Shown here one piece after another: positions 1 through 64,000 of a stretch of 64,000 bases of DNA (the first letter of the stretch is position 1; every line of letters begins with the position of its first letter). This DNA comes from Aureliella helgolandensis. Lineage in GTDB: Bacteria > Planctomycetota > Planctomycetia > Pirellulales > Pirellulaceae. The DNA lies in assembly GCF_007752135.1 (NCBI RefSeq), contig NZ_CP036298.1, positions 4,588,001 through 4,652,000 of the forward strand, read 5' to 3'. The notes under the pieces were generated by a model. It saw only the letters and a program-made list of their open reading frames with translations, made no database searches and was not told the DNA's origin. Position numbers and translations under genes: made by a program.

Positions 1-1075
1 GAGTGATCATTGATGGAAAATCGTAGCGATTGGCTTGCTGCTGAAGGATCTTTAACACAGGTCTCCAATTGGTCCCACAGTGGAAGACGGAATGGATGTG
101 CAAGTTCTTCGAAGTAATGTGTCGCATGACATCCAAGGGCACATGCTTGCCCAGATCGACCCAGTTGCCCACTTCGATAATTGTTCCGCCCTTTCGCACC
201 ATCTGCAGCGCCTCGAGAAAGGCCTCGGGTTCACCCGCGGATTCGATCACCAGGTCTGGTCCTACTCCCTCGGTCAACTCCTTCGCCCGCTCAAGGCGCT
301 CTTCTACGCCTACTTTGGATGCGTTGATCGTGACGTCAGCATACAGACTCTTGGCCGTCTTGAGTCGGAGATCGGACAAGTCAGTGGCGATCGTCAATCC
401 GGCTCCCTGAATCCTCGCCATGACTCCGTGCAGCAACCCCAACGGGCCATTGCCCAGCACGGCGACAGACATCCCGGGACCGAAGCCTTCGTTCACTGGC
501 GCAAACGGCACGGAAGCTCTCGCAAGCGAATGGTAGGCTACCGCCATCTCCTCCACGAAAACAGCCACGTCCGTCGCCATCTCTTCCGGCACCTTGAAGA
601 GATGCGTCCTGGGGCGAATGTACATATATTCCGCGAACCCGCCGCGCAGGAAGGGAGGCGTATCGGCATTCGGATGCAGTCCATACGCCTGTATCTGGTT
701 TTCGCAGGTGGTGTTGTTGTAGTGATTTCGACAATACCAGCACTCGCCGCAGTTCACCTCAACAGCAATCGCCACCCGATCACCAGGGACGAGCAATTGC
801 CCGTCGTAGTCCATCGTCCGCGCGGCGGTGTCCCCAATCTCGACAATCGTCCCAATGACTTCATGCCCACCGACGTAGGGATAGATCGACTTCCCACGCA
901 ACTCCGTAGCTTCCCCCTTGAAGATATGCCGGTCGGTCCCGCAGATTCCGGCCATATCGACCTTGAGGATCGCAGAGTCGTGATCCATCGTCGGATAGGG
1001 ATATGTTCGCATCTCCGTTTTGCCGGGCGCGGTCATCGCGACGGCCTTGACTTTGGCGGGACTTGAGTGAGCCAT
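1..1075 (-). CDS. Zinc-dependent alcohol dehydrogenase (MDR family), 3' end cut by window edge
   Basis: A medium-chain dehydrogenase/reductase that would oxidise an alcohol or polyol with NAD(P) in the cytoplasm. It reads from an ATG at complement 1073-1075 for 358 codons without a stop, so the C-terminus lies outside the window. Visible features are the catalytic-zinc Cys in GICGTD (about residue 45), the GGHE motif with His/Glu at 71-72, a four-cysteine structural zinc lobe (Cys 109, 112, 115 and 124, one residue wider than usual) and a Rossmann-type GNGPLG loop near residue 205. No signal peptide is seen. It is divergent from the secreted PHP-type protein on the plus strand. The substrate cannot be read from the sequence; threonine- or sorbitol-dehydrogenase-like enzymes are alternatives. 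Confidence 0.85.
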   Translation of the reverse strand, partial: MAHSSPAKVKAVAMTAPGKTEMRTYPYPTMDHDSAILKVDMAGICGTDRHIFKGEATELRGKSIYPYVGGHEVIGTIVEIGDTAARTMDYDGQLLVPGDRVAIAVEVNCGECWYCRNHYNNTTCENQIQAYGLHPNADTPPFLRGGFAEYMYIRPRTHLFKVPEEMATDVAVFVEEMAVAYHSLARASVPFAPVNEGFGPGMSVAVLGNGPLGLLHGVMARIQGAGLTIATDLSDLRLKTAKSLYADVTINASKVGVEERLERAKELTEGVGPDLVIESAGEPEAFLEALQMVRKGGTIIEVGNWVDLGKHVPLDVMRHITSKNLHIHSVFHCGTNWRPVLKILQQQANRYDFPSMIT

Positions 1076-1453
1076 CGATCTCTCCTGCATCCAAAAATAT
1101 AGTTGGGGTCCGTTGCTTCGGGCTCGGAATGAACCCTACAACAATGTCGACAACGGTATTCTCCTACAATGAAATCGAGAAGTCTCCCGCGAAATCAGCA
1201 TAAACTCACGGAATACTAAGGCGGGGTCTTGCCCAGCAGACCATGGCACAAGACACGCTGACGGACCTGTCGTATCGTTCGACGGCGGGCGGCGAGTTGG
1301 TTCGAAATCGTCAGAATTTAAATCCTAGAGATTGCTCGTCCTACTTGCGGCCATCGAGATCCAACAACTGGTAAAATCGTGGATCCAGTCTCCCAACGAA
1401 CGGCTAGCCATGCAACATTTCCTTTCAGTTCTCGAACTCCAGTTGGACCGAAT
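1076..1453. other. Divergent intergenic region
   Basis: About 375 bases between the alcohol dehydrogenase start (minus strand) and the likely start of the PHP-type gene (plus strand). It must hold both promoters. No gene, repeat or clear hairpin is recognised in it. Confidence 0.4.
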
Positions 1454-3544
1454 GTGACACTCAAACCCATTTTCTTTTTTGCCGTGGCTCTGGTTGTCGT
1501 GTCCTGCTCGAGCGCCCATTCCGAACAATTGTTAGTCGAAGGACTAAGGCACCTACGGATTGAAGGGCCGCGAGAGTGGACCGAATTCCCCAATGCACCC
1601 GATGACCACAGTATCAACGTGCAATTTGAATCATCGGTCAACGAACGCGAGGTAACGCTCGTTGTCCAACAGCAAGATGTTAAACAGCGTTGGAACGTGG
1701 CCATCAACGGTAAACAGCTTGGCCGCCTGCGTGTCAACGAAAACGACATGCTCGTCTACTTTCCAGTGCCAGCGAACCTGCTGCGAGCCAGCGAGAACGC
1801 CTTGCAAATCGAGCAAGCCACTCAGCGCAATGCGGTAACTGACGATGTCCGCATTGGGAACATACGGCTACTGGACCGAAAGCTCGAGGATGTACTCTCC
1901 GAGGCAACTTGCGAGTTGACGGTCGTGGAAGCCAGCTCAGGAAGCCCTTTGCCGTCAAGAATTACAGTGCTCAATTCGGATGGCGCCCTCCAGTCAGTGG
2001 GAGCATCCTCTGGGGAAAATCTCGCGATACGTCCTGGGACGATTTACTCGTCCAACGGTTCTGCAAGTTTTGGCCTCCCCGCGGGTAGCTACACCATCTA
2101 CGCCGGCCGGGGTTTTGAGTACTCCGTGGACCAGATTCACTTGACGGTGGCTCTCGGTCAAACAGTTCAACGAACGCTGCAGCTCGTGCGAGAAGTCGAC
2201 ACGACAGGCTTGGTGGCCTGCGACACACATGTCCACACACTGACGCATTCCGGACACGGGGACGCGACGGTGGAGGAACGGATGATCACCTTGGCTGCCG
2301 AGGGCATAGAAATGCCGGTTGCCACAGACCACAATGTGCAAATAGATCACCGTCCTTTTGCTCTGCAAGCGAACGTCGAACAGTATTTCACGCCGGTCAT
2401 CGGTAATGAAGTGACGACACGCCTTGGGCATGTGAACATTTTCCCCGTAACTTCTGCTGCGGAAGTTCCTGACCACACCTTGCCGAGTTGGCAAGCGATC
2501 CTAGACGCGATCTACGCGACGCCGAACGTCAGGGTCGCCATCCTCAACCACGCGCGTGATGAACACACGCAAGTCACTCCATTTGGTCCACTCCTGCACA
2601 ATGCGGTGGCGGGAGAGAATATCGAAGGTTGGCATTTTGGTTTCAACGCAATGGAGGTTGTAAATTCATCGAGCACCCAGACAGACATCCTGCAACTGTT
2701 CCATGATTGGATGGCAGTCCTCAACCGAGGCTATCACGTGACACCTGTCGGAAGCAGTGATTCCCACGACGTCGGCCGGCACTTCGTCGGGCAGGCGCGG
2801 ACCTACATTCGTTGCGACGACCAAGCTCCTGGAAATATCGAAGTTAGCAACGCGATTGATCAGTTCCTACAGGGCGAGGTGCTGGTCAGCTACGGCCTCT
2901 TGACCAAGCTGGTCGTCGAGGACTCCTTTCATTCCGGACAAATGGCAAACGCCAACGGTAATACCGTGCGATTGAAAGTCCACGTGCTAGGTCCCCACTG
3001 GACCCAAGCTAGTAGGCTTCGTATCTACCGCAACGGTCAGGAAATCGCGAGCCGAGATATTTCAAACACACCTGCCGATTTGGCAACGGGTGTTAAGGCG
3101 ATTGAGGAGTTCAGCTTCCCGAAACCCAAGCACGACGTGCACTTTGTGGCCATCGCTACAGGACCAGGAATCTCGGACCTTTATTGGAAGACTGCCAAGC
3201 CCTATCAACCGAAGTCCCCAGATTGGCAAGCGCAAGTTATCGGCTGCAGTGGTGCCGTTTGGCTTGATGCGGATCAAGATGGCGTGGCGACCTCGGCCCA
3301 TGAATACGCTCGCGAAATTTTCACGAATGCCAACGGCGATCTCAAAGCCATGCTAACAGTGTTGGCAGATTTTGACGCTGCGACTGCGATCCAAGCCGCC
3401 CACATGGTTCAGAATGCAGGCGTTTCGCTGCTGGAGGATTCGAATCAAGCGTCCATAAAGAATGCAGCGTCTCATACCCGTCTCGGTTTCGCTCAGTACC
3501 TCGACGCTTGGCGTGAAACTCAGCTGGCAAAGTTCGATCATTAG
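1454..3544 (+). CDS. Secreted PHP-domain metallohydrolase (CehA/McbA family)
   Basis: Predicted metal-dependent hydrolase of the PHP/CehA group acting outside the cytoplasm. I chose the GTG at 1454 because it puts a hydrophobic signal segment at the N-terminus, ending in a possible lipobox (VVSC); a GTG at 1379 would add 25 poorly structured residues. The metal-binding PHP signature is clear: a DTHVH motif (about residues 257-261), then a TDHN motif about 40 residues on, a NHARDEH segment and a GSSDSHD motif in the second half. Before the PHP domain lies a beta-rich region typical of exported planctomycete proteins. Near the C-terminus a DADQDG loop looks like an EF-hand or dockerin-type calcium site. 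The substrate is unknown; the family includes carbaryl and phosphate-ester hydrolases. Confidence 0.75.
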   Translation: MTLKPIFFFAVALVVVSCSSAHSEQLLVEGLRHLRIEGPREWTEFPNAPDDHSINVQFESSVNEREVTLVVQQQDVKQRWNVAINGKQLGRLRVNENDMLVYFPVPANLLRASENALQIEQATQRNAVTDDVRIGNIRLLDRKLEDVLSEATCELTVVEASSGSPLPSRITVLNSDGALQSVGASSGENLAIRPGTIYSSNGSASFGLPAGSYTIYAGRGFEYSVDQIHLTVALGQTVQRTLQLVREVDTTGLVACDTHVHTLTHSGHGDATVEERMITLAAEGIEMPVATDHNVQIDHRPFALQANVEQYFTPVIGNEVTTRLGHVNIFPVTSAAEVPDHTLPSWQAILDAIYATPNVRVAILNHARDEHTQVTPFGPLLHNAVAGENIEGWHFGFNAMEVVNSSSTQTDILQLFHDWMAVLNRGYHVTPVGSSDSHDVGRHFVGQARTYIRCDDQAPGNIEVSNAIDQFLQGEVLVSYGLLTKLVVEDSFHSGQMANANGNTVRLKVHVLGPHWTQASRLRIYRNGQEIASRDISNTPADLATGVKAIEEFSFPKPKHDVHFVAIATGPGISDLYWKTAKPYQPKSPDWQAQVIGCSGAVWLDADQDGVATSAHEYAREIFTNANGDLKAMLTVLADFDAATAIQAAHMVQNAGVSLLEDSNQASIKNAASHTRLGFAQYLDAWRETQLAKFDH

Positions 3545-3826
3545 GAAAAGTAAAATGGGCGACGCTGTGGTTCGACACTGAACGATAACTGACAAGCCAA
3601 TCCTCTATACGGGAGGTACTGCCGGATGAGGCGACCGCACCGCCGGCTTCATCAGCACCTGTGAAATGTCCCTTGAGTTGGACACGATCATGTTGGCACA
3701 CGACCGAAACGCAACCAACGCAACTATTGGCTTCCTCGCCCTGCCGGGCACAAGTACTACCGGTCGATTACTACCAGTCGATGAAAACAAAGTGGCTTGC
3801 CGGAAGAAAACACAATAGGTTGATGG

Positions 3827-4741
3827 CTAACTCGATTGTCGGACACCCCAACCGTCAGCCTGTCCATTGCACTGAGCAGCGATAGCCCCCAAACTCTTTT
3901 CCGTCTGGCCAATCGCGTCTAAATTCGGAACCAGCTGTACTTGGACCAGAACGTCGTACTCCCCCAACTCATCGTTGGGCTCAATGGCGACAACACTGAA
4001 CGCATGTTCGCGTGCCTTCCGCTGCATGTCTTCAGCATTTTCCTTAGCTGTAAAGCGATACCAAAAGTCGATTGCATGAACGGCCGACATATCCATACCA
4101 GAATTTGCCATCCGGTTCAGGGTCTCTCGGCTAGCGTCTTCAGAATCGCCTATCAAATCAGTCGGGTGGGTTAACGCAAATCCAGCCTTGTCCAAAAGCC
4201 AGCGAAGCGTCAAAAACACGCTAGTCGTGACGCCAATGATAATCAGGAAGAACGTCATTCCGACGCCCAGATTCAAACCGTTGCGTCGAATCAAGGCACT
4301 GCACGCAAAATAGGCCACGCCACCACTCGTGCCAAGCGACAACAGGTTCACAAACCAACCGACCAGCGTAAAACTGCTAAAGTCAATGTCGAGCTCATTG
4401 ATCGCTGAACCAATCTTATCTGCAATGCCTAGTTTTTCATTCATACGACTGGCAGTCACTTTCGGGATGAGAATTTGGACCTGTGGAAAACTGCGATTAG
4501 TCGGTGAACGAGAGGGGGCTACTGGCTTGGAGTTACTGAAGATGCCGATTGGGAAGCATAAGTCGACAGGCGGTATGCTGGCCGCGACTAATGCAGTTCC
4601 CAAGATAAGCGCACGCACTTGGGGGTGTTTTTGCCTGAAAGCATCATAGCTAGTTTCTGACACCAGCGTCCGACGCACAGTGAGTTTCCGCAAGTTGCTC
4701 GAGCCGCAGCGCCCGCCGCTCCTCGACATAAAGCGCCCCAC
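3827..4741 (-). CDS. Membrane protein with C-terminal RraB-like domain
   Basis: Unnamed protein with two visible parts. The middle has two or three hydrophobic segments (around residues 45-65, 120-145 and 155-180) joined by a short basic loop. The last 85 residues start with an FWYRF strand and end with an AxxCNGxADGWG pattern, which matches the RraB (regulator of ribonuclease activity B) fold, where a terminal DGW motif is characteristic. The start is uncertain: the frame opens with a GTG at 4741, but an internal ATG before MNEKLGIADK (about residue 98) would give a tidy two-helix membrane protein with the RraB-like tail in the cytoplasm. Function is not known; the RraB assignment is from motif appearance only. 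Confidence 0.5.
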   Translation of the reverse strand: MGRFMSRSGGRCGSSNLRKLTVRRTLVSETSYDAFRQKHPQVRALILGTALVAASIPPVDLCFPIGIFSNSKPVAPSRSPTNRSFPQVQILIPKVTASRMNEKLGIADKIGSAINELDIDFSSFTLVGWFVNLLSLGTSGGVAYFACSALIRRNGLNLGVGMTFFLIIIGVTTSVFLTLRWLLDKAGFALTHPTDLIGDSEDASRETLNRMANSGMDMSAVHAIDFWYRFTAKENAEDMQRKAREHAFSVVAIEPNDELGEYDVLVQVQLVPNLDAIGQTEKSLGAIAAQCNGQADGWGVRQSS

Positions 4742-5151
4742 GCTCCTCCGGTGCCACAGATCGCGAACTCACGAACCTGCCCCCGCCCCGGTTGCCGAGG
4801 CGATAACCAACTCCCAATCAATGATCCCTAGCCTGCGTTGCAACCCAGCAACGGTACAATCTAAGGATTGACGGCGGAAACGGGCCAAGCGCTCCGAGCA
4901 CGCATCCCCTTGTGAGATCAAGAGGCAAGGGCGAGCCAGCTTGCCGCGCACGGTCGCTCCTCCTCGGAAGCCACTGAAGCCACTGCAACTGGCCGGCGAT
5001 GGCGAAGATTTTTATCGAAAGGCAAAGCCCTAGAAACAACCCTATCGAGTAAAGTAGACGTGTCATGGCGGGCGTCCGCACCTACCGTCGCCTAAGCCGA
5101 TGTTTTTTTGATCCCACTCCTAGTTTTTATCCTCAGAGGTACTAGACAACC
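4742..5151. other. Intergenic region
   Basis: 410 bases upstream of both the minus-strand RraB-like gene and the plus-strand DUF1080 gene. A short minus-strand frame near 4818-5081 has a hydrophobic start but a random-looking remainder, so it is not called. No repeat or structured RNA is recognised. Confidence 0.35.
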
Positions 5152-5802
5152 ATGAATGCAACGTTTCGAATTCTCGCCGCCATAGCCCTAGTATGCACGA
5201 TCAGCACCGTATCGATCGCCCAAGATTCGAAGAAACCGCAGGCCGATGACAAGTCAGCCGCCTGGACGCCCCTTTTCGACGGCAAATCGCTCGATGGCTG
5301 GGAAAAAGTCGGCAATGAGGATAGCCATTGGGAAGTCAAAGACGGCGAGATCGCGGGCTCTGGCTCGCAATCGATGCTCGTATGTACCCAAGGGCCCTAC
5401 AAGAACTTCCGCTATCGGGTGGAAGCAAAGATCAATGACGGTGGCAACTCAGGGGTTTACTTCCGCACGACGCGCAAACCTGGCTTCATGGATGGCTACG
5501 AAGCCCAGGTCGACAGCACGCATACGGACCCGATTCGCACGGGATCTCTGTACGGTTTCTGCCACGTCTACAAGCAGCACGTTAAACCGGGTGAATGGTT
5601 CAGCTACGAGATTGAAGTCCGCGATGACGTTTGGCGTGGGCGCGACATGACTCGTATTAAGATCACCGTGGATGGCAACGAACTCTACGAATACATGGAC
5701 TTTGCCAAAACCTATCCAGCCGGGCACTTTGCATTTCAACAACACGATCCCGGCAGCAAAGTCAACATTCGCAAAGTCGAAGTGATGCCACTGGATGACT
5801 AA
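5152..5802 (+). CDS. Secreted DUF1080 protein (3-keto-disaccharide hydrolase family)
   Basis: Single-domain DUF1080 protein of 216 residues with a signal peptide ending near residue 24 (SIAQ). The domain opens with the characteristic LFDGKSLDGW motif, followed by WEVKDGEI, a GNSGVYFR strand and a GYEAQVDST strand that are hallmarks of this concanavalin-like fold. Characterised relatives hydrolyse 3-keto-glycosides or bind glycans outside the cytoplasm. It stands at the left end of the carbohydrate-degradation region, 409 bases before a DUF1593-GH127 pair, which suggests a role in sugar processing. The length is normal for the family. Which sugar it acts on cannot be inferred. Confidence 0.88.
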   Translation: MNATFRILAAIALVCTISTVSIAQDSKKPQADDKSAAWTPLFDGKSLDGWEKVGNEDSHWEVKDGEIAGSGSQSMLVCTQGPYKNFRYRVEAKINDGGNSGVYFRTTRKPGFMDGYEAQVDSTHTDPIRTGSLYGFCHVYKQHVKPGEWFSYEIEVRDDVWRGRDMTRIKITVDGNELYEYMDFAKTYPAGHFAFQQHDPGSKVNIRKVEVMPLDD

Positions 5803-5859
5803 TGCAAGTTCCGAGTAAAACTTCCTCAAGAACTCTGTTTTAGGCCCCTTCGGTCTTAA

Positions 5860-5927
5860 GTAGTGGGTGAGGCAACCAAGCCCATTTAGTCGTAGCTAGA
5901 CTAGGGGCAGGCGGCCTCGCCCACTAC
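5860..5927. repeat. Inverted repeat / hairpin
   Basis: Two 14-base arms, 5860-5873 and 5914-5927, are reverse complements except for one base (GTAGTGGGTGAGGC and GCCTCGCCCACTAC). A smaller nested inverted repeat (TAGTC...GACTA, 5888-5904) lies between them. It sits about 60 bases after the DUF1080 stop codon and could end that transcript, though no U-tract follows. Confidence 0.5.
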
Positions 5928-6211
5928 AGCAGATCGCATTGCTAGCTTCCAAGCAGCATTGGACTGCAGCCCCATCCGAAGAGCCCCGAATTCGCAACTA
6001 CACTCCTAGAACGCAAACCCAGGGTGAGCGGGACTCAACGGCATGGTCTTTCCAGTACTGCCGTCAGACGCAGCGGCCCAAATCTGAGGATACGGGCACT
6101 AAACGCTAGGATCCAGGTAGATCCGCAGCATTTCTTAGGCGGATACTCTACTCCACTCCGCAAACGCCTGCAAATTCCTCTGGCGTCCCTCACATTAACA
6201 CGCATCGCAGG

Positions 6212-7543
6212 ATGAGCCATATGTATACCTACCTGAGCATCGCTGATCCGCTATCGCATCGATTTAGGCGGTTCGCTGTATCGCTTTGTATTTTGGCCGC
6301 GATGGCGTCGAATCTTACCGCGGAAGACGGGGCCCTCGCGGGCGTTCGGCATCGCGTGCTGGTGTCATCCGACATTGGTGGCACGGATCCAGATGACGTG
6401 CAGTCCATGGTGCATCTTTTGGTTTACGCCGACGTCTTCGACCTAGAGGGACTCGTATCCTCGCCTTACGGCCCAGGGCGCAAAGAGCATATCCTGCAAG
6501 TCGTCGATGCATACGAGCAAGACTTTCCGCAGCTTAGTTCACATTCCGCTAGCTATCCGGAGCCGGATGCGGTGCGGGCAATTTGCAAGCAGGGCGCCAT
6601 CGATTCACCGAGAGCATCGGGACTTGGCAACCCGACCGAAGGCTCCGCATGGATTATCCAGTGTGCGAAACGCGACGATGATCGACCGCTGCATGTGCTT
6701 GTTTGGGGCGGTATGGAAGACTTAGCTCAAGCGCTGCACGACGCGCCGGAGATTTCACCGAAGCTGCGGGTCTACTGGATTGGCGGCCCGAATAAAAAGT
6801 GGAGTGTCGATGCATATAACTACGTCGAGCAACACCATCCCCAATTGTGGATGATTGAAGCAAATGCAACCTACCGTGGCTGGTTCGTGGGTGGCAACCA
6901 GAAGGGCGAATGGAACAACAGGGCATTCGTCACCGAACATATTGCCGATCACGGCGCGCTCGGCGCGGCTTTCGTGAACGCCAAAGGTGACATCAAAATG
7001 GGAGACACTCCGTCGGTCGCCCGACTGCTATGGGGCGCATCTGAAGACCCGACGCTACCCAGCTGGGGTGGTCAATTTGTTCCAATCTGGGACGGTCGCA
7101 AGACGATTTTCGAGGAATGGCCTCAACAGTCTGCCAGCGTCGAAGTCTTCGGCGTCACAGAATTCGCGTTACCACTTCCCGCAGGATATACAGCCACGAA
7201 CACGACATCGATGGTGTTGAATCGAGGCGTGCCGGCTTCCATCGGCGTTGTGGATGGCAACGTGTTGCGTTTTCGTTTTTCACCACGTGATGCGAAGACT
7301 TGGTCCTACGTGCTCCGCAGCGACTTCGACAAACTGGACGGACTGTCTGGCAAGTTCGACGCCGTGCCACCTCCGCTCTCGCGCACGCGTCTGCCTTCAA
7401 ACGAGCATCCCAACTGGTGGATCGATGATCCCGATCCAGCAGCGGCCGTAGGAGTTCATCCTGGAGCCAACAGCGTTAGCCAGTGGCGCGAGAAGTACCT
7501 CCACGATTTTGCCCAGCGGATGGATCGCTGCAAACTGAATTGA
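6212..7543 (+). CDS. Secreted DUF1593 protein (Sde182-like, nucleoside-hydrolase fold), short form
   Basis: First of three DUF1593 proteins in the window. The ATG at 6212 gives a signal segment (about residues 20-37). The N-terminal domain has the nucleoside-hydrolase-like acidic motif SSDIGGTDPDD (residues 52-62), where Asp residues could bind calcium, then VWGGMEDLAQAL and GDTPSVARLL motifs typical of PF07632. Unlike the other two copies it lacks the C-terminal NHPPVV...DPDGDxLxYRW domain; instead it ends in about 150 residues of different sequence. The family includes a cellulose-binding protein of Saccharophagus (Sde182), but enzyme activity is not established. It lies 42 bases before the GH127 gene and is probably cotranscribed with it. 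Confidence 0.85.
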   Translation: MSHMYTYLSIADPLSHRFRRFAVSLCILAAMASNLTAEDGALAGVRHRVLVSSDIGGTDPDDVQSMVHLLVYADVFDLEGLVSSPYGPGRKEHILQVVDAYEQDFPQLSSHSASYPEPDAVRAICKQGAIDSPRASGLGNPTEGSAWIIQCAKRDDDRPLHVLVWGGMEDLAQALHDAPEISPKLRVYWIGGPNKKWSVDAYNYVEQHHPQLWMIEANATYRGWFVGGNQKGEWNNRAFVTEHIADHGALGAAFVNAKGDIKMGDTPSVARLLWGASEDPTLPSWGGQFVPIWDGRKTIFEEWPQQSASVEVFGVTEFALPLPAGYTATNTTSMVLNRGVPASIGVVDGNVLRFRFSPRDAKTWSYVLRSDFDKLDGLSGKFDAVPPPLSRTRLPSNEHPNWWIDDPDPAAAVGVHPGANSVSQWREKYLHDFAQRMDRCKLN

Positions 7544-7585
7544 GTCTAACCGGCACATCCGTTTCGCACTTTAAACAAATGCATC

Positions 7586-9631
7586 ATGACTATTTCCGCT
7601 CCCTTCCTGCAGCCTCAATTTGCACTGAAACTCGTTGGTATTGGTGTGGCAATTTTCTTTGCGATTCAGACGATTAAGGTGTCTGCGCAGTCCGCACACT
7701 TAAGCCCACATCAAGCAGTGCAACGCGTTCCACTATCGGAAACGAAGTGGACGGGCGGCTTCTGGCAACAACGCGTCGCGACGTGTGAAGAAAAGATGCT
7801 CCCCGCGATGTGGGAGATCATGCAGGGGACGAAGTACAAGCCGTACCTAGAGCATTTCCGAATCGCGGCGGGGCTGTCCGCAGGAGATTACCACGGAGCT
7901 CCCTTCAACGATGGTGACTTTTACAAGTGGATGGAAGCGGTCTGTGCATTACAGGCCGTCGTTCCCAATCCCGCGTGGGACAAACGCTTGGATGAAATCA
8001 TCGCCATCATTGGCAAAGCACAACGAGCGGACGGCTATATCCATACGCCAGTTCTCGTCGCGGCCCGCAACGGCGATCCAAACGCTAGGCCCTTCGGCGA
8101 TCGGTTCAATTTCGAGATGTACAACATGGGACATCTCATGACGACTGCCTGCCTGCACTATCAGGTGACAGGCAAAGACGATCTGCTGACGATCGCTCGA
8201 AAAGCTGCGGACTTCCTCGACGATGCCTTTCGCAATCCCCAAGCGGATGAAGCGCGTCACGCCATCTGCCCGTCGCACTATATGGGGCTGATCGAACTCT
8301 ACCGAACCACCAGCGAGCCTCGCTACCTAGCGCTTGCCAAGCGTCTGATTGAGATGAGGGACCTTGTGGTCGACGGTGGCGATGACAATCAAGACCGCAT
8401 TCCTCTCGCCCAGCAGACCGAAGCGGTGGGACATGCCGTTCGTGCCACTTACCTCTATGCTGGCGTAGCCGATCTCTACGCCGAGACCGGAGACGAGGAA
8501 TTATGGACGACGCTCGAGCCGATTTGGAGCAACCTCGTTGGCAAGAAAATGTACCTCACCGGTGGCTGTGGGGCGCTCTTTGACGGTGCCTCTCCCGACG
8601 GTTCCAAAAATCAAAAGTCGATCACGCGCGTGCACCAGGCCTTTGGCCGCAATTATCAATTACCCAACATCACCGCTCACAATGAGACCTGCGCCAACAT
8701 CGGCAATGTGCTTTGGAACTGGCGAATGTTCTTAGCGAAAAGGGATGCAAAATACATCGATGTCTTGGAGCTCGCGCTCTACAACTCGGTCCTTTCCGGA
8801 GTTGCTTTGGAAGGAACTGAATTTTTCTACACCAATCCGTTGCGACATTTTGAACCAGCACCGCTTGCATTGCGTTGGTCGCGGTCGCGTGTCCCCTACA
8901 TGACCGCCTTCTGCTGCCCTCCCAATATTTTGCGAACGATCGCTGAAGCCAACGGCTATGCCTACGGAACGTCAGACAATACGGTCTGGGTCAATCTCTA
9001 TGGAGACAACACTCTTGATACGACTTTGGCAGGTGGTCGTGTGCATCTGCAGCAGACGTCGAATTATCCGTGGAGCGGGGAGGTTCGTTTCGACGTGCTG
9101 CAGTGCGAATCCGATTCCGCCCACTTAAAGTTGCGAATACCGGGCTGGGCAAATTCAGCCACTTTGAAAGTCGACGGGGCGACTGTCGACTTGGCGTTGG
9201 TTGCTGGCAGCTACGCCACGCTTCCTCAAGATCTCCGTTCCGGAATGTCTATCGAGCTGCAGCTTTCGATGCCACCGGTCCTCCTCGAATCTCATCCGCT
9301 CGTCGAAGAAACGCGCAATCACGTTGCCATAAAGCGTGGACCGATTGTCTATTGCCTCGAATCAATCGACCTGCCGCAGGAAAACCGACTGGCCGATATT
9401 CGAGTGCCAGCGGACATGCAGCTCGAACCACGTTTCGATGCAAATCTTCTGCAAGGGGTTTCAGTGTTAGAAGGCAACGTGGTGGCACGACCTTCGGTCG
9501 ACTGGCAAGGTGCCCTCTACCGTGAGTTTTCCCAGCCGACCAGCACACCGATCGCGGCCAAATTTGTCCCCTATTACGCCTGGGCGAATCGAGGGAAAGC
9601 CGAAATGACCGTCTGGCTACCGCTCGACTAA
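7586..9631 (+). CDS. Glycoside hydrolase family 127 (beta-L-arabinofuranosidase, DUF1680)
   Basis: Predicted exported beta-L-arabinofuranosidase. A hydrophobic segment at residues 15-35 is a likely signal peptide. The N-terminus of the mature protein has the TKWTGGFWQQR motif of the family. The zinc-thiolate catalytic site known for GH127 enzymes is intact: Glu367 and Cys369 in NETCANIG, and the Cys443-Cys444 pair in FCCPPN, with spacing close to that of the studied Bifidobacterium enzyme HypBA1. An alpha/alpha barrel is followed by beta domains containing LRIPGWA and KRGPIVYCLE motifs. 681 residues is normal. It would release L-arabinofuranose from arabinan side chains or glycoproteins, fitting the neighbouring pectate lyases. 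Confidence 0.92.
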   Translation: MTISAPFLQPQFALKLVGIGVAIFFAIQTIKVSAQSAHLSPHQAVQRVPLSETKWTGGFWQQRVATCEEKMLPAMWEIMQGTKYKPYLEHFRIAAGLSAGDYHGAPFNDGDFYKWMEAVCALQAVVPNPAWDKRLDEIIAIIGKAQRADGYIHTPVLVAARNGDPNARPFGDRFNFEMYNMGHLMTTACLHYQVTGKDDLLTIARKAADFLDDAFRNPQADEARHAICPSHYMGLIELYRTTSEPRYLALAKRLIEMRDLVVDGGDDNQDRIPLAQQTEAVGHAVRATYLYAGVADLYAETGDEELWTTLEPIWSNLVGKKMYLTGGCGALFDGASPDGSKNQKSITRVHQAFGRNYQLPNITAHNETCANIGNVLWNWRMFLAKRDAKYIDVLELALYNSVLSGVALEGTEFFYTNPLRHFEPAPLALRWSRSRVPYMTAFCCPPNILRTIAEANGYAYGTSDNTVWVNLYGDNTLDTTLAGGRVHLQQTSNYPWSGEVRFDVLQCESDSAHLKLRIPGWANSATLKVDGATVDLALVAGSYATLPQDLRSGMSIELQLSMPPVLLESHPLVEETRNHVAIKRGPIVYCLESIDLPQENRLADIRVPADMQLEPRFDANLLQGVSVLEGNVVARPSVDWQGALYREFSQPTSTPIAAKFVPYYAWANRGKAEMTVWLPLD

Positions 9632-9852
9632 ATGGCAATATTTCTTCAACGCAACGTCTCCAAGGCAAGAGCTGTCGACAAACGAAACCAACCACCCGCC
9701 GTGAGCACGACGAGTGCAGTTGCCGGATCAACTCCGCGAGTGCTTTCCGCACTATCCCTCAAACACTTGCCCCCAAAAACTTGCCATTGGATGCATAGGA
9801 ACCGGACACGAAATCGTCCGACGTGAATTGGCTGAGCGATTTCCGCTCTTCC

Positions 9853-10704
9853 TCAGGCCATTCCTGGATGTTGCTCATCGGGCATTGCGTGATGGGCCTT
9901 GCGATAGTCGCGTGGCGAACAGCCGCAAACTGCTTTGAAAGCCTCGTTGAAGCGACTAAGACTCTGGAATCCCGACTCCAACGCAACATTCAAAATGGCA
10001 TCTTGGGTAGTGACCAACAACCGTTGAGCATGGGAGATGCGGTGCTGGATGATGAAGGTCGTCATGGTCGTACCGTACGTCTTGCGAAATAGATTCATCG
10101 CATAGTTCGGGTTCAGGCCATTGGCATCGGCGATCGATTGCGAGGTTAGCGGTTGCTGGTAATTTCGAGCGATGTAACAGGCAAGTTGATCGGCCCGCGA
10201 CAACATCGGTGCGGCACGCTCCGGCGGGCTGTCCGAAATCGCATGGGCAAACCGCAACAGCCTTGCTCGGACTTCCAATTGGGCGGCACGTTCCAAATTC
10301 ACCACCCCGGCTCGCAACTCTTGCTCCCAGCGATTGAATGCAATTTCATCTGCATCGTTCCGCACGGCATCGATCAACAGTTCTCCATGCAAAATGCGAT
10401 TGGCGACGCTTCGATCGATGCCCGCTCGCAGAAACTCGCTCAGCGGCAACGTTAGGACGAAATAGGGCAACTCGCCTTCAAAGTCCACGATTTGGTGAGG
10501 AATTGCAGCCCAGAAAACGCCCAGCGTTCCCGTCTCAATCGTCGTCCGGCAACCGCCCAGCAGGTAGGTTAGGGAACCGGACAGGAGCAAGTTGAGTTCG
10601 ATCTCGTTGTGCCGGTCTGGACGAGGCATGCGAGTTGGTGTCCACCGTTCACAGTTGAAACCGTAGGGCGAGAATTCAGGGCGTTTGGTATCGAATTGCT
10701 TCAT
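9853..10704 (-). CDS. AraC-family transcriptional regulator
   Basis: DNA-binding regulator with an N-terminal cupin-like sugar-sensing domain (RHNEIELNLLLSGSL strand, GVFWAAIPHQI) and a C-terminal AraC-type double helix-turn-helix over the last 100 residues (ANGLNPNYAMNLFRK and VALESGFQSLSRFNEAFK, ending in the classical CGCSPRDYRK). I chose the ATG at complement 10702-10704; an upstream TTG at 10734 adds ten residues. It is transcribed away from the six-gene run that begins at 11010 and toward the end of the DUF1593-GH127 pair. The 300-base gap to the divergent operon is the likely place for its operators. It is the only local regulator seen in the sugar-degradation region. Confidence 0.93.
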   Translation of the reverse strand: MKQFDTKRPEFSPYGFNCERWTPTRMPRPDRHNEIELNLLLSGSLTYLLGGCRTTIETGTLGVFWAAIPHQIVDFEGELPYFVLTLPLSEFLRAGIDRSVANRILHGELLIDAVRNDADEIAFNRWEQELRAGVVNLERAAQLEVRARLLRFAHAISDSPPERAAPMLSRADQLACYIARNYQQPLTSQSIADANGLNPNYAMNLFRKTYGTTMTTFIIQHRISHAQRLLVTTQDAILNVALESGFQSLSRFNEAFKAVCGCSPRDYRKAHHAMPDEQHPGMA

Positions 10705-11009
10705 CGGTCTTAGAATACCGTGACTTTCGGGCAAGAAACAGGGGGAATCGCGGCCTGCAGCATATTAACATCCTACAACACGGGCCGCATCACTATGCAC
10801 GACACGCTCGGTTATTGCGGCGGATTCAGTTTGAGCCGCGCGACGGCACTGGGCGTCTCAGCGGGCCACACGGTGGCGTTGCAGTCAGCCTGTAACAGCA
10901 AGGCATGGTGTCAGGGTTGGCGGGAGCAAATCCTAGCAAGCCTCGGTTTGAAATGCGATGAAGAGTCAGCCACCGACCTCCAATCAGAGCGTTCGCTCAC
11001 GGGAACCCC

Positions 11010-12482
11010 ATGCAACCGATTCTGTCCCCCACCACCGTCCAACTTGCGCGACCCATCTTTTTCGTTGCAAGAGTTTTTGCGATCTTCCTTCTAAGCATCG
11101 CTTCCAGCGCGTTCGCCATCGGAAAAACGCGAGTGCTGGTGCTGACCGATATCGAAAACGAACCGGATGATGCGCAATCTATGGTTCGATTCTTGACGTA
11201 CGCGAACCACTTCGACATCGAAGGCCTGGTTGCCACAACTTCGATTCATCAGCAGAACCGCACTGCGGCCGCGCGCATCAAGCAAATCGTCGAAGCCTAT
11301 GGCAAGGTGCAGAAGAATCTGAGCTTGCACGAACCGGGCTATCCCACGGCAGAATCACTGCTTGCCGTTATCCGCGTTGGGCGCCCGGCTTACGGAATGA
11401 ATGCGGTAGGGGAGGGCAACGATTCCACCGGCTCCGAGTTGTTGATCGAAGCGGCGGATCGCGATGACCCCAGACCACTGTGGGTGCCCGTTTGGGGCGG
11501 ACCGAACGTATTGGCTCAAGCCCTTTGGAAAGTACAACAAACTCGATCGCCCGAAGCGCTCGAGAAATTTGTATCCAAATTGCGTGTCTACACAATCTCG
11601 GATCAAGACGACAGCGGCCCTTGGATCCGCAAGACCTTTCCCAACCTGTTCTACATTGCCAGTCCCGGTATTCACGCTGGCGGAGCGTACCATTACGCCA
11701 CGTGGAGTGGGATTAGTGGCGACAAGTTTCACGCCCGTTTCACGGGTGCCGACTTTAGCATCGTAGACAATGACTGGCTCGACAAACACATTCGCCAGAA
11801 TCACGGCCCCCTTGGAGCCGAGCACCCACATACCGAGTACCTCATGGAGGGCGACACTCCAAGCTTCCTGGGACTTGTCAACAACGGTTTAAACACCCCA
11901 GAAAATCCCAATTGGGGCGGGTGGGGCGGTCGCTATGAGTTCTACACGCCGAGAATGCAGAAGTGGTTTCAAGAGGCCGAAACGCGTCCCTTCTGGTCCA
12001 ACGCCGTCGATGAAGTGAAGGGCTTTGATGGCAATTGGCACACGTCCAACCACGCCACGATCTGGCGCTGGCGTTCCGCCTACCAAAATGACTTCGCCGC
12101 CAGAATCGATTGGACAACCAAGCCCTACGACCAAGCAAACCACCCGCCCGTTGTGAAAATCGCGAGCCCAACAAGTCTCAAAGCCCAAAAAGGAGACACC
12201 ATCCGCCTCAGCGCCGAAGGGACGACCGACCCGGATGGCGACGAGCTCTCCTACCGTTGGTTCTATTACAGCGAAGCAGGCTCGTTCACTACCTCCAATG
12301 CACGAACCGGCGATCCGGTGCGGCTTGAGAACGCGGACCAACCGCAATCGTCCTTCGAGGTTCCTAAGAGCCGCGTGATGTTGCCAGGTACCGGCACCAT
12401 GCACATCATCTTAGCAGTCAGCGACTCGGGCACTCCCAGGTTGACCCGTTATGGTCGCGTCATCGTTGACGTGACCGAGTGA
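11010..12482 (+). CDS. Secreted DUF1593 protein with Sde182-type C-terminal domain
   Basis: Second DUF1593 copy, first gene of a six-gene plus-strand run. The signal peptide ends near residue 36 (SSAFA). The nucleoside-hydrolase-like domain carries [13 protein letters not shown] (residues 46-57) with the expected Asp cluster, [12 protein letters not shown], and [15 protein letters not shown] followed by a tryptophan/glycine-rich [10 protein letters not shown] motif. The last 120 residues (from NHPPVVK) form an Ig-like C-terminal domain with [11 protein letters not shown], as in the Sde182 family. It acts outside the cytoplasm; ligand binding or glycan hydrolysis is possible but unproven. Spacing to the next gene (PL1) is 43 bases. 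It resembles the copy at 18794 closely in architecture. Confidence 0.88.
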
Positions 12483-12525
12483 CCAGCATCGCGCTGAGCC
12501 TCGATCCAACGGAAGTAGAACGCGC

Positions 12526-14262
12526 ATGATTCATCCACAGACGCTCCGGTTGGCACTCGTAGTATTGACAGTGCTGACACTGCACCTGCCCAAACCAGCT
12601 CAGGCTCAGTATCCCAAAATCAGCAAGGCAGTTTCCGCCGAAGCCGACCGTCTTCATAAATTGATGCAACAACGCTCTGATGCAGCTTGGGAGGCGGCTC
12701 TGCCCACCATCCGAGCCTGGGAAGCGAAGGGCAAGCCCTACATTCCTTGGGCGGCCAAACCTTCAGATTTACCTCAGGCCAACCTTCCTGCGTTTCCCGG
12801 CGCACAGGGTGGCGGCATGTACAGCTTTGGTGGGCGTGGTGGCCAAGTCTACGTGGTGACAAATCTTCACGATCGAGGTCCCGGTAGTTTTCGCGATGCA
12901 CTCGAAGCTGGCGGCCCGCGAATCGTGGTCTTCAATGTGGCTGGTATTATCAAACTCAAAGAACGCATCCGCATCCGCGCACCCTACATTACGATTTCCG
13001 GCAGCACAGCACCTGGTGACGGTGTGTGCATTGCCGGAGACACCGTCGAAATCGACACGCACGATGTCATCATCCGCCATATGCGATTTCGCCGAGGCGA
13101 AACGTGGGTGGGCGACCGCAATGATTCGATCGGGGGCAATCCGGTGGGCAATATCATGATCGATCACGTTTCGGCAAGCTGGGGGCTGGATGAAAACATG
13201 TCCATGTATCGCCATACCTTCCGATCGCCGGAAGATTCGCAAGAACAGAAGCTGCCGACAGTCAATATCACGATTCAGAACTCCATCTTCAGCGAATGCC
13301 TAAATCCCTACAACCACTCGTTTGGCAGCACGATCGGTGGATACAATGCCACCTTCCACCACAATCTATGGGCCAGCAATGCAGGTCGCAATCCAAGCGT
13401 CGGCATGATTTATGATTTCACATTTGCCAACAATGTCATCTTCAACTGGCGGCACCGCACGACCGATGGCGGCGATCATCGAAGCTTCTACAACATCATC
13501 AACAACTACTACAAACCGGGACCTGCCACGCCGCTCGATAAACCGATCAGCTACCGCTTTCTCAAACCCGAATCGCGACGAGCGAAATCGCCCGTTGACG
13601 ATTTTGGGCATGCCTACGTCGAGGGCAACATTGCAGAAGGTAACGCGCGAGTCTCGTCCAATAACTGGGACGGAGGTGTGCAAGTCGATTCGAGTGGTGA
13701 TGCGGGAACCATTCTCAAGCAGATTCGTGCTGAACAGCCCTATCCGCATGCGTACTTGGAACTTCAATCCGCCAGCGAAGCGTATGAAACAGTGCTGAAG
13801 CGCGCGGGTGCAACTCGCCCCAAGCGTGACGCGGTTGACATGCGAATCGCCGAAACGGTTCGAAGCGGACGAACCACCGCTAAGGCCGGGCCAAACGTGC
13901 GCGACAAACTTTCCAATCCAAACTATTCGCAGGAGAAGGTGGACGACCTGGTCGACCTAGTCGCGTTGGGGCTCATCACCGACATCGAACAGGTCGGCGG
14001 TTACCCCGAGTATCACGGGCAACCCTACGCGGATGCTGATGCCGACGGCATGCCTGATGAATGGGAAACTCGGCACGGCTTGAATCCGAACGACGCATCC
14101 GATGCGGTGTCCGATCTAAATGGTGACGGATACGCCAACATTGAAGACTTTATCAATGGCCTCGATCCAGGGACATCGCATACAGCCTGGCGCACCCCTC
14201 ACACCTATGAAGACCGCTGGAGTTCTGATCCAGTGCTCAAAGCCAGGCTCGACCGTAATTAA
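12526..14262 (+). CDS. Secreted pectate lyase, polysaccharide lyase family 1
   Basis: Predicted calcium-dependent beta-helix lyase that cleaves polygalacturonate or related pectin by beta-elimination, leaving 4,5-unsaturated ends. Signal peptide at residues 1-26 (ending AQA). After a linker the lyase domain starts at AFPGAQGGG, with FGGRGGQVYVVTNL, GPGSFRDAL, VAGIIKL and IMIDHVSASWGLDE, all standard PL1 landmarks, and ends around INNYYKPGP. The C-terminus has a calcium-type repeat (DADADGMPDEWE ... DLNGDGYANIEDF) as in thrombospondin-3/dockerin-like tails. It lies 43 bases after the DUF1593 gene and 49 before the flavoprotein gene. About a hundred residues precede the catalytic domain, more than in the second copy. 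Confidence 0.9.
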   Translation: MIHPQTLRLALVVLTVLTLHLPKPAQAQYPKISKAVSAEADRLHKLMQQRSDAAWEAALPTIRAWEAKGKPYIPWAAKPSDLPQANLPAFPGAQGGGMYSFGGRGGQVYVVTNLHDRGPGSFRDALEAGGPRIVVFNVAGIIKLKERIRIRAPYITISGSTAPGDGVCIAGDTVEIDTHDVIIRHMRFRRGETWVGDRNDSIGGNPVGNIMIDHVSASWGLDENMSMYRHTFRSPEDSQEQKLPTVNITIQNSIFSECLNPYNHSFGSTIGGYNATFHHNLWASNAGRNPSVGMIYDFTFANNVIFNWRHRTTDGGDHRSFYNIINNYYKPGPATPLDKPISYRFLKPESRRAKSPVDDFGHAYVEGNIAEGNARVSSNNWDGGVQVDSSGDAGTILKQIRAEQPYPHAYLELQSASEAYETVLKRAGATRPKRDAVDMRIAETVRSGRTTAKAGPNVRDKLSNPNYSQEKVDDLVDLVALGLITDIEQVGGYPEYHGQPYADADADGMPDEWETRHGLNPNDASDAVSDLNGDGYANIEDFINGLDPGTSHTAWRTPHTYEDRWSSDPVLKARLDRN

Positions 14263-14311
14263 ACGATCACGCCCTCGAAACAGTTCTCCAACGTAGAGCA
14301 GGCATCATCCC

Positions 14312-16174
14312 ATGAAGACTATCCTTTCGCTCTGCTTGTCGATTTCATTACTGGGGACTCTGTGCGCGGCACCGCCAGATAGCAACACGCACAACAATCG
14401 TGCCGATGAACGCGATGTGGATGAACGCCATGTGATTGTGGTTGGCACGGGAATGGCTGGCTTGTCGGCCGCCTTAGAGGCGGCTCAAAACGGCGCGAGA
14501 GTCACCGTCTTGGAGAAGTGGTCCGTGTTTGGTGGGACGTCCTTCATCTCCGGTGGAAAGCTTGCCATCGTCGGAACCGAACTGCAGAAGTCCAAGGGGA
14601 TCGAGGACTCGCCCGATCTAGCGTTTCAGGACTTCGTCAATTGCGGTAAGGATCTGGATCGGGAGTGGGTGCGATACTATGTAGATCATTCGAACGAGGA
14701 AATCTTTGAGTGGTTGTCGGAGGCAGGCGTGAAGTTCGACATCGTCGCGGCCTTTCCAAGAAACAGCGTCCCCCGCGGTCATGGTTCAAAGGAATTGGGC
14801 GTAGGACTGATCAATCCCCTATTCCGCACCTGCTTCCAACATCCCAACGTAGAATTCGTTTGGAATACCAAGGTCGTCGATTTGGTCCGCGACCAGAATG
14901 AAATCACCGGAGTGAAGGGCGTGGACACGCGTTCTGGCACGGAACGTGAATTCCTGGCGGATGCGGTCGTGTTAGCGACCGGCGGATTTCAGAGCAATCT
15001 GAAGATGATCCGAGAGAACTGGCCCTCGGCCTTGCCTTGGCCCTCCCGTGTATTGACCGGTAGTGGTATTAATAGTCTGGGAATCGGGCATGGCATCCTG
15101 CGTGAGGCTGGCGCAGCATATCATCGGATGAGTTACGTCTGGAACTATCCGTACGGATTGCCCGATCCACGCGATCCCAGCGGCAAACGGGGACTCCTAT
15201 TTGCGCATGGTCGAGCTATTTGGCTGAATGGCGACGGGCAGCGTTTTGTCAGTGAGTCCGCTGACATCGAAGCCAAATTGAACGCGATGTTGCGACAGAC
15301 GCCGGCGAGCTACTGGGCCCTCTTTGACGAGTCCAACAAAACTCGCGTTTACGTAGCAGGAACAGACTTTGGAAATTTTGCGGTAGTCCAGCGAGTCATC
15401 TACGACAATCCGAAGCTCGTCAAATCGGCCATGACCCTCGAATCACTTGCCGAGGCTGCTGGGCTACCCCAAGAGGCAATGGCGGAAACCGTCCGGCGCT
15501 ACAACGCAATGGTCGATGCGGGCAACGATGCGGACTTTCATCGATTCTCGCTGGAAGATTCCGCGGATGAATTGCCACCCAAAATCGAAACGCCTCCCTT
15601 TTACGCCGTACAAATCTACCCTATGACCCGTAAGAACATGGGAGGCGTGTTGACGGACCATTCGTGCCGAGTCCTCGATGCGCAAGACCGCCCGATTCCC
15701 CGGCTCTACGCAGCGGGCGAATTGAGTGGCTTTGCAGGTATCAACGGCACATCGGCACTTGAAGGGACATTTCTCGGGCCTTGCGTCGTGACCGGGCGCA
15801 TGGCTGCACGCACAGCCGTGGCTGATGCCGCTGCGCTGCATCGAGCGAGACGCCCGGCGGCGCCTTCTCAGCCGCCCCAGCCTTCCCAGACGTCACTCCC
15901 GTTATCCCAGCCCTCCCAGGAACTGGAACCAGTCACGGACCTCAACACAGCCGCGTCGAACCAATGCATCGCCTGCCATGATATAAAATCGCTGGTGGGT
16001 ATGAATCGCCCCGGCTACCTCCATTTCGAAAAGTCGCACCAACGGGTACTCGATCGCGAACTGAATTGCTCGACCTGCCACCCTGGCATGAATCCTTATC
16101 AGAAGGATTTGCACCGGATCGACATGCAAGCACTGAGCCACCATTGCGGCACCTGCCATCTATCGAAGGACTAG
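14312..16174 (+). CDS. Exported FAD-binding oxidoreductase fused to a C-terminal triheme c-type cytochrome tail
   Basis: 620-residue flavoprotein of the FAD_binding_2 (fumarate reductase / ketosteroid dehydrogenase) superfamily. A signal peptide covers residues 1-20. The FAD site is clear: VGTGMAGLSAA (44-54), LEKW, FGGTSFISGG (73-82), LATGGF, NMGGVLTD and LYAAGELSG. A proline/glutamine/serine-rich linker (about 508-540) leads to three heme-binding CxxCH motifs at 552-556, 586-590 and 612-616, with extra His residues that could be axial ligands. Classical flavocytochrome c has its hemes at the N-terminus, so the order is reversed. The His and Arg residues used by Shewanella fumarate reductase do not appear conserved, so the substrate is unknown. 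It lies 6 bases before the DUF6807 gene and between two pectate lyases. Confidence 0.88.
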   Translation: MKTILSLCLSISLLGTLCAAPPDSNTHNNRADERDVDERHVIVVGTGMAGLSAALEAAQNGARVTVLEKWSVFGGTSFISGGKLAIVGTELQKSKGIEDSPDLAFQDFVNCGKDLDREWVRYYVDHSNEEIFEWLSEAGVKFDIVAAFPRNSVPRGHGSKELGVGLINPLFRTCFQHPNVEFVWNTKVVDLVRDQNEITGVKGVDTRSGTEREFLADAVVLATGGFQSNLKMIRENWPSALPWPSRVLTGSGINSLGIGHGILREAGAAYHRMSYVWNYPYGLPDPRDPSGKRGLLFAHGRAIWLNGDGQRFVSESADIEAKLNAMLRQTPASYWALFDESNKTRVYVAGTDFGNFAVVQRVIYDNPKLVKSAMTLESLAEAAGLPQEAMAETVRRYNAMVDAGNDADFHRFSLEDSADELPPKIETPPFYAVQIYPMTRKNMGGVLTDHSCRVLDAQDRPIPRLYAAGELSGFAGINGTSALEGTFLGPCVVTGRMAARTAVADAAALHRARRPAAPSQPPQPSQTSLPLSQPSQELEPVTDLNTAASNQCIACHDIKSLVGMNRPGYLHFEKSHQRVLDRELNCSTCHPGMNPYQKDLHRIDMQALSHHCGTCHLSKD

Positions 16175-16180
16175 AGTCTC

Positions 16181-17197
16181 ATGTTTCATCTACAACGTTC
16201 CCGCCCAGCCCGTCTGCTTGCCATCGCCGCTTGTCTGCTTCTGTGCACTGCGGGCCTTCATGCCGAGGAGGGCTTCTCGATTTCTTGCAAGGCATCAAAG
16301 GTCACCATCTCCTACAACGGCGAACTAGTCACCAACTACCTATTTCGTGACAGCGACGCTCGGAAGCCGTATTTTTGGCCGGTCATAGGTCCAACTGGCA
16401 AATCGATGACGCGCGCGTTTCCCATGGAAACAGTCGATGGCGAGCAACACGACCATCCACACCATCGCGGCATTTGGTTTGGGCACCAGGGCGTAGCCGG
16501 CACAGACAACTGGTTGGAGATCGCTTCCAAGAATTTCGAAGGCGCGCAACAAGAGTCTTTTCTGGCTAGCCTAGGTTCAATTAACCACACCGCTTTCACC
16601 CGCATCTCAGCCGATAGTGATGCCGCCATCATTGAGTCGGAAAACGATTACTTGGATTCTTCGGGCAAGCAATTGATGGCCGACCGACGCTCGATGATCT
16701 TCAGAATGTCGGATGACAAGCTGGTGCTCGATTTCAACATTGCGCTGATCGCCCAATACGGAGACGTCGAGCTCGAGGATAAAAAGGACGCAGGACTGAA
16801 CGTGCGAGTGCCTACCTCCATGTCCCTCAAGGACGGCGAGGGACACATCGTCAATAGTGTTGGCGACCGCGACGACGCCACGTGGTCCAAGAGCGCCGCT
16901 TGGGTCGACTACCACGGACCGGTTGAAGGTGAACACTTAGGAATTGCATTCCTCAATCATCCTTCCAGTTTTCGTTACCCAACGCGGTGGCACGTCCGAG
17001 ATTATGGACTCTTCACGGCAAACCCGTTTGGCCCCAAGAGCCTCGATGAGAACGCCGAGTCAGGTACGTTCACCTTGAAAAATGGAAAACACGTCCATTT
17101 GCGCCATCGCATCATCATTCATCAAGGTGACGAAAAGACTGCTGATATCGCGGCTGCCTTCCGCGATTATGCAGCATCACCCGCCATCGGCGATTGA
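16181..17197 (+). CDS. Secreted PmoA-family protein (DUF6807)
   Basis: 338 residues with a signal peptide ending near residue 28 (AGLHA). The body shows the hallmarks of the family annotated as PmoA/DUF6807: FWPVIGPTGKSMTRAFPM, then a histidine-rich HDHPHHRGIWFGHQGV segment (around residues 86-101), a SRGMWYDYHG-like segment (AAWVDYHGP) and a late RHRIIIH strand. Despite the family name there is no sound evidence for methane oxidation; these proteins are frequent in planctomycete sugar loci. The start lies 6 bases after the flavoprotein stop, implying translational coupling and perhaps a joint function. The histidine cluster could bind a metal; this is inference. Confidence 0.82.
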   Translation: MFHLQRSRPARLLAIAACLLLCTAGLHAEEGFSISCKASKVTISYNGELVTNYLFRDSDARKPYFWPVIGPTGKSMTRAFPMETVDGEQHDHPHHRGIWFGHQGVAGTDNWLEIASKNFEGAQQESFLASLGSINHTAFTRISADSDAAIIESENDYLDSSGKQLMADRRSMIFRMSDDKLVLDFNIALIAQYGDVELEDKKDAGLNVRVPTSMSLKDGEGHIVNSVGDRDDATWSKSAAWVDYHGPVEGEHLGIAFLNHPSSFRYPTRWHVRDYGLFTANPFGPKSLDENAESGTFTLKNGKHVHLRHRIIIHQGDEKTADIAAAFRDYAASPAIGD

Positions 17198-17249
17198 GAG
17201 CCTTGGGGAACGTCAATACTGCAGGTTTGACAGCCTAGATTCAAAGACT

Positions 17250-17275
17250 GCCCGCAGGTTTAAAAAATAGCGGGC
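17250..17275 (+). other. Small hairpin within operon
   Basis: GCCCGC (17250-17255) and GCGGGC (17270-17275) flank an A/T-rich 14-base loop, 42 bases before the second pectate lyase start. It has no U-tract. It could be an mRNA-stability or attenuation element in the largest gap (119 bases) of the operon, or chance. Confidence 0.25.
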
Positions 17276-17316
17276 GAACTAATGAGCTTCGATTCACATT
17301 TACAAAGGAACGGGAC

Positions 17317-18762
17317 ATGATTCGACAGAATACTGACAGCCGGTGCAGTACCCAGACCGCCATCCTCGGGCTGTCGCTGGTCTGCCTTGCGCTGCTTTCG
17401 AATACTGCAGCCTCACAGCCCCCCACGGTTCCAGCCTTTCCGGGCGCCGAAGGGTATGGGGCGATGACCAGCGGTGGCCGGGGCGGTCGGGTCATCGAGG
17501 TGACAAACCTTGAGGCAGCTGGCCCAGGAAGCTTGCGAGCAGCCCTTGAGGCCCAAGGGCCACGCATTGTGGTCTTCAAGGTTTCGGGAACCATTGACGC
17601 GGACTTGAACTTCAACCAAGACCACATCACCGTGGCTGGGCAAACGGCACCTGGAGATGGCATTACGATCAAAGGTCAACTTCACATCAATGCCAGTGAT
17701 GTTGTCGTTCGCTACCTACGAGTAAGAGCCGAAGGTCGCGATGATGCGGTGTCCAGTAGATACAAGAAGAATATCATCCTGGACCATGTGTCGGCTAGCT
17801 GGAGCAAAGATGAGGTGATGTCGCTTTACCACGGAGAAAACGTCACCATTCAATGGTGCATGGCTACGGAAGCCTGTGGTGGCTCGCACCGCTTTGGCGG
17901 CATTTGGGGAAACAACCACGGCACTTACCATCATAATCTCATCGCGCACAACATCTCTCGCAATCCCCGTTTCGCTTCTGGCAGCGGAAACAATGATTTC
18001 CGCAACAATGTGATTTACAACTGGCAGCACCAAAGTGACTATGGGGGTGAAGCACAGCAACCCATTAAAGCCACGTCCGCACACAAATTAAATGAAACCT
18101 TCAGCAGCTTTTCAGTAAACATGGTGGCCAACTATTTCAAGCCCGGCCCTGGAACACACCCCGACAGCAAGAATAGAATTTGCTCCCCCTGGTCCCGCAA
18201 CGGCGTGGAAGACTACGGTGACTGGTATCTAGCCGACAATTATATGGCTGGCAATCCCGAGGTTACGGCCGACAATTGGAAAGGCGTTTTCCCGAAATCC
18301 GAGGCGGTCGACGTCGACCTGGATGCAATTCCAGGGTTAAGGCTGATGGCGCCGTCTGAATCCCTACCTATCCCACAGGAAACGGCACAGGAAGCTTACG
18401 AGGCAGTACTTCGCCATGTCGGTTGCTCCTTGCCTGCACGCGACGCGATCGATGATCGCATTATCGAAGAAGTCCGGAGCGGCACTGCAACCAAGGGCGA
18501 CCAGGGGTTTATTGAAACTCCCAGCGATGCGGGTGGCTGGCCTGATCTTCAATCTCAACCGGCACCGGCCGACGACGACCACGATGGCATGCCCAATGTA
18601 TGGGAAGACAAGGCAGGCCTCGATCTGAGCGACGCTTCCGATGCAGCTCAAGACAAAGATAACGATGGCTACACCAACGTCGAAGAGTACATCAACGGAA
18701 CGGATCCCGGCGTATTCATTGACTACACGAACCAGGAAAACAACCTGAACACCTTGCACTAG
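17317..18762 (+). CDS. Secreted pectate lyase, polysaccharide lyase family 1 (second copy)
   Basis: 481-residue PL1-type lyase with a signal peptide to about residue 32. The catalytic domain begins almost at once at AFPGAEGYGAMTSGGRGG and shows EVTNLEAAGPGSLRAAL, VSGTID, VAGQTAPGDGI and IILDHVSASWSKDE, and ends near NYFKPGPGTH. The tail carries a calcium-type DDDHDGMPNVWE ... DKDNDGYTNVEEY repeat. It is shorter than the lyase at 12526 because it lacks the long N-terminal linker, and the two are diverged enough that they may attack different pectin regions. It lies 31 bases before the third DUF1593 gene, in the same presumed operon. Confidence 0.92.
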   Translation: MIRQNTDSRCSTQTAILGLSLVCLALLSNTAASQPPTVPAFPGAEGYGAMTSGGRGGRVIEVTNLEAAGPGSLRAALEAQGPRIVVFKVSGTIDADLNFNQDHITVAGQTAPGDGITIKGQLHINASDVVVRYLRVRAEGRDDAVSSRYKKNIILDHVSASWSKDEVMSLYHGENVTIQWCMATEACGGSHRFGGIWGNNHGTYHHNLIAHNISRNPRFASGSGNNDFRNNVIYNWQHQSDYGGEAQQPIKATSAHKLNETFSSFSVNMVANYFKPGPGTHPDSKNRICSPWSRNGVEDYGDWYLADNYMAGNPEVTADNWKGVFPKSEAVDVDLDAIPGLRLMAPSESLPIPQETAQEAYEAVLRHVGCSLPARDAIDDRIIEEVRSGTATKGDQGFIETPSDAGGWPDLQSQPAPADDDHDGMPNVWEDKAGLDLSDASDAAQDKDNDGYTNVEEYINGTDPGVFIDYTNQENNLNTLH

Positions 18763-18793
18763 GCAACCCTATTAGATTTCGAAGGCGATAACG

Positions 18794-20188
18794 ATGAAAA
18801 GAATTTTGTTAGCGTTATGGGTCAGTTGTGTTGTTACCATACCGGGGATTGCGGTCGAGAAACCTCGCGTTATCGTCACCAGCGATGGTGAAATTGACGA
18901 TCAATGCTCCATGATTCGCTTCTTGCTCTATACGAACGAGTGTGACGTGGAGGGTATCATCTCTTCCAGTTCGCAATACCACGCCCATGGACATCATTGG
19001 GCGGGTGACGATTGGATTGCCCCAGATTTGGACGCCTACACCCAAGTCTATCCAAATCTGGTGAAGCATGATCCGGCGTACCCGACGCCAGAGTACTTGC
19101 GTGAACGCGTTGTCCTGGGAAATGTCAAGTCCGAAGGGGATATGTCTGAGCCCACAGCGGGCTCGAACCTGATCGTCAAGGTCTTGCTCGACGAGACCGA
19201 CGACCGACCGGTATGGCTCCAAGCTTGGGGAGGCATGAACACCATCGCTCGCGCTCTCAAAACGATTAAAGAGGAGCATCCACAGCGGATGGCAGAGGTT
19301 GCGAAAAAGTGTCGCTTCTTCTTTATCTGGGAACAGGACAATACATATCAAGAATACATTCGCCCAGTCTGGGGGAAGTATGAAATTCCGACCATTATTT
19401 CAGATCAGTTCGAGGCAATCGCGTATCGCTGGAAGCAGGCCCAACCGGAGGAACTCCACAAGTACTTCGACGGTGCCTGGATGAAAGAAAATATCCTTGA
19501 AAACCACGGTCCGCTGTGCTCCATCTACGCCGCGCACGACAATGGTGACTTTCGATCCGAAGGGGATTCGCCTGCATTCCTGCACACCATCGTCACGGGG
19601 CTGCGAAATATGGAGTCGCCAGACTGGGGCGGTTGGGGCGGTCGTTATGTGCGAGTACGTGAGAACACATGGCTCGATCCGGTGCCAGTGGATGGCTACG
19701 AATACCCCCAGGGTCGATGGTACGGAAACACCGGCTGGGGGCGAAACAGCCTCCGCAGCAAATCCACTTCGACACCCGAACAACGTCGAGAGTACTTCAA
19801 GCCAATGTGGCGGTGGACGGCTGCATTGCAAAATGACTTTGCAGCCCGCGCCGACTGGTGCGTGAAGCCCTATGAGCAAGCCAATCATCCGCCGGTAGTG
19901 AAGCTGACGCACGGCCAGGATAGGAAAGTTCGCCCCGGCGAGACAGTCCCCCTGAACGCGGCGGGCACCAACGATCCCGACGGCAATGCCTTGACCTACC
20001 GTTGGTGGCAATATGAGGAAGCCGACTCGGCCAAGTCCAAGATCACCATCGCGGGCGAAGACGCTGCCCAAGCCAGCTTTGTGGTACCAGAGGAATCTGG
20101 CACACAAGTTCACATCATTCTTGAGGTAACCGACAACGGTTCGCCGGCACTGGTACGCTACCAGCGAATTGTGTGTGACATTGAATAG
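18794..20188 (+). CDS. Secreted DUF1593 protein with Sde182-type C-terminal domain (third copy)
   Basis: 464 residues; hydrophobic signal segment at 1-20. The nucleoside-hydrolase-like domain has TSDGEIDDQCS (around residues 29-39), in which the Asp pair is kept but the preceding motif differs from the other two copies, LQAWGGMNTIARAL, and SEGDSPAFLHTIVTGL followed by [10 protein letters not shown]. The C-terminal Ig-like domain starts at NHPPVVKLTHG and contains DPDGNALTYRWW. It is the last gene of the six-gene run. No terminator is obvious after it. Role as for the other copies: an extracytoplasmic glycan-associated protein of unproven activity. Confidence 0.87.
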   Translation: MKRILLALWVSCVVTIPGIAVEKPRVIVTSDGEIDDQCSMIRFLLYTNECDVEGIISSSSQYHAHGHHWAGDDWIAPDLDAYTQVYPNLVKHDPAYPTPEYLRERVVLGNVKSEGDMSEPTAGSNLIVKVLLDETDDRPVWLQAWGGMNTIARALKTIKEEHPQRMAEVAKKCRFFFIWEQDNTYQEYIRPVWGKYEIPTIISDQFEAIAYRWKQAQPEELHKYFDGAWMKENILENHGPLCSIYAAHDNGDFRSEGDSPAFLHTIVTGLRNMESPDWGGWGGRYVRVRENTWLDPVPVDGYEYPQGRWYGNTGWGRNSLRSKSTSTPEQRREYFKPMWRWTAALQNDFAARADWCVKPYEQANHPPVVKLTHGQDRKVRPGETVPLNAAGTNDPDGNALTYRWWQYEEADSAKSKITIAGEDAAQASFVVPEESGTQVHIILEVTDNGSPALVRYQRIVCDIE

Positions 20189-20648
20189 ACCGCAGTCCAT
20201 CATCCTCACCTAATGGCAACTCCCGCCCGTGGTGTGATGCCTTTTCCACCATGGTTGCGCTGGCGCTTCGCTCTACACGATTGCCTAACGACTGGTAACA
20301 CGTTCCTGTCCATGCGCAGCCTATCGACTCAGCAGGGTAGGGCAGGGCACCAACTCGGCCCTGCCAATTCGGGGAGACCAATTCCCAAGGACGTCCTCCG
20401 GGACGCGGTGGACTACCAGTCCTTCGCAGGTGGCAAAGAAGGTTGCAACCCCAGTGGCGTGCGTGAACAGCCTAAAACCACCCGCTCGCGTGCATTCGAC
20501 GATCATGTCGATGTCCGTGCTGGACAGGCCGGTTGTCCCTTGCTGCCCAAAGTTGGCGACTGGCCGCTCGGCTCCATCCAGGCTAGTTTCTCCTCCTACG
20601 TTGTTTAAGAGGATCCGCCGCTGCCGGTTAACCACTTCACGATGCGCG
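20189..20648. other. Convergent intergenic region
   Basis: 460 bases between the end of the pectin operon (+) and the end of the beta-helix gene (-). Open frames here look random. No hairpin with a U-tract, repeat or RNA gene is recognised. Confidence 0.35.
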
Positions 20649-22589
20649 TCAACGAGCGATAGGACACATTTTGAACTGACTAAAACTAGCCCAACGATCT
20701 GAGCCGGCTTCGCCCATGTAGCACTGCAGGCTGACCTGCGGCGCAGGCGTGGCCGAATCGGCTGGCAGTGTGGCGGTTCCAACCGCGTTCCAGTCTTGCT
20801 CACCGGGTTCGCGATAGAAGCCTCGGAGTTCGAGCCCCTCTACCTCCAAACGCAGCTGCACTGTATTGGCGGGGTAGGGAACAATAGCGATAGTTCGAGT
20901 TCGGTCCCCCTCTTCGCGTCCCATGACAATATTGGTTTCGCCATGTTCCAACTCCAATCCAATCTTCACCATTAAGGAGTCGCTGTAATACCAAACCAAA
21001 TTGGTTTGCTCCCAACGCTTTTGCGGATGCTGTTCCAATTGCACGCTAATGTCGACAGAGTGCTGCCACGCAGGGGGAATCGGATGAATCAGGACGTTCT
21101 TCGCATCGTTGTCCTTGCCCCACATGTTTCCCGGTTCGATCAGAACCTGCAGAGCAGAGTCGGTTAGCTTCCAACCGTCCTTGTTTTCTCGCAACCATCG
21201 CCATTGCTTCCGCATTTCCCCTTCCAAGGAATCGACGATCGGATCAACTTGCAGGTGTGATGCTGTGATATCCCGAATACTGTTTTCTTCGAGTTCTCCA
21301 GTGACACCCAGTCCCTCTGGTGGCAGATCGGAAACGGTGCAATCGGTCACACTGCAATTCTGACATCCGTCAAGTTGGATCCCATTGCGAGAGCCTGAGA
21401 TCACGCACTCGCTGATGCGGGTGTCGCGGCAATTCTCCAATGAGATGGCCGCCCTACCAGCCAGTAGGTTGTGGCAAATCAACCCCATCACGCTACAGTT
21501 TGAGGAGTTCTTTAAGACAACTTGTCCCGTCCCCTTGGCCTCGCGCGGGTTCATGACGCTATTGGCAATGATGATTCTCTGGCAGTTTTCCACCAACACA
21601 TCGGTAGGTTCGGTCGTGAAGTAGGTATTCCCAATCACGGTCACATCACTGGCTTGCTGCAAATGCACGTGCGTGTGCGTGTCGCTCATCACATTGCCAG
21701 TGATCGTGATCATGTTCGGCTGAAAATCGCCACGTCCAGCGATACGGATGTTTGCTCCGCCGGGTGCCTGCTTTTGAGGATGGTAATGTGCAAAGTGCTG
21801 AATCGTATTGCCGGTGATGGCGACCTCCGCCACCGAACCACTTTCGCGACAGTCGATGAAAAGGTTGCCAGATTCGGTCGGCGTTGGATCGCTGGGCATG
21901 TTGGCTTCGATATCGCAACCGGTAATGTGCAAGTTGCGAACATTCCCCCCGCGCACGACGATTCCGCCTTGCGTGTTATAGCTGATGTGAGAGTTCCCAA
22001 CATTGATTTGGTGTAGATCAACTTCGTTGAGATAAAGTCCGATACCCGAATTATGGTACAGATGCACATTTGAGATCACGACATTTCGGTTTCGTTTGCT
22101 AAGTATGATTCCGTGCCGCGTTTTTCGTATGTGAACGCGACTGATGATCGATTGCATGGTCTGCACCAACTCAATGCCATCGGCCTCGGGATGATCGCCG
22201 ATAATGCCTATGCCATCGATGAGTGGCATCCGTTCCAGCCATGTGTGTTCCTTGATCTGATCCGGATCCGCCCGACCAACCAAGCTGCCGGTGATGCGAA
22301 TCGCTGGACCAGCGGCCTTCATCGTGATAGTCACCGGACCATCCGCTTTCAACGATAGCCCATCGAACTTGGTCAAATCGATGTCGAGCGTGCCGCCAAA
22401 CTCATACTTACCTGCCGGAATGACCAATTTCCCCTTAGACTTTTCCAACAACTTCCCGAGTCGTAGTTGATCGGTTGCCACTAGAGTGTTTTCACCAGCG
22501 CCCGTCGCCGCCGCTGCCTGCTGCGAATAGGCGCGACCGACGAAAGCGGAAAGAACGGCCAGCGTAAACAGGAGGGGGAGCGTTTTCAT
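20649..22589 (-). CDS. Secreted right-handed parallel beta-helix protein
   Basis: 646-residue protein with a signal peptide to about residue 22. Residues 50-440 are a run of short strand repeats rich in N/I/G patterns (for example ITITGNVMSDT, VTVIGNTYF, IIIANSVMN, CSVTDCTVSD) typical of pectate-lyase-like right-handed beta-helices. The last 200 residues form a different domain with KIGLELEHGETNIVMGRE and VQLRLEVEGLELRGFYRE, resembling DUF1349-type concanavalin-like glycan-binding folds. Polysaccharide lyase, epimerase or rhamnogalacturonan-type hydrolase activity are all possible; no catalytic set can be named. It faces the pectin operon tail-to-tail and probably belongs functionally to it. 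Confidence 0.8.
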   Translation of the reverse strand: MKTLPLLFTLAVLSAFVGRAYSQQAAAATGAGENTLVATDQLRLGKLLEKSKGKLVIPAGKYEFGGTLDIDLTKFDGLSLKADGPVTITMKAAGPAIRITGSLVGRADPDQIKEHTWLERMPLIDGIGIIGDHPEADGIELVQTMQSIISRVHIRKTRHGIILSKRNRNVVISNVHLYHNSGIGLYLNEVDLHQINVGNSHISYNTQGGIVVRGGNVRNLHITGCDIEANMPSDPTPTESGNLFIDCRESGSVAEVAITGNTIQHFAHYHPQKQAPGGANIRIAGRGDFQPNMITITGNVMSDTHTHVHLQQASDVTVIGNTYFTTEPTDVLVENCQRIIIANSVMNPREAKGTGQVVLKNSSNCSVMGLICHNLLAGRAAISLENCRDTRISECVISGSRNGIQLDGCQNCSVTDCTVSDLPPEGLGVTGELEENSIRDITASHLQVDPIVDSLEGEMRKQWRWLRENKDGWKLTDSALQVLIEPGNMWGKDNDAKNVLIHPIPPAWQHSVDISVQLEQHPQKRWEQTNLVWYYSDSLMVKIGLELEHGETNIVMGREEGDRTRTIAIVPYPANTVQLRLEVEGLELRGFYREPGEQDWNAVGTATLPADSATPAPQVSLQCYMGEAGSDRWASFSQFKMCPIAR

Positions 22590-23220
22590 TTCGGCCGAAT
22601 TCCGTATTGGTCGTTGATTGATTCAAGGTAACTTCGACGCCACATGGATGGCGTTGAAGTGGATGGGGCGATTCTAGATTCTCTAATGGCACGGATAATT
22701 GCACTTGGCCCTAGAGCGGATAACTCTTTCCGAAGTCGATGGAGTCCTGCAGCGGCTTCACACCGGCTTCAATCAATGCCGCGATGTCGCTGCCGGTATG
22801 TCTAATTATACATGAGTGCCCCAGCTGGCAAGCGGGCGATTTGCAGGAAGACAGTCGGCCCACATGCGTCGTATTGGAGCAATAGGCAGTACTCTTCGGC
22901 TACGAATCAGCCAGCGTTCCCCTGTCATACACCAAGACCTCGCCGCTGGTCATCGCCGCTATCATTCACCCTTCCTGGGCGTCTGTGTCCATCCGCAGCC
23001 GCCCGACCATCTGCAAACTGTAGGCAAGCCTATGACTGGACCGCAACGCTGGCAAACGGTTTGCGTCGTGGAAGTTGGGCCTCAAGGCAGATTCCTACAC
23101 CACCTGAAAAATGCGTCGAGGAAGCAGGCGGTGTTGCTGCGCCAAACATTGGAAACGACAAATTTGGTTCATGACCGCCAGTATCTTGTGGGCGCCAAGA
23201 TCTAGAGCATCGGCACGCTG
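22590..23220. other. Intergenic region with a possible 3' gene remnant
   Basis: 631 bases between two minus-strand genes. At 22711-22800 the minus strand reads about 29 codons ending in a TAG with a protein-like pattern (IAALIEAGVKPLQDSIDFG), which looks like the last residues of a lost gene, but I cannot name its family. The rest shows no convincing coding or repeated sequence. Confidence 0.3.
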
Positions 23221-24081
23221 TCATTGCTGCGTCGAAGTCGTAGTCACGGAAAAGACCATGATGTCACGGTCACGATCCTTCCCTTGGGCGATCACTTTGC
23301 CAGCCTGGTCCGTAGCATAGCTTTGCCCACCGTAGATCATTCCGGTCCACGGCCCCTGACTGATGCAACCGACCAGGTTGGTACCGATGAGCGGAAAGCC
23401 GATGGTGGTGGCCGCGGATGCGATGGTGTTCTTCAAACTAACGCCATGCTTGGGCCAGTCCTGCTTGTTGGCGGCCCAACCATACGGCACCAGCAGGAGC
23501 TCCGGTTTCTCTTGTTTCATGCGATCGACGACCGCCGCATCAAATGTATCTGCACAAATCAGCATCCCGATTCGTCCAAACTTTGTCTCCACGGTTTTAA
23601 CATCACTGCCACGCGTGTAGGGGGGCGTTAGGAGATGCTCAAGTGTGTTGATTTTGCGATGCTTCAGCAATAGATTTCCGTCGTCATCAATCAGCAAGGC
23701 CGTGTCGTAAAGGCGATCGCCCTCCTTCTCTGCCAGTCCAAGCGTTAGAAAAACCTTGTACTGTTTGGCAAGTGCCGCCAAAACCTCGAAGTCTTTGCCG
23801 GGAATCGGTTGTGCTAGTTCATGTGCAGCAGGGTTCACCCAACCGTAGATGGCTGTTTCAGGAAAGCAAACGATCTCAGCTCCCTGTTTCGCAGCATCAG
23901 CGATCGCGTTTTCGATGCGGACGAAGTTTCCGTCCCGATCACTGTCGATGCAATGAATTTGCGCGATCGCAATTTTCACTTCGTGCGTTTGGCCCATGCA
24001 GTTTTCCTCCGCAGTTAAGCACAACAGAATCGCCGTGCTCAGTCCCAAATAATTCATGATGCTCGGTAGTGTGATCTTCAT
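23221..24081 (-). CDS. Carbon-nitrogen hydrolase (nitrilase superfamily) with export signal
   Basis: 286-residue nitrilase-fold amidohydrolase. The catalytic triad is visible: Glu75 in FPETAIYG, Lys143 in KHRKIN and Cys176 in MLICADTFD. The enzyme should hydrolyse an amide or nitrile C-N bond. Unusually for this mostly cytosolic superfamily, the first 30 residues form a hydrophobic, signal-peptide-like segment before the usual domain start at VKIAIAQIH, suggesting an extracytoplasmic location. Length otherwise fits a single catalytic domain. It sits among secreted carbohydrate enzymes on the minus strand; a role in removing acylamide or amidated groups from glycans is only a guess. Confidence 0.87.
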   Translation of the reverse strand: MKITLPSIMNYLGLSTAILLCLTAEENCMGQTHEVKIAIAQIHCIDSDRDGNFVRIENAIADAAKQGAEIVCFPETAIYGWVNPAAHELAQPIPGKDFEVLAALAKQYKVFLTLGLAEKEGDRLYDTALLIDDDGNLLLKHRKINTLEHLLTPPYTRGSDVKTVETKFGRIGMLICADTFDAAVVDRMKQEKPELLLVPYGWAANKQDWPKHGVSLKNTIASAATTIGFPLIGTNLVGCISQGPWTGMIYGGQSYATDQAGKVIAQGKDRDRDIMVFSVTTTSTQQ

Positions 24082-24625
24082 CGTCAGTGGAGATCCTTTC
24101 GGATGGAGATGAGGCGCAATTTGTTGTGCGAATAAACTCGTCTTTCTCTAGCCTGTCCCGGAAACTAGAACTTGAGACACATTGTATCCAACTCGGGTAC
24201 CCTCGTACGGTACTCACAAAGAGTAGCAGCCGCTCAAATAACATGAGAAATCTTCCTGATGCACGCGATTTGCGATGCATTCGGAGCTACGTGAGACAAG
24301 AATACGGAACTGGTAAGCAGGCTTCCCTGCGACCGACCAATGCACTCCGCCCTGTAATGTCATGGATGAAGCTCATCTATACATCGCCTTGAGGCAATTG
24401 GACCTGCCGGCGTTCCGCAAGGGGATGTGCCCCGTAGTTTTGGTGCCATCAAGCTAGAATTCCGCATCGCATCGCACTCGCTACACCTCGACAGCTCGCG
24501 AGCGTGAGGGATGAAACGCGATGCTTGCAGGCAACGCCACAGCGCACCGCTCCTGGAACAGTTGCACTCCCAATCGCAGCAAGCTATCTCTAGTGCGGCC
24601 TGATGCCTCTATCCGTTGCCGTGCT
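24082..24625. other. Intergenic region
   Basis: 544 bases between the nitrilase-family gene and the end of the GH9 gene, both on the minus strand. No gene, repeat or RNA element is recognised; it presumably contains the nitrilase-gene promoter. Confidence 0.35.
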
Positions 24626-27214
24626 TTAAGGTAGGTACCAGTATCCCAGGAGTTCTTGTTGGCGTTTAGGTTGAGATTGCATCAATCTCGCTGAGGGTGT
24701 CCAGCCTTCTGGCATCAAAGCGGCCGCAGTAAATAGGACTGACGACATCGTTTCGTGGACCGTGAACTCGCATTTAGCAGTATTCAACATGGGATGTGCG
24801 CCCCAGCGTCTGAATGCAGGAATTGATCGATTCTCCTGCTTCATAAATGAAACACTACTTTCGTTTGCCGCAGGAGAATCCCACACGTTATTGCGAAACT
24901 GGTGGAATCGAGGGCCGTCGGTTATGCCGTAAATCGTGATACCCGGGACGGGGTCAATGATGTCATCGTCTTCGCTATGAGCATGTTGAAAATGAACCGG
25001 GTAAGTAAACCCGATGCTAGTCGTCCACGACATCCCCATGGGATTCGCGCCGAATACGAAATCTGCGTTATAACGCATAACGTCTGCATACCGTTCGTCG
25101 TTGGTCAACTGATGAGCGATAAAGGCGGCTCGGTTGTAGTTTGTTGTGGTCGCCGCCCCCCAGCCATAGCGGTCGAAGGTCATTGGCATCGAATTTCGAT
25201 AGGGCATCCGTTCTGTGGTTTCAATCAGGTTTTCCCCGACAAATGCCAGACCATTGGTGCCACTGCCTACAGGTGGACCGTGTAGGAATAGGTCTTTCCA
25301 GTATTCCACGAATTCTGGCGCAAGTCTCTCCTTCAGATCACTGTTGACGATGTCGTAGTAAATCCAAGCCGACCAGTCCCGATGGCTAAAACGATGACTA
25401 AACGGTTTATGGGCGTCCTTACTAAAGGCCTCCAAATCGGCCAGATATTCGGCATCCTTGGTCAGCAGATAAAGACGCAGTTTTGCGTGACAAAGATAGG
25501 GATAGCTGAGATGATCTTCCTCGGTCCAACGGATACTAAATGCATCGCCAGTTCCCCGATTGGCCTTGCCATGGACTTCAATATCAATCAACCGATTCTG
25601 TGGAGCAGTACCGAATTGGTAGGCGCGTTCAGCGGATTTGCGATAAAGCTGGTACAGAGCATTATCAAAAGGCTTGATGAGTTGCGCATATTGTGCGGCG
25701 GCAGCGGCATACACCAGTGAAGTCCAGCGGGTACGCTGCGCGAAGGCGTAGTCCACGTCGGCGTCAATCTCCGGATGTGTCCACGTCTCCACTTTACCAC
25801 TAATGCCACCACGTTCATCTTGACTATAACGCCAGATGCGCAGCCCCCATTCGGCTTCGTCAAGAATATCGGGAATCCCATTCCCAGATTCTCGAATATG
25901 CAACTGCCCATCAGTAAATTTATGCGGGAAGGCTTCGAAGACGCTCAGCATGTCGAAGATGACCACATAGTGGGCGCTGTTTCTATCCCAGTCGGCAGCG
26001 TCGTACCAGCCGCCTTCGACATCGGTCGTGGAGCGAGAACGATCAATACTGCCACCGATGATGTCAAACTGATTGGGATCGATACCGTTCACATCTGTAA
26101 AGCCACCACCATGCACTGGTCCATTGATTGCTTCAGATTCGTAAATGGGGCTCGTGTGATGGCGTGGCCGACTCCACGCAGTGTATTGCGGCTCGAGTTC
26201 AAAGCTTGCGCGTTGATGGTAAATTCCCCGCATGCTGGTATAGAAGACTTCACCATAGACGTCTTGGGCGAGCCGAAACGGCCAGCTGCGACCGATGTTG
26301 GGAACAGAAATGAAGTAATTGCCTTCCTGCTCGAGTGCACCGAAATCAATCTCATAGACATCTTCACCTGACAGCAGTGCCCTCTCCTCCGAATCTGTAC
26401 CATCAGGATTTAAGAAGCGTTGATTCCGATTACGCAATGTTGGACTACCGCGAAGAGCAACTTTTCCGGTGTCCGTGTCAATGACCTCAAATGACGTCGC
26501 TTGGGTACAATCCATGGCGCCAAACTCAAACAGGTGACACCCCAGGTATGCATACTTGTGCTTCGCAGATGGCATATACCCAGCTTGGTTGAGTTTGATC
26601 GCCCGGGAAACCGTGTGTTGGATATCATAGAGAAAGTTGACCGATTTTTGATTGCCCAGTGAAACGGTATAGTGTCTACCGCTTTGCATGGCATGGGGCA
26701 ATTCGAGGTATGAGTAGTGGGCGTAGTCCATCTCATGACTACCCTCGACTTCCGGGCCACCCAACGGGACGAGTAATCGGGTAACACGCGTGGGGACGGC
26801 GTCTTTGGCGTATGCCGGATCGTCTATGCTCGAGATGGAATAGAAGTCCACGGTATCTAAATTTCGCTCGCCCACATTTTCTCGCGCTTGCGCAATGTAG
26901 CTATCTCGAATCGACCAACGCTCACGATAGGCTTTCCAATCAGGCTTGCCCGCCGTCGAGGATGCTTCCCAAGTAGCGACGGCATTCTGCAAAGCATTGT
27001 CGGACAGGTTGTTGATCTCGTCGATCACCTCTTGCAGGTCTTTGGTGGCAATCACCACCCACTTATTCGACAGAACCAGAATTTGTTCAACTCCGGAGTA
27101 GTCAGGCTGGTGGATCGGGAATTTCCCTTGTAGTTCCGGGAATAGCACGGGTGAATCCGCCGCAGCCATTTTAGCTAACAAGGTTAGAATGAAGATCAAT
27201 CCGATGCATCGCAT
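24626..27214 (-). CDS. Glycoside hydrolase family 9 protein
   Basis: 862-residue secreted protein with a signal peptide to about residue 19. After an unusual 200-residue N-terminal part comes an Ig-like cellulase domain (IKLNQAGYMPSAKHKYAYLG, ending near WPFRL), then the GH9 (alpha/alpha)6 barrel. Catalytic landmarks are GGWYDAADWD near residue 400, holding the Asp pair that activates water, GIPDILDEAEWGLR, and the late EFTVHETM segment near residue 820 with the probable acid Glu. GH9 members are endoglucanases, xyloglucanases or exo-beta-glucosaminidases; the substrate here is unresolved. Base composition appears more A/T-rich than the pectin operon. It points the same way as the nitrilase and beta-helix genes but is separated by long gaps. 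Confidence 0.88.
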   Translation of the reverse strand: MRCIGLIFILTLLAKMAAADSPVLFPELQGKFPIHQPDYSGVEQILVLSNKWVVIATKDLQEVIDEINNLSDNALQNAVATWEASSTAGKPDWKAYRERWSIRDSYIAQARENVGERNLDTVDFYSISSIDDPAYAKDAVPTRVTRLLVPLGGPEVEGSHEMDYAHYSYLELPHAMQSGRHYTVSLGNQKSVNFLYDIQHTVSRAIKLNQAGYMPSAKHKYAYLGCHLFEFGAMDCTQATSFEVIDTDTGKVALRGSPTLRNRNQRFLNPDGTDSEERALLSGEDVYEIDFGALEQEGNYFISVPNIGRSWPFRLAQDVYGEVFYTSMRGIYHQRASFELEPQYTAWSRPRHHTSPIYESEAINGPVHGGGFTDVNGIDPNQFDIIGGSIDRSRSTTDVEGGWYDAADWDRNSAHYVVIFDMLSVFEAFPHKFTDGQLHIRESGNGIPDILDEAEWGLRIWRYSQDERGGISGKVETWTHPEIDADVDYAFAQRTRWTSLVYAAAAAQYAQLIKPFDNALYQLYRKSAERAYQFGTAPQNRLIDIEVHGKANRGTGDAFSIRWTEEDHLSYPYLCHAKLRLYLLTKDAEYLADLEAFSKDAHKPFSHRFSHRDWSAWIYYDIVNSDLKERLAPEFVEYWKDLFLHGPPVGSGTNGLAFVGENLIETTERMPYRNSMPMTFDRYGWGAATTTNYNRAAFIAHQLTNDERYADVMRYNADFVFGANPMGMSWTTSIGFTYPVHFQHAHSEDDDIIDPVPGITIYGITDGPRFHQFRNNVWDSPAANESSVSFMKQENRSIPAFRRWGAHPMLNTAKCEFTVHETMSSVLFTAAALMPEGWTPSARLMQSQPKRQQELLGYWYLP

Positions 27215-27310
27215 TTAGCATTACCTCAGTATCAGCAGGGGGGTAGCGTCTTAGCAGCTACACGTTCGACGTGACGGAACTATCTAGCATTTCGAACGTG
27301 GTGGGCGGAT

Positions 27311-27838
27311 CTATTGCTCAGACTCGCGAATCATTGCGTCCAACCATTGGACGGGCTTGGTGCCCTGGGTCAGCCCGACAACCACAACCTGCTTCGTTGC
27401 TTCGTCGTTGAGACTAGCACTTGAGACCAACCAGTGGTCCTCGCCGGAATGCATCTCCACGTTCCGACCATTGATCGTAACCCAAACGACATCCGGAGGC
27501 ACGTTGCGGTCCAATCGAATCCGCAATCTATGCGTTAACTTGCACCTGCCGCTCACAGCGATGGCAACGGTAGCAGCTTCCCCCGGCTGCATCGTAAATG
27601 GATTCGATGGGTTCAGGGGTTCAGAGTTTCGATAGGACACGTATGGCAGATTGCCACCATTCGCTCGGGAAACACCTCGTCCTGACGCGTAATAGTCTTT
27701 GGGAAGGCCGGGCCAAACAACCAGCCGATTCAACTCAGAAATCAACACGTACTCCCTAGTGCGACTCTCGATCGCGTGGTCTTCAACGGTAGGACCAGAC
27801 TGCTGCGGCAGTAGGCTGCCTTCTCTTTCAACGCACTC
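27311..27838 (-). pseudogene. C-terminal remnant of an unidentified secreted protein
   Basis: The minus strand is open from just after a TGA (27839-27841) to the stop at 27311, but has no credible start or signal peptide; the first possible start is a mid-domain GTG at 27748. The sequence is protein-like (REYVLISELNRLVVWPGLP, then an Ig-like beta-sandwich with RLRIRLDRNVPPDVVWVTI and a WLDAMIRESE end), as expected for the last domain of a large carbohydrate-active protein. I read it as the 3' end of a gene whose front was deleted. The family is not recognised. An alternative is a small gene starting at the GTG. Confidence 0.45.
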
Positions 27839-28260
27839 TCACACCCGTGCCATTTGCAGCTCAGCGAAGCAGGAAGCGATGAAACACGTTGGACGGCACG
27901 CTATCTGGCGTTTGACTGTATACCTGCTGCGGACGTTCGGTAACTCGACGTCTGCATCACCTCCGAACTTTCCGACGACCACCGTTGTGGGAAGTGGAGC
28001 GGCAGACGCTAAACAATCGGTTCGCCGCCCGGTTTGGCGTCAGACGAACTGATGATCGTTCACTTCGTTAATCGTTTGAAATCCAACGATATCTTTGAAA
28101 TGGACAATAGTGGCAATAGCGGCAAGCACCAGTCCCGATCTATAATCTGGTATGCGCAGCGTGATTTTCCTATGCCATCCAACCCATTGCCAAAAATCGC
28201 GATCGAGTAGCACAAAACATCGAAGCTCCAACGACACGACCATCGAGAAAGCCTAGCCTG
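27839..28260. other. Intergenic region
   Basis: About 420 bases between the gene remnant (-) and the first DUF1254 gene (+). Minus-strand reading in another frame just upstream of the remnant is also partly protein-like but broken by stops, consistent with further decay. No other feature is seen. Confidence 0.3.
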
Positions 28261-29658
28261 ATGAAGTTTCAATTCGCGATCCACCTAATAATGTTGGCTC
28301 TCACCGCTGGTCTGTGCCCTGGAGGGCAAGCGGCGGAGTTAACACCTGACGAAGCCCGCGTCATCGCCAAGGAGGCCTACACCTACGGCTATCCTCTCGT
28401 GGACAGCTACCGTATCCAATACGCCTACTTCGTCAATCAACACGACGCATCGTTCAAGGCGCCTTGGAATCACTTGAAGAACATTCCCAACGTTTACACG
28501 CCAGCAGACACCGCAATTCAAACCCCGAACTCGGATACGCCCTATTCATGGGCAGGACTCGACCTGCGAGCCGAACCGATTGTGATTTCCGTGCCTGAAA
28601 TCGAAAAGAACCGCTACTACAGCATCCAATTCATCGACGCCTACACGTTCAATTTTGCTTACGCAGGTAGCCGAACAACCGGCAACGATGCCGGCTCGAT
28701 TCTTGTTGCAGGGCCGAGTTGGAAGGGAGAGACGCCTGATGGTTTTAAGAAAGTCATCCAGTCCGAGACAGATTTCATTCTTGCGGCCTTTCGCACTCAG
28801 CTCTTTAACCCAGCCGACATCGATAATGTCAAGAGGATTCAATCGCAGTACAAAGTGCAACCGCTGTCCCAGTTTCTCGGCAATCCCGCTCCACCAGCTG
28901 CGGCCACAGTCCAATGGATTCAGCCGCTCACCACGGAAGAGCAAAAAACCTCTCTGGAATTCTTCAACATCGTCAACTTTGTATTGGGCTATTGCCCAGT
29001 CAATCCCGCAGAGGTGGAACTTCGCCAGCGTTTTGCAAAAATTGGCGTCGAGGCAGGCAAGACATTCGACCCCACCACGCTATCTCCCGAAATGAAGGCC
29101 GCCATCGAGCAGGGCAGGGCCGACGCTTGGAAGGATTTCGCAGCGGATGCAAAGAAGCTGCAAGAGGGACAAATCACCTCAGGAGATGTCTTCGGCACTC
29201 GCAAGTATATGAACGGTAATTACCTGGGGCGTTGGTTGGCCACAATCGGCATCTACGGCAATTCCAAGCAGGAAGCAATCTATCCGGTCTATCAGGTGGA
29301 TTCGACCGGAAGGAAACTGGAGGGTGTCAACCGCTACACCTTAACCTTCGAACCTGGGCAGTATCCTCCCGTTAAGGCATTTTGGTCGTTGACCATGTAT
29401 GAGCTGCCAGCAAGCTTGCTCGTTGCCAACCCCATCAACCGCTACCTCATCAACTCGCCGATGTTGCCACAGTTGAAGAAGAACGCCGATGGTGGCGTAA
29501 CGATTTACGTACAAAATGAATCTCCCGGCAAAGAGTTGGAAACCAATTGGCTGCCTGCTCCTAAGGGCCCCTTCGCCATGTACATGCGGCTCTACTGGCC
29601 GACCCAATCGGCCTTGGACGGCTCTTGGAAGGCTCCCAAATTGGAGCATCTGAAGTAA
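28261..29658 (+). CDS. Secreted DUF1254/DUF1214 protein, first of a tandem pair
   Basis: 465 residues; signal peptide to about residue 24 (GGQAAE). The DUF1254 half begins at EAYTYGYPLVDSYRIQYAYF and includes TPNSDTPYSWAGLDLRAEP and the RYYSIQFIDAYTFNFAYAGSR strand; the C-terminal DUF1214 half has GVNRYTLTFEPGQYPPVKAFWSLTMYE, NPINRYLINSPML and a WLPAPKGPFAMYMRLYWP end. These are the standard landmarks of the family, whose biochemical role is unknown. It lies 68 bases before a clear paralogue (29727), so the two arose by tandem duplication and are probably cotranscribed. Length is normal. Confidence 0.9.
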   Translation: MKFQFAIHLIMLALTAGLCPGGQAAELTPDEARVIAKEAYTYGYPLVDSYRIQYAYFVNQHDASFKAPWNHLKNIPNVYTPADTAIQTPNSDTPYSWAGLDLRAEPIVISVPEIEKNRYYSIQFIDAYTFNFAYAGSRTTGNDAGSILVAGPSWKGETPDGFKKVIQSETDFILAAFRTQLFNPADIDNVKRIQSQYKVQPLSQFLGNPAPPAAATVQWIQPLTTEEQKTSLEFFNIVNFVLGYCPVNPAEVELRQRFAKIGVEAGKTFDPTTLSPEMKAAIEQGRADAWKDFAADAKKLQEGQITSGDVFGTRKYMNGNYLGRWLATIGIYGNSKQEAIYPVYQVDSTGRKLEGVNRYTLTFEPGQYPPVKAFWSLTMYELPASLLVANPINRYLINSPMLPQLKKNADGGVTIYVQNESPGKELETNWLPAPKGPFAMYMRLYWPTQSALDGSWKAPKLEHLK

Positions 29659-29726
29659 CTGCGCAATCCATCAACAACACTCAACATCACTCCACTCCTA
29701 GCAGTTGCACATCGAACGGAACCAAT

Positions 29727-31208
29727 ATGAACATTTCCATCCAACACCTTACTCGTCTAGCGATCGCGGGTTTCATTGCCGCCATCCCACTCACCGCCTG
29801 TGCACAACAGGACGCCCCTACCGGTAAGCCAATTGAAGCCAACCCAACCTCAACTGTCGAAGCACCAATGATCGAGGAAACCGCGGCCATCGCCGAAGAA
29901 GCCTTCATCTACGGCTTGCCGCTGGTGATGAATTACGCAGTCATGAACGAATTCTGTGTTGACAAGGATTCGGGACAATACAAGGCGCCATTCAACGAAA
30001 TGCACAACGAAGCGCGTGTCTTCACGTACAAGGACACTGCGGTGGTCACGGCAAACAGTGACACGCCATACTCGATGCTCTGGCTCGATCTGCGCGCCGA
30101 ACCCATGGTGATCTCCGTGCCGGCGGTGGACAAGGAACGCTACTATTCGGTGCAACTCGTTGATGGAAACACTTACATCTATGGTTACATTGGTACTCGC
30201 GCTACTGGGACCGCCCCTGGAAATTATCTGGCGGTTGGCCCCGATTGGAAGGGCGAAAAACCGGCGGGCATCCAAAAGGTATTCCAATCGAGTACCCCGT
30301 TCGCCCTGACAATCTTCCGCACTCAACTCTTCAACCCGGACGACATGCCAAACGTGGTTAAGGTGCAGTCCGGCTACAAGGCCCAGCCGCTGTCCGCCTT
30401 TCTCAAGCAACCCGCGCCACCAGCCGCACCGAAGATCGACTTCGTTCCAGCAACGACCAAGGGGATCAAAGAGAGCTTCTACGAATACCTCGACGCAGCG
30501 TTGGAGTTCGTGCCAGAGACCGCTGAAAACCGAGCGGTCCGGACCAGGCTTGCGACCATCGGTATCGGGCCTGGTAAGACTTTCCACTTCAAAGACCTCT
30601 CGCTCAAACACCAAGCGGAAGTACTGCGTGGCATGAAGGCGGGCTCCGCTAAGGTAGACGCGTTCGTTGCCAACGGGGGTAAGAATCAGAACGGTTGGCA
30701 AGTTGGCGGACTGGCTGGCGGAGACAAGGCTACCTTCAATGGCGATTGGCTGAAGCTGGCCGCGACGGCAAAGGCGGGCATCTACGCAAACGCCCCAGCC
30801 GAAGCCATGTATCCAGCTACCCGCAAGGATAACAGCGGTGATGCAATTGAGACGAGCCAACACAATTACACGCTCACCTTCCCCGCAGGCAAGTTCCCGC
30901 CAGTGAACTCGTTCTGGTCTGTCACGATGTATGACAGCAAGAGTCAACTCTTGATTGAGAACCCGCTCAACCGCTACCTGGTCAACTCGCCCATGCTCGC
31001 CAGCATGAAGACCGCCGAGGATGGTTCACTGACCCTGTATATCCAGAAAGACAGCCCTGGCGCTGACAAAGAGAGCAACTGGCTCCCCGCGCCCAACGGT
31101 ACAGCCTACCTCGTGATGCGGCTCTACTGGCCGAAAAGCGAAGCGCCCTCCATACTCCCACCGGGCAATGGTACCTGGACACCACCGGGAATCGTGAAGG
31201 TGAAGTAG
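29727..31208 (+). CDS. DUF1254/DUF1214 lipoprotein, second of a tandem pair
   Basis: I chose the ATG at 29727, which gives a lipoprotein signal with an LTAC lipobox near residue 24; an upstream frame opening at 29625 would add 34 residues that overlap the previous gene and bury the signal. The two family domains are clear: EAFIYGLPLVMNYAVMNEF, TANSDTPYSMLWLDLRAEPM, RYYSVQLVDGNTY, then NYTLTFPAGKFPPVNSFWSVTMYD, NPLNRYLVNSPML and a WLPAPNG...MRLYWP tail. It differs from its neighbour in being membrane-anchored and having a proline-rich C-terminal extension. Function unknown. The pair may represent one soluble and one tethered partner, which is inference. Confidence 0.9.
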   Translation: MNISIQHLTRLAIAGFIAAIPLTACAQQDAPTGKPIEANPTSTVEAPMIEETAAIAEEAFIYGLPLVMNYAVMNEFCVDKDSGQYKAPFNEMHNEARVFTYKDTAVVTANSDTPYSMLWLDLRAEPMVISVPAVDKERYYSVQLVDGNTYIYGYIGTRATGTAPGNYLAVGPDWKGEKPAGIQKVFQSSTPFALTIFRTQLFNPDDMPNVVKVQSGYKAQPLSAFLKQPAPPAAPKIDFVPATTKGIKESFYEYLDAALEFVPETAENRAVRTRLATIGIGPGKTFHFKDLSLKHQAEVLRGMKAGSAKVDAFVANGGKNQNGWQVGGLAGGDKATFNGDWLKLAATAKAGIYANAPAEAMYPATRKDNSGDAIETSQHNYTLTFPAGKFPPVNSFWSVTMYDSKSQLLIENPLNRYLVNSPMLASMKTAEDGSLTLYIQKDSPGADKESNWLPAPNGTAYLVMRLYWPKSEAPSILPPGNGTWTPPGIVKVK

Positions 31209-31380
31209 TCCTTCGTCAGAGCGTTCGTCTGAGCGCTAGTGATGACGCGACGCCACAAGTAGAGGGGACAGAAACAGCGAATAGGGGGCGGAAGGGCCAA
31301 CCAACGTTGGAACGCTCCGCACGGCCACTCGCTGCCTCCCCAGCCTCAAACACCCAACGAATGATGAAACTCATGCCCAT

Positions 31381-32751
31381 CTATTTTGAGGGTGGGGCTG
31401 TCTGCGATATCTGGTTGCCGCTTCCTAGATCGGTTACAGGACCGAAACTGACAACGGTATTCCCACTCGCCGTTGATTGAAGGGTAATGGGATACTCTGT
31501 TTCGTTGAGGATCGTAGAACCATTGCCCTCGATCACAATGGAACGAAGGTTTGTGTCCAGGGGTCCTTCGGCTCGGTGAAAGACAATGTTGTGGTTGTTC
31601 CCGAGAATGTCAGCAAGATTATGGCTCCCCATAGCGTGAGGAGATGGAAGAATCGTGAGTTCGACATCCTGCCTTGACTTGGATAATCTAAAATCGCTCA
31701 ATGGTGCATAGGCAAAATTTCCGATCGATCCGCTAACCTTCCCCCCGCTTGGTAGATTGAAATTGGTATTGCCACAATCAATCGCCTTGGAATCTCTGAC
31801 GATGGCACGACTTGCCAAATACAACCGTATCCCACCTCGCATTCTTGCGACGGTACAGTTTTCCACCGTCACACTTCCGCCGCCGCTGTAAACTCGGATC
31901 CCATCTTCCGAAAGTGGAATCATGCTGTCTTTGGGAATAGGACTTCCACTCCCCACACGCCTACCTCGTCGCTGTTTGGTAGGGATGGTGTAATTCGATC
32001 TAGCTGGCAGATCCTTGGGGTCAGTCTCTAGATAAAGGTCTTTGCTCGCGCGTAGAACTCCTTCCACCACACAGTTCTTGATGACCGTCTCGTCGGCTGG
32101 GCTTTGCATGTAGATGCCATGGCCAAAGGCCCGTTGCTGAAGATTGCAGCCATCAAGAGTATTGCGTTTGCCTTTGACCAAAATTCCGCACCGCTTGTCC
32201 AATCCGTACACGTTGTCGGAACCGATGCCATAGATGCTTCCATATCCGTAGGGGAAGGAACCTCGGATCGTCAGATGCGTGTCGGACACGGTGTTATCAT
32301 CGCCAGTAATCGTCAGAACTGCGCTCCCCCGCAATCCTCTGGCCAACGTGGAGCGGTTCTGATTGTAATCGCTGAAATCCGCAACCTCCTGTAAGCCGTC
32401 TTGGTAGATATCCTCGAACGTGCCGCCCCGGAAAACATTGTGGTCACCTGAAATGGTGATGTAGCTACGACGCGTGGCGCCAACTGGAACCGTGATGTGG
32501 ACCTCCGACAAATCAATAATATTATTGGATCCCGCACAATGAAACTCCCTGTCCCCCTCGGGAAGATCCGTAAGTGTGTAGCGTCCCGCTTTCAAGACAA
32601 TTGTTTGGTCGCTTGCTCGCACAGCCGCGCGCAATTCTGACAAGCTTGACACCTCGACCGGGGTTTGAGCTCGAAGCGTCTGACAAAACGCGGCTCCCAG
32701 AAGCGCTGCACTCACCGACCATAACCCGATGAAAGTAAACTGAGAACGCAT
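31381..32751 (-). CDS. Secreted right-handed parallel beta-helix protein
   Basis: 456 residues from the ATG at complement 32749-32751, which is followed at once by a good signal peptide (MRSQFTFIGLWSVSAALLG...); an upstream ATG at 32793 adds 14 polar residues. The mature part starts with VSSLSELRAAVRASDQTIVL and YTLTD, the usual entry to a beta-helix, then repeated N/G-rich rungs (ITISGDHNVFRGGTF, LTITGDDNTVSDTHL, ILVKGKRNTLDGCNL, VTVENCTVARMRGGIRLY). It could be a polysaccharide lyase of the PL6-like group or an inactive binding protein; no catalytic residues can be assigned with confidence. It converges with the DUF1254 pair. Confidence 0.78.
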   Translation of the reverse strand: MRSQFTFIGLWSVSAALLGAAFCQTLRAQTPVEVSSLSELRAAVRASDQTIVLKAGRYTLTDLPEGDREFHCAGSNNIIDLSEVHITVPVGATRRSYITISGDHNVFRGGTFEDIYQDGLQEVADFSDYNQNRSTLARGLRGSAVLTITGDDNTVSDTHLTIRGSFPYGYGSIYGIGSDNVYGLDKRCGILVKGKRNTLDGCNLQQRAFGHGIYMQSPADETVIKNCVVEGVLRASKDLYLETDPKDLPARSNYTIPTKQRRGRRVGSGSPIPKDSMIPLSEDGIRVYSGGGSVTVENCTVARMRGGIRLYLASRAIVRDSKAIDCGNTNFNLPSGGKVSGSIGNFAYAPLSDFRLSKSRQDVELTILPSPHAMGSHNLADILGNNHNIVFHRAEGPLDTNLRSIVIEGNGSTILNETEYPITLQSTASGNTVVSFGPVTDLGSGNQISQTAPPSK

Positions 32752-33666
32752 TGGATGTCTTTGCTGTGGATCAGGGCATTGATGATAATTCATCGTGAAA
32801 CCTACGGTAACGATTAGCTAGGGTTGGTTGATACGAACGGTGAGGAGCAACTGCCAGGCGTCGCACGGCAGCCGAATAGTTGAGGATTGACGCGAGTCGC
32901 AGCAGGCTTGCAGACAACCGGCAGGTAAGCGTTCATGATGAGCTGGCCTTGCAAAGATAAGTCGCATTTCATCCTTGGACGAGCCATCACCAAAGAGGCC
33001 TTCGAAAGTGAATCTAGCACCGCGTTGCTCTCACGTTGCAGGTAGCTGCCAGCATGGTCCCTGAAGCGGGTCAATGTGTCGGATTGGTTGGGGCTGCCCC
33101 CCCGGGGATTGGGCAATCGTGGTAGCTGAACGTCCGCTTCCCAGTCGCCTGACGTTTTACGTTGAGCGTTGCGATGGCCAAAGTAACTCTCGCCTGCAAG
33201 TTGAGCTAAATGCCGGGCACCATTCCGTTTTTCCCAATGTGTACGCCGATGCACTAATCTCAGTTCTCGTGCGGCTTGATTTCCTCGTTCCACTCACCAA
33301 GCAACGCAGGGCGTTCAAGTTGAATTTTTCGACTGATGGGAAGTCGCCCTATTCCTTAAGCAGATTGCCATTCTCGTTGAGCCTCGCCAAAAAAACACTC
33401 CTTCTCAGTTACAAGTTTAGCTCATGTACCAGAGCACGGCTGGATGTATTTCTAGTGGGACGCATCGCAACCTATGATCGATGCAACGCAACAAGAGGCG
33501 TTTACCCTTGGCTTCACTTGCCTTCGATTGCATTTGCTCCTCGCGTACTGGATGCTCCACCTTCAGGCTCTTTCTCTGTGGCGACTCTTGCTCCACTCGC
33601 ACGACAATCCTTCGCTGCTCCAGTTTACCTACGCGTGGTGCAATTGCCATTCAGCTGAGGGCTAAA
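32752..33666. other. Long intergenic region
   Basis: About 900 bases. Open frames of 159 codons (minus, 32814-33293) and 194 codons (plus, 33074-33658) exist, but both lack a signal, domain motif or natural amino-acid balance and are not called. No repeats were found. It may be eroded coding sequence. Confidence 0.35.
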
Positions 33667-34746
33667 TCAGGTTGCATCCTCCAATCCCTTCTCGACCATC
33701 TCCTCCGCATCCTCCCGTTCGGATGGACTTGCGGTGGGGTTGGCCGCCGGCTGATGGACGAAACTGATTGTGGCCGTAATTGCGAAATGATCCGATCCCG
33801 CTGGATGAAATCGTCCCATCTCTGCAATTCGGCCATTTGATGATACGAACACCTGGTCGATCGGGAAACGAATCCACGGATATTCGGCATGATACGTATT
33901 GTAGAACCCCCGTCCCACACGTGGATCTTTTAAACCGCTGATGCGCTGAAACAACCGCGTTGTACGGCTCCAAGCGACATCGTTGAAATCGCCCGACACA
34001 ATCCAAGACGCATCGGGATCCTTGGCCACGATATCAGCGACCAACATCAACTCTGCATCGCGAACATTGCTGTCATGCCGGCCCCCGTCCTCGTCATCCG
34101 GCAAACCTGGTGGCAAGGGGTGCAGCCCAACATAGTTGATTGCATGTTCGTCAACGGAAATTTGAGTGAAGATCGAGGGTCGAGATTCAGAAACCAAGTA
34201 GCGAACTTCAGCGTTTTCCAACGGAAGCTGACTCCACAACATCAGGCCGACGCCATCTTCGTGCTCAACTCCCTGCCGATGTGGATATTGGTCTTCCAGC
34301 GTTGAAAGTGCTTCGGCCCAAGCAGCGTTGAATTCAATCAGCAGCAGTAGATCGACCTCCAGGTCTTGCAACTGCTGCACCACGCTCTGTTTGGCTTGGT
34401 TTTCTACCTTGAGATTCACGACTGCCAGACGAATCGGTCTGGCATCCGCAGGAGCATCACTCACCTCAAGGGGCCATAGAGGCGTGTATCGAACGAAATG
34501 TGAAATTTGCCACCCAGCAATGAGCACTGCCAGCAAGACGCCGGCACCAAGTTCATAGCTCCAGTCGGTCTGCCATGCGACGATGAGAAACGCAAGCAGT
34601 AAACCGATGGCCAAAACCGAAATCTGCAGTCGAAAAAAGTCGCAGAGTCTTACCGGCCAACTACCAACGCGCCATAGCGGCAGGACTGTCATCACGACTA
34701 GCACAAGGAGCAGGCAACGACCTGCTATGCTTCCAATCAACTCCAT
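33667..34746 (-). CDS. Membrane-anchored endonuclease/exonuclease/phosphatase family protein
   Basis: About 359 residues from the ATG at complement 34744-34746 (another ATG at 34794 adds 16 residues). Two or three N-terminal transmembrane helices (about residues 5-25, 40-60 and 65-85) precede a DNase I-like fold domain. Motifs of the EEP family in order: RLAVVNLKVEN, LLLLIEFNAAW (metal-binding Glu), YVGLHPLPP (catalytic His), VSGDFND (Asp/Asn metal site), PIDQVFVSS and GSDHFAI (final Asp-His). The active site should face the periplasm, as in other proteins of this design. Substrates in the family range from nucleic acids to phospholipids. The neighbours give no functional hint. Confidence 0.85.
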   Translation of the reverse strand: MELIGSIAGRCLLLVLVVMTVLPLWRVGSWPVRLCDFFRLQISVLAIGLLLAFLIVAWQTDWSYELGAGVLLAVLIAGWQISHFVRYTPLWPLEVSDAPADARPIRLAVVNLKVENQAKQSVVQQLQDLEVDLLLLIEFNAAWAEALSTLEDQYPHRQGVEHEDGVGLMLWSQLPLENAEVRYLVSESRPSIFTQISVDEHAINYVGLHPLPPGLPDDEDGGRHDSNVRDAELMLVADIVAKDPDASWIVSGDFNDVAWSRTTRLFQRISGLKDPRVGRGFYNTYHAEYPWIRFPIDQVFVSSNGRIAEMGRFHPAGSDHFAITATISFVHQPAANPTASPSEREDAEEMVEKGLEDAT

Positions 34747-35584
34747 ACCGCTGGTCTCCAGTTTGAATCTCGCGCGACCAGCCGAAATAGCCATTGGAGC
34801 GTCGAGGGTAGGTGAGAATCAAGACAATTATGCCCGATTCAGTCCACTCACAGAACCGCACCTACGGTGCCCAATCGAGCCTATCACCTCCAATTCCTCA
34901 ATTCGGCATTGAAATGCCTTCGACTTCGACACCGTCCAGCTAAGAACGCTATGGTTCTACTCCGAGTAGGAGATGCAAGCGCTAAGGGTGCACTTCGGGA
35001 AATGCACTACAATGACCTCCGCAACCGTGAAACTATCCGTGCGGAATGTGCTGGCCACTCCCCACTTGCTAACTGGGTAGAGTCAGCAACACCGGTGGCA
35101 TTGAGCACTTCCAACTTCTGCCATACATCCCCTAAGTCTTCCACCAAAGTTTGTGACGTTTGCTCCAAGCAAATTGTGAATTGGGCTGCGGCAACATCGG
35201 TCGGATCGCACCGATCGCCCCTGAACGCCTTCAGCGAAGACCACATACTGCAGGCAGATCGGCTGAGCGGAAACCGCCTTGGCCATGAGCTTCCCCTGCG
35301 TCCGTGTTGGCGACTTGGTCAGCTCAAACGTCGGCCGACTTCGAAACGGCCGACTTCGAAACAAAATGGTTTTCTAGGAGCCATCCAGCCCCGTGCCCCC
35401 GAGTGATCCTTTAACATAGCGTGTCATACCTAGCGGACATCACGAATCGAGGAAGCTGGTCGTCGCAAGTGCGGAAGAACCGCGCCTGCATCCCTGTGGA
35501 TCGCGTTGGAGTCCTCGCCTGACGTGTTGTGCGATGTCGGTTTCAGATCCCACGTCCGTCTGAGCTGTTCTGGGAAACCCAAGC
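34747..35584. other. Long intergenic region with a 15-bp tandem repeat
   Basis: Roughly 840 bases without a credible gene; a 179-codon plus-strand frame at 34867-35406 has no family features. It contains two exact adjacent copies of CGGCCGACTTCGAAA at 35332-35346 and 35347-35361. Otherwise nothing is recognised. Confidence 0.4.
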
Positions 35585-36862
35585 GTGTATGCAGGGAAAA
35601 GTCAATTGCAAGCGAGACATCTAACATCTGCCTTTGCCTGTGTATTGGCTGGCTGGCTAGTCATGGATATCAGGCAAGCGAATGCCGCCGATGAGAGTGA
35701 ATTTCGCCCAATTCGACTTCAAAGCCGCATCACAGATGTGCAGCCAATGACTGGAATCGTGATGTGGCAGGATTCTCGCAATAGTCGCTCCGATTCAATT
35801 CAGCTCGAATACTCCTACATGCGATACAGTGATGTGGTCCAAGAAAAAGGGGTGTATGACTGGACTGCTATCGAACGTGTGCTTGAATCGGTGGCAGCTA
35901 GAAAACATCAAGCGATCCTCCGGTTTTGGGACACTTATCCTGGAAAGCCAACAGGCGTACCGGACTATCTTAAAAACCTACCCGACTACCAGGAAGTCAA
36001 TGCCCCCAGCGAAAATCGAGACACGGGATTCCCCGATTGGTCGCATCCCGAACTGCAGCGTTTTATCCTCGAGTTCTACCAAAATTTCGCGGCGCGATAT
36101 GACCAGGACCCACGTCTGGCGTTTTTAGAAACAGGCTTCGGCCTATGGGCAGAATATCACATCTATTCTGGTCCGGAGGAATTGGGAAAGACCTTCCCTA
36201 GCAAAGAGTTTCAGGCCACTTTCCTCCAACATCTTGACGTCGTGCTTGTCCAGACTCCTTGGATGATCTCCCAGGATGCCCACTCCAGGCAACGTGCGCC
36301 ATTCGCTTCTCAACGGAAACTGATTGATCTTCATTTCGGAGTCTTCGACGATTCCTTCCATCTCGCTTGGGAGCCAGGCTACAACTTAGAAGGATGGACA
36401 TTCTTTGTACTGAAGCGCTATCGCAAATCTCCGGCTGGCGGCGAAATCCTTTTTCCAAACCAGAAACAGGAGAAGTACGTGGCTGAAAACTGGGCGACCG
36501 AAGCTCGGAACTTTGGCATTACCTTTATTATTGGTGAGCAGTGGCCCCAGTGGACAACCGACGAACGTATCCAACAACACGGCCTAGCCTGCGGGTACAA
36601 ATTTAAGATCCTTGCGTTTGATTCCCGCCCCCACGAGTCGCGCATCACGATCACCAATACCGGGGTCGCCCCTATCTATTACGATGCATTTGTTGCAGTC
36701 AATGGCGTGCGTGCGGACGAATCCTTGAAGTTCCTGCAGCCAGGCGAAACCCGACAGCTGGCTGTCCCAAGCGGAGGTCAGGCTCCGCAACTCACGATAG
36801 AATGCGACCGGCTTGTTGCCGGACAACGGATTTCCTTTGATGCACTCCTGGAAGGCGAATAG
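35585..36862 (+). CDS. Secreted DUF4832/DUF4874-like protein
   Basis: 425 residues from a GTG at 35585, which gives a signal peptide ending near residue 35 (QANA). The body resembles the DUF4874-DUF4832 architecture: an N-terminal TIM-barrel-like half with LEYSYMRYSDVV, YDWTAIERVLESVAARKHQAILRFWDTYPGKPTGVP and LAFLETGFGLWAEYH, then a C-terminal beta-domain with AGGEI, ITITNTGVAPIYYDAF and FLQPGETRQLAV. Such proteins look like glycoside-hydrolase barrels with a beta-sandwich, but activity is not established. Isolated between two long gaps, on the plus strand. A later internal ATG at 35663 would remove the signal peptide and is less likely. Confidence 0.65.
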   Translation: MYAGKSQLQARHLTSAFACVLAGWLVMDIRQANAADESEFRPIRLQSRITDVQPMTGIVMWQDSRNSRSDSIQLEYSYMRYSDVVQEKGVYDWTAIERVLESVAARKHQAILRFWDTYPGKPTGVPDYLKNLPDYQEVNAPSENRDTGFPDWSHPELQRFILEFYQNFAARYDQDPRLAFLETGFGLWAEYHIYSGPEELGKTFPSKEFQATFLQHLDVVLVQTPWMISQDAHSRQRAPFASQRKLIDLHFGVFDDSFHLAWEPGYNLEGWTFFVLKRYRKSPAGGEILFPNQKQEKYVAENWATEARNFGITFIIGEQWPQWTTDERIQQHGLACGYKFKILAFDSRPHESRITITNTGVAPIYYDAFVAVNGVRADESLKFLQPGETRQLAVPSGGQAPQLTIECDRLVAGQRISFDALLEGE

Positions 36863-37400
36863 AGGCAGTCGAGTGGTTCGAACATCCCCCTCATTGAGAC
36901 AAGTCGCCCTTCGCCCGCCTCAAAACCGGCGGTTTACACTCAGCTTTACGCGTGAGGCAATGGACGTTTGTTGTTGCTACAGATCTGTTTGTCGCTGCCG
37001 TGCAAGGGAGGATTTTATTACTGGGGAGGTCACAAGAATGAAGGGCCTTCAAGGGCAGGCCGACGACCAGATCCCGCCCCCCTTTCAAGCCTGGCCAGAG
37101 CTTATGCAAACCATGGGCGATGCGATGGTTCTCGCTCGTGCGCGCATCCGGGGCACAGACGCCCGTACCATTGGACAATTGGCTCCCGTATCGCAGACGT
37201 CAGAGCCGGACGCTTCACGCCCGGCATTCCAATACCCGCGTGCTCTTGGACCAACTCGTCTCCACCGGCCCACGGGCGTCAGACGAGTCTTACACGCAAG
37301 CCAAGCAAAATACGTTTGAGCTTATGGTAACTTAGACAGTGTTCATAGAACGAAACAGTGTTAGCAGAACGAAACGGCGGCAACATTCGCGCATTCCATT
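36863..37400. other. Intergenic region
   Basis: About 540 bases upstream of the TPM operon. It should contain that operon's promoter. Short frames on both strands show no features of real proteins; no repeat or RNA gene recognised. Confidence 0.35.
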
Positions 37401-37407
37401 GGAGGAC
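37401..37407 (+). promoter_or_regulatory. Strong ribosome binding site of the TPM operon
   Basis: GGAGGAC at 37401-37407, ten bases before the ATG at 37418. Such a complete Shine-Dalgarno site is rare in this window and supports the chosen start. Confidence 0.6.
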
Positions 37408-37417
37408 ATAGATCATC

Positions 37418-38215
37418 ATGGGAACTCGACACCCTAGCCGGTCGATCGTTGGTTATGCCGCAATTTGCGCGCTGTGTTTGATGGTTGCTTCGTCTGCATC
37501 GGCAATTGAAATTGATCTGGAGCCGCCTGGAGATCGCGAGTTCGTCCGCGACTTGGCTGGTCTACTTGACTCGGGCTCAAAAGAGCACATCCGAAATCTG
37601 TGCGATAGCCTGCTGACAGACAAAGCTACTCCAATCATCGTCATCACGATTGAATCCATGGCGAAGTACGGCGGCGAAGATATGCGTATCGAAACCTTCG
37701 CCACCTTGCTCTTTGATCAGTGGGGCATCGGGCATGCAACCTTGGGCAAGCAGGCGTGGAATACGGGGATCCTGCTGCTAGTTTCCAGGGACGATCGGAA
37801 GGCACGAATTGAGCTCGGTGGCGGATGGGGGCGACGCGAGGATGAACTCTGCCGTCAGATAATGGACGAGCATATCATCTTCCATTTTAAACAAGCTCGC
37901 TTTGCCGAGGGCATCGTGGCCGGGGTCGAGGCCCTGGACCAGATGGGACGAAAGCTGGAATTACCCACGCGGCCTCGCCCGTGGTGGCACTACGCGCTGG
38001 TAGTCGGATGCATTGGCCTAGCGATTTTTACCATCGTGTCTCTTATTCGCCGCGGAGCCAGCGGATGGGCTTGGATTTTTTGGGGTGTCGTATTTGCGAT
38101 CGTGGGTACGATTCTCTATCAGCTGGTAACCAGCCGAGGCAGTGGCGGTGGATTCAGCGGAGGGTCGTTTGGCGGAGGTTCTTCCGGTGGCGGCGGTGCA
38201 ACAGGGTCTTGGTAA
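37418..38215 (+). CDS. TPM-domain (YgcG-type) secreted membrane protein
   Basis: 265 residues: signal peptide to about residue 28, a TPM domain (about 33-180) with FVRDLAGLLD at its start, PIIVITIESMAKYGGED, WGIGHA, NTGILLLVSRDDRKARIELGGGWG and a late IVAGVEAL helix, then two transmembrane helices and a glycine/serine-rich C-terminus (GGGFSGGSFGGGSSGGGG). This is the classical YgcG layout. TPM proteins are extracytoplasmic-facing; roles in photosystem repair (plants) and membrane quality control have been proposed, but the bacterial function is unclear. A strong ribosome site precedes it. It is 12 bases before a second TPM gene, so the two form an operon. Confidence 0.92.
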   Translation: MGTRHPSRSIVGYAAICALCLMVASSASAIEIDLEPPGDREFVRDLAGLLDSGSKEHIRNLCDSLLTDKATPIIVITIESMAKYGGEDMRIETFATLLFDQWGIGHATLGKQAWNTGILLLVSRDDRKARIELGGGWGRREDELCRQIMDEHIIFHFKQARFAEGIVAGVEALDQMGRKLELPTRPRPWWHYALVVGCIGLAIFTIVSLIRRGASGWAWIFWGVVFAIVGTILYQLVTSRGSGGGFSGGSFGGGSSGGGGATGSW

Positions 38216-38227
38216 GGATGAATAACT

Positions 38228-38905
38228 ATGCAGCGAGCATCTGACCTCTTTACCGAGGAACAGCGTAAGCAAGTCGAAAAAGCGGTCGTTGAAGCCGAGG
38301 CCAAGACATCGTGCGAAGTCGTCCCCGTCGTAGCCACCGCCTCTGGACGTTACGATCGAGCGGAGGATATGATCGGCCTTTGGCTGGCGGTTTTTGCAGC
38401 GATCACGGTATGGGTGATCCTGCCCAGGCAGGCGAACGAATCGGGCAACTGGGACGGCGCGCCCTTTTATATCGGATTGTTGGCAATGCTGGCCGGCATA
38501 ATGGTAGCATTTATCGCAGGTGCCATCGCAGGAAATCGGATCGCTTGGCTCCGGCGACTGTTCACTCCTCGCAATCAGATGCGTGAGGAAGTTTCTGCTC
38601 GAGCACGACAGATCTTCTTCGACAAACGCGTACACCACACCAGTGGTGCAACCGGCATGCTCATCTATGTGTCGCTGTTCGAACGCATGGCCGTCGTCCT
38701 TGGCGATCAACAGGTTCTGGACAAAATCGGGCAGTCTTCCCTCGACCGACTTTGTCAACTATTGACGGATGGCCTACGCCACGGAGAGCCAGCAGACGCA
38801 ATTTGCAGTGTGATCTCAGAAGCTGCAATACAACTTTCAGGTCCACTACCTCGAGACGAACGTGACACCAATGAGTTGCAGGACGCCCTAGTTCTGATCG
38901 ATTAG
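38228..38905 (+). CDS. TPM-domain membrane protein, second of the operon
   Basis: 225 residues without a signal peptide. The N-terminus (LFTEEQRKQVEKAVVEAEAKTSCEVVPVV) is the usual start of a TPM domain, followed by two membrane helices (about 55-75 and 80-105) and the rest of the domain (RARQIFFDKRVHHTSGATGMLIYVSLFERMAVVLGD, then LCQLLTDGLRHGEPADAI). Thus the helices interrupt the domain, as in the TPM family member usually found beside YgcG-type genes. It follows the first TPM gene by 12 bases and almost certainly shares its transcript. The two products probably act together at the membrane. Confidence 0.9.
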   Translation: MQRASDLFTEEQRKQVEKAVVEAEAKTSCEVVPVVATASGRYDRAEDMIGLWLAVFAAITVWVILPRQANESGNWDGAPFYIGLLAMLAGIMVAFIAGAIAGNRIAWLRRLFTPRNQMREEVSARARQIFFDKRVHHTSGATGMLIYVSLFERMAVVLGDQQVLDKIGQSSLDRLCQLLTDGLRHGEPADAICSVISEAAIQLSGPLPRDERDTNELQDALVLID

Positions 38906-38964
38906 TCATAACTCAATTGGTCGGGGTGTGGAGATTTCCCACCAGGTTTCTGTACCGAATTGCG

Positions 38965-38986
38965 GAGCCTGTCCGCAGGCTTTCTT
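38965..38986 (+). terminator. Probable rho-independent terminator of the TPM operon
   Basis: A six-base-pair stem AGCCTG / CAGGCT (38966-38971 with 38976-38981), TCCG loop, followed by TTCTT. It lies 60 bases after the stop codon of the second TPM gene. The stem is short, so the call is moderate. Confidence 0.5.
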
Positions 38987-39487
38987 CCCAAGGTCGATCC
39001 TCCTGCTTGCAGCTAACTTCACTTAGCCTTTCTTCGTTAGAGGCGATCCGTCCGTTGCTGATTTCTTGAAAGCGTCGGCACGAAAAATACGGGACAGGCT
39101 CGCCACGGAACTGCCCCCCACGCGTTCTCGACCAACTGCGGCGTCTGGAATGCTCCCATTTGCGATACCAAGGGCTATGAAAGCTGTGGTTAGGACCAAG
39201 TAACGGTTCAGATTGTTCGCTGTGCTGATGGCGTGGAGTGAACGGAGCGATGTTGACAATCGAAAGCTAGCCAGAACAACACCGATCCCTGCATGACCTG
39301 AACAACAACATCGACCGCTGTGTGCCCACCGGGGAAAAATTAGAGCTTGCCGTTGGAAAAGTTTTAGGGACCGCTTACCAACTTTAAACTCCGACATCAT
39401 GCGAGTTCGGCACCCAGGCGGAATGTGCTAGAATCCGATCAACGACTCTCTGTTCCACTGCCATTTTGCGTCTATGGGCGTTTCCGC
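38987..39487. other. Intergenic region with possible ECF-gene promoter
   Basis: About 500 bases. A TGCTAGAAT sequence at 39426-39434, some 55 bases before the decayed sigma gene, resembles an extended -10 box; the intact paralogue at 55398 has a similar leader length. A minus-strand frame at 39023-39400 shows no known features. Confidence 0.3.
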
Positions 39488-40051
39488 ATGTCAAAACTCG
39501 CGAATGTTAGCCATTGGAGCAATTGGATGAATGCCGCTGACTCGACCGCCACGAATCACATTTGGCATCTTTACATCGACGGTCCGTTCGGGGGCGGATG
39601 TAGAGGCAAAACCGAACCATGTCGAACGAGACGATCCTTGGCGGCTTTTAGTGCGAATGGCAGTCAAGAAAGTGGTGGACGAACGAAGGCACGCACTTGT
39701 GGCAGCGACCCGGGGGGAGACGTCCGGCTCCAGCTGCAGGGCCACTCTGGTGACGCCCCAAATGTCATGGAAGCCATCGGCAACGAACCGTTCCTCAAAA
39801 TGTTGCTGATGCCCCAGAAATCTATGGAACAGTATTATTATTCTCATTTGGGTGTCGGGCATCTCTGAAATTTAGCGGGTGACAAGTTAGAAGGGTATTC
39901 AAACGCGGAGTTCGCACGGCGTTTGAGTTGCTCCGAGGGGACGCTCGAACGTCGTCTGCACCTGATTCGAGAAAAATGTCAGAAGAAATTGGTCGATCTC
40001 AATGAATTTTCGTCAGAAAAAACTTCCCATTGCATCCCTGGAACGGATTGA
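39488..40051 (+). pseudogene. Decayed ECF sigma factor gene
   Basis: Clear broken relative of the intact ECF gene at 55398. It starts with the same MSK...N.SHW pattern, then diverges and shifts frame in region 2, with about 25 codons missing. The DDPWRLLVRMAVKKVVDERRH segment is in the +1 frame relative to the start; the VMEAIGNEP...SHLGVGHL segment is back in the original frame. There a TGA stands where the intact gene has an AGA codon (Arg). After this stop the frame continues with KLEGYSNAEFARRLSCSEGTLERRLHLIREKC, the region 4 helix-turn-helix. The 3' end overlaps the Ser/Thr kinase gene by 50 bases, the usual planctomycete sigma-kinase layout. At least three lesions make a functional product unlikely. 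Confidence 0.88.
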
Positions 40052-41768
40052 TGACCTGTGCGCTGATTTTGAACGCAGGTGGCAGTCCGACTCGCCGACG
40101 ACAATCGACTCGATGCTTCACGCAGATGTCTCTGCCACCGAGCGAGACGTTTTGCTTGCTGAACTCATCGTCCTTGAAATCGACTACCGGCGACGGCGCG
40201 GTGAAACACCCCAATCCCAGGAATACCTCGAGCGTTTTCCGGAAGCCTCCCAAGCGATCCACGACGCCCTTGGAGAAGCCGGTAAACGGTCGGGCGGATT
40301 TAGTCCACCAACCGTGGGCCGTCTGGCTGAACTCTTCCCGTCGCTGGAAATCATCGAGCTCATCGGCGCAGGTGGTATGGGTGCCGTTTACAAGGCACGA
40401 CAATCGGGACTCGACCGTCTTGTCGCATTGAAGATTCTCCCAGAGGAATTGAGCCACGATGTCAAATTTGCCCTGCGTTTCACGCGGGAAGCTCGGACGT
40501 TGGCAAAACTGAGTCACCCCAACATCGTCTCCGTTTATGAATTCGGAAGCGTCGAGGGCACCTACTATTTTCTGATGGACTTTGTGGATGGCTCAACGCT
40601 GCGCGATGTGGTGAAGGCTGGCCAATTGGAGCCTCAGCACGCATTGGCCATTGTGCCGCATCTCTGCGATGCACTGCAATACGCACACGACAAAGGGGTC
40701 GTCCACCGAGACATCAAACCAGAGAACATCCTGATAGCCACTGATGGTTCGGTCAAGATCGCCGACTTTGGCCTCTCACGGATCCTCGGCCACGAGAGCC
40801 AAGAAGAGGCGCTCACCGGAACGCATCAGGTGATGGGTACACCTCGCTACATGGCTCCCGAACAACTGGAAGGTTCACGTAGCGTCGATCACCGTGCCGA
40901 CATCTATTCGCTAGGTGTTGTTTTCTACGAAATGTTGACCGGTGAACTCCCCATCGGGCGCTTCGCCGCACCATCGAGGAAAGTCGAAATTGACGTTCGC
41001 CTCGACGAAGTCGTTCTGCGTACGCTTGAGAAGGAACCGCAGCGCCGCTATCAGCATGCGAGTCAGATTAAGTCGGATGTGCAATCGATAGCTGCAACTG
41101 GCAACGCAGCGCTTGCGATAACGGTTGCTCGTGACGCGGAACCTCGAGACATTCAAGAAACGGCAAACGCGAGTCTAGCCCAGCAAGAGCTCGCCGGAAG
41201 GATGTTGTTGACACGGCGCCGCCTAATGGAACGCGTCGAATTATCGCTGCGGCCGCTTTTCCGCTGGCAGTTGCTGCAAATCCTGTTTGGTGTTGCACTG
41301 ATTCTGCTGGCAGTGCAGTGCTATATACGAAGCACGCAGCTTCCGTATCGCATTGCGAACGGAGTCATTGTGCATGTCTACGGCGTGATCGTGGTTGCCC
41401 AAGCGGCGCTCGTATGCACTAGAATCCGAAGAATCGACTACTCGAAATCCGTGCTCGACATCCGCCACAAGCTCGCCAGCGTGCGATCCGGCTACTTGCG
41501 TGCCGGTGTCATCATTGGTTTTGTATGGTGGCTGATGTGGATTCCCGTTGCCGTCGCGTGTGGATTCGACTTCGTGCTCCATCCGCGTTCCCTGCTTGTC
41601 TCGCTCGTCGTGGGGATCATCGGCTTTCTCGGCTCGCTCTGGCTATACTGGCGCGCGCTCAAACCTGGCAATAAATCGGCAGAATACTGGAGAAAAAAAT
41701 TCTCTGGTGAGAGCATTGCCGCCGCGTATCTGGCACTCGACGAAATTGAAGACGCCCAAATTCGTTGA
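40002..41768 (+). CDS. Membrane serine/threonine-protein kinase
   Basis: 588-residue Hanks-type kinase. Residues 10-100 form the helical N-terminal extension common in planctomycete kinases (LxAELIVLEIDYRRRRGE, YLERFPE). The catalytic domain has the glycine loop IGAGGMGAVY (121-130), ATP-binding Lys144, Glu163 of the C helix, the HRDIKPEN loop (HRD 235-237), DFG 255-257 and the MAPEQLEG activation-segment end, so it should be active. The C-terminal third carries four membrane helices, so the kinase domain is cytoplasmic and the protein is polytopic at its end. Its normal partner, the ECF sigma gene directly upstream and overlapping by 50 bases, is decayed. Confidence 0.93.
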   Translation: MNFRQKKLPIASLERIDDLCADFERRWQSDSPTTIDSMLHADVSATERDVLLAELIVLEIDYRRRRGETPQSQEYLERFPEASQAIHDALGEAGKRSGGFSPPTVGRLAELFPSLEIIELIGAGGMGAVYKARQSGLDRLVALKILPEELSHDVKFALRFTREARTLAKLSHPNIVSVYEFGSVEGTYYFLMDFVDGSTLRDVVKAGQLEPQHALAIVPHLCDALQYAHDKGVVHRDIKPENILIATDGSVKIADFGLSRILGHESQEEALTGTHQVMGTPRYMAPEQLEGSRSVDHRADIYSLGVVFYEMLTGELPIGRFAAPSRKVEIDVRLDEVVLRTLEKEPQRRYQHASQIKSDVQSIAATGNAALAITVARDAEPRDIQETANASLAQQELAGRMLLTRRRLMERVELSLRPLFRWQLLQILFGVALILLAVQCYIRSTQLPYRIANGVIVHVYGVIVVAQAALVCTRIRRIDYSKSVLDIRHKLASVRSGYLRAGVIIGFVWWLMWIPVAVACGFDFVLHPRSLLVSLVVGIIGFLGSLWLYWRALKPGNKSAEYWRKKFSGESIAAAYLALDEIEDAQIR

Positions 41769-41816
41769 CGTTTCGGCGAAAAAACGACGTCCGCCTCTCT
41801 TCCACCTGCGCCACCG

Positions 41817-43553
41817 TTGGGCGAGCAGCCCTTTAATCTTCAGGAGCCTACCATCAGCACTTCAGCCTCGCACACCGAGTCGCAAACGGGGACAGTCGCC
41901 ACTGCAGAGACCATGCCAGTCATCCCTCCAACGTCGTCCGTTGATCGACGGCATGATCTAGATGCGTTGCGAGCAATTGCCATGTTGCTGGGCATTCTAC
42001 TCCATGCCGCACTCTCCTTTGCTCCGATCCCCTGGACAGTTCAAGATTCACAGCAAAGCGAGGCCTACTACGTCCTCTTTGCCTGCATTCACGGGTTCCG
42101 CATGCCGCTATTCTTCATGCTCAGCGGATTCTTCACCGCGATGTTGTGGCGGAAGCGGGGGATCGCTTGCCTAATCCAACATCGCTTCAAACGAATTTTC
42201 TTGCCGCTCGTCTTCGGCTGCCTGACGATCGTCCCAGCAATGTGGGCAGTCGGCTACATTGCTTCCCGCCCATCCCCGGGGAGTCCCGAGAGCTCTATGC
42301 TTTTCACGGCGGTCGTGGCCGGCAATGCAGACCTGGTTCGTACAGAACTTCAGAATTCTGAAACCGACGTCAACTCGCTCGATGGGAATTCGGGGTCGTC
42401 GCCACTGTGCGCTGCTGTATTCTTAGGAAGCCCCGAAATTACCGAGCTGCTCATCGATGCCCAGGCCGATGTCAATCTGCCCAATCGAGATTTAGCAACG
42501 CCATTGCACATCGCGGTCTTCATGGGGCGTGCACAGGAGGCTGCTATGCTATTGACTGCAGGAGCCGAAACCGACGTGCGTGACGGGAGCGGAATGACGG
42601 CCCGGGAACTCCTCACAATAGATTTCGGCACGACGAACTTCATTGCCAGTTCGCTTGGAGTTTCCGTTGACGAAACAGCGCTACTGGCAGGTCGCAAGGA
42701 AATTGCCGAATTGCTCAACGAAACTGAATACCTTGGCTCAGAAGCAAGCGCGGGGCAGGCACTCAATCTCGAAGGACTCAAAGGCCTGCTGTTCCAGCTA
42801 CCCGTCTTCATGCATCTTTGGTTCCTGTGGTTCCTGTGCTGGCTTGTCGCCGCATTCCTGCTCTATGCGCCGCTCGCTAAAGCGTTGCACATTGAGAAGT
42901 TACCACGCTGGCTCGTTTGTTCGCCGGTCAGCCTACTGGGGCTAATTCCGCTGACCATGCTGCCGCAGGCGTTCATGGCAACAGAAAGTTTTGGACCGGA
43001 TTCGTCAATTGGCCTGCTTCCGATTCCGAGCGTGCTAATTTACTACGCGATCTTCTTCTTTTTCGGGGCTGTTTATTGGGACATGGACGACACCTCGGGC
43101 CAACTCGGCCGCTGGTGGTACATCAGCCTGCCCGTCGCGCTATTGGTCATCTTCCCCATCGCACTGGATCTGGTATCGGGAACATTTGAAATCATTCCAA
43201 CGATCAAGGACGAGTCGACGAAGGCCCTACTCGGCAGCTTTCTCCAAGCCGCGTTCGCTTGGCTCATGACGTTCGGTTCGATCGGCCTGTCTAGCCGGCT
43301 ACTGTCCCGCGAAAGCCGCACGCTGCGCTACATCTCGGACTCGTCGTACTGGCTCTATCTCATCCATCTCCCACTAGTAATACTCGCGCAGTGGTGTCTT
43401 CGAGACCTACCAATCCCCGCCTTCCTGAAATTCGCCTCCATCACCATCGTGGTCTCCGCTTTCATGCTTCTCGCCTATCAATACGGAGTCCGTTACACGG
43501 CGATAGGCAGGCTACTCAATGGACCGCGAACCCGCCCTTCGCTTCTCTCCTAG
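41817..43553 (+). CDS. Acyltransferase-3 family membrane protein with ankyrin-like insertion
   Basis: 578-residue polytopic acyltransferase (OafA/MdoC type). The first helix shows DALRAIAMLLGILLHA with the conserved Arg52 and His63, then FRMPLFFMLSGFFTAMLWR; after residue 315 the rest of the helices follow (HLWFLWFLCWLVAAF, to LLAYQYGVRYTAIG). Between helices, residues about 159-305 are ankyrin-like repeats: LFTAVVAGNADLVRTEL, SSPLCAAVFLGSPEITELLIDAQADVN and ATPLHIAVFMGRAQEAAMLLTAGAETDV, followed by a fourth degenerate one. The start is a TTG at 41817; an ATG at 41913 would shorten the polar N-terminus by 32 residues. The enzyme should transfer acyl groups to a cell-envelope glycan; the insertion is unusual for this family. 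Confidence 0.85.
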   Translation: MGEQPFNLQEPTISTSASHTESQTGTVATAETMPVIPPTSSVDRRHDLDALRAIAMLLGILLHAALSFAPIPWTVQDSQQSEAYYVLFACIHGFRMPLFFMLSGFFTAMLWRKRGIACLIQHRFKRIFLPLVFGCLTIVPAMWAVGYIASRPSPGSPESSMLFTAVVAGNADLVRTELQNSETDVNSLDGNSGSSPLCAAVFLGSPEITELLIDAQADVNLPNRDLATPLHIAVFMGRAQEAAMLLTAGAETDVRDGSGMTARELLTIDFGTTNFIASSLGVSVDETALLAGRKEIAELLNETEYLGSEASAGQALNLEGLKGLLFQLPVFMHLWFLWFLCWLVAAFLLYAPLAKALHIEKLPRWLVCSPVSLLGLIPLTMLPQAFMATESFGPDSSIGLLPIPSVLIYYAIFFFFGAVYWDMDDTSGQLGRWWYISLPVALLVIFPIALDLVSGTFEIIPTIKDESTKALLGSFLQAAFAWLMTFGSIGLSSRLLSRESRTLRYISDSSYWLYLIHLPLVILAQWCLRDLPIPAFLKFASITIVVSAFMLLAYQYGVRYTAIGRLLNGPRTRPSLLS

Positions 43554-43920
43554 CTCGCTGAGCGAGCGTTCGCACCGACGGTGTTCAGCTGGCACGCCTC
43601 AGCGTTGGTCTCCCCGCATCCATAACTCGCACCCATAACTCGCATCGGTAACCACGCCGCTGTGAGTTTGTCCAATTCTGAAATGACAGCAGCTGCATAG
43701 TCGAGTACAACCGGTGGGCTCCCAAGTCCTGTCTTCTCTGCTTACAATCTTAGAGGTTCAAGCGCCCGTCAAATGCGAACCTTCTCACTGGGCTTCACGA
43801 AAAGTATTGGCAACGCATGTCGCGTCCCAAGCCGGCCAATAAGCCGCTAATTGCACGGGAACGGCTGTAGCGGTGCGATTAGAAATAGGCGATCCACTCC
43901 CGCCACCGCCTCGAATTACT
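43554..43920. other. Intergenic region
   Basis: About 370 bases between the acyltransferase gene and the truncated DUF4272 gene. No repeat, RNA gene or coding sequence recognised. Confidence 0.35.
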
Positions 43921-44325
43921 ATGTGTATGTGTCGAAGTAGCATGATCACAACCAAACAATGGGCCGCGTCGCATGGCATCGGCGTAGATGACTCACTACC
44001 TCCCGTGGCGGACTACAATGAGCCGGTGCCTCGCACATCGCAAGAGGCCGCTGTCCGCACAGTAATCCTGCATGCGATCGCTGCAACCGGCTACGGCGTC
44101 GCCCCGAAACCAATCGTCGAATGGCTGATCGACCAGTCAATATGGCAGCACGCATCTCCCGCGGAACAGAAGCTATTAGAAGCAACCGCCCCAACGGACG
44201 AAGAACTCAGCGAAGCTCGATCGAGGCAAGAAGCTCAATGGGCTTTGCTGTGGACTACTGGGGTACCCGTTCACGGTTGTCTGCGACTTAAACACGCCCC
44301 TGAAGCAACGATTGAGGCTGCCTGA
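43921..44325 (+). pseudogene. Truncated DUF4272 gene
   Basis: From an ATG at 43921 (others at 43927 and 43942; the family pattern starts near 43942) the frame encodes an N-terminal DUF4272 domain: KQWAASHGI, LPPVADYNE, AVRTVILHAIAATGYGV, IVEWLIDQSIWQHASPAEQKLLE and WALLWTTGV. At this last motif the family similarity stops exactly where an ~80-bp mini-element begins (44267); the remaining 19 codons and the stop come from the element. The second half of a normal DUF4272 protein (about 100 residues more) is missing. Function of the family is unknown; some members accompany toxin-immunity loci. A short product may still be made, but it would lack a complete domain. Confidence 0.65.
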
Positions 44326-44347
44326 TGGGGGAGTGCGGTCGTGAACG
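44267..44347. repeat. Mini-element copy A (inverted-repeat ends)
   Basis: 81 bases beginning CCGTTCACGG and ending with GTGAACG, which are reverse complements. The interior (CTGCGACTTAAAC...CTGAAGC.ACGATTGA) matches copies B, C and D. It interrupts the DUF4272 gene and supplies its stop codon. Confidence 0.6.
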
Positions 44348-44453
44348 AACGGCTCAAATGCTTCGCAGTGGTGAGCTTGCGTGTTATGACTCCTCGCCGT
44401 TGAGTTTGGCTGGGGGCGAGTCTGGTGCAGCAGAAAGCGTTGTTGGCAGGAAA

Positions 44454-44514
44454 ATGTTGGCAGGAAGATAGCCAGAGCAATTCATCTTCCGGACTCCATC
44501 TTCCTGCAAAAACG
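44454..44514. repeat. Inverted repeat
   Basis: GGCAGGAAGAT and ATCTTCCTGC flank about 35 bases between mini-element copies A and B; a direct partial copy (GGCAGGAAAATG) precedes it. It could fold into a hairpin. Likely part of the same decayed mobile or repeated sequence zone. Confidence 0.4.
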
Positions 44515-44534
44515 TCCGCCTGGATACTTCGAAA

Positions 44535-44615
44535 CCGTTTACCATTGCCTGCGATTTAGACTCAAAACTGAAGCCACTGTTGAAATGGTAAGTCGATAAG
44601 TCATGTCGTGTACGG
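44535..44615. repeat. Mini-element copy B (degenerate)
   Basis: Begins CCGTTTACC and ends GTGTACGG, with the same interior pattern (CCTGCGATTTAGACTCAAAACTGAAGCCACTG) but a diverged right half. It is the first of three copies separated by a ~257-base spacer. Confidence 0.55.
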
Positions 44616-44871
44616 CTACTTTTTCTTTTCGCGTATTTAGCGTCTTTCGCGGTTACGTATCCTGGGACTGGGGACGGTTCAGGGGGTGCGAGCGAAATTT
44701 GTCTGTGCGAGATTTGATTTGCTTGAGCTTGCTCGTGGGAGTGTTGGTCAGGCGAGGTGTGTCCGCCTGGCCAGCAGGTGAGCAGATTAACGACCGCGAA
44801 ATACACGAAAGACGCGAAAGGAAGGGGCTGGAAGTGGGGGCCTGATTGTGCTCTCGCGACTTACCTTGTCA
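44616..44871. repeat. Tandem spacer unit 1 (~256 bp)
   Basis: Nearly identical to 44954-45211; together with the mini-elements it forms a ~340-bp tandem duplication. Inside are two imperfect inverted arms: CGCGTATTTAGCGTCTTTCG near the left end and CGCGAAATACACGAAAGACG near the right end, about 140 bases apart. No gene is credible here. Confidence 0.7.
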
Positions 44872-44953
44872 CCGTTCACGGTTGCCTGCGACTTAAACTC
44901 AAAACTGAAGCCACGATTGAAGCGGACTGGTGGATGAGGAAGGTCGTGTACGG
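44872..44953. repeat. Mini-element copy C
   Basis: CCGTTCACGG at the left end and GTGTACGG at the right. The interior is nearly identical to copy D, including the GCGGACTGGTGGATGAGGAA stretch. Confidence 0.65.
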
Positions 44954-45211
44954 CTACTTTTTCTTTTCGCGTATTTAGCGTCTTTCGCGGTTACGTATCC
45001 TGGGACTGGGGACGGTTCAGGGGACGGGCGAGCGAAATTTGTCTGTGCGAGATTTGATTTGCTTGAGCTTGCTCGTGGGAGTGTTGGTCAGGCGAGGTGT
45101 GTCCGCCTGGCCAGCAGGTGAGCAGATTAACGACCGCGAAATACACGAAAGACGCGAAAGGAAGGGGCTGGAAGTGGGGGCCTGATTGTGCTCTCGCGAC
45201 TTACCTTGTCA
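44954..45211. repeat. Tandem spacer unit 2 (~258 bp)
   Basis: Second copy of the spacer at 44616-44871. The visible differences are confined to a few bases around the GGGACGGTTCAGGGG stretch. The near identity implies recent duplication. Confidence 0.7.
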
Positions 45212-45293
45212 CCGTTCACGGTTGTCAGCGATTTAGACTCAAAACTGAAGCCACGGTTGAAGCGGACTGGTGGATGAGGAAGGTCGTGAACGG
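45212..45293. repeat. Mini-element copy D
   Basis: Has the best ends of the four copies: CCGTTCAC at 45212-45219 and GTGAACGG at 45286-45293. It abuts directly a coding remnant that starts at 45294, so it probably sits in or replaced the front of that gene. Confidence 0.65.
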
Positions 45294-45530
45294 TTACCGC
45301 AAAAAGACCAGTGGTATCGAGTCATGGTTAAAGTACGTGGTGAGAAAGCAAGTTGCTTCGTAGACGGAGAGCAGATCTTTGAGGTTCTTGATCTGCCCTA
45401 TGATACGGGCCGTGTAGGCATTCGCATGTGGAGAACTTGGAGAGGGAAGTCTGAGTTTAAGAACTTCCATGTGAGTTCCCCTGACGGTGATGTGCTATGG
45501 TCTGGTCTACCAGACCTTCCGAACCCATAA
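45294..45530 (+). pseudogene. C-terminal remnant of a DUF1080/LamG-like domain
   Basis: About 78 codons that start at the right edge of mini-element D and end at a TAA. The text QWYRVMVKVRGEKASCFVDGE, VGIRMWRTW and EFKNFHVSSPDGDVLWSGLP is typical of the last strands of DUF1080-like beta-sandwich domains, which in planctomycetes often end exported proteins or kinases. No start, signal peptide or domain front exists, so it is the tail of a gene destroyed by the repeats to its left. Any reading through the element from 45270 would give only an incomplete domain. Confidence 0.55.
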
Positions 45531-45925
45531 AATGCTTTTCAATGGTGACAAAAGCGAAGCTGTGAAGCCGAATCCTTCAACAGATAAACAGGCTCAGCGA
45601 TGCTTCCCGAATGCCGATCGACTCTCCCCAAGCTTCTAGCGTGAGTCCGTCAACGTTCTAGGAATCGAAATCGCTTTCTGGAGCGAAACCGAAAGACTGG
45701 ATCCACAATCGAGTTTTACCACAGTGTGGTTGGCTACCCTGCCAGCGAACTCAGGGGACGTGGACCGACCTGATTGCGGCTGGCGTGTCCCTGATGCGAG
45801 CGGGTTTGTTTCTTCGGAGCTGAAATCCCTGCGTGTGCTCACACTCGCTTCCGCGTCGGCCTGACTGAGCGTGTGACGGGCTCGCCACGATCAGGGGGAA
45901 CCAAAAACTATTGGAATGATGAGAC
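45531..45925. other. Intergenic region
   Basis: About 395 bases between the remnant (+) and the end of the DUF1501 gene (-). No convincing gene, terminator or repeat is seen. Confidence 0.35.
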
Positions 45926-47362
45926 TCATGTTGTTGCGATCTCCTCGTACGCATGGCCTTCATTCTGATCGATTCGTTCCGGCCGTCCCTTGTGCATGTA
46001 AACCAGCTTCCGATGATCCACCCCCATCAGATGCAGGATTGTGGAATGAATATCGTGAACATGCAGGCGATCTTCGACTGCATGAAGCCCTAGTGCGTCG
46101 GTAGTTCCGTAAGCCTGGCCGCCTTGCACTCCGCCGCCGGCCATCCACATCGTGAATCCAGTGGGATTGTGGTCGCGCCCATTCCCTTTCTCGCTCATCG
46201 GCGTTCGACCGAACTCGCCTCCCCAAACGACCAACGTCTGCTCCAACAATCCGCGTTGCTTAAGATCCCGCAGGAGTCCCGCTACCGGCAAGTCCATTCC
46301 ACCACACATCCGCGTATGGTTTCCTTCGATATCGGAGTGGGCATCCCACTTGCTGCCAGCTCCATGGTAGCATTGCACAAAACGGACACCTCGCTCGACC
46401 AGTCGACGTGCCATCAACAGATTGCGTCCGTAGGCTGCAGTCCTCTTGTCATCCATACCGTACAACTTATGAGTCTCGGCAGATTCCTGTGACAGGTCCA
46501 CGGCCTCTGGAGCATGGGACTGCATCTTGTATGCAAGTTCAAAACTGCGGATGCGAGCGTCGAGATCCGTGTTGTCCTGCCGTGATTCGGCATGCCGCAG
46601 ATTCAGTTGCAATAGAAAGTCGAGCTCTTTGCGCTGCTGGGCTGTCGCGACATGCTTGGGAGGCACCAAGTCTGAAAACGCGGAACCCTCGCGCTGCATG
46701 GTGGTCCCCTGATAGACCGCTGGCATAAATCCAGCCCCCCAGTTTCGGGCGCCATTGATCACCCGTCCCTGACCTTCTTGCATCACCACAAACGCTGGCA
46801 AATTCTCGTTCTCAGTACCGAGACCGTACGTTACCCAACTACCGAGCGACGGTCGACCTGCAAACTGAGTTCCCGTATTCATCTGACAAATACCGCCAGA
46901 ATGGTTGATACCGTTCGTCCAACAGGAGCGAATCACGGCAAGCTCATCAGCCATTTTCGCAGTGTGCGGCAACCAATCGGAAATCCACAGCCCTCCCTCA
47001 CCATGCTGTTTCCACTTGCGTTGGGTAGCCATGATTGGAGAATCAAATTCACCCATCGCAGTAATCACACGCCCAAAGCTTTCAGGAATCGGCTTCCCGG
47101 CCAATTTATCGAGCGCGGGTTTGGGATCAAAGGTGTCGAGATGGCTCGGGCCCCCATCCATGAACAGAAAGATGACGCTCTTCGCCTTCCCGGGATGGTG
47201 TGTCAACTTGGCAGACAATGGTGACGTTGCCGGCTGCCCCGCAGCTTTTGCCTCATCACCTTGCAACAAACTAGCCAACGCCAGCGCACCGAAGCCACCA
47301 CCGCTCTTAAGGAGCATCTCTCGACGAGAAACAGTACCATGGCTCTCATGATCAATCGACAT
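45926..47362 (-). CDS. DUF1501 domain protein (exported, Tat-type signal)
   Basis: 478 residues. The N-terminus carries a twin-arginine motif (SRREMLL) and a hydrophobic stretch, suggesting folded export. The sulfatase-like DUF1501 domain includes KSVIFLFMDGGPSHLDTFDPKP, GISDWLPHTAKMADELAVIRS-like residues, LVVWGGEFGRTPM and RDHNPTGFTMWMAGGGVQGG, followed by DIHSTILHLMGVDHRKL; all are family landmarks. The fold is that of alkaline phosphatases; the reaction is unknown. Its start overlaps the end of the PSD1 gene by 11 bases, and in planctomycetes these two are a standard pair thought to act together on a polymer. Last gene of the ECF-FecR-PSD1-DUF1501 operon. Confidence 0.95.
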   Translation of the reverse strand: MSIDHESHGTVSRREMLLKSGGGFGALALASLLQGDEAKAAGQPATSPLSAKLTHHPGKAKSVIFLFMDGGPSHLDTFDPKPALDKLAGKPIPESFGRVITAMGEFDSPIMATQRKWKQHGEGGLWISDWLPHTAKMADELAVIRSCWTNGINHSGGICQMNTGTQFAGRPSLGSWVTYGLGTENENLPAFVVMQEGQGRVINGARNWGAGFMPAVYQGTTMQREGSAFSDLVPPKHVATAQQRKELDFLLQLNLRHAESRQDNTDLDARIRSFELAYKMQSHAPEAVDLSQESAETHKLYGMDDKRTAAYGRNLLMARRLVERGVRFVQCYHGAGSKWDAHSDIEGNHTRMCGGMDLPVAGLLRDLKQRGLLEQTLVVWGGEFGRTPMSEKGNGRDHNPTGFTMWMAGGGVQGGQAYGTTDALGLHAVEDRLHVHDIHSTILHLMGVDHRKLVYMHKGRPERIDQNEGHAYEEIATT

Positions 47363-50300
47363 AAATCACCTCATTGAAGCAAAGGAGTGCGTGGATCAGT
47401 GCAATGCGTGCTTGCATCGCAGGAGAAGCGAATTCCGCCTCTCGATCATTGACGATTGCATGATGCTGATGGCCCGATTGATCCTGACCTAAACTCTTGA
47501 TGTCCGTAAACTCAATGTCTAATAGCAATTGAGATTCATCCCGTTCGTCGCCGAGCAAATCGTCTTGGCTTAAAGCTCGATTGTGCATCCGAACCTGTTG
47601 AATCAACCCATCCCAAAGGTGTTGGTTTGATCGCCCGCCTATTTCAATCGGTCCCTTGGCTTGCGCATTCCAGCGTGCTTCGTGCGCGACCCGCGCAATT
47701 TCAAGCTCGCCATCCGCTTGGGACAGATCTTTCAAATAGAAAGTAATGCCTTCCTCGGTAGCGTTGTCCAGATCTATCGACACTGCAATGTAGTACGGCT
47801 TGTTCAACTCGAGATGTAAGTTCGAAGCAATGACTTCGTATTCAGGTTTGCTAGTGGGGTCCTTTCGCGAACCGACCAGCTGCAGAATCAAATTGCGAGG
47901 CTGATAGCTACTCTTGGTAGAAGTCACGCCAAGCGACCAACCGCGTTCGGTGTTTTTCTTCGACCAACCCGCGACGATCGTTCGGACCGATGCGTCCGGG
48001 TACAGTGAGTGTAGCATTACCGTTGCTTCGATAGTGAAGTCACCTTCGGCTTCAGCTTCGACGAACTCTTGAATCGACTCAACTTGGATCGTCGTTGGCT
48101 TCTCGGCGGTGATTTGGATTGCAGAACCACCGCTTGGCATTGCGGCAAGCAGATTGGGCAATTCAGAGACCTCAGCACTTTCCGCATAAGACTCGAGAAA
48201 GGTTGAGGCCATCTCGAATTCTTCCAGACTCGGCGATCGGAAATACAGACGCTGATACGCGTCGTGAATCAGCGAATGCACGCTCATTGAACCAACATTT
48301 ACCGTCAGTGCTTTGGCACGATCGTGCAGCCAAGGATTGTTCATCATCAGCAACGATTGAGGGGAGGTGGTCGTTCGGTGTCGCTTGCCTTGACTCTCGA
48401 CTCGATCTGGAAAATCGAATACGGACAACATAGGATCCAAGGCGTTACGTTTGACATTCTTGTAGATTGCCCGCTTTTCCGGTCCCATTTCGCCGCTGGC
48501 TGCGAGAATGCAATCATGGATTTCTTCCCCTGAAAGTCGGCGTGGATTCTGCCGCCACAGGAGAATGTTCTGCGGGTCGAGCTTCGCCAGTTGATCGTCC
48601 ATCGGACGGTCGGAACATTGACGGTAGGTGGCCGAATTCAGTATCAGGCGATGCAGTTTCTTGAAACTCCAACCGTCATCCATAAAGCGACGGGCGAGCC
48701 AATCGAGGAGTGCAGGGTGCGAAGGAGGCGTTCCGAGGCGTCCAAAATCACTCGTATTCTCCACAAGACCACGTCCAAAGTGCTGCTGCCAGACGCGATT
48801 CACCATCACCCGAGCCGTCAGAGGATTCTCCTTGCTGACGATCCAATTCGCGAGTGCGGATCGCCGGCCCGTCGATTGCAACGCCGTTGGAGGACGCTGA
48901 ATCTTCGGCTGGTCGTCTCCCAAAATCACAGGAAATGCAGGCTCGATCGGAGTATCGTCGTTCGAGTCTGGCATGAAGGTCGGTGGTGCTTCAGGTCCGA
49001 CGTCGCTGGCGACGAACTTCATCGTTGGTAGCGGTGCTGGTTTCAAATCATCGAATTCCGCCAGTTCTTGCAGCAGTTTCTGACGCTCGGCTTTCTGGCC
49101 CTCCTCCAACCATTCAGGCAGTTTCTCAGGATTCAACTCCAGTTGACGCATCGTCAGTGCCGCAATCTGATACTCATAAGGACTTATCTCGCCACGTCGA
49201 CTGGATACGAGCGCTTGAATTTCCTTGGTGAACTTATCGAATCCTTGGCCTCCAGCTTTGTTGAGCAGCACGGGCGTTTCGATTTGGTGCAGACGCTGAC
49301 GAATTTCCGCCGTTGCTTCCTCCCAAATCTGCTGTTGCTCAAAGTGTCGCGTGCGGGTTGCAACATCTGCAATCGGTTGGTCTTCGCGAGGCAGCAGTGG
49401 TGTAAAAAAGGAGCGAAGGGCGAAGTAATCGTGCTGCAATAACGGATCAAACTTGTGATCGTGGCAGCGGGCGCATTTGAGACCTTGCGCGAGAAAGACA
49501 TCGGCCGTCGTCTCGGTCACGTCATTGAGAATTTGCGACCATTGTCCCTCAACGTCACGTTGGTTGTATTCGTAAATCCAGTGTCGTAGGAACATCGTGC
49601 CAATCAGCGCATCTCTGTTTCCTGGATCGACCTCATCTCCGGCGAGTTGTTCCAGCACAAAACGATCGTACGGTTTGTCTTCATTAAACGACCGGATGGC
49701 ATAATCACGGAAATGACGGGCTTCCGGTCGGGAGTGATCTGCATTGTATCCATCAGAGTCTGCGTAGCGGACGAGGTCCAACCAATACCTAGCCTGATTC
49801 TCACCGTAAGAAGAATCTTGCAGAAGCTGCTCTACCAGCGATGCGTACCATTGCTCCTCACTCCTCACCAGCAAGGCTGTTTCATCGTTAGGGGGTAACC
49901 CCGTGAGTGCAAAATGAACGCGTCGAGCCAGCTTGGGCGGTGCAGCTTCCGGAGCGGGGCGGATGCCCTCTTGCTGTAAACGCTGAAGAATAAAATGGTC
50001 AATTTCATTGCGACACCAGCCCTGGTCGTCTACCTCGGGGACTGCCGGATCGGCAACCGGTTGGTAACACCACCAGTCGCGATCCTCCTCGTCGATCGTA
50101 GATACCTTTTTCAGCTCAACACCGCTTGGCCAGTCTGCCCCAGCAGCCACCCAGACAGCTATGCCGTCTACGAGTGCGTCTTCCAGCTGACCACTCGGCG
50201 GCATTTCATACGATTCGTAGCGCAGCGCCTCGAGCAACAAACTTTCATCAGGATTACCGGGAGCAATGGCCGGGCCAGAGTCGCCTCCCTGCAGCAATCC

Positions 50301-50513
50301 CTCGAGGGTGGTCAAATTCAAGCCCCCCTCTTGTTTATGACCATCGTGGCATTTGATGCAATTTGCTATCAGCAGCGGTCGAACGTGTTGTTCGAACAGG
50401 TCCCGCTCTGCTGTGGCTAATTCTCCAGCCATCGCTGGAAGCCCGCACGCCAGCAGCCAAGCTGTTGTCAGGACCTTGAAAATTAATCGTGGCCAATTTA
50501 AGTGCATTCTCAT
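47352..50513 (-). CDS. PSD1 protein: planctomycete cytochrome c, DUF1549, LamG, DUF1553
   Basis: 1053-residue exported protein with signal peptide to about residue 30. Domains in order: a planctomycete-type cytochrome c with heme motif CIKCH (52-56) and the late MPPSG; DUF1549 (about 165-370) with FILQRLQQEGIRPAPEA, RYADSDGYNADHSRPEA and a second CARCH motif in CARCHDHKFDP; DUF1553 (about 560-780) with NPLTARVMVNRVWQQHFGRGLV and DFGRLGTPPSHPALLDWLA; a LamG-like domain near 800-1000 (FTIEATVMLHS, PIEIGGRSN); and a final HALLCFNEVIYVD. All are standard for PSD1 proteins. The heme suggests redox activity. Overlaps FecR by 4 bases and DUF1501 by 11. Confidence 0.95.
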   Translation of the reverse strand: MRMHLNWPRLIFKVLTTAWLLACGLPAMAGELATAERDLFEQHVRPLLIANCIKCHDGHKQEGGLNLTTLEGLLQGGDSGPAIAPGNPDESLLLEALRYESYEMPPSGQLEDALVDGIAVWVAAGADWPSGVELKKVSTIDEEDRDWWCYQPVADPAVPEVDDQGWCRNEIDHFILQRLQQEGIRPAPEAAPPKLARRVHFALTGLPPNDETALLVRSEEQWYASLVEQLLQDSSYGENQARYWLDLVRYADSDGYNADHSRPEARHFRDYAIRSFNEDKPYDRFVLEQLAGDEVDPGNRDALIGTMFLRHWIYEYNQRDVEGQWSQILNDVTETTADVFLAQGLKCARCHDHKFDPLLQHDYFALRSFFTPLLPREDQPIADVATRTRHFEQQQIWEEATAEIRQRLHQIETPVLLNKAGGQGFDKFTKEIQALVSSRRGEISPYEYQIAALTMRQLELNPEKLPEWLEEGQKAERQKLLQELAEFDDLKPAPLPTMKFVASDVGPEAPPTFMPDSNDDTPIEPAFPVILGDDQPKIQRPPTALQSTGRRSALANWIVSKENPLTARVMVNRVWQQHFGRGLVENTSDFGRLGTPPSHPALLDWLARRFMDDGWSFKKLHRLILNSATYRQCSDRPMDDQLAKLDPQNILLWRQNPRRLSGEEIHDCILAASGEMGPEKRAIYKNVKRNALDPMLSVFDFPDRVESQGKRHRTTTSPQSLLMMNNPWLHDRAKALTVNVGSMSVHSLIHDAYQRLYFRSPSLEEFEMASTFLESYAESAEVSELPNLLAAMPSGGSAIQITAEKPTTIQVESIQEFVEAEAEGDFTIEATVMLHSLYPDASVRTIVAGWSKKNTERGWSLGVTSTKSSYQPRNLILQLVGSRKDPTSKPEYEVIASNLHLELNKPYYIAVSIDLDNATEEGITFYLKDLSQADGELEIARVAHEARWNAQAKGPIEIGGRSNQHLWDGLIQQVRMHNRALSQDDLLGDERDESQLLLDIEFTDIKSLGQDQSGHQHHAIVNDREAEFASPAMQARIALIHALLCFNEVIYVD

Positions 50514-52210
50514 TCTTCCTCCGGTAGGCCAGCGATGAAGACAGGATCAACATAGTGCCCGTCATCAAGTGCATCCTGAATAAAAAGTCCTTCAATGATC
50601 TCACCGTTAGCATATCCCAAGTCTGTGAGATCAATCCCGACGGCCAGTCCGCGAAATTGGATGCTTTGTTGCTGTGGCAAGATCTTTAATGAATTGAGTT
50701 CAGCGAGTGAGCTCGCATTTTCTGCAAAAAAGTGGACATGGAAGTTCGTCAGCACTTTCGCTTCAGGCGATTCCATCGTCAGATCATACTTGCGAACCGT
50801 GTACGACTTGAGTCCGTCGCGGAACTTCAGCGGACTGACATGAAACGCATCACCGTCAGGCGGATTTCCAAATGTTTGCAGATCGAAAATAATCACATCC
50901 GCTCCAGGACCATTCACAATCGGCTGGTCGAATCGAATCGCCATGCCAGGTGTCCCCGCTTTCCCCTCCATGATCGGATCGGTTGTTAGCGGCTCGACGC
51001 TTCCATCAGGATTGATTACCCCGGTGATAAGGCTGTCATCCCGCAAGGTCTCATGTCTGGGAGATGGCAGCGTTTCCCCACCACACAGAAACGGGCGCGT
51101 GACTGTCGCTCTGAACCAGGTGAGCTGAGCAGCAATCAGGGAGTCAACGGGAAATCGAATCGCTTTGCCGCCGCGCTGGACGGTCACGCTGGTCAAGTGT
51201 TCGGCTCCCCCCTCGGGTCCCAAGATTGTCTCATAGGAGACAACGCGGTCAGGCAACTCGCTCCGGTAGACGCTCGCCTCAAATGGAACGTTCTCCGTCG
51301 CGAAGGCACCTGCCCCCAGAAACCTCTTCGCCTCCCCGTCGACCAATCGCTCCGCCGTGTCGTCGGCTGCGTGCGAGTCCGCCACTCGCTGAACATCGTA
51401 GATATCGGCAGCCCCTTCGATGACTTGCACCTCCGTTTCACTCATTTCACCGACATTCACGGAAAATCGGGTACCACGATCCACCACGCGCGTCACCGGC
51501 GTTTCGATATGAAACCCCTCTGCCCCCTCGGGCGCATGCACAGAGCAGCGACCTACGTCCAGTGCCAAACTCTCGTCAGACGAAACGTGAAAGACCGCTG
51601 GGCCTTCAAGAATCGCCGAAGCTCCAGTAGGAAATAGGACTTCAATGAGACCGCTCATGAGCACATACTCACGCCGTGGCGCGAGCACGGACCCCACCGG
51701 CGGAGAAAGCTCTCCAAAGAATTTTGCATGCGCACTACTTACTAACCGAACCTGATCATCCACCACTGCCGTACCGCGCGGACGCGAATCGTCGATGGCA
51801 ACAGGTGTCGGCCCCATGGGGCGGAAGACAAACGTCATGACTGCCACCAGAATCAAAGCGGCCACCAGCCATGCGGTAGGCGATATAGCTGAGCGTTCCC
51901 TTCGCCCCTTTTTCCGTGGGAGCCCCGAAGCGTCCGGATTAACGGAAACTTGAGACATCACTTGGCTAACAAACTCATCCTGGTTTTCCGGCAATTGAGC
52001 CAATGTCTGACGAACGAAAGCATCCTGTTGCGGTAAGGAGTCGGCCATCACCAGCCCAAGCAACCGATGCGTTTGCAGCAAGTCGGCGGCGCGCTGCACG
52101 TAGCAGTCGTCCGCGGAAAGCAACTCATGCAGCTCTTCGAGTCCGCGCTCGTCTAACTCGCCTTCGAGATAGTCGGTCCACAATTCGGCGAAACGGTCTT
52201 GATGATTCAC
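50510..52210 (-). CDS. FecR-domain transmembrane regulator (anti-sigma-like)
   Basis: 566 residues from a GTG at complement 52208-52210, whose GTGA overlaps the stop of the ECF gene; an upstream reading to 52249 lies inside the sigma gene. N-terminal cytoplasmic part (FAELWTDYLEGELDERGLEELHELL) has the look of a planctomycete anti-sigma zinc-finger-like helix bundle without Cys ligands. One membrane helix lies near residues 115-135 (AWLVAALILVAVMTFVF). The FecR domain follows (VLMSGLIEVLFPTGASAILEGPAVFHV ... TPVTRVVDRGTRFSVNVGE ... VIEGAADIYDV). The rest is a beta-rich exported domain of unknown type. It should hold the ECF factor at the membrane until an outside signal arrives. Confidence 0.9.
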   Translation of the reverse strand: MNHQDRFAELWTDYLEGELDERGLEELHELLSADDCYVQRAADLLQTHRLLGLVMADSLPQQDAFVRQTLAQLPENQDEFVSQVMSQVSVNPDASGLPRKKGRRERSAISPTAWLVAALILVAVMTFVFRPMGPTPVAIDDSRPRGTAVVDDQVRLVSSAHAKFFGELSPPVGSVLAPRREYVLMSGLIEVLFPTGASAILEGPAVFHVSSDESLALDVGRCSVHAPEGAEGFHIETPVTRVVDRGTRFSVNVGEMSETEVQVIEGAADIYDVQRVADSHAADDTAERLVDGEAKRFLGAGAFATENVPFEASVYRSELPDRVVSYETILGPEGGAEHLTSVTVQRGGKAIRFPVDSLIAAQLTWFRATVTRPFLCGGETLPSPRHETLRDDSLITGVINPDGSVEPLTTDPIMEGKAGTPGMAIRFDQPIVNGPGADVIIFDLQTFGNPPDGDAFHVSPLKFRDGLKSYTVRKYDLTMESPEAKVLTNFHVHFFAENASSLAELNSLKILPQQQSIQFRGLAVGIDLTDLGYANGEIIEGLFIQDALDDGHYVDPVFIAGLPEEE

Positions 52211-52815
52211 GACGCCCCCCCCTCTGTCGCAAGCCTTGCATCGATGCACTCCTGCAATTTCCCCCTAATTTTCCAAAGCTGTTTCTTCACGGCAGGCACC
52301 GAACGACCGCTGCGGGCGGCGATCTCTTGAAGAGGGATTTCTTCGTCGTAACGCCACGTCACAAAACGGCGAAGATGATCCCCCAGCGACTCTAGGCATT
52401 GTTCCAAATATTCAAGTTTCGTAGTCCACACTTCGGGGGATTCGCTGCAGCGACGATCCAATTCTCTCTGCAACAACTCCGGTCCGTAACGAGCATGATA
52501 GTCCGCAATTCGGCGCAAACGCGTCTTTTCAGTCATCAATTGGTAGCGTGCAATCGTGAACAACCAAGCTCCAAAATCAGTACCAATTTCGAACTCTTGC
52601 AATCGCGAAAACGCAGCCACAAAGCTACGTTGCGCAATTTCATCCGCATCAACGCCCATCGGCACGTGTGCCGCTAACCACCCCCTTAACGCTCTCTCAT
52701 ACCGGCGCAGCACAACTTCGAATTCTGCCGTCTCGCCGCGTAAAACACGTTGCAGGGCTTTAGTCACGTTCGGATCATTGGGTAAAGAGTTCATGGTCAT
52801 CTCATTGGAAGTCAT
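52207..52815 (-). CDS. ECF-type RNA polymerase sigma factor
   Basis: 202 residues (ATG at 52815; further in-frame ATGs at 52800 and 52794). Region 2 shows RGWLAAHVPMGVDADEIAQRSFVAAFSRLQEFEIGTDFGAWLFTIARYQL; region 4 shows LGDHLRRFVTWRYDEEIPLQEIAARSGRSVPAVKKQLWKIRGKL, the helix-turn-helix. It matches the planctomycete ECF group linked to FecR-like regulators and PSD1/DUF1501 genes. First gene of a minus-strand operon in which every junction overlaps (GTGA with FecR). It should direct transcription of its own operon in response to an envelope signal. Confidence 0.93.
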   Translation of the reverse strand: MTSNEMTMNSLPNDPNVTKALQRVLRGETAEFEVVLRRYERALRGWLAAHVPMGVDADEIAQRSFVAAFSRLQEFEIGTDFGAWLFTIARYQLMTEKTRLRRIADYHARYGPELLQRELDRRCSESPEVWTTKLEYLEQCLESLGDHLRRFVTWRYDEEIPLQEIAARSGRSVPAVKKQLWKIRGKLQECIDARLATEGGAS

Positions 52816-53535
52816 CTCTTTAGGAGTATGGCAGCAGATTGCATAAGGTTACCCGCAAGGACCACTTTAACGATGAAAAACTCGATTCCAGTCTCTAAGG
52901 CTGTGAAACCCACCAAAACATCCAATAGGTCGTTCACTTCCACAGGTCATTAGTGGCTTCAGATGGGCGCACCTGCAGAAACACTCCTGAGCCGAACAGG
53001 CTATCGCCCCCGCAAGCGCATTCGGGCGAACGTTCGCTTGGCCTAACAGAAAATCTCCTCCCCAGTATAACGACGCTCACGGCTTCGCTTTGCATACGGC
53101 TGAGCATTTTCCTCTCTCAAACACGATAACCAGTACACTTTAATACCGCTCGACCCGTCCAACCTCGATTTCATGCTATTCCATCATCAGCGATACGGCA
53201 GGCCGAGCTCAGCGGTAACCAAACCATTTTTCGCCTTGCCCCCTCCGCACCGCCAGGCAGCGGCCCGTTAAGCAGCGGTCGTTTGTGAGTTTGATCGGGT
53301 TTCTTCCGCCGGGGAGCAGCAGCAATTTTCCGCAGGTTCGGCATACGGTCGGTCGGGTGCGTTGGCCTCTCCAAGTTCAATGTTCCGTACTACGCTCGTT
53401 ATACCGCCGAGCTTCTGGTTGCACCGGCGATGCGAAGCGTTCCGCTCGGAATGCAAAATCATCGAGTCTTGTGTCTACCGCCCTCCATCGTTCTAGCCCA
53501 TCGGACCACGGGGCAGGTGCAGTTGGACGAATAGA
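52816..53535. other. Intergenic region with inverted octamer pair
   Basis: 720 bases with no credible gene. GTATAACG at 53065-53072 and its reverse complement CGTTATAC at 53397-53404 bracket about 325 bases. A GCGAACGTTCGC palindrome lies near 53030. The promoter of the ECF operon must be at the left end. Confidence 0.4.
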
Positions 53536-54363
53536 TCAAACCACTCGTATTCCATCCTTCTCAATCGTAATGACTCTCTGTTTATACAGGGCACCTATCG
53601 CCTTCTTGAACTGCCCTTTGCTCATCCCCAACAGATCAAAGATCTGAGCTGGAGAGGACTTGTCGTGGACCGGTGCAAAACCGTCGTGGTCGCGCAAATA
53701 ATCTTGAATAACCTGATGATAATTATCGCGAATCTCCTGCGCAGTTTTCAGACTCAGATCAATTCTTCCGTCCTCGCGAATATGCTTGACATAGCCTTGG
53801 ATACTCTGCCCAAAACTAAGCCGTTGATCAACCTCATCTCTGTACAGCAATCCCCAATGACTATGATTTACGATCGCTTTGAAACCTAACTCGGTGCTGT
53901 TTCCGATGATTAAATCGACCGACTGCTGCGGAAGCAAATCATGTGGGCCATCTTCCATTACGACTTTATCAATTTTTGAAGTCGCTGCGATCCGCTCTCG
54001 ATTATCGAGGTAGAGATAAACGATATAGGATTCCCCCACGCTCATCGGCCGATGCTGCTCTGCAAATGGGACCAAGACGTCTTTGTCCAATCCCCAATCT
54101 AAGAACGCACCAATCTGATTGTTGTCTTTGACCTCCAAATAAGCGAATTCCCCGACCTCAGCTTTCGGAGTTTGAGTGGTCGCGATGGGGCGATCTTCCG
54201 AGTCTAGGTACAGAAAGACATCGACAGTATCATCGATACTCAAATTGTCTGGAGCATGCTTTGAGGGAAGCAATATCTGATCTAGATTTTCAGCGTCTAG
54301 ATAGAATCCGAATTCAGTCTCCTTTACCACTCTTAGATTATAGGTCCTGCCGATATGAATCAT
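53536..54363 (-). CDS. CvfB/YitL-like S1 RNA-binding protein
   Basis: 275 residues that match the CvfB architecture: three S1-like beta-barrel modules (starting near GRTYNLRVVKETEFGFYLDA, VGEFAYLEVKDNNQIGAFLDWGLDKDVLVPF and VDLIIGNSTELGFKAIVNHSHWGLLY) and a C-terminal winged helix (SPAQIFDLLGMSKGQFKKAIGALYKQ). The final GIRVV is typical. Members bind RNA and affect expression of virulence or stress genes after transcription. The gene is visibly richer in A/T than its neighbours and stands alone between two long non-coding regions, which hints at transfer, possibly from a gammaproteobacterium-like donor. Domain calls are firm; the transfer claim is inference. Confidence 0.92.
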   Translation of the reverse strand: MIHIGRTYNLRVVKETEFGFYLDAENLDQILLPSKHAPDNLSIDDTVDVFLYLDSEDRPIATTQTPKAEVGEFAYLEVKDNNQIGAFLDWGLDKDVLVPFAEQHRPMSVGESYIVYLYLDNRERIAATSKIDKVVMEDGPHDLLPQQSVDLIIGNSTELGFKAIVNHSHWGLLYRDEVDQRLSFGQSIQGYVKHIREDGRIDLSLKTAQEIRDNYHQVIQDYLRDHDGFAPVHDKSSPAQIFDLLGMSKGQFKKAIGALYKQRVITIEKDGIRVV

Positions 54364-55397
54364 GGTTATAGGGCTTCAGTGCTTTTCGCGGATACTTGAT
54401 CAAAGTGGATGGTGAATTTTCGGAACTGTTCATGGACCGGAAGTGATAGGCAGCCTATCCGAAGCTCGGTGCACAGGTGCGGCATCCCCAATGTGTTATT
54501 GGTGCCTCCAAGCTCCCTGTCCGGTTTCAGTGCAAGTTTATTGCCAGGTAAATGAGCGGCAGATAGATACCTGGAGTTCAATCAGGCAGCCCACCCAACC
54601 GCCTCACAGAATCGCTGAAAATGGCGCACGCTCAATTTCGGCGAACGATAACAATTTCTTGAGCTGAATGGGCCGCCCCTGGCCGTGGCGATGCCCCCAT
54701 ATCCGCCGTTACTTAAGAGATAGTTTATCGTTCCAACTCCTCCTTGACGATCAGGTGGTTCGGACTTCGCCGCTTGGAGCCGATCCCCCTCCCACACTGG
54801 TTGCTATAGTAGTCCACCACGCGAGCAATGGCGAATTGGCTTCGACAGCAATTCGATTCGCAACCTTTCGGATATGTGGGAATGCAGCTCCAATTCAGGC
54901 AACGAAGTTTTTACGCGGCGGCTTGCAGTATCAAAATGCCCCTAATTCTGCGCAGGCGGTCTCAGGGCATCGAAATACCGTCGACAAGCGCGCGAAAGCA
55001 TCGCGATGAGCCGCTATCGTCCGCACCATTCACAAATTGCCAGCCTTCCAAAGACTCGCGTCCTCAAACTTAGCTTAGAATCGAGATCCCGAAAATGCGT
55101 TCCAACAGACGGCAAACAGAACAACGCCCCACGGCATTGTGGTTCGTTGGATGCACTAGCTAACGGTTGCTCTCAGCAAGTTATTCTTGGGTTGCGAGCT
55201 GCTACGGTCTGGAAGCGGAGTAGGACCACAGCAACTCTCCCAACCTTGCACCAGCAACAGTTTGGAGAGCAGAAGTCGCGGATCGATCACCAACCGCATC
55301 AAGCACGGCGACATCCGTGTTCGAGGCCCACTAGCATGTGGTACCATTGAACGCGCTATCTTTTTCCCTGCCCCTCTCTCAACGGTCGGCTTCCCGA
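54364..55397. other. Long intergenic region
   Basis: About 1 kb between the CvfB gene (-) and the ECF gene (+). Frames here are short or lack real protein features. No repeat shared with the rest of the window was found. It holds the two divergent promoters and perhaps eroded sequence. Confidence 0.35.
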
Positions 55398-56048
55398 ATG
55401 TCGAAAAGCACGAATATCAGCCACTGGATCGACTTGGTCAAGGGCGGTGACTCTGCCGCTGCGGATCGGATTTGGCAACACTACTTCGACCGTCTCGTGC
55501 GTTCAGTACGAGCTAGACTGCGCGGACAAAACCGCGCCGTATCTGACGAAGAAGACATCGTGCTGAGCGTCTTCGATAGCTTCTACAACGCTGCCGAAAA
55601 CGGACGCTTTCCGGACTTGTCCGATCGCGACGATCTTTGGCGTCTGTTGCTGCGAATGTCGGCAAGGAAGGTGGTCGACAAGCGAAGGCACGATCGGCGG
55701 CAGCGTCGTGGTGGTAACGTCGAAGTTCACTCTTTGAATCCAACGGGCAGCGACCACAACGTCTTCGAGGTGATCGGAGACGAGCCATCGCCTGAAATGG
55801 CGCTGATGATGCGCGAATCCATTGAGGAATTTTTCTCTCATTTGGGCGCCGGAAACCTCAGAGATTTGGCAAGCGCCAAGCTTGAGGGTTACTCGAACGC
55901 GGAGCTGGCCGCGCGTTTTGGCTGCTCCGAACGAACTATTGAACGCCGTTTGCACCTGATCCGAGAGAAATGCCAACAGGAATTGTTCGAAAACGTTGCG
56001 AAGCCTCAAGCAGAAATTTCCGATCCGGCCCCAGAAACGGATCGATAA
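55398..56048 (+). CDS. ECF-type RNA polymerase sigma factor
   Basis: 216 residues from the ATG at 55398, supported by the matching start of the decayed paralogue at 39488 (a GTG at 55338 would add 20 residues). Region 2: ADRIWQHYFDRLVRSVRARL, EEDIVLSVFDSFYNAAENGRF, DDLWRLLLRMSARKVVDKRRH. Region 4: DLASAKLEGYSNAELAARFGCSERTIERRLHLIREKC. This is the planctomycete ECF subgroup normally encoded just before a Ser/Thr kinase. Here no kinase follows on the same strand; the next gene is a minus-strand GH105-like gene. So it is an orphan, or it works with a kinase elsewhere. Confidence 0.93.
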   Translation: MSKSTNISHWIDLVKGGDSAAADRIWQHYFDRLVRSVRARLRGQNRAVSDEEDIVLSVFDSFYNAAENGRFPDLSDRDDLWRLLLRMSARKVVDKRRHDRRQRRGGNVEVHSLNPTGSDHNVFEVIGDEPSPEMALMMRESIEEFFSHLGAGNLRDLASAKLEGYSNAELAARFGCSERTIERRLHLIREKCQQELFENVAKPQAEISDPAPETDR

Positions 56049-56355
56049 TAGTTGCGCAAACGCAGAAGGCCACCATTCGTAATTCGGTCAGTGGTGGTAC
56101 GGGAGACTGCCGATTGCGATCCGCAGCGTGCTCCCAATCGTACTGGATGGGACGCAAAATCGGTTCAACTTCGGCGCCAGTGCAAGAAATCCATCCGACT
56201 TGCATTTCAGCCGATCGCCCATCATCGACAGGGACGCCGCTAGCCTCTGCCGCTAGCCTCTGCCGCTAGTCACGCGTTATGTTCGAAGCACTGCAATTCT
56301 CGGTGCCTCTGAGCCCAAGCGCTGAGTCCCCCTCCCGCACGCGGCTCAGCCATAT
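56049..56355. other. Intergenic region with a 13-bp tandem repeat
   Basis: 307 bases between the ECF gene (+) and the GH105-like gene (-), read convergently. CGCTAGCCTCTGC occurs twice in a row at 56238-56250 and 56251-56263, followed by a partial third copy. No kinase remnant is recognisable. Confidence 0.4.
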
Positions 56356-57486
56356 TCAGTTCTCGAGGGGTTGCTTTTCAGCATCGCTGAGCCGTTGTTC
56401 ACCTAAAGCTGCGAACAGGATTGCAAATGGCCCGTGTTGATCGCCTGCTGGAAACTCTTGCACTAACCAGGGCTCTTCTTCGCTAAGCGGTCCAGGTCCT
56501 GGACTCACCGACAGCACCACACCGTCCTGATCGACATATCTTGGCAACGCCGCAAAGGCTCGCTTCGCAGCATGGGAATACTGGTCGCCTTCGAGGAAGT
56601 TCTCCGCCACGGCAATTGCCAAATTCCCGGCAATCAATGCCGTGCCACTGGTTTCAGCTGGCGATTCACTTGCCGGACGATTCAGCAGGCAGTGCCACAT
56701 CCCATCCGCCTGCTGCACGCGAATCAGCGCATCGGCCAATTCACGCAGGTAGCCACGCAATTCTTCGGCTTCGCTTGACTGGGGTGGCATCAACAACAGC
56801 GTGTCTACCATCCCACGAATTAGCCAACCGTGCCCCCGCGACCAAGCACCCGGCGATAACGCGGTGGGATCCTCTCCCCATCCTCGCCCCTGGCACCAAA
56901 GTCCCGTTGTTGGATCGCGCACAATATCACGATAGATGCGATGTTGCGTTACCGCCTCGACAAAATAGGCTTCGTCCTCGGTCAAGCGTCCGAGCATTGC
57001 CATTCGGCTGGAATAATCCTGCAACGCGTCGATCAGCATCGAATTTCCGCCGCCACGTTGTTCTCCCCGCGGATGCTCAATCGCCCCTTCACAACCTCGA
57101 TGCACGGTCCTGTAATACTTCTTAGTTTGCTGCAGGAAACCTGGAAGCCAGTTTTCGTCGCCACTGACCTCATACAGCCAAAATACTAGACAGTTGAAGG
57201 GCCCACGTCGAAAACTTCCGTCGCTTCCGGGAGTGATGCCAGCTTCAGCCGCCTGTTTGAAAACCGATTGCACATGCGGTTCATCCCCAGCCGCTTGTGC
57301 CCACCGCAACAGCCCTTCCAAGGCCAGCGAACGCTTGTAATGCTGCAGCGAAACATTGCCCTCAACTAGGCTGCTCGCAACGCGCGTCGCCGCGTCACCA
57401 AGTGGCGTTTGGGCCTGCGCTGCTGCACCAAAAACATTGCATGAGGTCGTCAACAATAGGAAGAGCAGTAGCCGCGTAGCAGTCAT
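56356..57486 (-). CDS. GH88/GH105-family unsaturated uronyl hydrolase-like protein
   Basis: 376 residues from the ATG at complement 57484-57486, which gives a signal peptide ending near residue 26 (AAAQAQ); the frame opens 76 codons earlier but without signal or domain. The (alpha/alpha)6 barrel shows SLALEGLLRWAQA, a GSFRRGPFNCLVFWLYE helix, NSMLIDALQDYSSRMAMLGRL, a DPTTGLWCQGRGWG loop, WSRGHGWLIRGMVDTLLLMP and DGMWHCLLNRPASESPAETSGTALIAGNLA, the last three being the typical GH105 signature set. Such enzymes release 4-deoxy-unsaturated uronate from lyase products of rhamnogalacturonan. It is 36 kb from the pectate lyases but fits the same pathway. Confidence 0.75.
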   Translation of the reverse strand: MTATRLLLFLLLTTSCNVFGAAAQAQTPLGDAATRVASSLVEGNVSLQHYKRSLALEGLLRWAQAAGDEPHVQSVFKQAAEAGITPGSDGSFRRGPFNCLVFWLYEVSGDENWLPGFLQQTKKYYRTVHRGCEGAIEHPRGEQRGGGNSMLIDALQDYSSRMAMLGRLTEDEAYFVEAVTQHRIYRDIVRDPTTGLWCQGRGWGEDPTALSPGAWSRGHGWLIRGMVDTLLLMPPQSSEAEELRGYLRELADALIRVQQADGMWHCLLNRPASESPAETSGTALIAGNLAIAVAENFLEGDQYSHAAKRAFAALPRYVDQDGVVLSVSPGPGPLSEEEPWLVQEFPAGDQHGPFAILFAALGEQRLSDAEKQPLEN

Positions 57487-57751
57487 CGAGTTCTCAGATC
57501 GGTTCTGGCTTGTTAAAGGTGGTAGCAGTGAATGGCACTGGCGTGTCATGAGTCGTATTGGCGTTTTCATTCCGTAACACAGGACCGTGCCAACGCGCGA
57601 TCGGAGAGTCGACTCCAAACGGAGGCGTTTGGCGACCGATTCGCCCCATCTTACCCCCAATAGATCGCAATTTCTCAAGCCCCACCCAACGGCCTCACAT
57701 CCCTTGTTGCTCAATGCTTCCTTGACGCGAGGGAGCCAATTGTGAAGACGA

Positions 57752-58312
57752 TCGAGAGGCTAGTATAACACTAGTATTGGGCGGAATTAGGCCGATTGAA
57801 ACGAGACGGAAGGCTCCCATTTCTAGTCTTCACCCCCATTGGCACGTCGGGCTTGCAATCGTTTTCGCTCGACATCGCAAGATATAGCCTAACGAGATCC
57901 AATGAAGAAGCATCCGTATCCGAGAAGGGAAAGCTCTTGAATCGCCTGTGGTAGGCGATCCCCTACCATCAAGTGCCAAGGCGAGCGTGTTACCAAGGTG
58001 TATGCGTTAGCGGAACACAAGTCTGGAAGTAACTCATCACCCCGTCTTCCATGGGCTAGCGGACTCAATGAGCGTGGTTGCGTCTCCCATGGCAGCTCAG
58101 GGTTCGAAAGGATATCGCAGACGCTCCTCACTAAGGATACGTACCAATACATGGAACGTCCTCCGCTTTGCCAATGGTCGTACTGCGTGCATCGCCTCGA
58201 TTGCGGCGCCGATAGTAAATCCCAGTGGACAAGCTCGATTGCTTCGGGCTGGCATCCATTGGGCCCAAGCAAACGCCAGTTAGCAATCACTGATTACTGA
58301 CACCACTAGATC
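57752..58312. repeat. Dispersed intergenic repeat R, copy 1
   Basis: About 560 bases related to 60104-60620 and, in its right part, to 63402-63612. Good matching blocks are AGTCTTC...GGCACGTCGG, CTCTTGAATCGC...GGCGATC.CCTACCAT and GATATCGC...AC.ACCATTG-type ends. On the minus strand it begins over the last codons of the ECF-TM gene and ends near a TATACT box. Similarity between copies looks like 70-80 percent by eye. Confidence 0.65.
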
Positions 58313-59849
58313 CTTCGGACACCTTTGCTTCTCTAGAGGCTCGATATTCCCACATAGTCTGCTGAAAGGTTCTGCGGATCCACCAAAACTGTAGTGAAAG
58401 CACCGGAAAAATGATGAGAATGCACCATCCCCAGGGAGACCAACGCACCAATTCTTGAGTCTCTTCGTTGCCCCAAAACTGAATGCCGGCCAATACGAGG
58501 ACCGTCATCCCCCAAACGACTAGCAGCAAGCTTTGATAGGCCACGTAAGCATTGATGTATTCGCGAAATTGCCAAACGAGGAATGCTAGAGCTACCAGCA
58601 AGAGACAGCATAGGCAAGTAAGAATCGCCACGGAGATCGAACCATGCCGAAATGCGACTACGGCTAACGGTATCATCCACGCCGTGGATCCAGCGCAACT
58701 TCCGAACCATCCGCCACCGCTCCAGCGAAATGCCTCGTTGGTAACACTGCCGTCGAAGTGCAACACTTGGGTATGCTCTCGGACAGTGTCTAGCTTTCGT
58801 TGTACTGATTCACGAACCGGTTCCCCTCCTAACTTCGCTTCCTTACCGAATCGTTTGTAGCCACGAATGCCCCGCCAAATCCATGCGCAATTGAGGCACT
58901 GACTGACAGCGATCAGCCCAACCAACAGGCTAACATAGACGGAGTCCCGTGCAATGAATCCTTGCATGCGTGCTGCCACCAACATGGATAGCAGGATTCC
59001 GAAGACTCCAAGTCCAGCAGCAAATAGTATTGCTTGACGTAAGATGAACCTTTGTTGACTCACATACTCGCAGTTCCTCCAGCTCATCCATGTCCCCCAA
59101 ACGCCACCGGCGATTCCCATCAACGAGCCAAGAACTGCGCCTCCAATTGCGGATGCGGCAGCCGTACCGACCGCGCTACTCGCCTTTCCAGCAGTTGCAG
59201 TGGTGGCTGCCGCGCCAGCTGCATAGCTGCTCGAAGGAAGTGTGGCCACAACCATTATGGCAAAGGCGGGTTTAGGTACGGTTGCCCCGAGTGTGTTGCG
59301 AATCGAGTCGGCCATTTCGGTCCGCAGCATATCGCGTGCTCTCTTGAGTCGCTGACGAATATTGGCTTCGCTTTCTCCTAAAGCTGTCGCAACATCACGC
59401 GTCGATTCTTCGCATCGATAGAACAACACCATTGGCTCACGATAGGCTTCAGGTAAGCGAGCGAGCATCGACCACACCAATTCGCGTTCTTGATGCTGTG
59501 ACATGATAGCCTCAGGCGTAAGTTGTTTGAGGTCATGAATTTCGTACGCCATGCTGTCGAGCGAGCACTCACCGCCTGTGGATTTCGCGCTACGCACTGC
59601 GTCAATGGCCCGTCGTCGTGCGATGGTGCAAATCCAGCCCGGGAATTTCTCCGGCTCGTGAATCGACGACAACTTCTTCCACCCCTCGATGAACGCATCC
59701 TGAGCGATGTCTTCGCTGAGTGCGAAATCGCCACACGTGCTATAAGCCACTCCGGTAACCATCGCAGCAGTCTGACTAACCAACATTTCGAAAGCGGTGC
59801 GATTACCAGCCGCTGAGGCTCGCACCAGATCGGCAATGGTTTGCGTCAT
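58287..59849 (-). CDS. ECF-type sigma factor with a multi-pass membrane C-terminal extension
   Basis: 520 residues. The first 190 are a full ECF sigma factor: region 2 with TAFEMLVSQTAAMVTGVAYS, DFALSEDIAQDAFIEGWKKL and FPGWICTIARRRAIDAVRS; region 4 with LARLPEAYREPMVLFYRCEESTRDVATALGESEANIRQRLKRARD. After a small Ala/Gly/Ser-rich helix pair, six or so membrane helices follow (for example AILFAAGLGVFGILLSMLVAA, VYVSLLVGLIAVSQCLNC, ILTCLCCLLLVALAFLVW, LLVVWGMTVLVLAGIQFW). The sigma domain is thus fixed to the membrane. No separate anti-sigma gene is adjacent. The last few codons lie inside repeat R copy 1, so the C-terminus may have been altered by it. Confidence 0.9.
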   Translation of the reverse strand: MTQTIADLVRASAAGNRTAFEMLVSQTAAMVTGVAYSTCGDFALSEDIAQDAFIEGWKKLSSIHEPEKFPGWICTIARRRAIDAVRSAKSTGGECSLDSMAYEIHDLKQLTPEAIMSQHQERELVWSMLARLPEAYREPMVLFYRCEESTRDVATALGESEANIRQRLKRARDMLRTEMADSIRNTLGATVPKPAFAIMVVATLPSSSYAAGAAATTATAGKASSAVGTAAASAIGGAVLGSLMGIAGGVWGTWMSWRNCEYVSQQRFILRQAILFAAGLGVFGILLSMLVAARMQGFIARDSVYVSLLVGLIAVSQCLNCAWIWRGIRGYKRFGKEAKLGGEPVRESVQRKLDTVREHTQVLHFDGSVTNEAFRWSGGGWFGSCAGSTAWMIPLAVVAFRHGSISVAILTCLCCLLLVALAFLVWQFREYINAYVAYQSLLLVVWGMTVLVLAGIQFWGNEETQELVRWSPWGWCILIIFPVLSLQFWWIRRTFQQTMWEYRASREAKVSEGSSGVSNQ

Positions 59850-60103
59850 GAATCGTAATTCTCCATCGCGTCAATGCTGTTCGGCCCGAGATTCAAGCCG
59901 TCAACGAGAAGTCGAAGGTGACGAGCGGTTTGTGACAGAATCTCCCAACTTTTCCAGTCCATCGCAATGTTTGGAAAAACCAATTGGGGCTTCGAAGAGG
60001 TGTCAGGTGGCTTAGTCTCAACCTCTCCCTCAGAGACACACTACCGAAGGGCCTCTTGCTCCATGTCGCTCAGTGGTTCATTGGCGCGCCGGATCCAATT
60101 TAG
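59850..60103. promoter_or_regulatory. Upstream region of the ECF-TM gene
   Basis: On the minus strand a TGCTATACT box at about 60119-60127, at the end of repeat R copy 2, resembles an extended -10 element. A like-placed TATACT lies at the end of copy 1 (57764-57769). This suggests that R carries a promoter for the next minus-strand gene. Confidence 0.3.
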
Positions 60104-60620
60104 AAGACAATCGAGGGCCAGTATAGCAGTCGCAATGTGTCCCGTTTCGTGCCGATTGCCCCAGCAGTGTAGAGCCCCCATTTCCAGTCTTCGATCCCAC
60201 CGGCACGTCGGACTCGCAATGCCTTTCGCCCGACATCGCGAGATACGATATAGCGAGATCCGCTGAAGAACCGTCGGTATCTGGGATGGAAAACTCTTGA
60301 ATCGCTCCTGGTGGGCGATCTCCTACCATGAGATGCCCAGGCGAGTGTGTTACCGATGTGCACGCGTCAGCGGAATTCGGGGATATCCTCGGGGAATCGG
60401 GTACTGAGGTATCCACGCAAAATGAAAAACCCTCCTTGGTTCTTTACAGGCGAGTTCCCCCGGGAGGACGCCATTTTGACACCAAGGTTGGCTACATCTA
60501 AAATGACCACCCTTACTAACGCGGATCGCCCCCCACTAATCCTAGCCCAGCTTGTGCGATGATCGGATCACGCCTTGAACGCGACAGTGCCATTCATTTC
60601 TGACACCATTGTTTCCGAAA
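60104..60620. repeat. Dispersed intergenic repeat R, copy 2
   Basis: Matches copy 1 over 60104-60374 and, after a gap of about 95 bases missing relative to copy 1, more loosely to 60620, ending in TGACACCATTG. It starts about 30 bases after the stop of the Ser/Thr kinase gene (minus strand). Confidence 0.6.
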
Positions 60621-60648
60621 CAGCATTGCTTTCTCCCCATCGGGCAAA

Positions 60649-63057
60649 CTAGAGCATCGGCGAGATCTTAATCAATTGGCCAACTCCGTTGGTATCAGTA
60701 TGCGCTAGGTAGAGGGTTCCATCAGAGTGGAAGTCCATCCCGGCACCTCCAACGATTGACATGATGTGATTCAGCTTCCCGTGTTGGGACGGCGCCGTAG
60801 GCAAGAGGACTTCATAGAGTCCTTCTTGATGCAAATGTTCCGCGGAATCGGTTATCGAATTGAAGAGCACATATAGCCTTCCTGAGGTAGGACTAAACTT
60901 CATATCCACGAACGCAGCTTGAAACGAATTCAGTTGTACCTTTAGTTTTGTTTCTAGCGTTAGTGCATCCAAGTACAGAATTGAACTGTTCCCCGATCCC
61001 ATGTTGGAACTGTTGAAGCACAATAGTAGTGACGGACTCTGTGTTAAAAGCGGAATATTCGACCTGGAAAACGCTGGAGAGTGCAAATCAGACCATGATT
61101 TATCAGAGTTGCTTCGCAAGAAAGACTCTGCCGCAGATGCACGAAGATTTCCACGGTGCAACCACTTGCCGTTTGCCACGACAACTTGGTTATGGTCCGC
61201 ACATATTCCTGCTTGACCAACAGTGCTCGAGGAACTTAGCCTCTCAACGCGAATCAGCTTAATCGCATCACTGCTGGATGTGTCCCAAACGGTGAGAGAC
61301 AATTCGCTTCCCTTAAGAACGTGCAGAACGCAGAGCTGATCTTCGGATGCAAACGTGAATTTTACCCCCCTCCCGTACTCTTCCATCGTCTTGCTGAGTT
61401 TTAGAATATTTCCGTCATACGCAATTAGGCGGTTCGCTTGGGAGTCACCGATAAAGATTCGTCCGGTTTTGGGTTGTAAACAAACACCAAAGAGCGAGGG
61501 CAGACCGCTAAATAGAACACTTGACTTGAGTTGAGATTCTTCATTTGTGTGGGACGGTCCAATTGAGTCTTCAGGGCTACTGGAGTTACCACTCCTCGCA
61601 GTTTCATCCGCATTATGCTGGCTATTCTCTCCCCCATTCCATAACGTCAGAGCTTTCATTGGGGGCAAGACCAGCAAAAGCACAGAAACGCAAACAAGGG
61701 CAGCGACAGCAATAATGTAAATCGGCCATTGAAATCTCGCGTCTTGGGCACGCTGGAGCGACGGAGCCTTCAGGGGGGAAGGATTGACGCTCACTAGTTC
61801 TTCGCTGACCTTACCTCCCGCAACCTCCTCACTTCGCTTGTTCTCCACCGACGTTAGCTTCTCCCGTTCGATACTGGTATTGCTGGAGTCAGCCAGCTTG
61901 CGAAGTTCTTTAGCCAGCTCGTTCGCGTCTGCAAAGCGGTCACTTGGTATCTTATTAAGTGCACGCTCGCAGACTTCCGCTAGCTGACTTTCTATGTCCG
62001 CGCGGTACTGCGCCAGAGGGGTGATGGCTTCGTTCGCAATCTTAATCAACTGCTGTAGTGTATTTGTCCCCTCAATGGGAAGTCTGGCCGTGAGCAGCTC
62101 GTAGAGTAAGACTCCCAGGCTATAGACATCAGCTGGTGGTCCAATTTCCTCGATTCTGCCTGAGGCTTGCTCAGGAGACATGTAGGCAGGAGTCCCTAGG
62201 ATTTGCCCATACCGTGTCAGCCGTGAGTTGTCGCCACTATCGCTCGCCGATAAGGCTAGTCCAAAATCCATTACAATTGGCTCATTGCGTTTATCAATCA
62301 TAATGTTCTCAGGCTTCAAGTCGCGGTGCACAATGCCTTGACTGTGAGCCTCGCCAACGGCGATGGCAATTTTGCGGACAAGCCGTATCGCAACTTTGGG
62401 ATCATATTGTCTCTTCTGTAGCAAGTATTCGGACAGCGGCTTGCCCTCAACAAATGCCATGACCAAATATGGTAGATTGCCTTCGTCTGAAACTTCATAT
62501 ACCGGGCAGATATTGGGATGGTGAATGGCCGCAATTGAGCGGGCTTCCCTAATGAATCTCTGCCGGAGTCGCATGGATGAGCCATGATCAAATCGCGGAA
62601 CTTTAATTGCGACCAATCGCTTTAGAAGAGGATCTTCCGCCAGGTAAACAGCTCCCATCCCTCCAGTACCCAACAATTTCAAAAGCTCGTAGCGTCCAAG
62701 TTTCTTGGGTACAACAGAAGGTTGCGAAACATCGCCAACCTCGTCTACTGCCAAAGTGCCGGGAGGAATTAACGTACCGGTCTTGTTTGGCGACTTGCGC
62801 GCAGGGAAGAAGAATTCTTCAACAGTTGTGCCGCACTCAGGAAATCGTTCACGATATTCACGCAACTCAGGTTTTTCGCCTGCAGACCTTCGCAACTCCA
62901 CTTCCAGCTTTAAAAGCTCAATGAGGAGGCTCGGGCGGAGTGAGAGTTGTTGTGATAAAAGGAATTGTTCAATCCTGGGTTTCTTGCCAGCTTGAAATTC
63001 TTGTTCAAACTGTTCCGCTAGTCGGTCAATCAACAATTGATCCTGCAGACTATCCAT
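60649..63057 (-). CDS. Membrane serine/threonine-protein kinase with exported C-terminal domain
   Basis: 802 residues from the ATG at complement 63055-63057 (a TTG at 63081 adds eight). N-terminal helical extension (LAEQFEQEFQAGKKPRIEQFL, YRERFPECGTTVEEFF), then the kinase domain: LGTGGMGAVYLAED, Lys152 in VAIKVPRFD, HRDLKPEN (HRD 244-246), DFG 264-266, MSPEQASG; all catalytic residues are present. One membrane helix (about 440-462, YIIAVAALVCVSVLLLVLPP) leads to an extracytoplasmic domain of about 330 residues with NHL/propeller-like strands (GVCLQPKTGRIFIGDSQANRLIAYD, GTLYLAHTDTNGVGQLIKI). It probably senses an outside ligand. It lies upstream of the ECF-TM gene on the same strand. Composition is A/T-richer than the pectin operon. 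Confidence 0.92.
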   Translation of the reverse strand: MDSLQDQLLIDRLAEQFEQEFQAGKKPRIEQFLLSQQLSLRPSLLIELLKLEVELRRSAGEKPELREYRERFPECGTTVEEFFFPARKSPNKTGTLIPPGTLAVDEVGDVSQPSVVPKKLGRYELLKLLGTGGMGAVYLAEDPLLKRLVAIKVPRFDHGSSMRLRQRFIREARSIAAIHHPNICPVYEVSDEGNLPYLVMAFVEGKPLSEYLLQKRQYDPKVAIRLVRKIAIAVGEAHSQGIVHRDLKPENIMIDKRNEPIVMDFGLALSASDSGDNSRLTRYGQILGTPAYMSPEQASGRIEEIGPPADVYSLGVLLYELLTARLPIEGTNTLQQLIKIANEAITPLAQYRADIESQLAEVCERALNKIPSDRFADANELAKELRKLADSSNTSIEREKLTSVENKRSEEVAGGKVSEELVSVNPSPLKAPSLQRAQDARFQWPIYIIAVAALVCVSVLLLVLPPMKALTLWNGGENSQHNADETARSGNSSSPEDSIGPSHTNEESQLKSSVLFSGLPSLFGVCLQPKTGRIFIGDSQANRLIAYDGNILKLSKTMEEYGRGVKFTFASEDQLCVLHVLKGSELSLTVWDTSSSDAIKLIRVERLSSSSTVGQAGICADHNQVVVANGKWLHRGNLRASAAESFLRSNSDKSWSDLHSPAFSRSNIPLLTQSPSLLLCFNSSNMGSGNSSILYLDALTLETKLKVQLNSFQAAFVDMKFSPTSGRLYVLFNSITDSAEHLHQEGLYEVLLPTAPSQHGKLNHIMSIVGGAGMDFHSDGTLYLAHTDTNGVGQLIKISPML

Positions 63058-63081
63058 TGATAATTCAACTCTCCGAGACAA

Positions 63082-63401
63082 TTTTCTTTTTCCAGCAGTC
63101 TACCACATCGGAATGGAGAAGGTTGCGTCCCATTGATCGTATCATTCTGAAAGATAGTCTCTCAAAGGGAAGCATCTAGTTTTCGCGAAATCGAAACCGA
63201 GCTGCTACTTCACTACTATTGAAAGACGGAAATCGACTCGCCTTCAGCGACAACTCAACCGCCTCACTGGTCGGCGGTTTCGATCTACGGGCGTTTAATC
63301 GTCTATGAAAATCAGCCGTTCCGCATTGATCTAATGTGACGGCTCATTGCGACTGCACATCGCACAGTTAGCTCACCGACTGGCTGTACCGCTCTAGGCA
63401 G
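63082..63401. other. Intergenic region upstream of the kinase gene
   Basis: About 320 bases, upstream of the Ser/Thr kinase on the minus strand. No gene or hairpin recognised; the kinase promoter is expected here. Confidence 0.3.
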
Positions 63402-63612
63402 TTTAGTAGAGTTTGAAAAGATATCGCGGGCGTCCCCACTAAGGGTGCGTATCAATGCATGAAACGTCCTCGAGTTTCCCAATGATGGTACTCCATACAT
63501 TGCCTGGACTGCGTCTATGGTAGATCCCAATGGCTTAGTCGGATTGCATTGTGCAGGCATCCAATGGGTCTGTGCAAACACCAATTGGCCATCATTGATT
63601 GCTGACACCATT
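63402..63612. repeat. Dispersed intergenic repeat R, copy 3 (partial)
   Basis: Matches the right part of copy 1 (58105-58312): GATATCGC.GGCG, ACTAAGG.T.CGTA.CAAT, CATGAAACGTCCT and TTGATTGCTGACACCATTG. It begins about 20 bases after the stop of the minus-strand membrane gene at 63631. The left part of R is missing. Confidence 0.6.
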
Positions 63613-63630
63613 GTTGACCTTGGTTGCTTC

Positions 63631-64000
63631 CTACCAGAAGGGGTGTTCGACGATTGATTTCTTTTCAGGGAGGCCGCCGAAGAGCGTGGCGGTAAGTTCA
63701 ACCATCGCGCATCCGGCAAAGGCCAACGCCACCATGAGCACGATTACTACTGGATACCGGGCCCAATGCGATGATTGCTCTGAACGCACGGTAGAGCCTG
63801 CGCCAGTCACGGTATTCTCACGAAGAACTGGAGTCAGCGCAATTGCAACGATCGATCCATGAACCAGAAATACGTAGAACCCCAACACGACCGAGACGAC
63901 CGGGGTCGTCGCGAACATAGCGACCATCAACAGGAAAACGGCCCCCAACTGCTCAAAGAAAATCCCCTGAAACCCCGTGACGACAAATGCTTCTGCGACA
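63631..64000 (-). CDS. Membrane protein, 5' end cut by window edge
   Basis: At least 123 codons, open to the right edge of the window. Two hydrophobic segments are visible: FLLMVAMFATTPVVSVVLGFYVFL, followed by VHGSIVAIAL, and VVIVLMVALAFAGCAMVELTATLF near the C-terminus, with a short polar stretch between them. It ends in KKSIVEHPFW. No family is recognised. A TTG at 63948 could serve as start, but the frame continues upstream with plausible residues (VTGFQGIFFEQ), so a longer protein is more likely. It is followed by repeat R copy 3. Confidence 0.6.
   Translation of the reverse strand, partial: VAEAFVVTGFQGIFFEQLGAVFLLMVAMFATTPVVSVVLGFYVFLVHGSIVAIALTPVLRENTVTGAGSTVRSEQSSHWARYPVVIVLMVALAFAGCAMVELTATLFGGLPEKKSIVEHPFW

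Follow-up and report, generated by a model that had tools for sequence, protein, structure and literature searches.

The window analysed here comprises 64,000 nucleotides of Aureliella helgolandensis (assembly GCF_007752135.1, contig NZ_CP036298.1, positions 4,588,001-4,652,000 of the forward strand). It contains a set of six open reading frames, all on the plus strand, which are referred to below as genes 1 to 6. Genes 1 (11010..12482) and 6 (18794..20188) encode DUF1593/Sde182 proteins (PF07632, E 1.5e-115 and 3.1e-74, respectively, together with PF21027), the former also matching the cellulose-binding protein 2yhg of the PDB (E 3.9e-93). Genes 2 (12526..14262) and 5 (17317..18762) encode PL1-like pectate lyases, here termed PLa and PLb, gene 4 (16181..17197) a DUF6807 protein (PF14100, E 2.1e-67) and gene 3 (14312..16174) a flavoprotein with heme motifs. 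All six translations begin with a putative signal peptide, as judged by eye. The intergenic gaps of 43, 49, 6, 119 and 31 bases, like the strand and the coordinates, agree exactly with a preliminary description made from the sequence, and Pfam confirmed the DUF1593, FAD_binding_2 and DUF6807 families named there. Upstream lie a further DUF1593 gene (6212..7543, plus strand; Sde182 nucleoside-hydrolase-like; PF07632, E 1e-59), a GH127 gene (7586..9631, plus strand) and, divergent from the six genes, an AraC-type regulator (9853..10734, minus strand; PF12833/PF00165). A sequence scan across the region found no excess of promoter- or terminator-like sites over chance; we predict an operon because of the spacing, the common strand and the conserved neighbours.

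The PL1 label of genes 2 and 5, also taken from the preliminary description, held in part. Pfam gave no match at E<=1e-3, and the label is supported by two other sources: the NCBIfam PelZ model covers part of both proteins (E 5e-41 and 2e-32; 141 and 113 bits, with the cut-off at 840), and their top PDB match is the pectate lyase 9buj (E 7e-39 and 1.5e-38), followed by VexL. The upstream GH127 protein scores 944.9 bits on NF049879, the NCBIfam model of aceric acid hydrolase, about 5 bits under its cut-off of 950, and its top PDB match is 5mqo (E 2.8e-202), where it is named beta-L-arabinofuranosidase. Aceric acid hydrolase is an activity directed at the pectin RG-II. Five of the six genes form a pectin-type cluster, possibly degrading pectin of the RG-II type, and the putatively exported flavin-heme protein indeed lies inside it. 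The proximity of a pectate lyase to an aceric-acid-hydrolase-like GH127 resembles the RG-II/pectin utilisation clusters of Bacteroides, which combine these two enzymes with Sus-type import. Unlike in Bacteroides, DUF1593 and DUF6807 genes dominate, and ABC-type ribose import genes adjoin three of the related clusters.

These related clusters came from a sample of 119 genomes of the same family. Homologs of PLa with 63-76% identity are present in the genomes designated G086, G099, G088, G070 and G004, the closest (74-76%) in G086, G088 and G099, while homologs of the DUF6807 protein (70-75%) are found in G099, G146, G081 and G004. Homologs of the upstream DUF1593 gene (67-71%) adjoin the PLa homologs in G086 and G088 and the DUF6807 homolog in G004. 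In G146, PLb, DUF1593, DUF6807, GH127 and two more DUF1593 genes follow one another consecutively, and the G081 locus carries an AraC homolog (71%), PLb, DUF6807, DUF1593 genes and a partial GH127 match (247 aa). DUF1593 is followed by PLa in both G086, which also has an adjoining AraC homolog (47%), and G088. G004 has DUF1593 then DUF6807, with GH127 and two lyase genes on a separate contig; G099 has DUF1593 and DUF6807 together, with PLa on a different contig; and G070 has, from this set, PLa alone. As several of these contigs are short, partial gene sets may reflect contig ends. Seven further family genomes thus carry the pectin-type cluster completely or as a partial set, some of them together with adjacent GH127 or AraC genes.

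A homolog of the flavoprotein was absent from all nine operon-core loci of these seven genomes (tblastn), and the seven lie outside the 13 of 241 family genomes that have a flavoprotein match at E<=1e-40. Of the gene order that the preliminary description proposed to look for in other Planctomycetota, these seven genomes share all or some of the core cluster, and the flavoprotein is missing from it. Since they have the remaining cluster genes, in full or in part, but not the flavoprotein, the latter is most simply explained as an addition to the cluster in the A. helgolandensis lineage. The GC content and codon usage of its gene are those of the adjoining genes, so that it does not have the look of a recent arrival, and recent horizontal transfer was discarded as unsupported.

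Gene 3 sits in the middle of the cluster, 49 bases from gene 2 and 6 bases from gene 4. Its product of 620 residues combines a FAD_binding_2 domain (PF00890, E 1.9e-67) with a Cytochrome_C7 match (PF14522; 27.0 bits, cut-off 24.8). The three CXXCH motifs noted in the preliminary description are confirmed at residues 552, 586 and 612, and with none ahead of residue 552 the protein has no N-terminal multiheme domain. Their spacing of 34 and 26 is shared by 59 of the 66 three-heme members of the family, gene 3 included. Three further histidines may serve as axial heme ligands: H571 and H576, present in 73 of the 74 other members, and H601, present in 64. With three regularly spaced motifs and three extra histidines, the protein has the features of a triheme cytochrome c7-like domain. 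The FAD motif is retained as well, its G45, G47 and G50 being invariant across 45 sequences. A predicted structure (pLDDT 86.6, pTM 0.85) returned fumarate and urocanate reductases, ketosteroid dehydrogenases and cyclohexanone dehydrogenase as its 35 best fold matches in the PDB; the fold match to 1m64 has E 4e-39. Taken together, sequence and model describe a FAD_binding_2 protein that is intact and carries its triheme domain at the C-terminus. At 56 residues, its linker ahead of the hemes exceeds that of every other three-heme member measured (median 24), and pLDDT falls below 50 at residues 527-545; the heme domain may swing on it.

Among sequences in the PDB, gene 3 matches best 1lj1, of the Fcc3 type (E 8.4e-50). 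It shares with the Shewanella flavocytochrome c3 (Fcc3/FccA) the FAD_binding_2 fold, a predicted export to the periplasm and several c-type hemes in one chain, but its hemes are three and C-terminal, and the catalytic arginine and substrate clamps of Fcc3 are absent. Its score on TIGR01813, 258.2, is below the cut-off of 285.45. In the S. oneidensis enzyme, the multiheme domain is N-terminal, according to excerpts of PMC8238504. These excerpts also count 879 genes in 360 genomes that fuse fumarate reductase-like and cytochrome domains, so the fused architecture of gene 3 is already of a known kind. They state that the substrates of many members of the superfamily are unknown, and describe neither a pectin context nor a subgroup with C-terminal triheme domains.

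The preliminary description had suggested, as one option beside oxidation of the sugars, that the flavin might reduce the C=C bond of the 4,5-unsaturated uronate ends in the manner of fumarate and urocanate reductases. As set out in an excerpt of PMC7921117, these reductases hold the carboxylate beside the C=C bond by two arginines and one histidine, one of the arginines being the proposed proton donor, and the three contacts are a conserved feature of fumarate reductases as a family, with UrdA depending on them. When gene 3 is aligned to Fcc3, I319 takes the place of the donor R402, and the carboxylate contacts R544, H504 and H365 are not kept either, being replaced by A482, R440 and Y279. 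Arginine is absent from the R402 column in all 75 full-length members of the family, gene 3 included. The alignment is free of gaps over 19 residues around the donor site. In column 320, one residue past it, 68 of the 74 other members have lysine or arginine (lysine in 62) and gene 3 has glutamate; with a one-residue shift of the alignment, K320 of the relatives could replace the donor arginine, as could K322 in gene 3. Since UrdA itself has a tyrosine (Tyr373) at the place of His365 in the same excerpt of PMC7921117, the change to Y279 means little on its own. The absence of the donor arginine and of the carboxylate clamps makes reduction of unsaturated uronate ends by a mechanism of the fumarate or urocanate reductase type unlikely for gene 3.

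The likeness to UrdA extends to the overall fold: of the 50 structures listed, none exceeds the TMt of 6t86 (0.86). Nevertheless, UrdA keeps Arg411, Arg560 and His520 for the carboxylate, and none of these is kept in gene 3 when mapped through the Fcc3 equivalents. The FMN-binding domain through which electrons enter UrdA is likewise missing: FMN_bind does not appear in the list of 14 Pfam families for gene 3, which has three heme motifs instead. The same fold is found in 3-ketosteroid Delta1-dehydrogenase (KstD) and cyclohexanone dehydrogenase (4c3x, TMq 0.65; 8am8, TMq 0.62), from which gene 3 differs by an identity of 19-23% and by scores on the NCBIfam KstD models of 176.5 and 166.2 against cut-offs of 789 and 788. 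These two enzymes are dehydrogenases that work without the arginine chemistry of the fumarate reductases, and they are not known to carry hemes.

Periplasmic reductases are commonly fed by a quinol dehydrogenase of the NapC/NrfH type. No protein of the corresponding family, PF03264, was found in the genome, with a positive control in E. coli; this does not exclude other links between quinol and cytochromes. Although the missing reductase arginine does not in itself prove the direction of the reaction, the absent donor arginine, the absent clamps and the absent PF03264 together favour, without proving, a dehydrogenase.

Gene 3 is strongly diverged. Its closest relative shares 48% identity over the full length, or 52% over residues 20-502. 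Searches of 241 family genomes (13 matching at E<=1e-40, its own included), of 392 genomes of the phylum (two at E<=1e-60, its own included) and of GTDB contigs (80 loci kept of 101) gave no nearer one. Within its own genome, a single match is strong, and four others are weak and partial. In a quick tree, its end branch of 1.92 (median 0.36) is the third longest of 75. Of the 184 columns in which at least 85% of the other 74 sequences agree, gene 3 deviates at 25; nine sequences deviate at more, all of them Pseudomonadota rows with two CXXCH motifs. The changes include D274S (D in 71 of the 74), Q276V (Q in 73), N299H (N in 64) and S442N (S in 73), while R440-K441, the FAD motif and the conserved heme residues are kept. 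Residues 274-279 and 319-322 flank the places of H365 and R402 in the Fcc3 alignment, which would put altered residues near the substrate pocket. That near-invariant residues are altered while the FAD and heme sites are kept suggests a changed substrate served by retained redox machinery; relaxed constraint can also give rise to a long branch and altered residues. The quick tree places gene 3 outside the 44 Planctomycetota rows, yet an AU test did not reject a placement inside them (p 0.705), and the inside tree has the higher likelihood. Gene 3 may represent a lone lineage, possibly re-purposed.

The wider family consists mostly of proteins with a C-terminal triheme domain and no fumarate-reductase arginine, and is distributed over Planctomycetota, Acidobacteriota, Pseudomonadota, Verrucomicrobiota and others. 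The GTDB contig scan, which requires one of two short peptide patterns and hence misses relatives altered in both, confirmed 101 loci, of which 80 were kept, with 36-48% identity to gene 3. They come from Planctomycetota, Acidobacteria, Gamma-, Alpha- and Deltaproteobacteria, Opitutae, Gemmatimonadetes and Myxococcaceae. Together with 15 loci from genome searches, nine of which duplicate contigs, this gives 86 distinct loci. Homologs of the two lyases, the three DUF1593 proteins, the DUF6807 protein and the GH127 were found in none of the 86 (tblastn, E<=1e-8); among the 80 kept loci the mean length is 15.6 kb and the minimum 4.7 kb, and distant linkage could escape such lengths. A flavoprotein occurring mostly away from lyase genes, which the preliminary description had said would refute it, is what we found for the family sampled. 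The protein of the window itself is spared, because no close ortholog was found and its nearest relative has about 50% identity. The link to pectin was seen in no relative examined, an observation that runs against the reading we adopt below.

Recurrent neighbours of the relatives were counted in 81 loci, i.e. the 84 in which a flavoprotein ORF was called (L069 and L104 being missed) minus three duplicates; the set includes the window and two cut-off loci. A gene for an FMN-dependent 2-hydroxyacid dehydrogenase (FMN_dh) lies within 5.2 kb in eight of them, in seven within 152 bases, whereas a background of 13 strong matches (E<1e-70), counted over some 97 Mb in 13 genomes, predicts about 0.2 loci. 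These loci are partly close kin, and some are cut at the locus end. FMN_dh was not retained as a conserved partner, even though it exceeds chance, since the loci are partly kin and the A. helgolandensis genome has just two weak partial matches.

The reading we tentatively prefer is that a conserved planctomycete pectin operon has recruited, in this lineage, an exported flavocytochrome c, isolated and highly diverged, which is most likely a periplasmic dehydrogenase. The operon enzymes would release a sugar, a sugar acid or a keto-deoxy sugar acid; the periplasmic FAD would accept two electrons from the released compound, and the hemes would hand these on to soluble cytochromes and, further, the respiratory chain. 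Oxidation of a pectin-derived sugar acid, with the electrons leaving through the hemes, is possible. We found no substrate named for any member of the flavocytochrome family in the open-licence literature searched, and no pathway of this kind turned up there, in keeping with the preliminary description; its proposal that pectin cleavage is coupled to electron transfer is hypothetical and draws on a single genome. The flavocytochrome could well be a passenger instead, placed in the operon by rearrangement and serving some periplasmic redox reaction of its family that has nothing to do with pectin. The 86 loci devoid of pectin-cluster homologs agree with this, as does the recurrence of FMN_dh beside the relatives, with its partly kin loci, but the near absence of FMN_dh from the genome itself does not, and neither do the mid-operon position with its 6-base gap nor the altered residues near the presumed pocket.

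Use of the unsaturated uronate ends as an extracellular electron acceptor, their C=C bond being reduced by the flavin via the hemes, is improbable: the two lyases in the operon and the fold shared with fumarate and urocanate reductases speak for it, against the four replaced residues, the essential role of the arginine and histidine contacts in UrdA (PMC7921117, excerpt) and the missing PF03264 feeder. Even less credible is a bacterial counterpart of cellobiose dehydrogenase, in which linker-borne hemes would feed another extracellular oxidative enzyme acting on the plant cell wall; the long, poorly modelled linker fits this idea, but neither the operon nor the operon-core loci contain an oxidative partner gene. 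Returning to the recruited dehydrogenase, a bolder and rather doubtful version of it is a respiratory route for pectin. Here the compounds released by the lyases, either as unsaturated uronates or after conversion to keto-deoxyuronates, would be oxidised outside the cytoplasm by the re-purposed triheme flavocytochrome c, delivering electrons straight to the c-type chain and yielding energy before import, a trait peculiar to this lineage that would have arisen by recruiting an old, widespread family and altering its substrate pocket. If pectin products are indeed oxidised in this way, such extracytoplasmic energy harvest would be a new step in the use of polysaccharides by planctomycetes. As the one copy of the family found in an operon of guessable chemistry, gene 3 offers a handle on the function of these enzymes.

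Other neighbours of the relatives were also recorded. A Pfam scan of 77 of the 107 listed neighbours gave 86 families; among the 25 listed, FMN_dh counts 6 and PQQ_2 8. A sugar-acid neighbourhood was considered and dropped as a clue, MR_MLE_C occurring in four of the 81 loci against about four expected by chance in 1.25 Mb (background of 323 matches in 13 genomes, ~97 Mb). Enolase-superfamily genes are located no more than 9 kb from the relative in four loci (L040, L042, L044 and L063), and those of L040 and L044 are sugar-acid dehydratase-like with scores under the cut-offs; L040 also carries a DapA-type aldolase and an L-fucose dehydrogenase (373.7 bits, cut-off 300). BamB-like (PQQ_2) genes are present in 11 of the 81 loci, as a raw count.

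Ribose-type genes adjoin DUF1593 and PL1-like genes in three of the ten pectin-cluster loci (L166, L167 and L169), these being the ones with a homolog, at a level of at least 51%, of PLb, the PL1-like pectate lyase encoded by the fifth operon gene. RbsD and a sugar-binding protein are common to all three, while A. helgolandensis itself (L169, the 20 kb directly upstream of the window) additionally carries a permease and an ABC ATPase, and G081, another genome of the same family (L167), a PfkB kinase. The genes concerned lie within positions 7989-19872 of L169, 17699-19198 of L166, 287-4498 of L167 and 2-1090 of the window. No ribose-type genes were seen by eye in the remaining seven loci, several of which are short. 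DUF1593 proteins are nucleoside-hydrolase-like, and the adjacency of ribose-type genes to the DUF1593 and PL1-like genes suggests that what DUF1593 proteins free from pectin is a pentose in furanose form, resembling ribose or apiose.

The operon is flanked by additional carbohydrate genes, encoding a 3-keto-disaccharide hydrolase domain protein (window 5152-5802), a protein combining a right-handed beta-helix and a GH43_C2-like domain (20649-22589) and a GH9-type protein (24626-27214). In the G081 cluster, a similar place is taken by a different flavoprotein, which belongs to FAD_oxidored (PF12831), looks exported and has an N-terminus of Tat-like type (L167:12579-14027, minus strand). Its gene adjoins those for the AraC regulator and PLb.

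Within the flavocytochrome family, one recurrent neighbour in Planctomycetota is an FMN-dependent 2-hydroxyacid dehydrogenase (L039, L044, L053, L058, L060, L062, L070 and L087), with a Tat-like N-terminus in those examined by eye (L044, L053 and L058). In four deltaproteobacterial relatives (L107, L109, L111 and L114), the flavoprotein stops short of the heme domain and has no CXXCH motif. In L109 the gene directly upstream codes for a small CXXCH-motif protein, so there the heme portion may form a subunit of its own.
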